From: Clostridia bacterium
GTDB lineage: Bacteria; Bacillota; Clostridia; Christensenellales; Borkfalkiaceae
DNA length: 39,856 nucleotides
Assembly: GCA_017501885.1 (NCBI GenBank)
Contig: JAFVWA010000158.1
Span: 1-39,856 of the forward strand
Direction of reading: 5' to 3'
In this document: one piece after another, positions 1-39,856 of the stretch
Position numbering within the stretch: position 1 is the stretch's first letter
Layout of the letters: the number at the start of each line of letters is the position of its first letter
Made by a program: the position numbers and the translations under genes
The notes under the pieces: generated by a model
Database searches by the model: none
Seen by the model: the letters and a program-made list of their open reading frames with translations, nothing else
What the model was told of the DNA's origin: nothing

Positions 1-201
1 AAAGAAACTTTCGGGAGTTTGAAGTGTCAAATCTTCCTTATCTTCAATAACGCCACCGATATAATACGGCAAACCACAATTTGCGTATGAAATATAACCT
101 GAACGCTCAAAAATAATAATTTCTGCGTGTTCGTTGAGTCTTCTTATTCTTGCTGCGGCAGTTGCACCACCTGCAACCCCACCAACTATTACAATTTTCA
201 T
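1..201 (-). CDS. CoA-disulfide reductase-like flavoprotein, N-terminal part
   Basis: The first 67 residues of a pyridine nucleotide-disulfide oxidoreductase; the rest lies beyond the window edge. The FAD-binding Rossmann motif GGVAGGATAAARIRRL is visible at residues 7-22 and is followed by the single redox cysteine motif SYANCGLPYY, which is typical of CoA-disulfide reductases, NADH oxidases and persulfide reductases. These enzymes use one cysteine and FAD to reduce disulfides, persulfides or oxygen with NAD(P)H. The start is set by GGAGGG just upstream. The gene lies 32 bases downstream of the NifX-like gene and probably shares its transcript. Which substrate it uses cannot be decided from this fragment. 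Confidence 0.85.
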   Translation of the reverse strand, partial: MKIVIVGGVAGGATAAARIRRLNEHAEIIIFERSGYISYANCGLPYYIGGVIEDKEDLTLQTPESFF

Positions 202-233
202 TTTACCCTCCGATAAAGGCGTTTTAATTTATT

Positions 234-641
234 TTAGTTGTGATGGCAACTTCCCTTTCCACAACCGTGTTCGCCACAAGTGTGTGCACCGTCACCGTGT
301 TCATGGTCGTGGTGAGAACATCTAACGTTGGGATTAAATTCTAGTTCGTTTTTCAAAAATGCTTCTACTGCACTATCACAATCGCCACTAACACCACCGA
401 ATAATTTAATACCGAGTTCGTTAAGCGCACTTATAGCGCCACCGCCTATTCCACCACAAATAAGAACGTCAACGTTGTTTTCTTTTAAGAAACTTGATAA
501 TGCGCCGTGACCTTGTCCATTAGTGCTAATAACGGTTTTAGAAATTATTTTATCGTTTTCAATATCGTAAATCTTAAACTGTTCGGTATGCCCGAAATGT
601 TGAAAAATCTGTTCATTGTCATAAGTTACTGCAATTTTCAT
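234..641 (-). CDS. NifX/NifB-type iron-molybdenum cofactor-binding family protein
   Basis: A 135-residue protein with the dinitrogenase iron-molybdenum cofactor fold (PF02579 type): MKIAVTYDNEQIFQHFGHTEQF at the N-terminus, then the central VLICGGIGGGAISAL segment. The last 28 residues form a His/Cys-rich tail (HHDHEHGDGAHTCGEHGCGKGSCHHN), which suggests metal binding. In non-nitrogen-fixing Clostridia such stand-alone proteins are common and of uncertain role, probably in metal or Fe-S cofactor handling. No nif genes are present here. AAGGAG lies 8 bases before the ATG. It is the first gene of a short operon with the flavoprotein. Confidence 0.85.
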   Translation of the reverse strand: MKIAVTYDNEQIFQHFGHTEQFKIYDIENDKIISKTVISTNGQGHGALSSFLKENNVDVLICGGIGGGAISALNELGIKLFGGVSGDCDSAVEAFLKNELEFNPNVRCSHHDHEHGDGAHTCGEHGCGKGSCHHN

Positions 642-672
642 AATAGAGTCTCCTTAATTTTTTAATAATTAT

Positions 673-701
673 ATTATACCCCTTTTTACCATTTTTTTCA
701 A
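673..701 (-). promoter_or_regulatory. Promoter of the NifX-like gene
   Basis: On the minus strand, TTGAAA (696-701) and TATAAT (673-678) are separated by 17 bases, a near-consensus sigma-A promoter. Transcription would begin about 25 bases upstream of the ATG at 641. Confidence 0.7.
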
Positions 702-721
702 ATGTTTTTTGTATTACCTTC

Positions 722-776
722 AAAAACAAAAATCTTTACTTTTAAAAGCCGATTTTAGCCAAAAAGTAAAGATTTA
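722..776. repeat. Palindromic 55-bp direct repeat, copy A
   Basis: A 55-bp stretch that recurs at 1779-1833 in the same orientation with 52 of 55 positions identical. Its core is a perfect 14-bp inverted repeat, AAATCTTTACTTTT (730-743) against AAAAGTAAAGATTT (762-775), around an 18-base loop. The two copies bracket the DUF3825-like gene. It is AT-rich and lacks a convincing run of T after the stem, so a plain terminator is not the best reading. Confidence 0.85.
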
Positions 777-825
777 TTCTTTATTCCTTGTATAAAACTA
801 ATATATAAAAAACGTCATTAAATAG

Positions 826-854
826 TTGACATTTTTAAAATAATTGCATATAAT
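826..854 (+). promoter_or_regulatory. Consensus promoter of a putative small RNA
   Basis: TTGACA (826-831), a 17-base spacer and TATAAT (849-854) match the sigma-A consensus exactly on the + strand. No + strand protein gene follows; the only downstream signal is the terminator at 901-932. Confidence 0.75.
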
Positions 855-860
855 ATTATC

Positions 861-935
861 ATAAATCGTGTTTGAACTTAATTTTTGTGAGTATATTTTT
901 AATGCAACGGTTATCTAGCCGTTGCATTTTACTTT
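861..935 (+). ncRNA. Putative small RNA, about 75 bases
   Basis: Predicted transcript from the consensus promoter at 826-854 to the intrinsic terminator at 901-932. No convincing reading frame with a ribosome binding site lies inside. The 40 bases between start and terminator are A/U-rich and mostly unpaired, a layout seen in trans-acting small RNAs. It converges on the 3' end of the DUF3825-like gene, whose stop codon is at 934-936, so its tail may overlap that messenger by a few bases. The existence of the RNA is inferred from signals only. Confidence 0.55.
901..932 (+). terminator. Intrinsic terminator of the small RNA
   Basis: A perfect 10-bp stem, AATGCAACGG (901-910) with CCGTTGCATT (919-928), has an 8-base loop and is followed by TTACTTTAT on the + strand. 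On the minus strand the stem is followed by A residues, so it does not work as an intrinsic terminator for the convergent gene. Confidence 0.75.
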
Positions 936-1701
936 ATATCAACCAATTTGATTCAGGTTTCATTAACAACCTTGCTTTTTCATATGCCATTGATTTAGTA
1001 AAAATAGTATTTGCTCTATATTGATTAGTTGAAGTAAGTTCAACAGCTAGAGCCATTGTTTCTTTTTTATTGTCTGATACAGGAATTTCTATTGGCATTA
1101 AATACATTATTTGATTATTATAGAACTGAGGGACAACAAGTCTCATATTTCTTTTAATTTTTTTCTTTGTTTCTTCAACAACACCAATTAACAACGTTTT
1201 TACTACAGATTTATCTAAAGGAATTACTTCTTTAATTCGTTCCCAATTATCATCTAAAATGTGGTCTGTACTCACAACAATTTGTATGTCAGGCTTAAAA
1301 TATAATTCTTCATAATTGTTAGTATAAGTTGCTAATTCTGGGACTTTGCTAAATATATTTAAGAAGTTTCGTTCTGTAATATCTCTAAAACTTTGCAAAC
1401 GCCAAAGAAGCAGTGAATCTTCTTTATTATTTTTCTCAAATATCGCAACAACGTCGTTACCATTAGGAGTTAACAAACCTGTATTAAAACAAGAATAATT
1501 TTCATCATCAGTTTTAATAATTTTATTTTGCTTATAACATTGTTTAAATGTACCAGCAACATACTTATACAAAACACCAACAGATGATTCTTCATTACTC
1601 CAGTTTTCTGGCTCTACTATTTTTGCCAAATATTCTAGCATATTGTTATAACCATCCTTTGTTCCACAAAAAGCATAATCAAACAAACCAAGTTCTTCCA
1701 T
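934..1701 (-). CDS. DUF3825-like protein
   Basis: A 255-residue soluble protein. The motif FNTGLLTPNGNDVVAIFEKN (about residues 72-91), the early PENW and the C-terminal block ending in MAYEKARLLMKPESNWL match my recollection of the DUF3825 family (PF12873), whose biochemical function is not established. There is no signal peptide or membrane segment. The start is supported by AGGAG 7 bases upstream and by an extended -10 promoter at 1729-1757, so it is a single-gene unit. It is flanked by the two palindromic repeats and faces a putative small RNA. Family assignment is from motif memory only. Confidence 0.75.
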   Translation of the reverse strand: MEELGLFDYAFCGTKDGYNNMLEYLAKIVEPENWSNEESSVGVLYKYVAGTFKQCYKQNKIIKTDDENYSCFNTGLLTPNGNDVVAIFEKNNKEDSLLLWRLQSFRDITERNFLNIFSKVPELATYTNNYEELYFKPDIQIVVSTDHILDDNWERIKEVIPLDKSVVKTLLIGVVEETKKKIKRNMRLVVPQFYNNQIMYLMPIEIPVSDNKKETMALAVELTSTNQYRANTIFTKSMAYEKARLLMKPESNWLI

Positions 1702-1728
1702 ATTTTTCTCCTATGTTTAATTTTCTTT

Positions 1729-1757
1729 ATTATAGCAAAAAAAGTATCAAATATCAA
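1729..1757 (-). promoter_or_regulatory. Promoter of the DUF3825-like gene
   Basis: On the minus strand, TTGATA (1752-1757), 17 bases, then TATAAT (1729-1734) preceded by TGC, an extended -10 element. The transcript would start about 20 bases before the ATG. Confidence 0.75.
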
Positions 1758-1778
1758 GCATAATGAAATATTCCTCTT

Positions 1779-1833
1779 AAAAACAAATATCTTTACTTTT
1801 AAAAGCTGATTTTAGTCAAAAAGTAAAGATTTA
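1779..1833. repeat. Palindromic 55-bp direct repeat, copy B
   Basis: Second copy of the repeat at 722-776, same orientation, differing at three positions (A/T at the first arm edge and two C-to-T changes in the loop). Its perfect arms are ATCTTTACTTTT (1789-1800) and AAAAGTAAAGAT (1819-1830). It sits about 22 bases upstream of the -35 box of the DUF3825-like gene. Confidence 0.85.
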
Positions 1834-1914
1834 CCAAAAAAGTTTTATTTAAAATCTTGGGAAAAAGTTTGTAAAATTAGGAATTTCATTTTATAAAAAA
1901 TGTTTAAAAACAAT

Positions 1915-1946
1915 AAAAAACACCCGAATACGAGCGTTTTCGGGTG
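1915..1946 (-). terminator. Intrinsic terminator, minus strand
   Basis: An 8-bp GC-rich stem, CACCCGAA (1921-1928) with TTCGGGTG (1939-1946), is followed on the minus strand by TTTTTT (1920-1915). The nearest upstream gene is the SDR, which ends 226 bases before it, so it ends the galactosidase-SDR transcript or an unrecognised RNA. Confidence 0.75.
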
Positions 1947-2172
1947 AAAAATATCTAACTCAATGGGACGATGAGGCAGAAAATAGTGAAAAAACTAAAG
2001 TTTTTGAGGCTCTTTTAGTATGACCGAAACCCCTAGGGGGATTTTGGGAAAAGAGGTTTTAAAGTTTTTAAGAAAAAAGGCAAGATTTATCTTTGTTTTT
2101 CTAATGTTTTATTGTGTTAAATTTTTTAATAATTTGTTTGGGAAAAACCCCTGTAATCAGCCTTAAAATCCC

Positions 2173-2978
2173 TTAAGTTTGTTTTTTATTTTGCAATACT
2201 TTTTTTATTACATAAAACTGCAAGCTTTTTGGCAAAATAGAAAGCAAAATTAAAAGCTTGTTTCTATTTATAGAATAAGCAAATTTGGGACTTTTCTTTT
2301 CAATAATTTTAGCTACTTTAAATGCTATTTTAGTTGGAGAAATATTTTTTGCTTCTACTCTATTTACTATTGAACGGAATCGCTCCGCATTACATTTATA
2401 TAAACAAGATCTTTCACAAAAATCATCTAGGGCTTGAGTAGAAACCCCAAGCATTTGTGTTGAAACAGCCCCTGCCCTTAAAACGCTAACGTGTATTCCA
2501 AGGAGCTGCATTTCCATACGCAAGGAAAAGGCATAATTATCTAATGCACTTTTTGTAATGGCATATATACCAGTAAATGGCAATGGGTTTAAAGGAGCAA
2601 GTTCACTTGTTGTTATAATAATTCTACTTCCTTTTTTAAGTAATGGGAAAAATATTTTGTTTACATATATTGCCCCAAATAAATTTACGTCAAAAATTTG
2701 TTTTAACTCCCGTTCATTCATTTCAAGCAACGAATCAAGCTTATACATACCAGCAAAATGAATAATTGCAAAAATGGATTCCGTTATAGAATTTACCTTT
2801 TCAAAGGCAGATTTGATGCTTTCAATATTGGTTAAATCCACTTCTATTGGTAAAACATTTTCTTTTGCACTACCAATATTTTTATCCAAAGAAAAACATA
2901 ATAACCCTGTTTTACAAGACAATCCACTGTATTTTGCCCCATACCTCCGTATGCACCAGTAACCACAACGTATTTCAT
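2173..2978 (-). pseudogene. Short-chain dehydrogenase/reductase, frame broken near the N-terminus
   Basis: A classical SDR. Read from the ATG at 2976-2978 the protein begins MKYVVVTGAYGGMGQNTVDC, with the TGxxxGxG cofactor motif. It then loses frame at the five-T run (2892-2896 on the + strand as AAAAA), and the downstream frame continues FSLDKNIGSAKENVLPIEVDL to the end. Restoring one T gives a continuous protein of about 268 residues. The cofactor Asp (EVDLTN), HFAG, the catalytic serine (TTSE) and YAITK are all intact. The correct start lies 9 bases after the galactosidase stop behind AAGGTG. One missing base in a homopolymer means either a recent mutation or a sequencing error. Substrate unknown. 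Confidence 0.8.
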
Positions 2979-2986
2979 TACACACC

Positions 2987-4726
2987 TTAAAATCTAATTT
3001 CTAATCTTCCGCCAATCGGGAAAAATACTTTATTAAGCCCCTTTTTTAAATTATATTTTTTTATTTCTTGCCCCATGATATCATAAATAATTGTTTTAGA
3101 TTTTTTACTAATATCCAAATACACCTCGTTCTCACAGCCCGCATTAAGCAAATCAACGTTTTTATCGAAATTATCATATGAATACGAATCATGTAAAACA
3201 ACTATTCGCTTGTTATCATTTTCTGAAGATATAACAGGATAATTTTCTTCTAAATTATTTGCAACGAATTTTCCGTGTAAAATAATATCTTTATTTTTCT
3301 CCCAATATTGAAGGTGGTTTTTAATAAGTGTAAGATGTTCTTTAGGTGATTGAGTTAATAAAACTGATATTTGAGGAACAGAGAAAAAAACATTTAACAG
3401 TTGTCTTTTAATATTTTCAAGTGATTCGTGCTTTGACCAATAAAGCATATCTGAATGAACTGCAAGATTGTATTCGGGAAGTCTTAAATCAGTAACTGCA
3501 ATTCTATTGGTAAGTGAATCAAACGCACAATCAGCAACCCTTAACATGTTGCAAAAGCTAACAATTGCTGGTCCAACGTAGGCTTGTCTAAATTCAATCA
3601 ACAATTCAGGCTTAACAGACTTAAGAGCGTCAACTATTTCGGTCAGTAGCTTTTCTACCGCCATTTCAACCGTTTGACAATCCATATCGCTATTAAACGC
3701 AGGACTTTCCAAAGTGAGCTTAAACTCGTCTATAAAATCCAATTTAAGCCCGTCAAGGTCGTATTCCTGCATAAAGTTTTTAAACACTCCAACTATGTAG
3801 CTTCTAACTTCAGAATATCTTGGGTCAAGTATACCTGCCCTATAAAATTCTGAATTCCAAAGCATTTTATCTTTCAACTTTATATATTCTTTGGTATTAT
3901 ATCCAACAAAAGGAACAGGAAACCAAACGGCAATTTTCATTCCTAACTCGTGAACCTTATTAACAAACTCTTTGAAGTTTGCAAACTTTTCTTTAGAAAC
4001 CTCCCAAAGTCCACAGTCAAAATAATCCCCTGTTCCATTTCCATCATATTGCCAACCGTCATCAATAATTACTGTTTTGAAGCCTAAATTTCTAGCAATT
4101 TCAAGCTCCCTTTCTAAAAGCTTACCATTAGGATGCTGATGAAAATTATACCAAGTAGAATATAAAGGATATTCTGCAAATTCATTATTAAAAACTTGTC
4201 TTTTATAAAAACTCTTCCACCATTCGGTTACGTCTTTTATGCTTTGATAATATGGAATTTTTCTTGTATCAATACGCAAAATGACAGAATAATCTTTTAT
4301 TAGAGCCTCGTTTTTATCAAAAAGAGTTAATTGCATACAAACGTTATCTTCATCTGTAAAATCGTCAATAAAAAAAGCTAAATTATGAGAGTTATTTGCA
4401 TCTGATAATGCAAAAGTTTGAAAATTCTCCTCTTTGTCGCATACAGACAAAATAGGCGCACCGCGATAAAAACTTGAAGTATCATTATTCTTGGAAAACC
4501 ATTGCCTTGCTGCACGATCTCTGCCTTTTGTCGGAATCCAAACGGATAATACACCACGCATTGGCTCATACCAACGAATTACAATGTCCTTAACTATGGT
4601 TTCCTTATCATATTTTAACGATATCTCGTAATTAAAAACGCCATCATTTTCATTTAAAAAGTTGATATTTAAGTTAGTATTTTCTTCTACTCTAAACAGC
4701 CTATTATTCACGATTAAATCCTTCAT
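2987..4726 (-). CDS. GH36-type alpha-galactosidase-like glycosidase
   Basis: A 579-residue cytoplasmic glycosidase with a beta-sandwich N-terminal domain and a TIM barrel. Barrel motifs are LYSTWYNFHQ, VIIDDGWQ (about 219-226), DLDGLKLDF with the probable nucleophile Asp330, and RVADCAFD with the probable acid/base Asp399. These match clan GH-D, family GH36, in which alpha-galactosidases dominate. The exact sugar is not certain. I chose the ATG at 4726 because GGAGGG precedes it; the open frame upstream runs through the promoter. No signal peptide is present, so the substrate must be imported. It is followed by the SDR with 8 bases between the genes. Confidence 0.85.
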   Translation of the reverse strand: MKDLIVNNRLFRVEENTNLNINFLNENDGVFNYEISLKYDKETIVKDIVIRWYEPMRGVLSVWIPTKGRDRAARQWFSKNNDTSSFYRGAPILSVCDKEENFQTFALSDANNSHNLAFFIDDFTDEDNVCMQLTLFDKNEALIKDYSVILRIDTRKIPYYQSIKDVTEWWKSFYKRQVFNNEFAEYPLYSTWYNFHQHPNGKLLERELEIARNLGFKTVIIDDGWQYDGNGTGDYFDCGLWEVSKEKFANFKEFVNKVHELGMKIAVWFPVPFVGYNTKEYIKLKDKMLWNSEFYRAGILDPRYSEVRSYIVGVFKNFMQEYDLDGLKLDFIDEFKLTLESPAFNSDMDCQTVEMAVEKLLTEIVDALKSVKPELLIEFRQAYVGPAIVSFCNMLRVADCAFDSLTNRIAVTDLRLPEYNLAVHSDMLYWSKHESLENIKRQLLNVFFSVPQISVLLTQSPKEHLTLIKNHLQYWEKNKDIILHGKFVANNLEENYPVISSENDNKRIVVLHDSYSYDNFDKNVDLLNAGCENEVYLDISKKSKTIIYDIMGQEIKKYNLKKGLNKVFFPIGGRLEIRF

Positions 4727-4751
4727 AAAACCCTCCGAATCGCTTGAACAA

Positions 4752-4780
4752 ATTCTATTATAAAAGATTATTAATGTCAA
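4752..4780 (-). promoter_or_regulatory. Promoter of the galactosidase-SDR unit
   Basis: TTGACA (4775-4780), a 17-base spacer and TAGAAT (4752-4757) on the minus strand lie between the terminator of the preceding operon and the galactosidase ribosome binding site. The pair is therefore transcribed independently of the isomerase-kinase operon. Confidence 0.75.
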
Positions 4781-4789
4781 TACCAAACG

Positions 4790-4818
4790 AAAAAAAACCG
4801 ACATAATTGTCGGTTTTT
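4790..4818 (-). terminator. Terminator of the catabolic operon
   Basis: An 11-bp stem (4793-4803 with 4808-4818, core CCGACA/TGTCGG) has a 4-base loop and is followed on the minus strand by an eight-T run. It sits 11 bases after the isomerase stop codon. Confidence 0.9.
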
Positions 4819-4828
4819 CTCTATCTTT

Positions 4829-6187
4829 TTATATAACTTCAATTCCACACAAATAGCAGAAATCTTTTATAAGTTGAGCATTGTTGCCATAAGAAATTAT
4901 GTAATGTTGCCCCATTACGTTTTGAGCAAATTTTTCGGTATCTTCAAGCAATACTTTTAGACTTGGCAATTGAGGTGCGGGTTTATCCCAACCACATTCT
5001 TCCCAGCTTTCAGGTGTAACACCTTCGCCGTTTACCATGTGCATATAATATTTACCATTTGTGCAAGTAAGTCTACACATCACTAACTCACCAGTCTTAA
5101 CCTTAGAAACGTTAAGAAGGCTTTGAGTTAATTCGCCAAACGTCGCTGGTAAAATAGTTGTTTTCCCATCAACAACTTCACTTGGAACGTAGTCTGGAAC
5201 ACCAGCCAAAACACCGTCTTCAAAGTATTCGTAAAACTCTAAATAAGCACCTATTTGACCTGTGAGTTTGTTAACGATAACTTGAGTAACGTTACCTAAA
5301 CAGTCGTTTTCAGGAATTGTAGGGATTCCATCTTCAGCAAGCAAAGTAAATATTGGTGCTGGTGGGAAACCAAGGAGTTTTTTCATTCCGTCAACGTCTT
5401 TTAATGAAATTGCATCATACTTTCTTTCGTCACAAATTTGTTTAATCGCAAGATAGTATCTAATGGCATCTTCAACACCCTTTTGGTCGGGAAGTTTAAG
5501 GAATTCCCACTTTGTAACTCTTGTGTTAGCAACCCTGTCTATCTCGTCATAGTCTATCTTCTCTGCACGTTGAACAACTTCTAACATTTCGAAACATTCT
5601 ATTTCTGCCCCGATTTCTCTTTTTAAAGAAACGCCATCGAACATAGTGCCGTAAAGTTGCATGTCCCTATATCCCATTTGACCGATTCTTGCAGTTCTCA
5701 AAGCAGAATAAGCGCTACAAACCTTGCAAAAGTTTAATACTTGATCGACTTTAGAAGGCTTACCAACAACGTCATAGATATACTTAAATTTAATATTCAT
5801 ATCCGTCATTGCTTTTCTAAGCGCACTCGTGCCAGCTTGGTCAGCCGTCGTAACCAAACGACCTTCTTCATACCAACCGCAAAGCCCCCACAAAACCATG
5901 GGGATATGTCTAAATTTATCTATTACTTTTATAACCGCATGGGAAGGTATCCATCCTGCAACACAAACGACTAAAACGTCCATATCCTTTCCAATAAAAA
6001 AAGAGATGGCATCGTTTATATCATTTTCCATATAATCGTCTCTGATAGGAAAACGAGAAATAATCTCTACGTCTTCTCTTTTAAGACTATCACAAGCCTT
6101 TTTGCATTTATTCTGCAAAACTTCTATCGGGGTATTAACTTCTCCAAACCCAGCAAAACCTATTTTAATCAACGTTTTATCCCCCAT
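4829..6187 (-). CDS. L-fucose isomerase-like sugar isomerase
   Basis: A 452-residue protein of the L-fucose/L-arabinose isomerase superfamily (COG2407 type), cytoplasmic aldose-ketose isomerases that use a divalent metal. Seen: the IGFAGFGEVNTP start, the VVCVAGWIPSHAVIKVI segment, the central GQMGYRDMQLYG, and the C-terminal block NDCLGNVTQVIVNKL, which belongs to the metal-binding half of the fold. Its ATG overlaps the kinase stop by one base (TAATG), so translation is coupled. It is the last gene before the terminator. Together with the FGGY kinase it implies aldose to ketose to ketose phosphate. The precise sugar is not readable, and no aldolase gene is nearby. Confidence 0.8.
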   Translation of the reverse strand: MGDKTLIKIGFAGFGEVNTPIEVLQNKCKKACDSLKREDVEIISRFPIRDDYMENDINDAISFFIGKDMDVLVVCVAGWIPSHAVIKVIDKFRHIPMVLWGLCGWYEEGRLVTTADQAGTSALRKAMTDMNIKFKYIYDVVGKPSKVDQVLNFCKVCSAYSALRTARIGQMGYRDMQLYGTMFDGVSLKREIGAEIECFEMLEVVQRAEKIDYDEIDRVANTRVTKWEFLKLPDQKGVEDAIRYYLAIKQICDERKYDAISLKDVDGMKKLLGFPPAPIFTLLAEDGIPTIPENDCLGNVTQVIVNKLTGQIGAYLEFYEYFEDGVLAGVPDYVPSEVVDGKTTILPATFGELTQSLLNVSKVKTGELVMCRLTCTNGKYYMHMVNGEGVTPESWEECGWDKPAPQLPSLKVLLEDTEKFAQNVMGQHYIISYGNNAQLIKDFCYLCGIEVI

Positions 6188-7608
6188 TATATATCTTTTC
6201 TGTTATGCAACAAATTATCAAACGAAATAAATCTATTATATACAGCATCACCTAATGACTTATCGTTTTTTGGTGTAATTTGTGAAAGTGGCTTAACCAA
6301 TTCCTTAACTGCTGAATCAATGCTACAATATGTTCCCTTGCCAACACCAGCCAAAATTGCAGTTCCTAAGCAACCAATTTCTTTGTTCTGCAACGTTGTA
6401 ATCTTTTTATTGGTTATGTCAGCCTTAATTTGACACCACAACGGACTTTTAGCACCACCACCGATGGAGATTATATTTTCGACAGGAATATTGATATATT
6501 CAAGATATTGCCTCAAAAGACAAGCAACACCTTCCATGATAGCTCTCGCGAAATGTCCTCTGCCATGCTTTAAATCAATACCGTAAACACCCCCCTTTAA
6601 GTCGGGATCATTTACAGGCATGACGCTTCCGCACATGTTTGGAGAAATAACCAAGCCTTCCGAACCAAAAGGAACTTCGTTTGCAAGTTTATTTATTTCA
6701 TCGTATCCACAATCAAAGAAGAAATTCTTTTTACACCATTCCATAACCATTCCGGCCGTTGGCGCCCACATCAAAAGGCAGTATCTACCCTTTGATACGT
6801 AGTGCGCAGGAACTTTGATTCCATCGTAGTAAGGTGGAAGTGTCTTTGACAATGCACAAACAGCAAGTGCTGTTCCCGTCATTTCACTAACCATTCCTTC
6901 TTCAATAATACCAGCACCTATAAAACCAGAAATTTGGTCAAGTGCGCCTGTTGACACGGTTGCACCCTTATATTCGCCAACACACTCTCCGCTCTCATGA
7001 AGAACGGGTAGTTTGCTTTCGTCAATACCTATAAAATCGAGCATATCTTTCCAATACTCACCGCTTACAACATCAAGGTAAAGAGTTGAGGAATAAAGCG
7101 AACGTTCGCACACGAACTTTCCAGTTATTCTATAAAGAAGATAGTCTTCTAAAAGAACGATTTTATCTACTTTTTCAAACAGTTCTGGCTTGTTTTTCTT
7201 AAGCCATAAAATCTTTGGTGCAGGATATCCCGCTGGAGATTCCGTTTGACCAGTAGTTTCGTAAATCTTTCTTAATCCAAAACGTTCTTCAATTTCTTTT
7301 GCTTCTTTATCTGCTCTATTGTCAAGCCAAACGATAGCGTTCATAAGTGGCTTGCCGTTTTTATCTAAGAAAATGATAGTTTCACCTTGTGTATCTATCG
7401 CAAAACAATCGAACTTATATTTAGATGCAAGTTCGTTATACGCTTCTTCAAACAATCTAAAATACTCTTCCGCAGGAAATTCAACGTAATCACCTTCAGT
7501 AATAAGCGTATATGCTTTTTGTGAACATGCTACTTCATTTCCATTTTCATCAAACACGCAACCTTTCAAAGACGTCGTGCCGATATCAATTCCCATACTA
7601 TATTTCAT
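6187..7608 (-). CDS. FGGY-family carbohydrate kinase
   Basis: A 473-residue sugar kinase with both actin-like halves. GIDIGTTSLKG (residues 6-16) is the phosphate-binding loop, STGALDQ gives the probable catalytic base Asp224, MTGTALAV and SIGGGAKSPLW form the nucleotide site. The family phosphorylates pentuloses, hexuloses and polyols (xylulokinase, fuculokinase, rhamnulokinase). I chose ATG 7608 with GGAG 6 bases upstream; an upstream TTG is in frame but lacks a site. It is 14 bases after the ceramidase-like gene and overlaps the isomerase start by one base. The isomerase partner suggests a ketose substrate. Confidence 0.9.
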   Translation of the reverse strand: MKYSMGIDIGTTSLKGCVFDENGNEVACSQKAYTLITEGDYVEFPAEEYFRLFEEAYNELASKYKFDCFAIDTQGETIIFLDKNGKPLMNAIVWLDNRADKEAKEIEERFGLRKIYETTGQTESPAGYPAPKILWLKKNKPELFEKVDKIVLLEDYLLYRITGKFVCERSLYSSTLYLDVVSGEYWKDMLDFIGIDESKLPVLHESGECVGEYKGATVSTGALDQISGFIGAGIIEEGMVSEMTGTALAVCALSKTLPPYYDGIKVPAHYVSKGRYCLLMWAPTAGMVMEWCKKNFFFDCGYDEINKLANEVPFGSEGLVISPNMCGSVMPVNDPDLKGGVYGIDLKHGRGHFARAIMEGVACLLRQYLEYINIPVENIISIGGGAKSPLWCQIKADITNKKITTLQNKEIGCLGTAILAGVGKGTYCSIDSAVKELVKPLSQITPKNDKSLGDAVYNRFISFDNLLHNRKDI

Positions 7609-7622
7609 ATATTTCTCCAAGA

Positions 7623-9116
7623 TTAAAACATCTTATTTATTTCTTCAAGTGTTGTTCTAACTAACAAGTCTCCGCCTTCGTGCCCTGCCCAACCGCTGGA
7701 AACGTATGCCGAATAATGGCTTCCTTCTTCTGCTTTTTCTGTTGGCAAATAACCATTAACGCCACAAGCAAGTTGAATTAGGAAAGTTTGTTTTGCCTTA
7801 CTTCTCGCTCTTATTTGGTTACCATAATCTAAGAATAATTCAAAGGGGTTTGTTGCAAAGGCAACGTCGCCAAATCTAACGAAATGCACTTCTATATCGA
7901 ATAAATCTTTCGTTTGCTGTTCTTCATATCTAACTATATTGCCTGCATGAATATGAAGTCTTGCATTATCTTCAAAACTAATCTTTTTTCCACGATTTTT
8001 ATCAATAAAGTCTTGGATAGCTTTTACGGAATTATTATACTCAGTCTTATTAACTCTTCTTAAAGGTAATGAAAGATTTATTGTTTTATGCTCTAAAACT
8101 GATTGGTTAATTTTATTTTCATCAAGTTCTTCAAAAACAGAAATAATTTCGTTGCTTATACGCTTTCCAACGACTTTTAAACCACTCACGTCATACATAG
8201 ATGGATCTTGTCTTCTTTCTATATAGTTTTCTCTCTTAACGTTTGGATCGTCGATAGGCGTTTCAGGGTTAACCCAACGAATCATATCTCTTGGACATTG
8301 ATCCCCAGCTGCAGAAATTAAACCGAGAACGAAAATCTTTTTTCCAAAATGCTTTTCAAGATTTTCTTTTACCTTTCCCCAATAGTCTGAAGATATAAAG
8401 CTTCTTTGCTCAACAACTTGCGCAGGACAAGCAATGTTTGCGATAACCCCGTTTAAGTTTTTATTATTATCAAAAGTGTAAATAAGTTCAATACCTGAAT
8501 CATTTCCTGCTTCAAGTTCTGTAAAGTTTGCGCTGTTTGTATCGCCCCACATAGCAGCAGAACCGTCGTCGTAACAAACACGTCTACAATGACCAACAAC
8601 TGCTCTACCAAAAGCGTTTTGATAATAACCTTCACTTCTATTATTCCAAGCTTCTATTATTGCTTGAGAAATCTTATCAACAAGAAAGTCAAGAGAATCT
8701 TTAGGTGACAAACATTTTTCGTTAGAAACAAGTGGAACGTATTGCATATCTTCAGGAATAATTTCTTGCAAATATGCAAGAGAGCTCTTTTTAACAGGCT
8801 TACCCTCTTCTTTCCTTGAATAAACGTAAGAAGTATGCGTATGAATTGCGCTAATAATTATTTTATCAGGAGATAAGTCAATTTCCTTACATACTTTTTC
8901 TTTAACCAATTTGTTAAGGTTTTCGCCAACACTAACAAGGTCGCAAGAACAAATAATCATTTGCTCTTTTCCACACTCCACTGCAAAAGCCGTGGCTGTA
9001 ATAGGACTTTCTACTTCGTCAGTAATTCTTTCATAGAATTGTCCAGCTAAACTAATTTTAGTTCCTTTCTCTGGCGAAAAATCAACTTCGCTCCAACCAA
9101 TTTTAATTTTATCCAT
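7623..9116 (-). CDS. Neutral/alkaline ceramidase-fold hydrolase
   Basis: A 497-residue protein of the neutral/alkaline non-lysosomal ceramidase family (PF04734 type). Seen: IKIGWSEVDFSPEKG at the start, the zinc motif AIHTHTS (His92, His94), IACPAQVVEQ (about 229-238) where classical ceramidases have a CHP-type zinc ligand segment, SSDYWG, and AAGDQCPRD (269-277) at the position of the nucleophile motif GDxSPN. Here the serine is replaced by Cys274. There is no signal peptide. Intracellular members in sugar operons are not shown to act on ceramide, so an amide hydrolase on an imported compound is more likely. GAGGAG supports ATG 9116, which overlaps the transporter stop by 8 bases. Confidence 0.8.
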   Translation of the reverse strand: MDKIKIGWSEVDFSPEKGTKISLAGQFYERITDEVESPITATAFAVECGKEQMIICSCDLVSVGENLNKLVKEKVCKEIDLSPDKIIISAIHTHTSYVYSRKEEGKPVKKSSLAYLQEIIPEDMQYVPLVSNEKCLSPKDSLDFLVDKISQAIIEAWNNRSEGYYQNAFGRAVVGHCRRVCYDDGSAAMWGDTNSANFTELEAGNDSGIELIYTFDNNKNLNGVIANIACPAQVVEQRSFISSDYWGKVKENLEKHFGKKIFVLGLISAAGDQCPRDMIRWVNPETPIDDPNVKRENYIERRQDPSMYDVSGLKVVGKRISNEIISVFEELDENKINQSVLEHKTINLSLPLRRVNKTEYNNSVKAIQDFIDKNRGKKISFEDNARLHIHAGNIVRYEEQQTKDLFDIEVHFVRFGDVAFATNPFELFLDYGNQIRARSKAKQTFLIQLACGVNGYLPTEKAEEGSHYSAYVSSGWAGHEGGDLLVRTTLEEINKMF

Positions 9117-10371
9117 TTTGTTTCTCCTCAAAAAATTTTCTTTTAGATGCCCAAATAGCACCGATTATTGACAAAACAAGTGACACTACACCAATAATAG
9201 TTATAAATATAAAAAACGCTCCCCAGCCCCAACTTTCCATTATAATAGCGGATATAAATGGAACTATTGCGGCACTGATGCAAGCTAACGCGTTAAGAAT
9301 TAGTGAGCTCTTTCCCGTCTCGATTATCCCACGCATTTTTAACGGCAAGAAAGCAAGTAAAACGTTCATAACGGCTCTAATCAAGAAAAGTATTAATACC
9401 GGCATGATTATGCCGAGAATTAAACTATAATCATATAAGAAAATCATTAATCCCATAACAATTACAGCACCGATTAGCAAAGGAATCAAAACAGCAAAGT
9501 AATTGTTATTCTTTTTACATAAATATGAACTAAAGAACGGCCCAAAGAATATACCAATAGGCAATAATAAGGTAATCAAAATAGAATATGATGACGGAAC
9601 TCCGTGCACTTCCTTTAAGAAGTTTGGCACCCAATTGGTAAGCGCATAATAAACTATCGTTACAATAAATGAGAATACGCCAATAAAGCACATCAACATA
9701 AACACAATAAATCCTTTGCTTTGAGGTTTATTTTTCTCATTTACATAATTGATTTTTGTATTAATCTTGACTTCCCCAACGTTCTTTTCTATCTTCTTTT
9801 CAGAAACATAGAAGTATATAACAGTTAAAATAGTTAAAATACCAAAGAACAAAAATGTCCATTGCCAAGAAAGAACGGCAACGAAAAATGCTGCAACACC
9901 ATAGGCAAGAAATGTTCCTATTGCCATGCCGGTGCTCATAACGTTTGATACCGTTCGCATTAAGTAATCTGGAAAATACTTCCCAAAAATACTCATACAA
10001 CCGCCCCAAATAGCAACTTGGAATATTCCGTTAACACCCAAAATAAGCCATGCTTGCCAAATTTGATTAACAAACATCATCATGCTGAATGTAAGACCTG
10101 ACAAAAAAACTGTTATTCCTATGAACTTTTTTAAGTTTAATTTTTTTACAAAAGCAGTCAACAACAACTGTGCAGAAGCATAAACGAGATAGTATATAGT
10201 TAACCCGATAGAAAGACGCGACTTATCAACACCAAAATGTGGGCCTATTTCAACCATCTGCGCTGAATAACAAAGTTTAATTGCTATACTAACAACGTAT
10301 AACAAATAAGCAGAAATGAGTAAATTTATATAATATTTTTTATTTTGTCTATGTTCTGGTAGTAAATTCAT
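9109..10371 (-). CDS. MFS transporter
   Basis: A 420-residue integral membrane protein with about 12 hydrophobic segments and a charged central loop (about residues 195-225), the layout of the major facilitator superfamily. The second half contains LTNWVPNFLKEV followed by GIFFGPFFSSYL, reminiscent of the organophosphate and anion:cation symporter groups, although substrate cannot be inferred. It starts 8 bases after the amidohydrolase stop with only a weak GAAGAA site and overlaps the ceramidase-like gene by 8 bases, so both neighbours are probably translationally coupled. It is the likely importer for the compound handled by this operon. Confidence 0.85.
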   Translation of the reverse strand: MNLLPEHRQNKKYYINLLISAYLLYVVSIAIKLCYSAQMVEIGPHFGVDKSRLSIGLTIYYLVYASAQLLLTAFVKKLNLKKFIGITVFLSGLTFSMMMFVNQIWQAWLILGVNGIFQVAIWGGCMSIFGKYFPDYLMRTVSNVMSTGMAIGTFLAYGVAAFFVAVLSWQWTFLFFGILTILTVIYFYVSEKKIEKNVGEVKINTKINYVNEKNKPQSKGFIVFMLMCFIGVFSFIVTIVYYALTNWVPNFLKEVHGVPSSYSILITLLLPIGIFFGPFFSSYLCKKNNNYFAVLIPLLIGAVIVMGLMIFLYDYSLILGIIMPVLILFLIRAVMNVLLAFLPLKMRGIIETGKSSLILNALACISAAIVPFISAIIMESWGWGAFFIFITIIGVVSLVLSIIGAIWASKRKFFEEKQNG

Positions 10372-10379
10372 AATATTCT

Positions 10380-11735
10380 TCAGTTTTTGTAATCAATAGT
10401 AATCGTTCCATCGCTATTAAAAACAACCGTTTGTTTATCCATTGAAAGAGACTTTTTGTGTGCTAGATACTCGTCTACGTTTTTAAATATAGGAGTAAAG
10501 TTATTAATAACGTTTGTCGCGTTTTTTGCATTATTTGACAATAGCGAATAAATTAAACCGACTTCAGCTTTTGCACCGTTTACACATGCGTTATAGTGAT
10601 TTTCAATAAAATAATCCTTTCCGTGTGAAACACCTATTGCGCCTGTCGTATACATATGAATTGATGGAAAAAGTGTGCTTACATCACCCATATCTGTTGA
10701 CGAAGCAAGCCAATCGTCAAGATACTTATAATTACCCTTTCCTACAATATTTTCAAACACGTCAAGTGCAACTTTTCGTAAATTTTCATCTTCTATAAGT
10801 GGTTCACTACCTGGTAGGTCTACGATATGAGCCGTAGCACCGATTGCAGCAACAGTTGCAGAAATTACTCGATTAATTTCATTATTTGCTTTTTTCATAG
10901 AAGCAGGGTTAGCTGCGCGAACGTAAGCCTCTATTTGAACATTATCTGGAACAGCATTAACAGCGTCTCCACCTTTAGTAATTATCGAGTGGAATCTAAC
11001 GTAATCTTTTTCAACAAACGTTTCTCTCAAGGAATTTACAGCAAGTAAGGCTAAATTTGCAGCATTTAGTGCGTTAATTCCATCTTCTGGGTGACCACCA
11101 GCGTGAGCAGCCTTTCCTTTAATTGTGATATGTTTTCTAATTACTCCATTATGCCCTTTTGTTAAAAGAAGCTTACCTTCTTCTTGAGGTTTTGGCGACA
11201 TATGAATCATAAATGCAATATCAACGTCATCAAAATATCTTCTACTAATAAACTCAGGCTTGCCCGAAGTAAATTTAATTACACCTTTTTTAACAAGCTC
11301 CTTTCTATAACCAGCTTCAATACCCTCCTCTGCAGGAACTAAACAAAGTTTAATTTTACCACACAAATCGTCAAGTATTTCTTTATGTTTAAGGCTTGCG
11401 GCAACACCGAGCATTACAGCACATTGAACGTGGTGCCCACAGTTATGTATCGCACCAGTTTGTTTATCGCAATCAGGATGGTTGAAATTAATAAGCGAAT
11501 CAAGTTCTGCCAGCACTAAAACAGTTGGGCCTGGTCTACCAGTATCGATCACAGTGTAAAAACCCGTAATATCTTTTGCGTAAGTGAGCTTATACCCCAT
11601 ATTTTCAAAAACATCAGCTATATACTTATTTGTTTTAAACTCTTTATAGCCAGGCTCAGGATTTTCCCAAATCCACTTTTCGGCATCAAGCATAAGTTTT
11701 TCGTATTTTTCTACAATATCGAATACTTTCTTCAT
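10380..11735 (-). CDS. M20-family amidohydrolase (AbgB/M20D type)
   Basis: A 451-residue zinc-dependent amidohydrolase. Metal ligands are seen in HNCGHH (about residues 97-102), PAEEG with the catalytic glutamate near 136, and the C-terminal region containing GVSHGKDYFIENHYN. The dimerisation domain contains GKAAHAGGHPEDGINAL. Family members remove an acyl, benzoyl or amino acid group from an amide. I chose ATG 11735, 5 bases after GGAGGG; the upstream frame begins only with TTG. It is the first gene of the operon behind the promoter at 11759-11786 and so is expressed most directly. An N-acylated or amino-acid-conjugated substrate is inferred, not seen. Confidence 0.85.
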   Translation of the reverse strand: MKKVFDIVEKYEKLMLDAEKWIWENPEPGYKEFKTNKYIADVFENMGYKLTYAKDITGFYTVIDTGRPGPTVLVLAELDSLINFNHPDCDKQTGAIHNCGHHVQCAVMLGVAASLKHKEILDDLCGKIKLCLVPAEEGIEAGYRKELVKKGVIKFTSGKPEFISRRYFDDVDIAFMIHMSPKPQEEGKLLLTKGHNGVIRKHITIKGKAAHAGGHPEDGINALNAANLALLAVNSLRETFVEKDYVRFHSIITKGGDAVNAVPDNVQIEAYVRAANPASMKKANNEINRVISATVAAIGATAHIVDLPGSEPLIEDENLRKVALDVFENIVGKGNYKYLDDWLASSTDMGDVSTLFPSIHMYTTGAIGVSHGKDYFIENHYNACVNGAKAEVGLIYSLLSNNAKNATNVINNFTPIFKNVDEYLAHKKSLSMDKQTVVFNSDGTITIDYKN

Positions 11736-11758
11736 TTCGCCCTCCAAAAGATATTTTA

Positions 11759-11786
11759 ATTATACCACAAAAATTTGATATGTTAA
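11759..11786 (-). promoter_or_regulatory. Promoter of the catabolic operon
   Basis: TTAACA (11781-11786), 16 bases, TATAAT (11759-11764) on the minus strand. The transcript would begin near 11752, leaving a very short leader before the amidohydrolase ribosome binding site. Confidence 0.75.
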
Positions 11787-11795
11787 GTATTTATT

Positions 11796-11814
11796 TTACG
11801 AAACTTTTTCGTAA
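11796..11814. promoter_or_regulatory. Candidate operator for the LacI-type regulator
   Basis: TTACGAAA-CTT-TTTCGTAA is a perfect 8-bp inverted repeat with a 3-base centre. It lies between the divergent promoters, 10 bases upstream of the operon's -35 box and 24 bases upstream of the regulator's -35 box. Position and symmetry fit binding by the adjacent LacI-family protein. Because it lies outside the core promoters, activation or dual control is as likely as simple repression. Confidence 0.6.
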
Positions 11815-11838
11815 TTTTTTCTTTTTAACCCTTTTTAT

Positions 11839-11867
11839 TTGTTAAATAAATTTATAAATGTTATAAT
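11839..11867 (+). promoter_or_regulatory. Promoter of the LacI-type regulator
   Basis: TTGTTA (11839-11844), 17 bases, TATAAT (11862-11867) on the + strand, followed by AAGAAGG ahead of the ATG at 11895. Confidence 0.75.
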
Positions 11868-11894
11868 AACCTAGAGAGTAAGAAGGTATTAAAA

Positions 11895-12869
11895 ATGAAT
11901 CTTAAACAACTTGCGCAAATAACAGGAGTTTCTATCTCGACAGTTTCTAAAATTTTCTCTGGAAGTGAAGAAATTAGCGAGCAAACAAAAAAGATTGTAT
12001 TAGACAAGGCAAAAGAATTAGGAATCTTCGATAAGTACAATAAAAATAAATATGAAAAAAAATTAATTGTCGTAATATGTCCCGAATTAAAAAGCGAATA
12101 CTACACTTCTATTCTTTCAATATTTAACAAAGTTTTAATTGATAAAAATTGCACAATGTCAGTATCAGTTAGCGGTTTTTCAATATCAATGGAAAATGAA
12201 CTTATTTCCCTTTATTCATCAGGTAGCCGAGCTGATGGAATAATTGTTATTGATGGACAAACAAAAGGCAAAAAAAATGCTAATATACCCTTGGTTTACA
12301 TCAACTCGGATGAAAACAGGTATTCTGACAGTATAAGCGTAGATTTTTATTCTGGAATTTACGAAGCAATAAAACATCTTAGAAATTGTGGGCATAAAAA
12401 AATCGGATTTATAGGCGAAACATTAACAAAAGATAAGGAAAGATTATTTACCAAAGCAATGAATCAATGCGGTTTACAAATTGATAATTCTCTTATAGTT
12501 GTTGATAAAAATCGTTTTGAAGACGCGGGCTTTAACGCTATCAAAAAATTATATGATAATAATAATCTTCCTACGGCAATCCTATGTGGTTATGACAACA
12601 TTGCGTATGGTGTTATTAATTTTATGGAAACTCATTCATTAACAATGCCTGACGATATTTCTATAATTGGAATTGACGATATTAAGTCATCGTCAGTTAA
12701 AAAAATTTCACTATCAAGTATTAAGGCAAACTACGAATACATTTGCGAAATAGCGCTTGAATTATTGCTTAAAAAGATTAACAACCCACACTATAAAATT
12801 ATTCAAACTATAAATGTAAAAAGTGAATTTATTAATAGAGCTTCAGTAAAGGATATTTCGTCAAAATAA
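11895..12869 (+). CDS. LacI/GalR-family transcriptional regulator
   Basis: A 324-residue regulator. The N-terminal helix-turn-helix MNLKQLAQITGVSISTVSKI (1-20) is followed by the hinge helix region and a periplasmic-binding-protein-like effector domain (about 58-320) with the typical SISVDFYSGIYEAIKHL and GYDNIAYGVI segments. It is divergent from the catabolic operon across 159 bases holding both promoters and a palindromic operator candidate, so it most likely senses the operon's sugar-like substrate. The YgjV-like gene begins one base after its stop and is cotranscribed. Confidence 0.92.
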   Translation: MNLKQLAQITGVSISTVSKIFSGSEEISEQTKKIVLDKAKELGIFDKYNKNKYEKKLIVVICPELKSEYYTSILSIFNKVLIDKNCTMSVSVSGFSISMENELISLYSSGSRADGIIVIDGQTKGKKNANIPLVYINSDENRYSDSISVDFYSGIYEAIKHLRNCGHKKIGFIGETLTKDKERLFTKAMNQCGLQIDNSLIVVDKNRFEDAGFNAIKKLYDNNNLPTAILCGYDNIAYGVINFMETHSLTMPDDISIIGIDDIKSSSVKKISLSSIKANYEYICEIALELLLKKINNPHYKIIQTINVKSEFINRASVKDISSK

Positions 12870-12870
12870 T

Positions 12871-13500
12871 ATGTGGAAAGATATACTCATACAGGGATTA
12901 GGTTTTATTGGCATCGCATTAGCAATTATATCCCTTCAATTCAACTCACACAAAAATATAGTTTTATTCAAAACACTCGCTGAAATCCCCTATTTAATTC
13001 AATACGTATTTTTAAACGCTTACGTTGGTATGGTAATGGGCGTTGTTGGAATTATTAGAAACTTAGTTTTTAAATATAGAGTTAAAAGAAACCTAAACAA
13101 CAAGCCCTATATTTTACTCTTTTGCTTTATAACAGTTATTTCAGGTGGTATAACGATTGCGCTTTCTTGGAGCCAAACTCTTGGAGTAATGAACAAATTT
13201 ACTCAAATTTTATCAATGCAAATTTTGCTTGGAGTATTATTTAGTTTTTTATCTATTATTGCTAAACTTTTTACAACAGTTGGATATGGCATAAAAGAAC
13301 CGAGAATAATTCGCGCTCTTAACTTCCCTGCAAGTTTTTTATGGCTTATATATAACCTTGTCTTCTTCTCACTTGCTGGTGTCCTACATGAAATCTTTGT
13401 AATGACGTCAATAGTTATCGCGGCAATACGATTTAGAAAAGTCCCTCCAATAAATGAATTGGAAAACCCTGCTGAATTTAATGAAAAAAGCTCTACTTAA
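12871..13500 (+). CDS. YgjV-family membrane protein
   Basis: A 209-residue membrane protein with about six hydrophobic segments. GFIGIALAIISLQFNSHKNI at the start and LNAYVGMVMGVVGIIRN fit the YgjV family (PF10688 type) of inner membrane proteins of unknown function. It begins one base after the regulator stop and has no separate Shine-Dalgarno sequence, so it depends on translational coupling. Its stop codon lies in the loop of the terminator hairpin at 13486-13512. Whether it has a role in the sugar pathway is unknown; cotranscription with the regulator is the only link. Confidence 0.8.
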   Translation: MWKDILIQGLGFIGIALAIISLQFNSHKNIVLFKTLAEIPYLIQYVFLNAYVGMVMGVVGIIRNLVFKYRVKRNLNNKPYILLFCFITVISGGITIALSWSQTLGVMNKFTQILSMQILLGVLFSFLSIIAKLFTTVGYGIKEPRIIRALNFPASFLWLIYNLVFFSLAGVLHEIFVMTSIVIAAIRFRKVPPINELENPAEFNEKSST

Positions 13501-13512
13501 CGTAGAGCTTTT
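13486..13512. terminator. Bidirectional terminator
   Basis: A perfect 11-bp stem, AAAAGCTCTAC (13486-13496) with GTAGAGCTTTT (13502-13512), has a 5-base loop. A T-rich tract follows on the + strand and a T run on the minus strand, so it can end both the regulator-YgjV transcript and the feoAB transcript. Confidence 0.9.
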
Positions 13513-13517
13513 CTTTT

Positions 13518-13685
13518 TTACCAATCGTCTTTTGGCGTAAGTTTTATATCATCGTAATACTCAAAATATTTTTCCTTGTCAGAAAGCGACCTTTCATCAT
13601 TCATTTCTTCGGGATACATTGCATCTTCTTCTACGCTATCCGCTTGTCGCATATAGTCGTATTGTGTTTTGAACTTTTCTGGCAT
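13518..13685 (-). CDS. Small acidic protein overlapping the feoB end
   Basis: A 55-residue frame, MPEKFKTQYDYMRQADSVEE at the start and ending IKLTPKDDW, not recognised as any known family. It is rich in Asp, Glu and Tyr, with no membrane segment or cysteine. AAAGGTGGAG lies just before the ATG. It overlaps the last 55 bases of feoB in another frame and ends 6 bases before the bidirectional terminator, so it fills exactly the space between the feoB stop and the terminator. That placement and the site argue for a real third gene of the feo operon, perhaps an accessory factor; without comparison across genomes this remains a proposal. Confidence 0.55.
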   Translation of the reverse strand: MPEKFKTQYDYMRQADSVEEDAMYPEEMNDERSLSDKEKYFEYYDDIKLTPKDDW

Positions 13686-15562
13686 ACTCCACCTTTACAA
13701 GAAAAACATTTTTCGCATTTATATTTTCGTTTCGCAAGTATAATAAAAGCGATTGACAGTATTATTATACCAAGTATTATCGAAAAAATCAAGCCAATAT
13801 TAAGCGTAAACAATTTTCCAAGCAGAACAATGAATAAAGCAACGGTATACCCTGCAACAAACTGAAAAACAAGCATAAACCAAAAACTCTTTTTGTTTTT
13901 TAATTCGTTTTTTGCTGCTGATATACTTGCGGCACACGGTGGAGATAACAATACAAACACCATAAAAGCATAAACCGAAAATTTATTGTTAAAAAGCAAC
14001 GTAAAATCCGAGTTTAGTAGCTCAAACGTTTCAACTACCGCTTCTTTTGCAAAAAATCCTGTAATTACTGATATTGCAGACTGCCAATTACAAAACCCTA
14101 ATGGATAAAATATATATTTAATAATATTGCCGAATGAATATAAAAAGCTTTCTTCTACGTTTACAGTATAGCCATATATGCCAAAATTGCTTAAAAGCCA
14201 CAACACGACAGAAACTGCAAAAATTACAGTTCCTGATTTATAGGTAAAGTCTTTTACTTTTTCCCATAAAACCCTCAACAAATCTTTTATCGACGGTAAT
14301 CTAAGTAAGGGCATTTCAAGAAGAAAATGTCTAGTTTGTTTGCTAAAATACTTAGTTTTATTAAGAATGTATCCAAACAAACCTATTGAAAACAACCCAA
14401 TAAAATATAAAGACGTAGAAACAAGCGCGCTACCATTAAAAAATACGTATGAAAACCAAGCAAAGACCGCACTCTTTGCTCCACAAGGCATAAAAGGGGC
14501 TAAATAAACGGTCATTTGTTTTTCCTTTGGGCAGTCAATTGTTCTTGTTGCCATGATTCCAGTAACAGCGCACCCAGAAGATAATATTATTGGAATAACT
14601 GACTTCCCTCCAAGTCCAAAACTCCTAAAAATCCTATCCAATATAAATGTTACTCTTGTCGCATAGCCACTTTCTTCAATAGTGGTCATCAATAAAAACA
14701 ATATTAAGATTTGAGGGGTAAAAGCCAAAACTGAACCTACACCCTTCAAAACAGCATTAGTAAATAAATCAATAATCCATGGGGAGAATCCAGCCTTAAA
14801 CATAGAATTTGAGGTTGAAATTATAAATTTAGCAAAAAAATTAGAAATGTAGCCACTTAAATACCCACCCACAGTTGAAGATAAAAAATACGTAAGCATA
14901 ACAACCATGCAAAAAATGGGTATTCCGAAGTATTTATGTGTAAATACTTTATCTAATTTTTCTGTAATGATCTCTGTTTTAGTAGTCTTCTGATTTATAA
15001 TATCTTTCATATAATGCGAAACAATGTTTTTACTGTTGTTAGAACTCTCTTTTAGTAATAACGCACCTTCGTTAACGGGTAAAACATTGAGCATTTTTCT
15101 TTCAAGCAAATCGATATTTAGATTTTTTTTCGCAGATATAGGAATAATTTCAACTCCAAATAATTGCTTTAACTTTGCAAAATTTATTGAAATTTTGTTT
15201 TTTTGCAGTTCGTCGTAGAAATTAATTACAAATACAACTGGTATCCCAAGCCTTATTATTTCACAAGATAAATAAAGATTTCTTTCAAGGTTAGTTCCGT
15301 CTAAAACGTTAATTATCAAAGATGGCTTATTTTCGCTTAGATATTTTGTTACTGCTTTTTCATCTTCCGTCTTTGCTTCTAACGAGTAAAGTCCTGGTAA
15401 GTCCACTATTTTAATTTTTTTATTCTTTTTATAGAAACCTTCTTTTTTTTCAGTCGTTACACCACTCCAATTGCCTGTTTTTTGATAACTGCCTGTAAGA
15501 GAATTAAAAAGCGAAGTTTTACCGCAGTTTGGATTACCAATTAAACATATTGAATTAATCAT
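13631..15562 (-). CDS. feoB: Ferrous iron transporter FeoB
   Basis: A 643-residue GTP-gated Fe(II) transporter. The G domain has GNPNCGKTS (G1, residues 9-17), DLPGLYSL (G3), NFYD (G4) and ISAKK (G5). The membrane part (about 210-610) carries the two gate motifs, SSGCAVTGIMATRT with CGAKSAVFAWF, and GFFAKEAVVE with SPPCAAS. The C-terminus ends in a short cysteine-rich tail (CEKCFSCKGGVCQK) like that of small FeoB-associated proteins, here fused. It overlaps feoA by 8 bases, giving coupled translation. Its 3' end overlaps a small acidic frame. Confidence 0.95.
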   Translation of the reverse strand: MINSICLIGNPNCGKTSLFNSLTGSYQKTGNWSGVTTEKKEGFYKKNKKIKIVDLPGLYSLEAKTEDEKAVTKYLSENKPSLIINVLDGTNLERNLYLSCEIIRLGIPVVFVINFYDELQKNKISINFAKLKQLFGVEIIPISAKKNLNIDLLERKMLNVLPVNEGALLLKESSNNSKNIVSHYMKDIINQKTTKTEIITEKLDKVFTHKYFGIPIFCMVVMLTYFLSSTVGGYLSGYISNFFAKFIISTSNSMFKAGFSPWIIDLFTNAVLKGVGSVLAFTPQILILFLLMTTIEESGYATRVTFILDRIFRSFGLGGKSVIPIILSSGCAVTGIMATRTIDCPKEKQMTVYLAPFMPCGAKSAVFAWFSYVFFNGSALVSTSLYFIGLFSIGLFGYILNKTKYFSKQTRHFLLEMPLLRLPSIKDLLRVLWEKVKDFTYKSGTVIFAVSVVLWLLSNFGIYGYTVNVEESFLYSFGNIIKYIFYPLGFCNWQSAISVITGFFAKEAVVETFELLNSDFTLLFNNKFSVYAFMVFVLLSPPCAASISAAKNELKNKKSFWFMLVFQFVAGYTVALFIVLLGKLFTLNIGLIFSIILGIIILSIAFIILAKRKYKCEKCFSCKGGVCQKSSKHNTTICDKRIA

Positions 15563-15782
15563 AAGGAATCACCTCAATATACCGCGCATCTTTTTTCCTT
15601 ATGGCTATCCTAAAACTCTTTATTTTAATTTCCAAAGGATCTAATAATGGAGCAATTCTTAATACTTTAACTTTACTACCAACAAAAACACCTAAATCAC
15701 TTAATCTTTCTATAAAAACGTTTTCACCACTTATGTTTTTAATTCTTGCTAATTTATTTATAGGTAAATTATTTAAATACAT
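15555..15782 (-). CDS. feoA: Ferrous iron transport protein FeoA
   Basis: A 75-residue SH3-like protein that docks on or regulates FeoB. The core RIKNISGENVFIERLSDLGV and the following GSKVKVLRIAPLLDP match FeoA. It is the first gene of the feo operon, behind the rplQ terminator, with no clear Shine-Dalgarno sequence before the ATG at 15782. No Fur-type operator was recognised in the 60 bases upstream. Confidence 0.9.
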   Translation of the reverse strand: MYLNNLPINKLARIKNISGENVFIERLSDLGVFVGSKVKVLRIAPLLDPLEIKIKSFRIAIRKKDARYIEVIPYD

Positions 15783-15842
15783 ATCAATTTATTTTATTTT
15801 TCCGATTGTTAAAATATTCAAGTATTAACCTTAAAACAAAAG

Positions 15843-15872
15843 AAAAAGCACCTGTTCGCACAGGTGCTTTTT
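15843..15872 (-). terminator. Terminator of the ribosomal superoperon
   Basis: A 13-bp stem (15843-15855 with 15860-15872, core GCACCTGT/ACAGGTGC) with a 4-base loop, and a T-rich tail on the minus strand. It lies 3 bases after the rplQ stop and separates rplQ from feoA. Confidence 0.9.
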
Positions 15873-15875
15873 TAA

Positions 15876-16385
15876 TTAATCTACTAATTCAATAATAGCA
15901 ACTTCGGCAGCATCGCCCTTACGGGGTCCTAACTTATAAATTCTAGTGTAGCCACCGCCTTGACCTTTTTCTTCTTTACGAGCTGCATATTTTGGTGCAT
16001 ATTCGTCAAAGATTTTTTCAATCAAAGGATATTTAATTGCCTTAGTTCTCTTTTTGAAATCAGGCTTACTTTCTTTAAAACCCTTAACTTCCTGAAGATC
16101 GTTAACAAGAGACATAATTTTTCTTCTTGCATTAAGTTTCTTATTGCCATCCTTAACGAGAACTTTTGAAGTTTCCTTACCCTTTGCGTCTGCAACCTTA
16201 ACTTCTGTTTCAACAGTATCAGTATAGGTGTTTACTGCAAGAGTAATGATTTTAGCAACGTATGAAGCAACTTCTTTTGCTCTTGCTTCAGTAGTTTGAA
16301 TCTTACCGTTCCATAAAAGAGCGGAAGCTTGATTTTTGATGAGCGCTAATCTTTGTGTAGCGTTAACTCCTAATTTTCTAGCCAT
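15876..16385 (-). CDS. rplQ: Ribosomal protein L17
   Basis: A 169-residue L17 that binds 23S rRNA near the exit tunnel. The conserved start MARKLGVNATQRLALIKNQA and the ending GGGYTRIYKLGPRKGDAAEVAIIELVD are clear. It is about 50 residues longer than the usual 115-120 because of a lysine-rich insertion (about residues 60-135) containing KVADAKGKETSKVLVKDG. Long L17 forms are known in some Clostridia. It is the last gene of the superoperon, 4 bases after rpoA. Confidence 0.97.
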   Translation of the reverse strand: MARKLGVNATQRLALIKNQASALLWNGKIQTTEARAKEVASYVAKIITLAVNTYTDTVETEVKVADAKGKETSKVLVKDGNKKLNARRKIMSLVNDLQEVKGFKESKPDFKKRTKAIKYPLIEKIFDEYAPKYAARKEEKGQGGGYTRIYKLGPRKGDAAEVAIIELVD

Positions 16386-16389
16386 TGGT

Positions 16390-17346
16390 TTAATCCTCCT
16401 TCTCCTTCAATTTAAGCTTTAGACTCTCAAGTTTGAATATAACTTCATCAAGAGACTTTTTGCCCAAATTGCGGACTTTAAGCATGTCATCTTCCGTCTT
16501 TCTGGTTAAATCTTCAACCGTGTGAATACCTGCTCTCTTTAAGCAGTTATAAGAACGAACAGATAAATCTAATTCTTCGATAGTCATTTCAAGAATCTTT
16601 TGTTTTTGATCTTCTGGTGGTGGAACTAAGATGTTGCCCTTAATACCAACTTCTGACAATGAAACGAACATGTTAATATGTTCTTCCATAACTTTAGCTG
16701 CAAGGCTAACAATGTCTTTTCCAGAAAAAGCACCATTCGTCCAAACTTCTAACGTAAGTTTATCAAAGTCAACGCTTTGACCAACACGAGTAGCGGTTAC
16801 GTTGTAACTTACCTTTTTAACGGGGGTGTATATACTGTCAATTGCAATATTGTCAATTATATCAGTCTTATGTTCATCAGCACCTTCGTATCCACGGCCC
16901 TTACCAATAGTAAGTTCCATATCGATCTTTCCACCTTCGTCAATAGTGCAAAGGTAATGATCTGGATTAAGAATTTCAAGGTCAGCATCACAAGCAATAT
17001 CTCCTGCTTTAACAACAGCGGGACCTTCCTTGTAAAGACGAACGTTCTTTTGATATTCTTTTTCCGTGCTTGTCGACTTAATAGCAACGCCTTTAAGATT
17101 AAGAATGATTTCAGTTACGTCTTCCTTTACGCAAGGAACAGCTGATAATTCATGCTTAATGCCTAATTCTTCAGCAAACTTAATGTTTTGAATAGCAACA
17201 CCAGGAAGTGCCGACAACAAAATTCTGCGTAATGCGTTACCTAAAGTAAGACCAAAACCTTTTTCTAAAGGTTCAACGACAAACTTTGCATAACTTCTTT
17301 CTTCATTTTCTTCCACTGCTATTTTTGGTTGTTCAATTTCCATCAT
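16390..17346 (-). CDS. rpoA: RNA polymerase alpha subunit
   Basis: A 318-residue alpha subunit. The N-terminal dimerisation domain (about 1-230) has GFGLTLGNALRRILLSALPG at 31-50; the C-terminal domain has SVRSYNCLKRAGIHTVEDL and the NLGKKSLDE helix-hairpin-helix, which contacts UP elements and activators. AAGGAGG lies 9 bases before the first of two adjacent ATG codons, so I keep 17346. A strong 73-base RNA stem-loop occupies the gap to rpsD. Confidence 0.98.
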   Translation of the reverse strand: MMEIEQPKIAVEENEERSYAKFVVEPLEKGFGLTLGNALRRILLSALPGVAIQNIKFAEELGIKHELSAVPCVKEDVTEIILNLKGVAIKSTSTEKEYQKNVRLYKEGPAVVKAGDIACDADLEILNPDHYLCTIDEGGKIDMELTIGKGRGYEGADEHKTDIIDNIAIDSIYTPVKKVSYNVTATRVGQSVDFDKLTLEVWTNGAFSGKDIVSLAAKVMEEHINMFVSLSEVGIKGNILVPPPEDQKQKILEMTIEELDLSVRSYNCLKRAGIHTVEDLTRKTEDDMLKVRNLGKKSLDEVIFKLESLKLKLKEKED

Positions 17347-17373
17347 AAGAAATTACCTCCTTAATAAATAGTT

Positions 17374-17446
17374 TCGATATAGGTTTTTTGAGAATTCTTG
17401 TTAGAGCCGTGGAAAACCCTATCTTTCCCCTCAAAAAACCCATCGA
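17374..17446 (-). promoter_or_regulatory. Long RNA stem-loop between rpsD and rpoA
   Basis: An inverted repeat brackets 37 bases. GGTTTTTTGAG (17382-17392) pairs perfectly with CTCAAAAAACC (17430-17440), and outside it TCGAT (17374-17378) pairs with ATCGA (17442-17446). A small inner hairpin, GGAAA/TTTCC, is possible. It is not followed by a T run on the minus strand, so it is not a plain terminator. It could be a processing site or a protein-binding element controlling rpoA-rplQ. Confidence 0.65.
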
Positions 17447-17464
17447 ATAAAAATTGTTATTTAA

Positions 17465-18088
17465 TTATTTAGAATACAATTCGACGATCATGTGTTCTGC
17501 AATCGTGATGTCGATATCTTCTCTTACAGGGTTAGCAAGAATTTTACCTTCTAAGGTTTCAGGGTTGAATTCTAACCATTTAGGCATGTTGCCAACTTTC
17601 ATGGTTTTGATTTCAGCGAAGTATTTGTTATCTTTCTTGCTTTCTTTAACAGCGATAACGTCGCCAACTTTAACACAATAAGAAGCGATATTTACGTTTT
17701 TGCCATTAACGGTGAAATGAGCATGTGTTACTAACTGACGAGCTTGGCTTCTTGAAGAACCAATACCCATTCTGAAAATAACGTTGTCAAGTCTTCTTTC
17801 TAAAAGAGAAAGCATATTTTCACCGGTTATACCCTTCATACGGTCAGCCTTTTCATAATACTTTCTGAATTGACCTTCCAATACGCCGTAAATTCTCTTA
17901 CACTTTTGCTTTTCGCGAAGTTGTAAACCGTATTCAGAAACCTTCTTTCTTCCCATACCGTGTTGACCAGGAGCAACAGGTCTCTTTTCAAAAGCATAAA
18001 CGCCCTTAAAGCATCTTTCGCCTTTTAAGAAAAGTTTAGCACCTTCACGTCTGCATAAACGACATTTAGATTCTGTATATTTAGCCAT
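17465..18088 (-). CDS. rpsD: Ribosomal protein S4
   Basis: A 207-residue S4, a primary 16S rRNA binder that nucleates the 30S body. The N-terminal region [18 protein letters not shown] has Cys9, Cys12 and Cys26, but the fourth zinc ligand of zinc-type S4 (position 31) is tyrosine. The S4 RNA-binding domain [20 protein letters not shown] is at about 92-111. It sits inside the alpha cluster, whereas in Bacillus subtilis rpsD is separate. In many bacteria S4 represses its own operon. Confidence 0.98.
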
Positions 18089-18102
18089 TTTTCAATCCTC
18101 CG

Positions 18103-18492
18103 TTATACTCTACGTTTTTTAGGTGGTCTGCAACCATTGTGAGGAATGGGTGAAACGTCTTGAATTAGCGTAACTTCCATATCGCAATTGGTTAATGCTC
18201 TGATAGCAGATTCTCTACCTGCACCAGGTCCCTTAACGTAAACTTCTACCGAGCGCATACCTTGTTCTCTTGCAACCTTGCCAGCTGCTTCAGCTGCCAT
18301 CTGAGCTGCAAATGGGGTGCTCTTTCTTGAACCCTTAAAACCAAGGCTACCAGCACTTGACCAAGAAACTGTGTTTCCTTGCATGTCGGTAATAGTAACT
18401 AAAGTATTGTTGAAAGAAGCCTGGATATGAACTTGTCCTTTATCCACTTTTCTGGCATCTTTACGTTTTTTAACAACTTGTTTTGCTGCCAT
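18103..18492 (-). CDS. rpsK: Ribosomal protein S11
   Basis: A 129-residue S11 of the 30S platform, part of the E-site and Shine-Dalgarno helix cleft. Seen: the basic start, [29 protein letters not shown], and the invariant ending [21 protein letters not shown] on the + strand (AGGAGGT on the mRNA) precedes the ATG. It lies between rpsM and rpsD as in other Firmicutes. Confidence 0.98.
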
Positions 18493-18511
18493 AATTAACT
18501 ACCTCCTTCCC

Positions 18512-18889
18512 TTATCTAGTTGCGGTCTTTTTCTTAGCAACCGTGCGACGAGGACCTTTTCTGGTTCTCGCATTTCTCTTGGAACTCTGTCCTCTTACAG
18601 GAAGGCTCTTTCTGTGACGAACACCTCTGAAACAGCCAATTTCAATCAATCTCTTAATTGAAAGACTAACTTCAGAACGCAAATCACCTTCTACGTGAAG
18701 GTTGTGTTCGATATATTCTCTGAGCTTAGCTACATCGCCTTCGCCCAAATCTTTAACTCTAACGTCTGGGTTTACACCCGTTTCTTTGATAATTTTCTTT
18801 GCCGTAGGAAGTCCAATACCGTAAATATAGGTAAGACCGATTTCAACTCTTTTGTTGTTAGGCAAATCAACACCGGCTATACGTGCCAT
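18512..18889 (-). CDS. rpsM: Ribosomal protein S13
   Basis: A 125-residue S13 in the head of the 30S subunit, contacting tRNA and bridging to L5. [26 protein letters not shown] starts the protein, [14 protein letters not shown] is the core motif, and the tail [18 protein letters not shown] is highly basic. The 129-base gap before it, after rpmJ, holds a small hairpin (18994-19000 with 19005-19011) and a strong CGGAGG site but no gene. Confidence 0.98.
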
Positions 18890-19018
18890 TAAATACCTCC
18901 GTATTTTTTCCTTAAAATATTTTTTATATATAAATGCCTAAAAGTTTTTATACCCTGGAATGGTGGTTATGCTAATAGGCGGTTGTTTTCAAATTTACCC
19001 TAACGGGCAAAAATGGGA

Positions 19019-19135
19019 TTAACCCTGTCTTTGTTTGTGGTTTTTGTTCTTAGAACAAATAACCATAACTTTTCCGTTTCTCTTAATAACTTTGCACTTA
19101 TCGCACATTGGTTTTACTGAAGGTCTAACTTTCAT
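19019..19135 (-). CDS. rpmJ: Ribosomal protein L36
   Basis: A 38-residue protein starting [20 protein letters not shown]. The zinc ribbon is complete: Cys11, Cys14, Cys27 and a late His ([10 protein letters not shown]). It is the zinc-binding form, one residue longer than the common 37 because of an extra residue before the histidine. AGGAGAT precedes the ATG on the mRNA. It lies between infA and rpsM as expected. Confidence 0.95.
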
Positions 19136-19167
19136 TTTAATATCTCCTTTGGAATTTAGTTTATGCT

Positions 19168-19389
19168 TTAATTTTTGCTACGCCAGGTTATTCTACCCTT
19201 GGACAAATCGTATGGGCTCATTTCAAGTTTAACTTTATCACCAATTATTATTCTAATATAATGCTGACGAAGTTTACCAGAAAGGTGAGCTGTAATAATA
19301 TGACCGTTGGAAAGTTTTACCTTGAATACTGCATTTGGTAAGGTTTCAACTATCACACCTTCGGTTTCAATTACGTCTTCCTTAGACAC
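19168..19389 (-). CDS. infA: Translation initiation factor IF-1
   Basis: A 73-residue OB-fold protein that occupies the A site during initiation. [20 protein letters not shown], the [18 protein letters not shown] core and the RITWR ending are diagnostic. AGGAGG lies upstream of the ATG. It is preceded by its own extended -10 promoter and a leader of about 100 bases with hairpins, so infA and the alpha genes can be transcribed separately from the S10-spc part. Confidence 0.97.
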
Positions 19390-19412
19390 AAACTTTATCC
19401 TCCTTAAGTTTT

Positions 19413-19492
19413 TAGGCCATAGCCTTTTATGAACGGAAAAGCAAAACTTTTACCGTATCAAGTTAAGAAAACAAAATTTATTTGCTTAACTT
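19413..19492 (-). promoter_or_regulatory. Structured leader of infA
   Basis: Three inverted repeats occur in order in the mRNA leader: AAGTTAAG/CTTAACTT (19485-19492 with 19460-19467), ACGG-AAAAG against CTTTT-CCGT with one bulge (19433-19456), and AGGC/GCCT (19413-19425). No T run follows any of them, so termination is not implied. They could stabilise the mRNA or mediate feedback. Confidence 0.45.
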
Positions 19493-19496
19493 ATTT

Positions 19497-19505
19497 ATTA
19501 TAACA
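19497..19505 (-). promoter_or_regulatory. Extended -10 promoter of infA
   Basis: TGT-TATAAT on the minus strand (19505-19497) is a TGn extended -10 element. No good -35 box lies 17 bases upstream, as is common for extended -10 promoters. It lies between map and infA. Confidence 0.6.
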
Positions 19506-19562
19506 TATTTTTTTGAAAAACGTTAGTTTTTTTCAACACTTTTTTGCAAAAAAATTAATTTT

Positions 19563-20309
19563 TTACAAAGTAAGTATCTCTACGCCGTCATCTGTGATGA
19601 CAACCGTGTTTTCGTAATGAGCAGATGGTTGTCTATCTTTTGTTCTAACACCCCAACCGTCAGACATGAAATCAACTTTAAAAGTTCCTGCGTTGATCAT
19701 TGGCTCAATGGCTATTGCCATTCCCTTTTTAAGTCTAATGCCTGTGCCACGTCTTCCATAATTTGGGACAGACGGATCTTCGTGCATTTCTCTTCCAATA
19801 CCATGACCAGTTAAAGCCCTAACAACAGAAAAACCATTGCTTTCCGCATGACTTTGAACGCTAAATCCAATATCTCCTATGGGAGAACCGTCACGCAAAT
19901 TCTCAATCGCCTTAAAAAAACACTGCTCAGTTACTTCAACAAGTTTTTTCTTTAACGGCGATACTTCGCCTATACAAAAAGTTCTTGCGGCATCACCTTG
20001 CCAACCGTTGTATATAACACCAACGTCTATGCTGACAATTTGACCTTCTCTAATTATTTCGTTATCGGAAGGAATACCATGAACTACCATATCATCAATT
20101 GAAGCACAAATAGATGCGGGATATCCACTATAACCTAAAAAAGAAGGTTCTGCTCCACATGATCTTATAAAATCATACGCAAGAGAATCTAATTCTTTTG
20201 TAGACATACCCGCCCTAATTTGACTTCCTATGAAATCAAGGGTTTCCTTAGTGATTTTTCCACTATCACGCATGCGTTCTATCTGAGCATCCGTTTTAAT
20301 TGTAATCAT
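19563..20309 (-). CDS. map: Methionine aminopeptidase type I
   Basis: A 248-residue metallopeptidase that removes the initiator methionine from nascent proteins. Metal ligands are visible: Asp in SIDVGVIYNGW, Asp in GDAARTF, His in TGHGIGREMHEDP, Glu in AIEPMIN and Glu in HYENTVVI. Its ATG overlaps the adk stop by one base (TGATG), so translation is coupled. There is no N-terminal zinc-finger extension. Confidence 0.97.
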   Translation of the reverse strand: MITIKTDAQIERMRDSGKITKETLDFIGSQIRAGMSTKELDSLAYDFIRSCGAEPSFLGYSGYPASICASIDDMVVHGIPSDNEIIREGQIVSIDVGVIYNGWQGDAARTFCIGEVSPLKKKLVEVTEQCFFKAIENLRDGSPIGDIGFSVQSHAESNGFSVVRALTGHGIGREMHEDPSVPNYGRRGTGIRLKKGMAIAIEPMINAGTFKVDFMSDGWGVRTKDRQPSAHYENTVVITDDGVEILTL

Positions 20310-20929
20310 CAGCCTAAAACCTTTATAATCTCTTCAAAAACTTCATCAATGGATCTATCTCCATCGATAGAACGTAAAGAGCCTTGTTTCTTATAAAAAT
20401 CTATCAATGGTTCTGTATAGTTTCTATAAACCAAAAGACGTTCTCTGATAACCTCAGGTGTATCATCCTTTCTAACGATTAATTTTGCACCGCATTCAGG
20501 ACAATTTTCCTGACTACCTATAAAATCTATATGGAATGAGCCACCACATCTTGGGCAACTTCTTCTACCTGTGATGCGCTTTTCAATTTTACTAAAATCA
20601 ACTTTAATGTCAATTACTACAGTCGGTTTAGCAAAATCTTCAAGAGCTTCCGCTTGATATAGATTTCTTGGAAAGCCATCAAGCAAAAATCCGTTTTTAC
20701 AGTCGTCTTTTAAAAGTCTGTCTTTTACGATTTCACACGTAACGTCATCTGGGCATAAATTACCAGAGTCCATAATAGCTCTAACTTTTATGCCCAAAGG
20801 CGTTTGATTTTTGATGTTTTCTCTGAATATATCGCCAGTTGATATATGGGGAATGTTGTATTTTTCACAAATTTTAGCCGCCTGAGTCCCTTTGCCACAT
20901 CCAGGTGCGCCTAGCAATACGATTTTCAT
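20309..20929 (-). CDS. adk: Adenylate kinase
   Basis: A 206-residue nucleotide kinase that interconverts ATP plus AMP with two ADP. The P-loop GAPGCGKGTQA is at residues 7-17, DGFPRN marks the AMP site, and the LID domain carries a four-cysteine zinc site, CPRCGG and CPECGA, typical of Gram-positive enzymes. It starts 2 bases after the secY stop and overlaps map by one base. Confidence 0.97.
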   Translation of the reverse strand: MKIVLLGAPGCGKGTQAAKICEKYNIPHISTGDIFRENIKNQTPLGIKVRAIMDSGNLCPDDVTCEIVKDRLLKDDCKNGFLLDGFPRNLYQAEALEDFAKPTVVIDIKVDFSKIEKRITGRRSCPRCGGSFHIDFIGSQENCPECGAKLIVRKDDTPEVIRERLLVYRNYTEPLIDFYKKQGSLRSIDGDRSIDEVFEEIIKVLG

Positions 20930-20931
20930 TT

Positions 20932-22227
20932 TTATTTCAAAAACCCTTTATAATTCTTCATCATGATTTGTGATTGAAGTGCTTGTTCAAATTCAAGAGC
21001 AACTGAAACGATAATCAATAAACCGGTAGCACTAAATACGCTTACCAAACCTACTGAGTTCGTAGGGTCAAGTGCTTTGAATATCATTGAAGGAACAAGC
21101 GCTACGAGAGCAAGGAAAATTGCTCCAAACAATGTGATTCTGTTTGATACTCTCTTAAGGTAATCAGCAGTAGGTTTACCAGGACGCGTTCCAGGAATGA
21201 AACCACCGTTACCTTGAATACTCTTACTAATGTCATCAGGATTAAACTGAATCTGATTATAGAAATAAGAGAAGAAAAGTATGAATACACAAAGAATAAT
21301 CATGTATGGCCAAGAACCTGTTCCCATGTTTCTTGTCCACCAGTTGTTGCTAACCCCTACCAAATTCATAATAAGGTCTGGGAAACTTAAAATAGCGAAC
21401 GAGAAGATTAAAGGCATAACACCAGAAGCATTTACCTTAATTGGGATATGGGTAGACTGACCACCATACATCTTTCTGCCCTTAACTTGCTTTGCATATT
21501 GAACGGGAATTTTTCTTTCTGCGGAGTTAACGGTAACAATTGCAGCAAAGATAAGAATTGCTACGATAATGAAACCGATTAAAGTCCATGCAGATTTTGC
21601 AGCTGTTTCAGCTACGAACATTCCTTGAATAAGAGCAAGTATTGCAGAACCTGCAGAAGACAAGATACCAGTAAAGATCAACAATGAAATACCGTTACTA
21701 ACACCGTAGTCGGTTATTCTTTCGCCAATCCACATGGTAAGACAAGCACCTGCGGTATAAACAATAACTAAGAAGAAGTAGCTTAAGAACTTAACGAAAC
21801 CTTCTGAACCGAAAATTTTGTTAGTATCAATAGAACTCTTAAACGCAACGATAATACCAATAGCTTGAACTATTGCGAGAATTAAGGTTATTATTCTCGT
21901 AATGGCGTTAATTTTACGCTTACCTTCTTCGCCTTGTTTAGATAATCTTTCAAGAGCAGGAATACCTACCGTTAAAAGTTGAATAATAATTGATGCGTTG
22001 ATATAAGGTCCAATACCCATAGCGAAGAACGTTCCGTAAGTTAACGCTCCACCGGATACAGCACTCATAATCTGCAAGAAAGTAAAATCTTCTAAACCGC
22101 TAAATACTTCAACACCTGGAACAGGAATATGACAACCAAGTCTATAAACGAATATGAGAGCAATGGTTATAAGTATTTTGCGTCTTACTTCCTTGATTTT
22201 AAACGCATTTACTATTGTCTGAAACAT
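20932..22227 (-). CDS. secY: Preprotein translocase subunit SecY
   Basis: A 431-residue channel with ten membrane segments. Seen: RLGCHIPVPGV near the first segment, GIGPYINASIIIQLL in the second, ERKIPVQYAKQ in the cytosolic region, and the loop SIQGNGGFIPGTRPG that contacts SecA and the ribosome. It lies 21 bases after rplO in the spc cluster. Confidence 0.98.
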   Translation of the reverse strand: MFQTIVNAFKIKEVRRKILITIALIFVYRLGCHIPVPGVEVFSGLEDFTFLQIMSAVSGGALTYGTFFAMGIGPYINASIIIQLLTVGIPALERLSKQGEEGKRKINAITRIITLILAIVQAIGIIVAFKSSIDTNKIFGSEGFVKFLSYFFLVIVYTAGACLTMWIGERITDYGVSNGISLLIFTGILSSAGSAILALIQGMFVAETAAKSAWTLIGFIIVAILIFAAIVTVNSAERKIPVQYAKQVKGRKMYGGQSTHIPIKVNASGVMPLIFSFAILSFPDLIMNLVGVSNNWWTRNMGTGSWPYMIILCVFILFFSYFYNQIQFNPDDISKSIQGNGGFIPGTRPGKPTADYLKRVSNRITLFGAIFLALVALVPSMIFKALDPTNSVGLVSVFSATGLLIIVSVALEFEQALQSQIMMKNYKGFLK

Positions 22228-22248
22228 TTTGCCTCCCCTAAATCTAAA

Positions 22249-22695
22249 TTAGATTTGTTCAGCCTTACCGCCAGCCTTTTCAATAGCTTCTTTTGCAGAT
22301 GCAGAGAAGCGGTCAGCTTTAACGGTAATAGCCTTAGTTAAAGTTCCGTTACCGAGAACTTTCAAGCCAACGCAATCCTTTAATACTTTAATAAGTCCTT
22401 TTTCAGCAAGAACTGCCATATCTACAACTGCGCCTGCTTCGAAAGAATCGAGAACAGAGAGGTTTACGATACTATAAGTTTTTGTAAAATGATTGTTGAA
22501 TCCACGCTTTGGAATACGTCTGATTAAAGGCATTTGACCACCTTCAAATCCAGGACGAACACCGCCACCGCTTCTTGCCCATTGACCTTTATGGCCCTTA
22601 CCACTAGTTTTACCAAGTCCAGAACCAATGCCACGGCCAAGTCTTCTTGCAGGGGTATTTGCGCCTTCAGCGGGACTTAAATTACCTAATCTCAT
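22249..22695 (-). CDS. rplO: Ribosomal protein L15
   Basis: A 148-residue L15 that binds 23S rRNA late in 50S assembly. The glycine- and arginine-rich N-terminal extension [20 protein letters not shown] and the following [18 protein letters not shown] are diagnostic; the C-terminal half is the globular domain. AGGAGAT lies ahead of the ATG. It is followed by secY. Confidence 0.98.
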
Positions 22696-22728
22696 TTTTA
22701 TATCTCCTTAAAATTAACAATTGTCGAC

Positions 22729-22932
22729 TTAAACGTTTTCTACTTTAACAAGATACTTAACTTTTTCAATCATACCTAAAATAGAAGGTGTTGCGTTATG
22801 AATCTTGAAAGAACGAACCTTTTTAAGTCCTAAAGCTTCAACTACTTTCTTATGGTTAGGAAGACAAGCAATGGTGCTTTTTACGAGAGTAACTTTTATT
22901 TGAGAAACTTCCACTTTCTTTGCTTTAGCCAT
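22729..22932 (-). CDS. rpmD: Ribosomal protein L30
   Basis: A 67-residue L30, slightly longer than the usual 58-60 because of a charged start (MAKAKKVEVSQ). The core IKVTLVKSTIACLPNHKKVVEALGL and the ending GMIEKVKYLVKVE match the family. AGGAGGT precedes the ATG. It lies between rpsE and rplO. Confidence 0.95.
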   Translation of the reverse strand: MAKAKKVEVSQIKVTLVKSTIACLPNHKKVVEALGLKKVRSFKIHNATPSILGMIEKVKYLVKVENV

Positions 22933-22946
22933 TTTCAGTTACCTCC

Positions 22947-23468
22947 TTAACCGTTAATTTCTTCGACAGATTTGCCACGAATAGCTGCAATCTGTTCTGC
23001 AGTTCTAAGCGACTTTAAGCCTTCAATAGCTGCTTTTACGCAGTTAATTGGGTTGTTAGTTCCGTGAGACTTTGTTCTAATGTTGGTGATACCAACAGCT
23101 TCCATTACCGCACGAACAGGACCACCAGCGATAACACCGGTACCTTCTTCAGCTGGCATCATAAGAACGAATCCTCTGCCAAACTTGCCTAATACTTCGT
23201 GGGGAATACTGGTTCCTAAAAGTGAAACGGCAAACATGTTCTTCTTTGCTCTTGCAGTAGCCTTATCGATTGCTTCTGGAACTTCTTTAGCTTTACCCAT
23301 TGCGCAACCAATTTTACCAGCACCGTCACCAACTACGACAAGTGCTGCAAATCTCATGTTTCTACCACCCTTAACGGTTTTAGTAACACGGTTAACTGCG
23401 ATAAGCTTTTTAACTAAGCCGTCGTTTTCTTCCGCCCTTCTAGAGGGTCTATTATTTTCTCTTGCCAT
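22947..23468 (-). CDS. rpsE: Ribosomal protein S5
   Basis: A 173-residue S5, involved in decoding accuracy and mRNA helicase activity at the 30S entry. Seen: [40 protein letters not shown], and [23 protein letters not shown] precedes the ATG. It lies between rplR and rpmD. Confidence 0.98.
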
Positions 23469-23489
23469 ATTTATTTTCTCCTTGAATTA

Positions 23490-23858
23490 TTAGAACTGAA
23501 GTCCACCTTTTCTTGCGCCGTCAGCTAAATTAGCTACACGACCGGTGTAAAGATATCCACCACGATCAAAAACAACGGTTTCAATCTTCTTTGACTTTGC
23601 CTTCTTAGCAAGTAATTCGCCAACAGCGAATGCCTGTGCCTTTTTATCCATGCCTTCAAAAGTTCCTTTAAGTTCTTTATCAAGCGTAGACGCCGTAACG
23701 AGAGTGTTTCCCTTAACGTCGTCAATAAGTTGAGCATATATATGGTTTAAAGTCCTATATACAGAAAGTCTTGGGCAAGCAGCAGTTCCACTTACCTTTC
23801 TTCTAACTCTCTTATGCCTTTTTAATCTGTCTTTGTTTTTATTAATCTTATTAATCAT
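23490..23858 (-). CDS. rplR: Ribosomal protein L18
   Basis: A 122-residue L18 that carries 5S rRNA to the large subunit. The basic start [20 protein letters not shown] and [18 protein letters not shown] are typical, with [20 protein letters not shown] near the end. I chose ATG 23858, behind GGAGAT; the open frame continues 14 codons upstream without a site. Two RNA hairpins lie between it and rplF. Confidence 0.97.
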
Positions 23859-23884
23859 TTTTAATCTCCATTTAATAACTTTTC

Positions 23885-23929
23885 GCACTAAAAAGTGCAC
23901 TCGGCAGACGCACCGACTAAAAGTGCGTC
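23885..23929 (-). promoter_or_regulatory. Two RNA hairpins between rplF and rplR
   Basis: GCACT-AAAA-AGTGC (23885-23898) and GACGCAC-N9-GTGCGTC (23907-23929) are perfect stems of 5 and 7 bp. The motif ACTAAAA occurs in both loops and again at 23931-23937. There is no T run after either stem. They may be RNase sites, binding sites, or a spacer that slows ribosomes. Confidence 0.5.
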
Positions 23930-23950
23930 CACTAAAAGCCCTTTAAATTA

Positions 23951-24496
23951 TTAACCTTTACCGCCAGCTGCTTTACCAACCTTTCTATCGATTACTTCAT
24001 CGCTGTAACGAATTCCGTATCCGTGATAAGGTTCAGGTTCTCTAATTCCTCTTACCATAGCAGCGAATTGACCAACTTTTTCCTTGTCAATACCAGCAAC
24101 GGTAATTTCAGTAATAGAAGGACAATCTAAAGTAATTCCATCTATTTCTTCAACTTCTACAGGGTGAGAGAAACCAACGTTTAAAACAACTTTTTTGCCT
24201 TGCTTAGCAACCTTCCAACCTACACCGTTAACAACGAGGGTTTTTTTGAAGCCTTCGGTAACACCCTTAACCATGTTAGCAACGAGAGCTCTATATAAGC
24301 CATGTTTAGCTTTTGTAGGGCCTAAATCATTTGCTCTGGTAAGAACAACCGTGTTGTTTTCAATTTTGAAAGAAATAACTGAATCGTAAGCTTGAGTGAG
24401 AACACCCTTAGCGCCTTTAACAGTTACAACGTTGTCTTTAGCTTCAACAGTTACACCAGCAGGGATAGTAATAGGTGCATTTCCAATTCTTGACAT
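23951..24496 (-). CDS. rplF: Ribosomal protein L6
   Basis: A 181-residue L6 near the sarcin-ricin loop. MSRIGNAPITIPAGVTVEAK starts the first of two similar domains and the ending RGIREPEPYHGYGIRYSDEV is invariant in outline. AGGAGG precedes the ATG. It lies between rpsH and rplR; the 92-base gap to rplR is unusually long for this cluster. Confidence 0.98.
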   Translation of the reverse strand: MSRIGNAPITIPAGVTVEAKDNVVTVKGAKGVLTQAYDSVISFKIENNTVVLTRANDLGPTKAKHGLYRALVANMVKGVTEGFKKTLVVNGVGWKVAKQGKKVVLNVGFSHPVEVEEIDGITLDCPSITEITVAGIDKEKVGQFAAMVRGIREPEPYHGYGIRYSDEVIDRKVGKAAGGKG

Positions 24497-24509
24497 GATC
24501 TATAACCTC

Positions 24510-24896
24510 CTACCAAACGTAAGCGAGCACTTCGCCGCCCTGATGAACTTTCTTAGCTTCCTTACCGGTCATGATGCCCTTAGAAGTAGAAAGGATTGCA
24601 ATGCCAAGTCCGCCTAATACTTGTGGAACTTCATCAGTTCCAACGTAAACGCGGAGACCAGGCTTACTAACTCTCTTTAATCCGGTGATAACCTTGTTGC
24701 TACCGTCGTATTTGAGAGTAATTTTAATAGTGCCCTGAACACCTTCGATAATTTCTACAGCAGAGATATAGCCTTCTTTAAGAAGAATGTCTGCAATAGC
24801 TTTCTTAGTGTTAGATGCGGGAATTTCAACAGTTTCATGCTTAGCCATAAGAGCATTTCTTATTCTTGTAAGCATATCTGCAATAACGTCTGTCAT
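24510..24896 (-). CDS. rpsH: Ribosomal protein S8
   Basis: A 128-residue S8, a primary 16S binder. [20 protein letters not shown] starts the protein, and the end [20 protein letters not shown] contains the RNA-contact loop. I chose ATG 24896, 8 bases after AAAGGAGG; a GTG/ATG-like upstream extension of seven codons overlaps the S14 end and is less likely. In Escherichia coli S8 represses the spc operon; no such target was recognised here. Confidence 0.97.
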
Positions 24897-24910
24897 TTCA
24901 ATTTCCTCCT

Positions 24911-25096
24911 TTACCAACTAGCCTTTTTAACGCCGGGAATCTGACCTTTGTAAGCCAAATTTCTGAAACAAATACGGCAAATACCATATTTACGGAGAAC
25001 TGCGTGAGGACGTCCGCAAATACTGCATCTAGTGTAGGCTCTGGTAGAAAATTTAGCAGGTCTTTGCTGCTTATAAATCATTGCTTTTTTAGCCAT
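24911..25096 (-). CDS. rpsN: Ribosomal protein S14, zinc type
   Basis: A 61-residue short S14 with the complete zinc ribbon CSICGRPH and [12 protein letters not shown] (C-x2-C, x12, C-x2-C). This is the standard form of S14 in Firmicutes; zinc-independent paralogues are encoded elsewhere in some genomes. AGGAGAT precedes the ATG. It lies between rplE and rpsH. Confidence 0.98.
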
Positions 25097-25114
25097 TTTA
25101 TATCTCCTTTAACC

Positions 25115-25663
25115 TTACTTCGTAGCGAAAGGCATACCGAGCATTGCGAGCAATTCTCTTGCCTCTTCGTCAGTATTAGCCGTAGTGGTGAAACAAATGT
25201 CAAATCCTCTCATTTTTTCTACTTGATCGTAGGAAATTTCAGGGAAAATAAGTTGTTCCTTAACACCCATAGCATAGTTACCTCTTCCGTCAAAAGACTT
25301 CTTAGATACGCCTCTAAAGTCTCTAACTCTTGGAAGAGCGATAGAGATGAACTTGTCAAAGAATTCATACATTCTGGTTCCTCTTAAGGTAACCTTCATA
25401 CCAACACTTTGTCCTTCTCTAATTTTGAAGTTAGCAACAGACTTTTTAGCCATGGTAAGAACAGGTCTTTGACCAGCAATTTGCTTTAATTCTTCTTGAG
25501 CAAGTTGAATACTCTTAGCATTGTCTTTAACGTCGCCAAGACCAGAGTTGATAGTAATCTTAACAAGCTTTGGAACTTGGTTTACGTTTTTATAGTTAAA
25601 TTTCTTTACCAAAGCAGGAACTACGGTCTTATCGTATAACTCCTTAATTCTATTAGTAGCCAT
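25115..25663 (-). CDS. rplE: Ribosomal protein L5
   Basis: A 182-residue L5 that binds 5S rRNA and contacts P-site tRNA and S13. Seen: [50 protein letters not shown], and the ending [22 protein letters not shown] precedes the ATG. It lies between rplX and rpsN. Confidence 0.98.
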
Positions 25664-25677
25664 TTACGTTACCTCCG

Positions 25678-26067
25678 TTATGCCTCAGCAGGCGTTTCAG
25701 CCGCTTCTTTCTTGGTCTTTTTCTTAGCAGTTTTCTTTACTTCTTTAGCTTCTTTAGAAGCATCTAATAAAGCGCCACACTTTTTGCAATATCTAACTTT
25801 CTTGTCGCCTTCAACTTTGTAAGCAACTCTTACAGCCTTATTACATACTGGGCAAACTACCAATACGTTAGAAGCATCAATTGCACCAGATTGGTTAACG
25901 ATAGAGCTAACTTCCTGAGCAGTTCTAGCTTTCTTGTGTTTTTTCTGAACATTAACGCCATCAACAACTACTTTGTTATCTTTGGGAAGAGCAACCAAAA
26001 CCTTAGCAGTTTTGCCAGCATCTTTACCGGTTAAAACAAGAACGGTATCATTTTTCTTAACTTTCAT
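25678..26067 (-). CDS. rplX: Ribosomal protein L24 with zinc-ribbon cysteines
   Basis: A 129-residue L24, an early 50S assembly factor. The KOW start MKVKKNDTVLVLTGKDAGK is standard. The C-terminal half carries VCPVCNKAVRV and YCKKCGALL, four cysteines that probably bind zinc and are absent from Bacillus subtilis L24, and then a Lys/Ala/Glu-rich tail (about 110-129) that raises the length above the usual 103-105. Confidence 0.95.
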   Translation of the reverse strand: MKVKKNDTVLVLTGKDAGKTAKVLVALPKDNKVVVDGVNVQKKHKKARTAQEVSSIVNQSGAIDASNVLVVCPVCNKAVRVAYKVEGDKKVRYCKKCGALLDASKEAKEVKKTAKKKTKKEAAETPAEA

Positions 26068-26079
26068 TGCTTTATCTCC

Positions 26080-26448
26080 TTATAACACTTCGGGAGCAAG
26101 AGAGATAATACGCATGTAGTCTTTATCTCTGAGTTCTCTTGCTATCGGTCCAAAAATACGAGTGCCCCTTGGTTGTTTTTGGTTGTCGATAATAACAGCT
26201 GCGTTTTCATCAAATCTAACGTAGGTGCCGTCTTTTCTTCTAACACCGCTGGTTGATCTAACGATAACAGCCTTTACTACTTCACCCTTTTTAACAGTAC
26301 CACCGGGGGTAGCCGTTTTAACGCTTGCAACGATAACGTCGCCAATGTTACCAGTTCTTCTAAAAGAACCGCCCAACACTCTTATACACATTATTTCTTT
26401 TGCACCAGAGTTATCTGCTGCTTTTAATCTAGATTGTGGTTGTATCAT
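26080..26448 (-). CDS. rplN: Ribosomal protein L14
   Basis: A 122-residue L14, part of intersubunit bridges. [20 protein letters not shown] begins the five-stranded barrel, [20 protein letters not shown] follows, and the ending [20 protein letters not shown] is invariant. AGGAG precedes the ATG. It is also the docking face for the silencing factor RsfS in bacteria. Confidence 0.98.
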
Positions 26449-26459
26449 TGTGCGCCTCC

Positions 26460-26714
26460 TTACTTAGCCTTTTCAATGATTTCGGCAACTCTCCAATTCT
26501 TATCCTTGGATAATTTTCTAGTTTCAACGATTAAAACCTTATCGCCTACGCCACATACGTTACCTTCGTCATGAGCCTTAAATTTATGAGTCTTTTTAAC
26601 AGTCTTCTTGTATAAAGGATGTTTAAATCTTTCTTCAATGGCTACGACAACAGTCTTATCCATTTTGTCAGAAACTACGATTCCAACTCTTTCTTTTCTT
26701 AAATTTCTTTCCAT
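26460..26714 (-). CDS. rpsQ: Ribosomal protein S17
   Basis: An 84-residue OB-fold S17, a primary 16S binder. Seen: [20 protein letters not shown], the [19 protein letters not shown] block, and [26 protein letters not shown]-type site precedes the ATG. It lies between rpmC and rplN. Confidence 0.97.
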
Positions 26715-26726
26715 GATCTCACTCCC

Positions 26727-26927
26727 TTACGCCTTAGCACCAAGTTCTTTTTCTCTTAAAATGGTTTTAACCTTTGCAATTTCTTTCTTGCAAGTTTTAA
26801 GGGATGCAGAATTTTCTAATTGTCCAATTGCGTGACGGAAACGAAGGTTAAACAATTCTTCGGAAAGTTCCTTAAGTTTTGCATTCAATTCGTTTACCGA
26901 TAATTCGTGAAGTTCTTTCGTTTTCAT
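26727..26927 (-). CDS. rpmC: Ribosomal protein L29
   Basis: A 66-residue helical protein beside the polypeptide exit, next to the docking site for trigger factor and [23 protein letters not shown] and LFNLRFRHAIGQLENSASLK are typical. Its ATG overlaps the rplP stop by one base (TAATG), giving translational coupling. Confidence 0.97.
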   Translation of the reverse strand: MKTKELHELSVNELNAKLKELSEELFNLRFRHAIGQLENSASLKTCKKEIAKVKTILREKELGAKA

Positions 26928-27373
26928 TAACCTTCACCGCCTTCTTCTTTTATTTGTTCAGCTACAGATTCTCTCTTAACAAACTTTGTTTTAACAGGGA
27001 GTTTGTGTCCAGCGAGTCTCATAGCTTCCTTAGCAATATCTTCAGGGATGCCTGACATTTCGAATAATACTCTGCCTGGTTTAACAACAGCAACCCAGAA
27101 TTCTACAGAACCTTTACCGCTACCCATACGGCTATCGGCAGGTTTCTTAGTTACAGGTTTGTGGGGGAAGATATCAATCCAAACTTTACCACCACGTTTA
27201 ATAAATCTGGTCATTGCAACACGCGCTGCTTCGATTTGGTTAGATTTGATCCAACCAGGTTCGGTTGCAACTAAACCGAAATCACCGTAAGCTATCTTGT
27301 TACCCTTGGTGCATTTACCGGTCATTCTGCCGCGATGAACTCTTCTTCTTTTAACTCTCTTAGGCATTAACAT
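26927..27373 (-). CDS. rplP: Ribosomal protein L16
   Basis: A 148-residue L16 that helps position A-site tRNA. It starts [20 protein letters not shown], the usual MLxPKRV form, and has [20 protein letters not shown] and the basic tract [20 protein letters not shown]. The ribosome site AAGGAGG lies inside the end of rpsC, 12 bases before the first ATG. It lies between rpsC and rpmC. Confidence 0.98.
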
Positions 27374-27375
27374 AG

Positions 27376-28041
27376 TTATGCTTGGCCTCCTTCAACTTTC
27401 TTCTTAGAAGCACCGATAACTTCACCCTTGTATATCCAGCATTTGATACCGATAACACCGAAAGTGGTATGTGCTTCAGCAAAACCGTATTCAATATCCG
27501 CTCTTAAAGTTTGAAGTGGAATAGAACCTTCATGATAGCTTTCGCTACGAGCAATTTCAGCACCGTCAAGTCTTCCGCTTACGGTAACCTTAATACCCTT
27601 AACACCGCCTCTCATAGATCTGCCGATTGCTTGCTTCATAGCTCTTCTGAAAGATACACGCTTTTCGAGTTGAGCAGCGATTCCTTCAGCAACGAGTTGA
27701 GCATCTGCATCAGGCTTCTTAACTTCGGAAATGTTAACCGAAATGTGCTTACCTGGGCAAAGTTTAGCAACTGACTTCTTAATAACTTCAATTTCACTTC
27801 CTTGCTTACCGATTAAAACACCGGGACGAGCAGTATGAATAGTGATTACTAATTTACTTGCTGCCTTTTCGATAAGAATCTTAGAAATAGCAGCTTGATA
27901 GTATTTTTTCTTTAAAAGATTACGGATTTCGTTGTCTTCTTTAACGTTTTCAGCAAAATGCTTCTTGTCAACAAACCAATGAGAATCCCAATCTTTAATA
28001 ATGCCGACTCTTAAACCGTGTGGATTAACTTTTTGTCCCAT
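27376..28041 (-). CDS. rpsC: Ribosomal protein S3
   Basis: A 221-residue S3 at the mRNA entry channel. [20 protein letters not shown] is the standard start, the KH domain contains [20 protein letters not shown] (about 68-90), and the C-terminal domain has [26 protein letters not shown] precedes the ATG. It lies between rplV and rplP. Confidence 0.98.
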
Positions 28042-28053
28042 TATACTATCCTC

Positions 28054-28440
28054 CTATGCCTTTGCATCCAAAACCACGGTAATGTGGCTGGTTCTCTTCA
28101 AAATTCTGAAAGCTCTACCCTGTGCTCTGGGCATAACTCTTTTAAGAGTAGGACCTTGGTCTGCATAACATGCAGCAACAAACAAGTTGTCCTTGCTCAT
28201 TCCAAGATTGTTTTCCGCATTAGCAGCAGCAGACATCAAAACCTTTTTAATAGGTTCAGAAGCTGACTTGGGAGTGTTTTCTAAAATAGCAACAGCCTGA
28301 GCATAATCTTTTCCTCTTATAATATCAAGAACGATTCTTACTTTATAAGGAGAAATACGAACGTGCTTAGCAACAGCTCTTGGACGTCTGTCTTTATTTT
28401 CCGCAATACGTGCGGTCTTTTCTCTCATATTCTTAGCCAT
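28054..28440 (-). CDS. rplV: Ribosomal protein L22
   Basis: A 128-residue L22 whose beta-hairpin lines the exit tunnel. Seen: [20 protein letters not shown], the helix region with [20 protein letters not shown], and the hairpin [20 protein letters not shown]. The first 18 residues form a basic start longer than in Bacillus. AAGGAG precedes the ATG. Confidence 0.98.
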
Positions 28441-28451
28441 TTTTAATCTCC

Positions 28452-28730
28452 TTATCTAGCACCCGTAGTCTTTTCGCCACCGTGTCCTTTAAAGGTTCTG
28501 GTAGGAGCGAACTCACCAAGTTTGCAACCAACCATATCTTCGGTAACGTATACAGGAACGTGTTTTCTTCCATCATAAACAGCAATAGTATGACCTACCA
28601 TTTGAGGGAAAATCGTAGACGACCTTGACCAGGTTTTCAAAACTTTTTTATCGTTTTTTTCATTTAATTCTTCTACTCTTTTTAAGAGTTTTGGTTCTAC
28701 GTAAGGACCTTTTTTAACACTTCTACTCAT
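28452..28730 (-). CDS. rpsS: Ribosomal protein S19
   Basis: A 92-residue S19 of the 30S head. [20 protein letters not shown] starts the protein and [20 protein letters not shown], then [14 protein letters not shown], are diagnostic. AAGGAG precedes the ATG. It lies between rplB and rplV. Confidence 0.98.
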
Positions 28731-28740
28731 GTCGATCTCC

Positions 28741-29568
28741 TTAATTTATCCTGGTAATGATAAGCTTGTTAGAAGCCTTCTTATGCTTTCTGGTCTTATA
28801 ACCGAGAGCAGGTTTACCCCAAGGGGTAACAGGCCCTGGCATACCGATAGGTGACTTACCTTCACCACCACCGTGTGGGTGATCACAAGGGTTCATTACA
28901 ACACCGCGAACGGTAGGACGAGTTCCCATGTGTCTAGTTTTACCAGCTTTACCAATTCTGATGATTTCGTGTTCGAGATTACCAACTTGACCGATGGTAG
29001 CCTTGCAAGCCGCAAGAATGTATCTCATTTCGCCACTTGGCATCTTAATTGTAACGTATTTTTCGTCTCTTGCCATAATTTGAGCGCTCATACCAGCAGC
29101 TCTTGCGATTTGACCGCCTTTGCCGGGTTGCATTTCAATATTATGAACCATAGTACCTACAGGGATATCTTTAAGAGCAAGTGCATTACCTGCTTTGATA
29201 TCTGCGGTAGGACCGCTTAATAACGTATCGCCAACTTTTAAGCCTACAGGAGCAAGGATATATGCCTTTGCGCCATCAGCATAATATAAAAGAGCGATGT
29301 TTGCGCTACGGTTAGGATCGTATTCGATGCTCTTAACTTTTGCAGGAATACCGTCCTTAGAACGCTTAAAGTCAATAATACGGTATTTTCTTCTGTTACC
29401 GCCACCAATGTGACGAACGGTTATTTTACCCTGAGCGTTTCTACCGCCAGATTTTCTCTGATCTTCGAGAAGGCTTCTTTCGGGCTTAACCGCAGTAATT
29501 TCGTCGTAAGCGCTTACCGTCATGAAACGGCGAGCAGCAGACGTCGGTTTATATCTTTTAATAGCCAT
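28741..29568 (-). CDS. rplB: Ribosomal protein L2
   Basis: A 275-residue L2, essential for subunit joining and the peptidyl transferase centre. Seen: [20 protein letters not shown], the central OB and SH3-like domains, and the C-terminal loop [20 protein letters not shown] that holds the conserved histidine near the catalytic centre. GGAGG precedes the ATG. It lies between rplW and rpsS. Confidence 0.98.
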
Positions 29569-29588
29569 TTTACTTTCCTCCGAGATGA

Positions 29589-29879
29589 TTAAGACAATGA
29601 GTCAAAGAATTCTATAGACTTACTGTCCTTTTTAAGTTGAACAGCAGCCTTTTTGTAGTCGGAAGTGTAACCTTCGTATCTACCCTGTCTCTTCAACTTG
29701 CCGTGGCAATTTGCAGTATTGACTTTGTCAACCTTAACACCGAAGATTTCTTCGATAGCGAGTTTGATTTGAGTCTTGTTTGCATTTTTTGCTACTATAA
29801 AGTAGTATTTCTTGTCTTTAATGCCCGCATAACTCTTTTCAGAAAGAAGCGGTTTAATAATAATATCGTGTGCTAACAT
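29589..29879 (-). CDS. rplW: Ribosomal protein L23
   Basis: A 96-residue L23 at the exit tunnel, the main docking site for trigger factor and [23 protein letters not shown] and [20 protein letters not shown] fit the family; the tail [20 protein letters not shown] closes the fold. Its ATG overlaps the rplD stop by one base, so the two are translationally coupled. Confidence 0.98.
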
Positions 29880-30505
29880 TATTCTCCGTAGACCTCCTTG
29901 ATTTGTTCTACAGCGGTTTTGGAAATAACGATTTTAGCATTTTTAACAACGTCATACGTGTTGATTTGGCAAGCTGGAATAGTGCTTATAGCTTTGATAT
30001 TTGCGCTTGCTCTTAAAACTGCTTCGTCAGCATTGTCCATAACCATTAAAACGGTCTTTTCTAACTTAAACGCGTTAAGGAAAGCAACCATTTCTTTAGT
30101 TTTTGGAGCATCAACTTTAATTTCGTCGATAAAGATTACTTCGTTATCTCTAATTTTCTGCGAAAGAGCAGAAAAAAGTGCAACTTCTTTAGCTTTTACA
30201 TTCATCTTCTTAGAGAAATCTCTGGACTTTGGAGCGAAAACTACGCCACCCTTAACCCATTGAGGACTTCTAATAGAACCTTGTCTTGCTCTACCAGTTC
30301 CCTTTTGTCTCCAAGGTTTAGCACCACCACCACGAACTTCACTACGGGTAAGAGTGCTTTTTGTTCCTTGTCTTTCATTAGCAAGTCTTGTTACGATTGC
30401 TTGATGAATAACAGGTTCGTTATATTCTGCATTAAATAAAGCATCGGGTAAGTCGATAGTGCCTACTTCGTTTGCTTTCATGTTGTATAATTTTACGCTT
30501 GGCAT
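29879..30505 (-). CDS. rplD: Ribosomal protein L4
   Basis: A 208-residue L4 with the tunnel-lining loop: TLTRSEVRGGGAKPWRQKGT and GRARQGSIRSPQWVKGG (about 50-87). In Escherichia coli L4 also represses the S10 operon by causing premature termination in the rpsJ leader. Such a role is worth considering here because the rpsJ leader has a terminator. It lies between rplC and rplW. Confidence 0.98.
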   Translation of the reverse strand: MPSVKLYNMKANEVGTIDLPDALFNAEYNEPVIHQAIVTRLANERQGTKSTLTRSEVRGGGAKPWRQKGTGRARQGSIRSPQWVKGGVVFAPKSRDFSKKMNVKAKEVALFSALSQKIRDNEVIFIDEIKVDAPKTKEMVAFLNAFKLEKTVLMVMDNADEAVLRASANIKAISTIPACQINTYDVVKNAKIVISKTAVEQIKEVYGE

Positions 30506-30516
30506 AACATTTCTCC

Positions 30517-31149
30517 TTACGCTTTAACGCTGTTTCTCAAAGTAACGATGCCTTTTACAGGGCCTGGAACAGCACCCTTAACAAGGATAACGTTTCTTTC
30601 TGTGTCGACTTTCACAACTTCAAGATTTAATACGGTAACTTTTTCACAACCCCAGTGGCCTGGAAGGTTCTTACCCTTAAATACTCTTGAAGGATTACTG
30701 ATAGCACCCATAGAACCGGGTTCTCTATGCACAGGACCTACACCGTGGGTTTCTTTCAATCTGTGTTGATTCCACTTTTTGATTACACCACTGAAACCAT
30801 GACCTTTAGATACGCCAGAAACGTCAACTTTGTCGCCTGCTGTGAAAACGTCGCAGTTAACAACTGAGCCCACCGTCATGGAGTCGCTACCTTCAAGTTT
30901 GAATTCCTTCAAAACTTTTTGAGGAGCTACGCCTGCTTTCTTAAACAAACCGAGTTGAGGTTTGTTTACGGCTTTTTCGCTGATTTCAGAAAAACCGAGT
31001 TTAACAGCGCAATAGCCATCTCTTTCCAAAGTTTTAACCTGAACTACGGGACATGGACCAGCCTCGATAACGGTTACAGGAATAACTTTGCCGTCTGCTG
31101 AGAAAAGTTGCGTCATACCCAACTTTCTACCAATGATTGCTTTATTCAT
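30517..31149 (-). CDS. rplC: Ribosomal protein L3
   Basis: A 210-residue L3. [20 protein letters not shown] starts it and the long loop toward the catalytic centre contains [20 protein letters not shown] followed by [18 protein letters not shown] precedes the ATG. It lies 41 bases after rpsJ, the widest spacing in the S10 part. Confidence 0.98.
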
Positions 31150-31190
31150 AGATAAAGTTCACCTCCGATATAATATATAATGTTTATTAA

Positions 31191-31490
31191 TTACAATTTG
31201 ATTTTGATATCAACACCTGCAGGCAATTGAATGCTGTCAAGTATCTTCACGTTTGGTGAATAGATATCGATAAGTCTCTTGTGAGTTCTAATTTCGAATT
31301 GTTCACGAGAATCCTTATATTTGTGTGGGGAACGTAAGATAGTAACTATTTCCTTTTCAGTAGGAAGTGGAATAGGACCACTTATTTTCGCACCAGCTTT
31401 CTTCATAGCATCAACTATTTTAGTTGAAGCTTGATCAAGCATTTCTACGTCGTAAGACATAAGTTTAATTCTGATTTTTTGACTTGCCAT
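31191..31490 (-). CDS. rpsJ: Ribosomal protein S10
   Basis: A 99-residue S10, also the NusE antitermination factor. [20 protein letters not shown] and [20 protein letters not shown] followed by [19 protein letters not shown] are diagnostic. AAGGAG precedes the ATG. It is the first gene of the superoperon, downstream of a perfect promoter and a leader with an attenuator. Confidence 0.98.
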
Positions 31491-31557
31491 TTTTGTTTTC
31501 TCCTTTTACCTAACTTAAATTTTGTAAACTCTGCCGTGTGTGTCGAATTAGTAATAT

Positions 31558-31605
31558 AAAAAAAATCATTCGCCGATACTTAATTTTTTAAGTCGCTGCG
31601 AATGA
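31558..31605 (-). terminator. Attenuator in the rpsJ leader
   Basis: Stem TCATTCGC (31605-31598 strand) with GCGAATGA (31573-31566), an inner stem ACTTAA/TTAAGT (31593-31588 with 31583-31578) and a 4-base loop, are followed by eight T residues (31565-31558). It lies downstream of the perfect promoter and 67 bases before the rpsJ start codon. Its 5' arm can pair instead with an upstream CTGCGA, giving an alternative antiterminated fold. Confidence 0.8.
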
Positions 31606-31730
31606 CCTTACTAAATTCAACTGAAGTTAGTCGCAGGAATCATGTCCCCACACTTGTCAACGGAAATTATCTATCGTTTTGCTGACGATTTAAGTAACTT
31701 CCCGTCTCAACCCTTTTACACAGCCTATTC

Positions 31731-31759
31731 ATTATATCGTGTAAAACAACCTTTGTCAA
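31731..31759 (-). promoter_or_regulatory. Promoter of the S10-spc-alpha superoperon
   Basis: TTGACA (31759-31754), a 17-base spacer and TATAAT (31736-31731) on the minus strand match the sigma-A consensus exactly. It lies 50 bases after the clpX stop codon. Confidence 0.9.
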
Positions 31760-31808
31760 ACGATTTTACTGTGTTTTTTGGATTTTTTATATTATTTTTT
31801 AAAAATTT

Positions 31809-33041
31809 TTAAGCGATTTTTTTCTTAATAATTTTAGGCTTTTGGCCATCTAAAACCACTTTTTCATCAATGATTACCTTTTCCACATCTTTTTCAGAAG
31901 GCAAATCATACATGGTATCAATCATAAGATTTTCAAAAATAGTTCTAAGACCTCTTGCGCCTGTTTTAAGTTCGATTGCCTTTTTTGCTACAGCGCTGAC
32001 AGCATCGTCTGTTATTTCAAGTTCAACGTTGTCAAGACCAATTAAACGTTTATATTGCTTTACCAAAGCATTCTTAGGTTTAGTAAGAATGCTAACTAAA
32101 GCTTCCTCATCAAGCGCCCTTAAGCCAACAGTAATAGGAATACGACCAACAAACTCAGGAATCAAACCGTATTTAATCAAATCTTGTGGTTGAACTTCCC
32201 TTGCAAAATTGACGTTATCCTTTTTAGCCTTTTCCACGTTACCGCCAAAACCTAAAGAAGCGTTTTCTTTTCTCTTTGTGATAATTTCGTCAAGACCAAC
32301 AAACGCTCCACCACAAATGAATAAAATATTCGTAGTGTCAAGCCTTATACATTCTTGCTGCGGATGTTTTCTTCCACCCTGTGGAGGAACTGACGCAACG
32401 GTGCTTTCAATAATTTTCAACAAAGCTTGTTGAACGCCTTCGCCCGAAACGTCTCTTGTAATAGAAACGTTTTCGCTTTTACGCGCAATCTTATCAATTT
32501 CATCTATATAGATAATACCCTTTTGTGCTTTCTCAACGTCAAAATCTGCGTTTTGAATAAGTTTTAAGAGAATATTCTCTACGTCTTCTCCAACATAGCC
32601 AGCTTCCGTGAGCGTAGTAGCGTCAGCAACTGCAAACGGAACGTCTAAAATCTTGGCAAGGGTTTTAGCAAGCAACGTTTTACCGCTACCTGTTGGGCCA
32701 AGCAACAAAATGTTGCTTTTGTCTATTTCAACTTCGCCCTTATCTTTCTGTGCGTTAATTCTCTTATAATGATTATAAACAGCAACCGATAAAACCTTTT
32801 TAGCGTCTTCTTGCCCAACAATATACTCGTCTAATCTTTCTTTAATTTCAGAAGGTTTTAAAAGACGAACGGAATCAGAAGACGATTCTTTTTTATCGTC
32901 TTCTTTCATAACGTCGCGACAAATTTCAATACATTCATCGCAAATATAAACTCCGTTTGGGCCTGCTATAAGGCGCTTGGTTAATTCTTTTGGTTTACCA
33001 CAAAAAGAACAAAAGTATTTTTCGGTCTCGTTATTCTTCAT
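31809..33041 (-). CDS. clpX: ATP-dependent protease ATPase subunit ClpX
   Basis: A 410-residue AAA+ unfoldase that feeds ClpP. The N-terminal zinc domain has CSFCGK and CDECIEIC; Walker A is [10 protein letters not shown], Walker [11 protein letters not shown], the pore loop GYVGED, the substrate loop GGRKHPQQE, and the ClpP-docking loop LGFGGN. I chose ATG 33041 behind GGGAG; the frame runs 14 codons further upstream into the end of clpP without a site. It follows clpP by 13 bases and ends 50 bases before the S10 promoter. Confidence 0.97.
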
Positions 33042-33054
33042 AAAACTCCCATTC

Positions 33055-33651
33055 CTACGGACGTTTAACGAAAATCTCGTCAATTAAACCGTATTCTTTG
33101 GCTTCTTCGGCTGACAAATAATTATCTCTGTCAGTATCTTTCTCTACTATTTCGTAAGGTTTACCGCTATTTTCTGAGAGAATCTTATTTAAGCGGTGTT
33201 TAATTTTTAAAATGTGATCTGCTTGAATTTTAATATCACTTGCTTGTCCTTGAGCGCCACCGAGTGGTTGGTGGATCATAATTTCGCTATTAGCGAGTGC
33301 AAATCTTTTACCCTTTGCACCGCTTGAAAGCAAGAATGCGCCCATACTTGCAGCAAGACCTATACAAATAGTGCTTACGTCACACTTGATATAATTCATA
33401 GTATCGTAAATTGCCATACCAGCAGTTACGCTACCACCGGGACTATTAATATACAGACAAATATCTTTATTTGGATCTTTTCCTTCAAGATAAATAAGTT
33501 GGGCAACTATTGCATCGGCAACAGCGTCGTTAATTTCACCCGTAAGGAAAATAATTCTATCTTCTAAAAGACGAGAGTAAATATCATAACTTCTTTCGCC
33601 TTTTCCCGTTTGTTCAACAACGTAAGGAACTACAGTATTTTTCGTTTCCAT
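33055..33651 (-). CDS. clpP: ATP-dependent Clp protease proteolytic subunit
   Basis: A 198-residue serine protease forming tetradecamers. Catalytic residues: Ser102 in GLAASMGAF, His127 in MIHQPLGG, and the Asp in [10 protein letters not shown] (about 172). [19 protein letters not shown] forms the oxyanion region. GGAGG precedes the ATG. It lies between tig and clpX, the classic tig-clpP-clpX order. Confidence 0.97.
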
Positions 33652-33727
33652 TCAAACGACCTCCGTATAGATTATTACTATTGGTAAGATAATTATTCGT
33701 TAGTGGAAAAAATAATGAATAATATTT

Positions 33728-35014
33728 TTATTCGATTACGTTTCCGCTCTTAAGAACATCGAAAAGTTTTTTGATAACAATGTCGTTTTCAATGTATTCA
33801 ATTTGACGAGAGCCCATTGCCTTTTTAACGTCTGGAACTTTCTTGCCTTGCTTTTCAGCCATGTCCTTAAGTCTTGCTTCGATTTCTTCTTCCGTAGCCT
33901 TGATGCCTTCGGTGGTTATAATCTTGTCAATAACTAATTGAGACTTAACCATGTCTTCTGCTTGTTCTTTATAATCTTTTTTAACGTCATCCATGGTCTT
34001 GTTGGTGTATTTGAGATAGTCTTCAAACTTCAAACCTTGATAAGAAAGTCTGTAAGCAAATTCTTGAACCATACGTTCAATTTGGTTTTCGATTAAAGCT
34101 TCTGGAATTTCCATTTTGCTTTCAGCAGTAATTTTCTTTAAGATAGCATCCTCAAGTTCTCTTTCTGCTCTATCAGCATTTTGTTTTTCAAGTCTTTCCT
34201 TTGTTTCTTTCTTATAAGCTTCAAGACTTTCAGCACCTACTGCCTCTTTAATGAACTCATCGTTAATTTCTGGCAATTCTTTAGCCTTGATTTCATGTAA
34301 TTTAATAGCGAAAACAGCATCTTTGCCCTTAAGAGTATCAACACCGTAATCTTCAGGGAATTTAACGTTAATATCTCTTTCATCACCGATGTTCATTCCG
34401 ATAACTTGTTCCTCGAAACCTGGTATGAAAGTCTTGCTTCCAATAACAAGAGTTTGTTTTTCAGCGGTGCCACCTTCAAACTTAACGCCATCAATGCTTC
34501 CGGAGAAGTCGATAATTACGGTGTCCCCGTCTTTACATGCTCTATCGGTAACTTCTACAAGACGAGAATTACGTTCTTGAAGTCTTGAAACTTCATCTTC
34601 AACATCCTTGTCTTCAACTTTGTAAACGTTTTTCTTATAGGTTACACCTTTAATTGCACCAAGTTCAACTTCGGGTTTAACAGGAACGATTGCAATTAAA
34701 GTAATACCCTTTTCGCTTATATCCTTAACGTCGAGTTCGGGAGCAGCAACAGGTTCAATAGAAGTTTCTTTATCAAGAACTTCGCCATAATATTTGGGGA
34801 ATGCTTGATTGATAGCTTCTTCATAGAAAACACCTTCACCATATGCATTTTCTAATACTTTCTGTGGAACTTTGCCCTTTCTGAAACCGGGCATTGAATA
34901 TTTGTTTTTGGTTTTTTGGTAAGCCAAATCAATGGCAGCCTTCCATTCTTCTGCAGTTAACTTCATAGTAACTTTTACAGTGCTTTTTTCGGCTTTTTCA
35001 AACGTATACTTCAT
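33728..35014 (-). CDS. tig: Trigger factor
   Basis: A 428-residue ribosome-bound chaperone and prolyl isomerase. The ribosome-binding signature region YSMPGFRKGKVPQKVLENAYG is at about 39-59, the FKBP-like domain has GDTVIIDFSGSIDGVKFEGG, and the long helical C-terminal domain follows. AGGAG lies 6 bases before the ATG. It has its own promoter at 35047-35075 and binds L23, encoded in the neighbouring operon. Confidence 0.97.
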   Translation of the reverse strand: MKYTFEKAEKSTVKVTMKLTAEEWKAAIDLAYQKTKNKYSMPGFRKGKVPQKVLENAYGEGVFYEEAINQAFPKYYGEVLDKETSIEPVAAPELDVKDISEKGITLIAIVPVKPEVELGAIKGVTYKKNVYKVEDKDVEDEVSRLQERNSRLVEVTDRACKDGDTVIIDFSGSIDGVKFEGGTAEKQTLVIGSKTFIPGFEEQVIGMNIGDERDINVKFPEDYGVDTLKGKDAVFAIKLHEIKAKELPEINDEFIKEAVGAESLEAYKKETKERLEKQNADRAERELEDAILKKITAESKMEIPEALIENQIERMVQEFAYRLSYQGLKFEDYLKYTNKTMDDVKKDYKEQAEDMVKSQLVIDKIITTEGIKATEEEIEARLKDMAEKQGKKVPDVKKAMGSRQIEYIENDIVIKKLFDVLKSGNVIE

Positions 35015-35046
35015 AAGATTCTCCTAATCTTTAAAATTCTTAAACA

Positions 35047-35075
35047 ATTTTATCATAACAGCAAATAAAAGGCAA
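35047..35075 (-). promoter_or_regulatory. Promoter of tig-clpP-clpX
   Basis: TTGCCT (35070-35075), 17 bases, TAAAAT (35047-35052) on the minus strand. The -35 box lies inside a hairpin, AAAAGGC/GCCTTTT, that may end the rqcH transcript. Confidence 0.6.
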
Positions 35076-35092
35076 GTTATTTTATCAGCCTT

Positions 35093-36787
35093 TTAGTCGT
35101 TTTTTGCAAATTCGGCGTTCTTTTTGGGAGCCACCATAATAGATTTATACTTTTCATACGTGCAAAATCCTGGCTTAGATTTAGAAGGTTTTTTCACGTT
35201 TCTTTTTTTTGTATAAACTATTTCAACTTTGCCACTTTCTCTACCTTGCGAGAAGTATGCACAAATTTCACCCGCAAAAGTTACTACTTTTTCGGGGATT
35301 TCATTCCCATTAGAGACTACTAAAACGTGCGAAGACGGGTAATCTTTTGCATGCACCCAAACGTCGTCAGGTTTTGCGGAAAAAGTAAGTTTATCATTTT
35401 CGTTATTGTTTCTTCCCGCCTTAATCGTAAATCCGTCAAACACGTATTGACGACACTTATACTCAACAGACTTTTCTTTTTTATTAGTATTTTGAACTTT
35501 TATTAAACCTACTTGTTCCAATTCCCTATAAACGTTTGTAACGTCTTCTAAACCTTCACACATGTCAATTTCTAAAAGAACAGAATCCAAGTAAGAAATT
35601 TCTTCTAAAATAACTTTTTTTTGTGGTTCAATAGCTGAAAGAGTTCGCTTTTGCTTGTTATACTTTTTATAGTATTTTTCAGCATTTTTACTTGGCGATA
35701 AATTTTTGTCCAAAGGAATTATAAGGCTTGTATTATCATAATAGTTATAAGCTTCTAAACTTTCTTGACCGACACTAATTTTGTAAATGTTAGCAAGAAT
35801 TAACTCTCCGAAAATTTTGTTTTGCTCACACGATAACGCGTCTTTTTCCCTTGATGATATAACCGTTAGTTTTTTCTTAGTCTTTTTCAGCTGCGCTTGT
35901 ATAATGTTTTTCGCCCTATCTTTTTTTGCCAAAAACTGTTTATCCATTTCCCGTTTTTTATAGTAGAATTGCTCAGCTTCCCACAGATTATCAAAGTATA
36001 TAACGTCCCCATCTAATTCTTTATAGGGAAATGCGCAAACATCAATTACTTGATCGTTTTTAACACAAACACAAGGTTGTTTTTTTGAATTGTATAAAAA
36101 GTCGTTTAACTTTTCAAAGATTTCAACGCCATTATCTTTACCATATTCAATTGATAAATTATTAGCGAACTCCCTACTTGTAGACGTTGCAATTCCTTGA
36201 ACGTTTGCGCATATTACATTAGATAAACTATCCTTGTCGACATCATCGAAAACTGATATAAGTGTTTTATCATTAGGGTGTTTTTTTTGTCCGATAGGCG
36301 GATACACGTAGTCTTGCCCAACGAATAAAGGTCTAATCCCATTATCGAAAACGTTTATGCCACGATTTCCACCGAGTATTTTACCATTCTCAGTTAATAT
36401 AACGTTGCTATATCGCCCCATTAGTTCGACGTAAAGTTGTTTATCAACAACGTCAAAAAACTCTGACGACGGTGTTAAATCAATCCTTACTATCCTATCA
36501 AACCCAACAAGTGATATTTCGTTTATGGTTGCTGAAAGCAAATGTTTTCTGAGCAACATACAAAAATTCGGCGCGGTAAGTGGACATGCTTTTTCATCGT
36601 CAACAACACCAATTCTTGGTGAAGAAGGGTTTACGCACAAGGAAAGTTTTATAGTTTTGCTACCTGTGTAAACAGTAAAAATAACTTCATCATTATCAGG
36701 CTGAACAATTCGGTTAATTTTACCACCTTTAAAAAGACTATTAAGTTCCTCACATAAATATCTTAAAGTAAAAGCGTCTTGTGGCAT
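35093..36787 (-). CDS. rqcH: RqcH/NFACT-family ribosome quality control factor
   Basis: A 564-residue protein of the Rqc2/FbpA family. In bacteria RqcH binds 50S subunits blocked by peptidyl-tRNA and adds alanine tails to mark the chains for proteases such as ClpXP. Seen: the NFACT-N start MPQDAFTLRYLCEELNSLFK with GGKINRIVQP, a long coiled-coil (about 285-440), and the NFACT-R motif DDVWVHAKDYPSSHVLVVSN near residue 490. I chose ATG 36787 behind AGGGGA. It begins one base after the pseudouridine synthase stop. The nearby clpP and clpX fit its role. Confidence 0.9.
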   Translation of the reverse strand: MPQDAFTLRYLCEELNSLFKGGKINRIVQPDNDEVIFTVYTGSKTIKLSLCVNPSSPRIGVVDDEKACPLTAPNFCMLLRKHLLSATINEISLVGFDRIVRIDLTPSSEFFDVVDKQLYVELMGRYSNVILTENGKILGGNRGINVFDNGIRPLFVGQDYVYPPIGQKKHPNDKTLISVFDDVDKDSLSNVICANVQGIATSTSREFANNLSIEYGKDNGVEIFEKLNDFLYNSKKQPCVCVKNDQVIDVCAFPYKELDGDVIYFDNLWEAEQFYYKKREMDKQFLAKKDRAKNIIQAQLKKTKKKLTVISSREKDALSCEQNKIFGELILANIYKISVGQESLEAYNYYDNTSLIIPLDKNLSPSKNAEKYYKKYNKQKRTLSAIEPQKKVILEEISYLDSVLLEIDMCEGLEDVTNVYRELEQVGLIKVQNTNKKEKSVEYKCRQYVFDGFTIKAGRNNNENDKLTFSAKPDDVWVHAKDYPSSHVLVVSNGNEIPEKVVTFAGEICAYFSQGRESGKVEIVYTKKRNVKKPSKSKPGFCTYEKYKSIMVAPKKNAEFAKND

Positions 36788-36788
36788 A

Positions 36789-37604
36789 TTAATTCCCCTG
36801 TTTTGACACAAACGTCTTTTCACTTAAATAAGATAAAAGACATTCACTATTAAAGTGCAACGTTAAGGAGTATGAATTAAGTTTTTGACTTTTTACCCCA
36901 AACTTTTTATTAACCTGATTATCTCCGTATTTTCCATCGCCAATAATGAAGTGTCCAATGTGCGCTAAATGCGCCCTTATTTGGTGAGTTTTCCCCGTAA
37001 ATAATTCAACCAGTAAATCAGCCGTTTCTTTATATTGTTTTACAACTTTATAGCCCGTTTTAATTAAAACACTACCTTCCACTTTTTTATCGAAAATCTT
37101 TACTAAAGAATTTTCTGAATCCTTTAGAAGATATGCAGTCAACACGTCTTGTTGTTTTTTTACAATCCCGTAAACTGTTGCTAAATATTTTTTATCAAAC
37201 GTTCTATTCTTAAAGCCATCAAGCAAAAGATTTTCTGATTCTTTATTGAGAGCAAAAACCATAACACCGCTTGTATTCCTATCAAGTCTATGAATGAATT
37301 TAGCGTTAGAATACTTCTGCTTTATTTGTTCAAAGACACTTTCTGAAGTATAGCCACTTTTCTTATCCACAACAAGAATATTATCATCGCAATACAAAAA
37401 AGAATATTTATCATTGGTCTTATTATAATAAAGAATAACTTTATCGCCTTGAGACAATATAATATCTTGCCCCGTTCTTTTTCCATTAACTTTTACGTCT
37501 TTATTCCTTAAAAGTTTTTGAAAAGTCGAAAAGGACAAGTCTTCAACTTGATATAAAGCAAGTTTACTCAACTTGCCGTTTTTTTCTGCAATAAATTCTA
37601 TCAT
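36789..37604 (-). CDS. RluA-family pseudouridine synthase
   Basis: A 271-residue RNA pseudouridine synthase with an S4-like domain (about 15-60, including VKVNGKRTGQDIILSQGDKV) and the catalytic domain with FIHRLDRNTSGVMVFA, where the aspartate is the catalytic residue. TGKTHQIRAHLAHIGHFIIGD is the second family motif. It probably modifies 23S rRNA, but RluC, RluD and RluE types cannot be separated here. No Shine-Dalgarno sequence precedes ATG 37604, only an A/T tract after the terminator of the previous gene. Confidence 0.9.
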   Translation of the reverse strand: MIEFIAEKNGKLSKLALYQVEDLSFSTFQKLLRNKDVKVNGKRTGQDIILSQGDKVILYYNKTNDKYSFLYCDDNILVVDKKSGYTSESVFEQIKQKYSNAKFIHRLDRNTSGVMVFALNKESENLLLDGFKNRTFDKKYLATVYGIVKKQQDVLTAYLLKDSENSLVKIFDKKVEGSVLIKTGYKVVKQYKETADLLVELFTGKTHQIRAHLAHIGHFIIGDGKYGDNQVNKKFGVKSQKLNSYSLTLHFNSECLLSYLSEKTFVSKQGN

Positions 37605-37615
37605 TTATATATGTA

Positions 37616-37641
37616 AAAGGACTTCGTTACCGAAGTCCTTT
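37616..37641 (-). terminator. Hairpin after the surface protein gene
   Basis: A perfect 11-bp stem, AAAGGACTTCG (37616-37626) with CGAAGTCCTTT (37631-37641), with a 4-base loop. The T run on the minus strand is only four long, so termination may be partial and let transcription through into the pseudouridine synthase gene. Confidence 0.6.
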
Positions 37642-37650
37642 GGTTTTTAA

Positions 37651-39759
37651 TTATTCATCGTCTTCCGCTTTGTTCTTCGGTTTAATAAAGAGAAGAACTA
37701 CTATTGCAATCAAGCACAACGCACCAACACCAAGGAAAATGATTGATGCAAGATTTTCTTCAAACCAGTAGTTAGCAGGTTCTACAATAGTAGGTTCTGC
37801 AACTATACGAATTATTGCGCTGTCACTTGCTGTTTTATAAGACTTATTTGAAGTAAGTTCACAAACGATCTTATAAGAACCGATCTTGTCAGGTGTAAAG
37901 TTTAACGAACCGTCGTAATTGATAGCAACAAGCTCGTCATAAGTATAACCGTTAGCGCCGTCCTCGGTTGCCTTTTTCTTAGCAATTATTTCTACCCAAC
38001 CGCTATCGTCAACACTTGCATTCTTGTTGGAATTATAATAAAGTTTATAACTCGTTGAAGCGCCAGAAGCTGTAATGTTAAACTTAGTAGCCTTATATTC
38101 AATACCCTTAAAACCGTTATCTTGATCTTGAGCATCTACAACTAAAAGCGCATCGTCATTGATATTAAAGGTAAACATATACACGATAAACTTATCGTCG
38201 TTGTTATCGGCTAACGCTTCTTGAACTGCAGTATTTGAAACTTCTACATGCTCAAAACCGTTGTCGCCTTTAACAAAGAAAAGACCTCTTGCAACGTCAT
38301 AGAACAATTCGCTTTCCATTTGTAAAGACGTGCCACCCGCAGCCTTTTCGCTTGCGGTCATATAAAGTTTATAAGTTCCTATTTCGTCAATGCTAATACT
38401 CTTGCTTGACGTAGTGTCCTTACTCTCGTTGGATGGAGTGATATAAATATACTTTTTGGTTAAGTTTGTGCTATCACTAAAAGCCGTAGTATCGTCTAAG
38501 AAGAAGTTACCCATTGAAGGAACGTCAAACTTTTCACCAAGAGCAATACTATATCCATCTTTCATAGTGCTGTCTTGCAATACCTTTTGATAAGTGTTTA
38601 ACTGTGCTAACAAAACAGGATCTAAAATCTTTTGGCCATTGTCATCAATTGCAAGGTTGTTATAGTATGGCGCTTTATTGTCGGCACCAGAAATTACGTT
38701 AACGTTGCTAAACTCTTCGATGTTAACGTATTCGTCAACTTGTTCTCCAGCTACCTCAACTTTTTTACCAGTTCTCCAAGAAACGCCGAAAGCAAAATCC
38801 GCTAAAACGTTTGAACCATCTGCAGCCTTATGGAAAGTAATGTAATTTTTAGAAGTTTCAACAGTAAAGGTTATCGATTTATCGTTTTCACCTAAACCAT
38901 AGGACTTAGGACTCAAAGCAACTAGTCCAACATCTCCACTAACACCAGTTAAAGAATACTTAGTTGGAGTCATATCATATCCAACTCCGTCTACTTTTCT
39001 AAGTTCGTATCCACTTGCAGTTTTTGCATAAGCCTTCTTTGAAAGAATTGCTCTTGGATATGCGGTTTTAGTTAAATCTTTTCCAGTAAGTTCAAATGTT
39101 TGTTTATATTTCTCATCGGCGTCGTTAGCCTTTTGGTCTACGCTTATGATTGAAAAATCAGCGCTTGCATCGTCAGCCGTCTTTTTAATAAAGAATTCAA
39201 CTGAAACAACTGCCTTGTTATCTATAAGTTCTACTTGATAGTAAGCATCATCGCTTACTTTATTTCCATTAACAGTTATAACGTTATCTTGAGCACCCAA
39301 AAGCAATACTATTGGAGTTGTAGCATCAGCATCGTCATCTAAAACGTTGTATTCAGAAACAATTTTCTTGTCGTAAACGTTTTCTTCGTTAACAACTTTA
39401 ACGTTACCATTTTCGCCTAAAGAACTTGCAGTAACTTTAAGAACAACTTCCATACCAGCAGGAGCGTTAACCACAAACTCTAATTCTGCACCAGAAACGC
39501 TTTGTTCTAACACTAATTGATTTTCAAACTTAACCGTTTCGCCAGTTTTTACAGAAGCTACGATATTGTTATCTGCATATTTTACTACGTCACTAACTTT
39601 GTCGTCTCCATCATAAACAGAAACGTATCCTGGACGATATACTGTCGCTCCCCCATCTGCAAAAGCAGAGGTCATCCCCATCATGCAGAAGCCACTAACG
39701 AGGAATGATAACATAAGCGCAAATAATATTAAAATTTTATAGGATTTAGCCGATTTCAT
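37651..39759 (-). CDS. Secreted membrane-anchored protein of unknown function
   Basis: A 702-residue protein not recognised as a known family. A signal peptide (KILILFALMLSFLVSGFCMM, cut after about residue 34 near SAFA) and one C-terminal membrane segment (about 671-694, IIFLGVGALCLIAIVVLLFI) followed by a short charged tail KPKNKAEDDE place it outside the cell with a membrane anchor. No LPXTG motif is present. The exterior part is rich in Asp, Ser, Thr and Val with a beta-sheet pattern, and the segment DKIGSYKIVCELTSNKSYKTAS (about 630-650) looks like the end of an Ig-like domain. AAGGAG lies 13 bases before the ATG. Confidence 0.8.
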   Translation of the reverse strand: MKSAKSYKILILFALMLSFLVSGFCMMGMTSAFADGGATVYRPGYVSVYDGDDKVSDVVKYADNNIVASVKTGETVKFENQLVLEQSVSGAELEFVVNAPAGMEVVLKVTASSLGENGNVKVVNEENVYDKKIVSEYNVLDDDADATTPIVLLLGAQDNVITVNGNKVSDDAYYQVELIDNKAVVSVEFFIKKTADDASADFSIISVDQKANDADEKYKQTFELTGKDLTKTAYPRAILSKKAYAKTASGYELRKVDGVGYDMTPTKYSLTGVSGDVGLVALSPKSYGLGENDKSITFTVETSKNYITFHKAADGSNVLADFAFGVSWRTGKKVEVAGEQVDEYVNIEEFSNVNVISGADNKAPYYNNLAIDDNGQKILDPVLLAQLNTYQKVLQDSTMKDGYSIALGEKFDVPSMGNFFLDDTTAFSDSTNLTKKYIYITPSNESKDTTSSKSISIDEIGTYKLYMTASEKAAGGTSLQMESELFYDVARGLFFVKGDNGFEHVEVSNTAVQEALADNNDDKFIVYMFTFNINDDALLVVDAQDQDNGFKGIEYKATKFNITASGASTSYKLYYNSNKNASVDDSGWVEIIAKKKATEDGANGYTYDELVAINYDGSLNFTPDKIGSYKIVCELTSNKSYKTASDSAIIRIVAEPTIVEPANYWFEENLASIIFLGVGALCLIAIVVLLFIKPKNKAEDDE

Positions 39760-39803
39760 TTTAAGCGTAATACTCCTTTTATTCCATCATACTATACTTG
39801 ACT

Positions 39804-39832
39804 ATTTTACACTAATAAAAAGTTTTTGTCAA
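39804..39832 (-). promoter_or_regulatory. Promoter of the surface protein gene
   Basis: TTGACA (39827-39832), 17 bases, TAAAAT (39804-39809) on the minus strand, about 45 bases upstream of the start codon. Confidence 0.8.
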
Positions 39833-39856
39833 TGTGGTTTTATTATTTTTTATAAA

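Follow-up and report, generated by a model that had tools for sequence, protein, structure and literature searches.

The S10 r-leader of Firmicutes was reportedly described by Yao et al. in 2007. As summarized by Eckert and Weinberg (2020; PMC7247131), this r-leader had been established earlier, and numerous examples from Clostridia were added to it. A second rpsJ motif, RLC-47-1, is outlined as a leader candidate that precedes rpsJ; it was first identified in Clostridioides difficile and is reported from three genera of Peptostreptococcaceae (PMC11109978). The S10 leader of Escherichia coli is summarized as a system of L4/NusA attenuation in which both transcription and translation are controlled (PMC10931766). 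The C. difficile data, according to the summary in the source, lend no support to the E. coli L4 model for the S10-spc-alpha cluster (PMC3933415), and the control of this cluster in Gram-positive bacteria therefore seems unsettled. A literature search, mostly at the level of titles and abstracts, yielded no description of a terminator/antiterminator in a Bacillota rpsJ leader.

The window analyzed here is a stretch of 39,856 nucleotides from a Clostridia bacterium of the family Borkfalkiaceae, and it carries an S10-type leader in front of rpsJ. In this leader a ribosomal protein probably binds a conserved core, and a terminator located behind the core probably decides whether the polymerase gains access to the operon. 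The coordinates of the features are given in Table 1.

Table 1. Features of the rpsJ leader and the gene cluster behind it (positions in the window)
Feature	Positions	Strand	Remarks
Sigma-70 type promoter TTGACA-17-TATAAT	31731..31759	minus	12/12 consensus
Predicted transcription start	G31724	minus	GAATAG after TATAAT, then G31724
P1a, 5'-end strand GCUGUGU	31718..31724	minus	Candidate antiterminator strand; later possible module B partner
Module A, conserved core of S10-type leader (P2 + P3)	31631..31713	minus	R1 match, E 4.2e-7
P3 hairpin	31632..31652	minus	Fold and variation in relatives
P4a, CUAAC	31626..31630	minus	Pairs with GUUAG 31514-31510
P5a, GAAUUUAGUAA	31608..31618	minus	Pairs with P5b
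Intrinsic terminator hairpin	31566..31605	minus	-14.9 kcal/mol
CGCAGC, candidate antiterminator site	31595..31600	minus	Complements transcript 5' end; terminator 5' arm and internal loop
U8 run of terminator	31558..31565	minus	67 nt before rpsJ ATG
P5b, UUACUAAUUC	31545..31554	minus	Partner of P5a
Module B, GACACACACGGCAGAGUUUACA	31523..31544	minus	Conserved element 3' of terminator
P4b, GUUAG	31510..31514	minus	Partner of CUAAC; ends 5 nt before Shine-Dalgarno
Shine-Dalgarno AGGAG of rpsJ	31500..31504	minus	Predicted unpaired in pseudoknot-free ensemble
rpsJ (S10), first gene of the cluster	31191..31490	minus	ORF list; relatives; ATG at 31490
S10-spc-alpha cluster, rpsJ to rplQ	15876..31490	minus	ORF list

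The original prediction had placed a perfect consensus promoter and a 234-base leader before rpsJ, and both hold: the promoter agrees with the consensus throughout and, since TATAAT is followed by GAATAG and then by G31724, the length of 234 nt (31724-31491), counted from this predicted start, is correct. An alignment of 39 leaders from the window's genus and near genera showed that TTGAC is invariant and TATAAT nearly so, and that the 5' GCUGUG, the core, the terminator, and the block GACACACACGG are, like the promoter, near-invariant. The DNA of the leader was matched in 145 of 201 genomes of the family, and the 234-nt leader folded with a z-score of -4.81, none of 200 shuffled sequences being as good. 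The simpler view that the hairpin only stops readthrough from clpX fits badly and is unlikely, as the promoter conserved in the 39 aligned leaders stands between clpX and the hairpin. The weaker promoter that was then supposed to drive rpsJ from past the hairpin was not borne out either: the sole promoter-like site listed between the hairpin and rpsJ scores 9/12, and no conserved -10 element was seen by eye in the 39-leader alignment.

The S10-spc-alpha cluster is a very large ribosomal-protein gene cluster, the largest in this bacterium. Its genes, named rpsJ to rplQ from the look of their sequences, are followed by the terminator-like site with the most pairs (13; 15872-15843, behind rplQ). 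Inside the cluster, there are only weaker terminator-like matches, in a number close to that of shuffled sequences, and the minus-strand promoter-like sites score at most 10/12 except for one of 11/12 at 20613. A putative FeoB-like ferrous iron transporter, named from the look of its ORF, lies after the ribosomal cluster (13631-15562).

From the family of the window, 98 leaders were fetched and 95 parsed (L022, L027, and L208 failed the parser). Those from outside the genus came from genomes with DNA matching the window leader, a sample biased toward similar ones, and the family genera g5, g11, g12, and g15 lie outside it. Leaders were also taken from the order, class, and phylum levels.

The core was described by a model, R1, of 75 positions, built from 33 sequences, none of which belongs to the window's family. 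In these sequences the 16 pairs of R1 are formed in 91.1% of cells, 105 cells are changed on both sides compared with 32.7 in shuffles, and the covariation score is 0.577 compared with 0.251 for shuffled sequences. The window leader was the only R1 match in the window and in its genome. Searches over more than 40 genomes were run with stricter filters, by which weak matches are lost; under these conditions R1 matched 88 of 149 phylum genomes, once each, and 60 of 101 family genomes, with scores close to the cut-off. The core pattern was found in 50 stretches of titled records, 48 of which held rpsJ within the fetched DNA, and in each of these 48 rpsJ followed 29-409 nt downstream on the same strand. 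The matches across the phylum, together with this constant position, assign the leader to a ribosomal-protein leader class of Bacillota. The claim that a clostridial attenuator precedes rpsJ is upheld insofar as a real, conserved leader of attenuator type stands there. The families of Rfam 15 gave no match in the window at the gathering cut-off, the best match near the leader having an E value of 1.4 and 18.2 bits, where the gathering score is 49.9.

The core also bears a weak likeness to Bacillota 23S rRNA (GGGAUGA...CGGAGAAAUUCCAAUCGAACUCGGAGA). When R1 was run without filters on six Bacillota 23S loci, the best E value was 0.025, and the same homologous place was matched in five of the six (L286, L287, L289, L290, and L291), with scores of 16.3, 14.1, 12.7, 9.7, and 5.5 bits. 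This place was not among the matches listed for the sixth locus, L288, the best of which (E 0.044) lay about 60 nt upstream, at a place matched also in L289. The best match in E. coli 23S rRNA was at another place (E 0.61). The matched region is presumably domain II, about H32 to H35a. As a route to the name of the ligand, rRNA mimicry was set aside, as the matches are too weak (E 0.025 at best); the likeness is no more than a lead to possible rRNA mimicry. In the assembly of the window's genome no 23S rRNA gene was found, and the assembly is therefore probably an incomplete draft.

The terminator, a stem with eight T residues 67 bases before rpsJ in the original prediction, is as described there. 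All bases of its arms (31605-31598/31573-31566) pair, and above them come an internal loop AGCG/AUCG and an upper stem. An automatic terminator scan of the window did not list the hairpin 31605-31566, probably because of the internal loop. A hairpin with a U run stands at this place in all 95 parsed family leaders, with a sequence that varies between genera. With a threshold of -8 kcal or below for a hairpin directly before the U run, 85 of the 95 leaders were counted compared with 6 of 90 shuffled segments; the hairpins of the remaining 10 range from -5.7 to -7.9 kcal. The sequence of the hairpin, including the AGCG/AUCG loop, is conserved beyond the needs of a terminator in the genus of the window and three genera close to it.

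Outside of the family, a count by position, which took in 18 of the 40 leaders from the order, 25 of the 40 from the class, and 8 of the 20 from the phylum, showed terminators to be no commoner than in shuffles at the order level (1/18 vs 5/54) and commoner at the class level (12/25 vs 8/75), where 9 of the 12 precede module B. A count over 200 nt of unparsed sequence gave 89/98 vs 26/196 shuffles for the family, 7/40 vs 14/80 for the order, 24/40 vs 13/80 for the class, and 8/19 vs 6/38 for the phylum. Since the order-level terminators do not exceed the shuffles, attenuation is not universal in the leader class; either some lineages acquired the terminator or others lost it. In Pelosinus and some other relatives nothing separates the end of the core from the Shine-Dalgarno sequence, as expected of translation control, and in others a terminator-like hairpin of different sequence (GCCCAGG...CCUGGGUUUUU) lies between the core and module B. 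It seems from this that the expression platform of one and the same leader type varies from lineage to lineage.

These comparisons bear on the possibility that the leader acts on translation only, the hairpin being a fixed partial terminator or an unregulated structural arm. Such a reading agrees with the relatives in which no terminator intervenes between the core and the Shine-Dalgarno sequence, with the order-level counts, and with the end of P4 5 nt before the Shine-Dalgarno sequence. Within the family, however, the hairpin and its U run are retained in every parsed leader despite the change of sequence between genera, and a purely structural arm would need no U run. We therefore regard control of translation alone as unlikely, and the conserved leader with its embedded terminator probably serves to tune the ribosome supply by early termination.

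As the antiterminator, the original prediction named CUGCGA (31636-31631), most of which is supplied by the 3' strand of P3, and UCGCAG (31601-31596) in the terminator arm, with ACUAA/UUAGU stacked inside. The complementarity is indeed exact, the inner match is also present, the isolated hairpin has -9.0 kcal, and the 6-bp stem is paired in 238 of the 240 cells that 40 leaders provide. There were, however, no compensatory changes in these leaders, and both strands also serve P3 and the terminator; the inner stem is paired in only 133 of 200 cells, and its UUAGU fits P5 instead, for which none of 5000 permutations was as good. Covariation had been proposed as the check on both stems: a hairpin with a U run is kept in 95 of 95 parsed leaders with changes of sequence between genera, and the alternative stem shows no compensatory change. 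When the CUGCGA strand was paired with the terminator region, the result was above the shuffled mean in 6 of 14 genera, by about 1 S.D. or less (-9.5 vs -8.6, S.D. 2.3, in the window's genus), and below it in 8. The stem would also cost P3. It is thus very unlikely that CUGCGA/UCGCAG is the antiterminator.

The 5' end of the transcript is a better candidate. In the predicted fold of the nascent leader, before the 3' arm of the terminator is made, GCUGUG/CGCAGC is chosen at -35.9 kcal, enclosing P2, P3, and H, whereas forcing CUGCGA/UCGCAG gives -30.8 kcal, i.e. 5.1 kcal worse. The short hairpin H (31631-31610) recurs in the genus, as judged by eye. In 12 of 14 genera, pairing between the 5' end and the terminator region surpasses the shuffled mean, and a complement scoring at least 5.5 in that region was found in 65 of the 74 leaders with GCUGUG before the core compared with 1 of the 21 others. 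The complements observed were CGCAGC, ACACAGC, ACACAGU, CACAGC, GUACAGC, and GUGCAGC. The 65 leaders are spread over 11 genera, with a mean fraction of shuffles as good of 0-0.19 per genus. Where a terminator type is shared through common descent, the genera do not count as independent cases. The nine GCUGUG leaders lacking a complement belong to g3 (seven) and g9 (two). In g3, g7, and g9 the complement of the 5' end is absent and the terminator is kept; for g3 and g9, shuffles gave the better pairing. Local antiterminator hairpins considered in g3, g7, and g9 were weak (mean z -1.18, -0.63, and -0.59, respectively). The signal is unremarkable in the window's own genus, where a mean fraction of 0.12 of shuffles does as well and the stretch following module B reaches 5.8 compared with 5.5 in the terminator, and in g10, where the core scores 5.9 compared with 5.8 in the terminator, so that the case for a 5'-end antiterminator rests on the other genera.

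Three long-range pairings connect the parts of the leader. P4 was counted with fixed letter patterns for both strands (GTT, one letter, and G, nearest the start codon), and among 95 leaders it takes the form CUAAC/GUUAG in 85, CGAAC/GUUCG in 7, CGGAC/GUUCG in 1, and CUAGC/GUUAG in 1, one leader being partnerless. Both main forms occur in the genus g9, each with its matching partner. In permutation tests at the order (17 leaders) and class (23 leaders) levels, none of 5000 permutations was as good. The two strands of P5 lie on either side of the terminator and pair with each other over it, UUAGU pairing 3' of the U run. Among 40 leaders no permutation out of 5000 equalled it, and the own pairing exceeded the mean of the swapped ones in 29 of the 40 leaders and in all 14 genera, in g10 only just (-2.1 vs -1.9), in part because too little sequence remained there after the cut. 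The core, P4, P5, and the terminator are supported by covariation or conservation.

P1 is the pairing of ACACGGC in module B with the 5'-end GCUGUGU, and it is present in the predicted fold of the leader. None of 5000 permutations was as good, either over all 95 leaders or over g3, g7, and g9 together. Within single genera, 32 of 5000 were as good in g9 and 116 in g7; P1 had no support inside g3 (2647 of 5000). As P1 and P4 cross, the full leader would be a pseudoknot. In module B of the 39 leaders, GACACACACGG is nearly invariant and the other positions less so. In 7 of 14 leaders with long core matches (L271, L272, L275, L278, L279, L280, and L284), a module B of the type GAYACRCCCGR lies inside the apical part of P2 and not downstream of the core; L281 and L282 have a looser form. 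This is apparently a subdomain at a different place of the same leader; on the relay reading put forward below, module B would be a movable subdomain, located inside the P2 loop in some other Bacillota. The rpsJ leaders L158, L164, and L170 have a module-B-like element and no core by pattern in 430 nt, and in L088, L107, and L110 such an element is found about 240-255 nt upstream of rpsJ, the intervening sequence being unexplained.

Taken together, the results point to feedback by a ribosomal protein through attenuation, probably joined to translation control. The nascent leader would fold its core, where a ribosomal protein of the operon would bind. With the polymerase between the two terminator arms, GCUGUG would pair with CGCAGC and close a multi-branch structure around the core, which would favor read-through; excess protein would disturb this closure, and the terminator could then form. 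Once the polymerase has read through, the 5' strand would be free to pair with module B. P4 would bring the Shine-Dalgarno sequence near the core, and since this geometry is that of the relatives whose core adjoins the Shine-Dalgarno sequence, a second, translational layer is likely; through P4, an excess of protein would also block translation of the RNA that has been read through. It is highly improbable that a sensor of growth rate or elongation factors (polymerase speed, NusA, nucleotide pools) governs read-through with no ribosomal protein involved: a 5'-end pairing favored only before the terminator 3' arm is made would suit such kinetic control, but the conserved core before rpsJ in 48 of 48 stretches resembles ribosomal-protein leaders.

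A more elaborate form of the protein-feedback reading can be put forward tentatively, with the odds rather against it: the first seven nucleotides may act as a relay, antiterminating around the protein-bound core and then passing to module B, where together with P4 they would make up a pseudoknot placing the ribosome-binding site beside the core. If this were true, a single ribosomal protein would be sensed on two occasions, at termination and later at translation.

In comparison with the described systems, the leader is very likely identical with the published Firmicutes S10 r-leader, as judged by gene, phylum, and position rather than by alignment. As far as the summary of that r-leader goes (PMC7247131), the two share the gene, the phylum, and a structured conserved RNA directly before rpsJ; the core lies upstream of rpsJ in the 48 stretches and in the window, and its covarying structure extends across Bacillota, including Clostridia. 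RLC-47-1 (PMC11109978) is alike in being a leader candidate before rpsJ. The likeness to the E. coli S10 leader is one of outline, comprising a structured leader, an intrinsic terminator inside it, and probably control of both transcription and translation. A difference from E. coli is that the terminator here lies within long-range stems and a downstream element. The leader has a compact architecture of a core, an embedded terminator, two candidate alternative partners of the 5' end, and a stem that would place the ribosome-binding site. This looks like a leader type already predicted in Bacillota, inside which the family of the window has kept a terminator.
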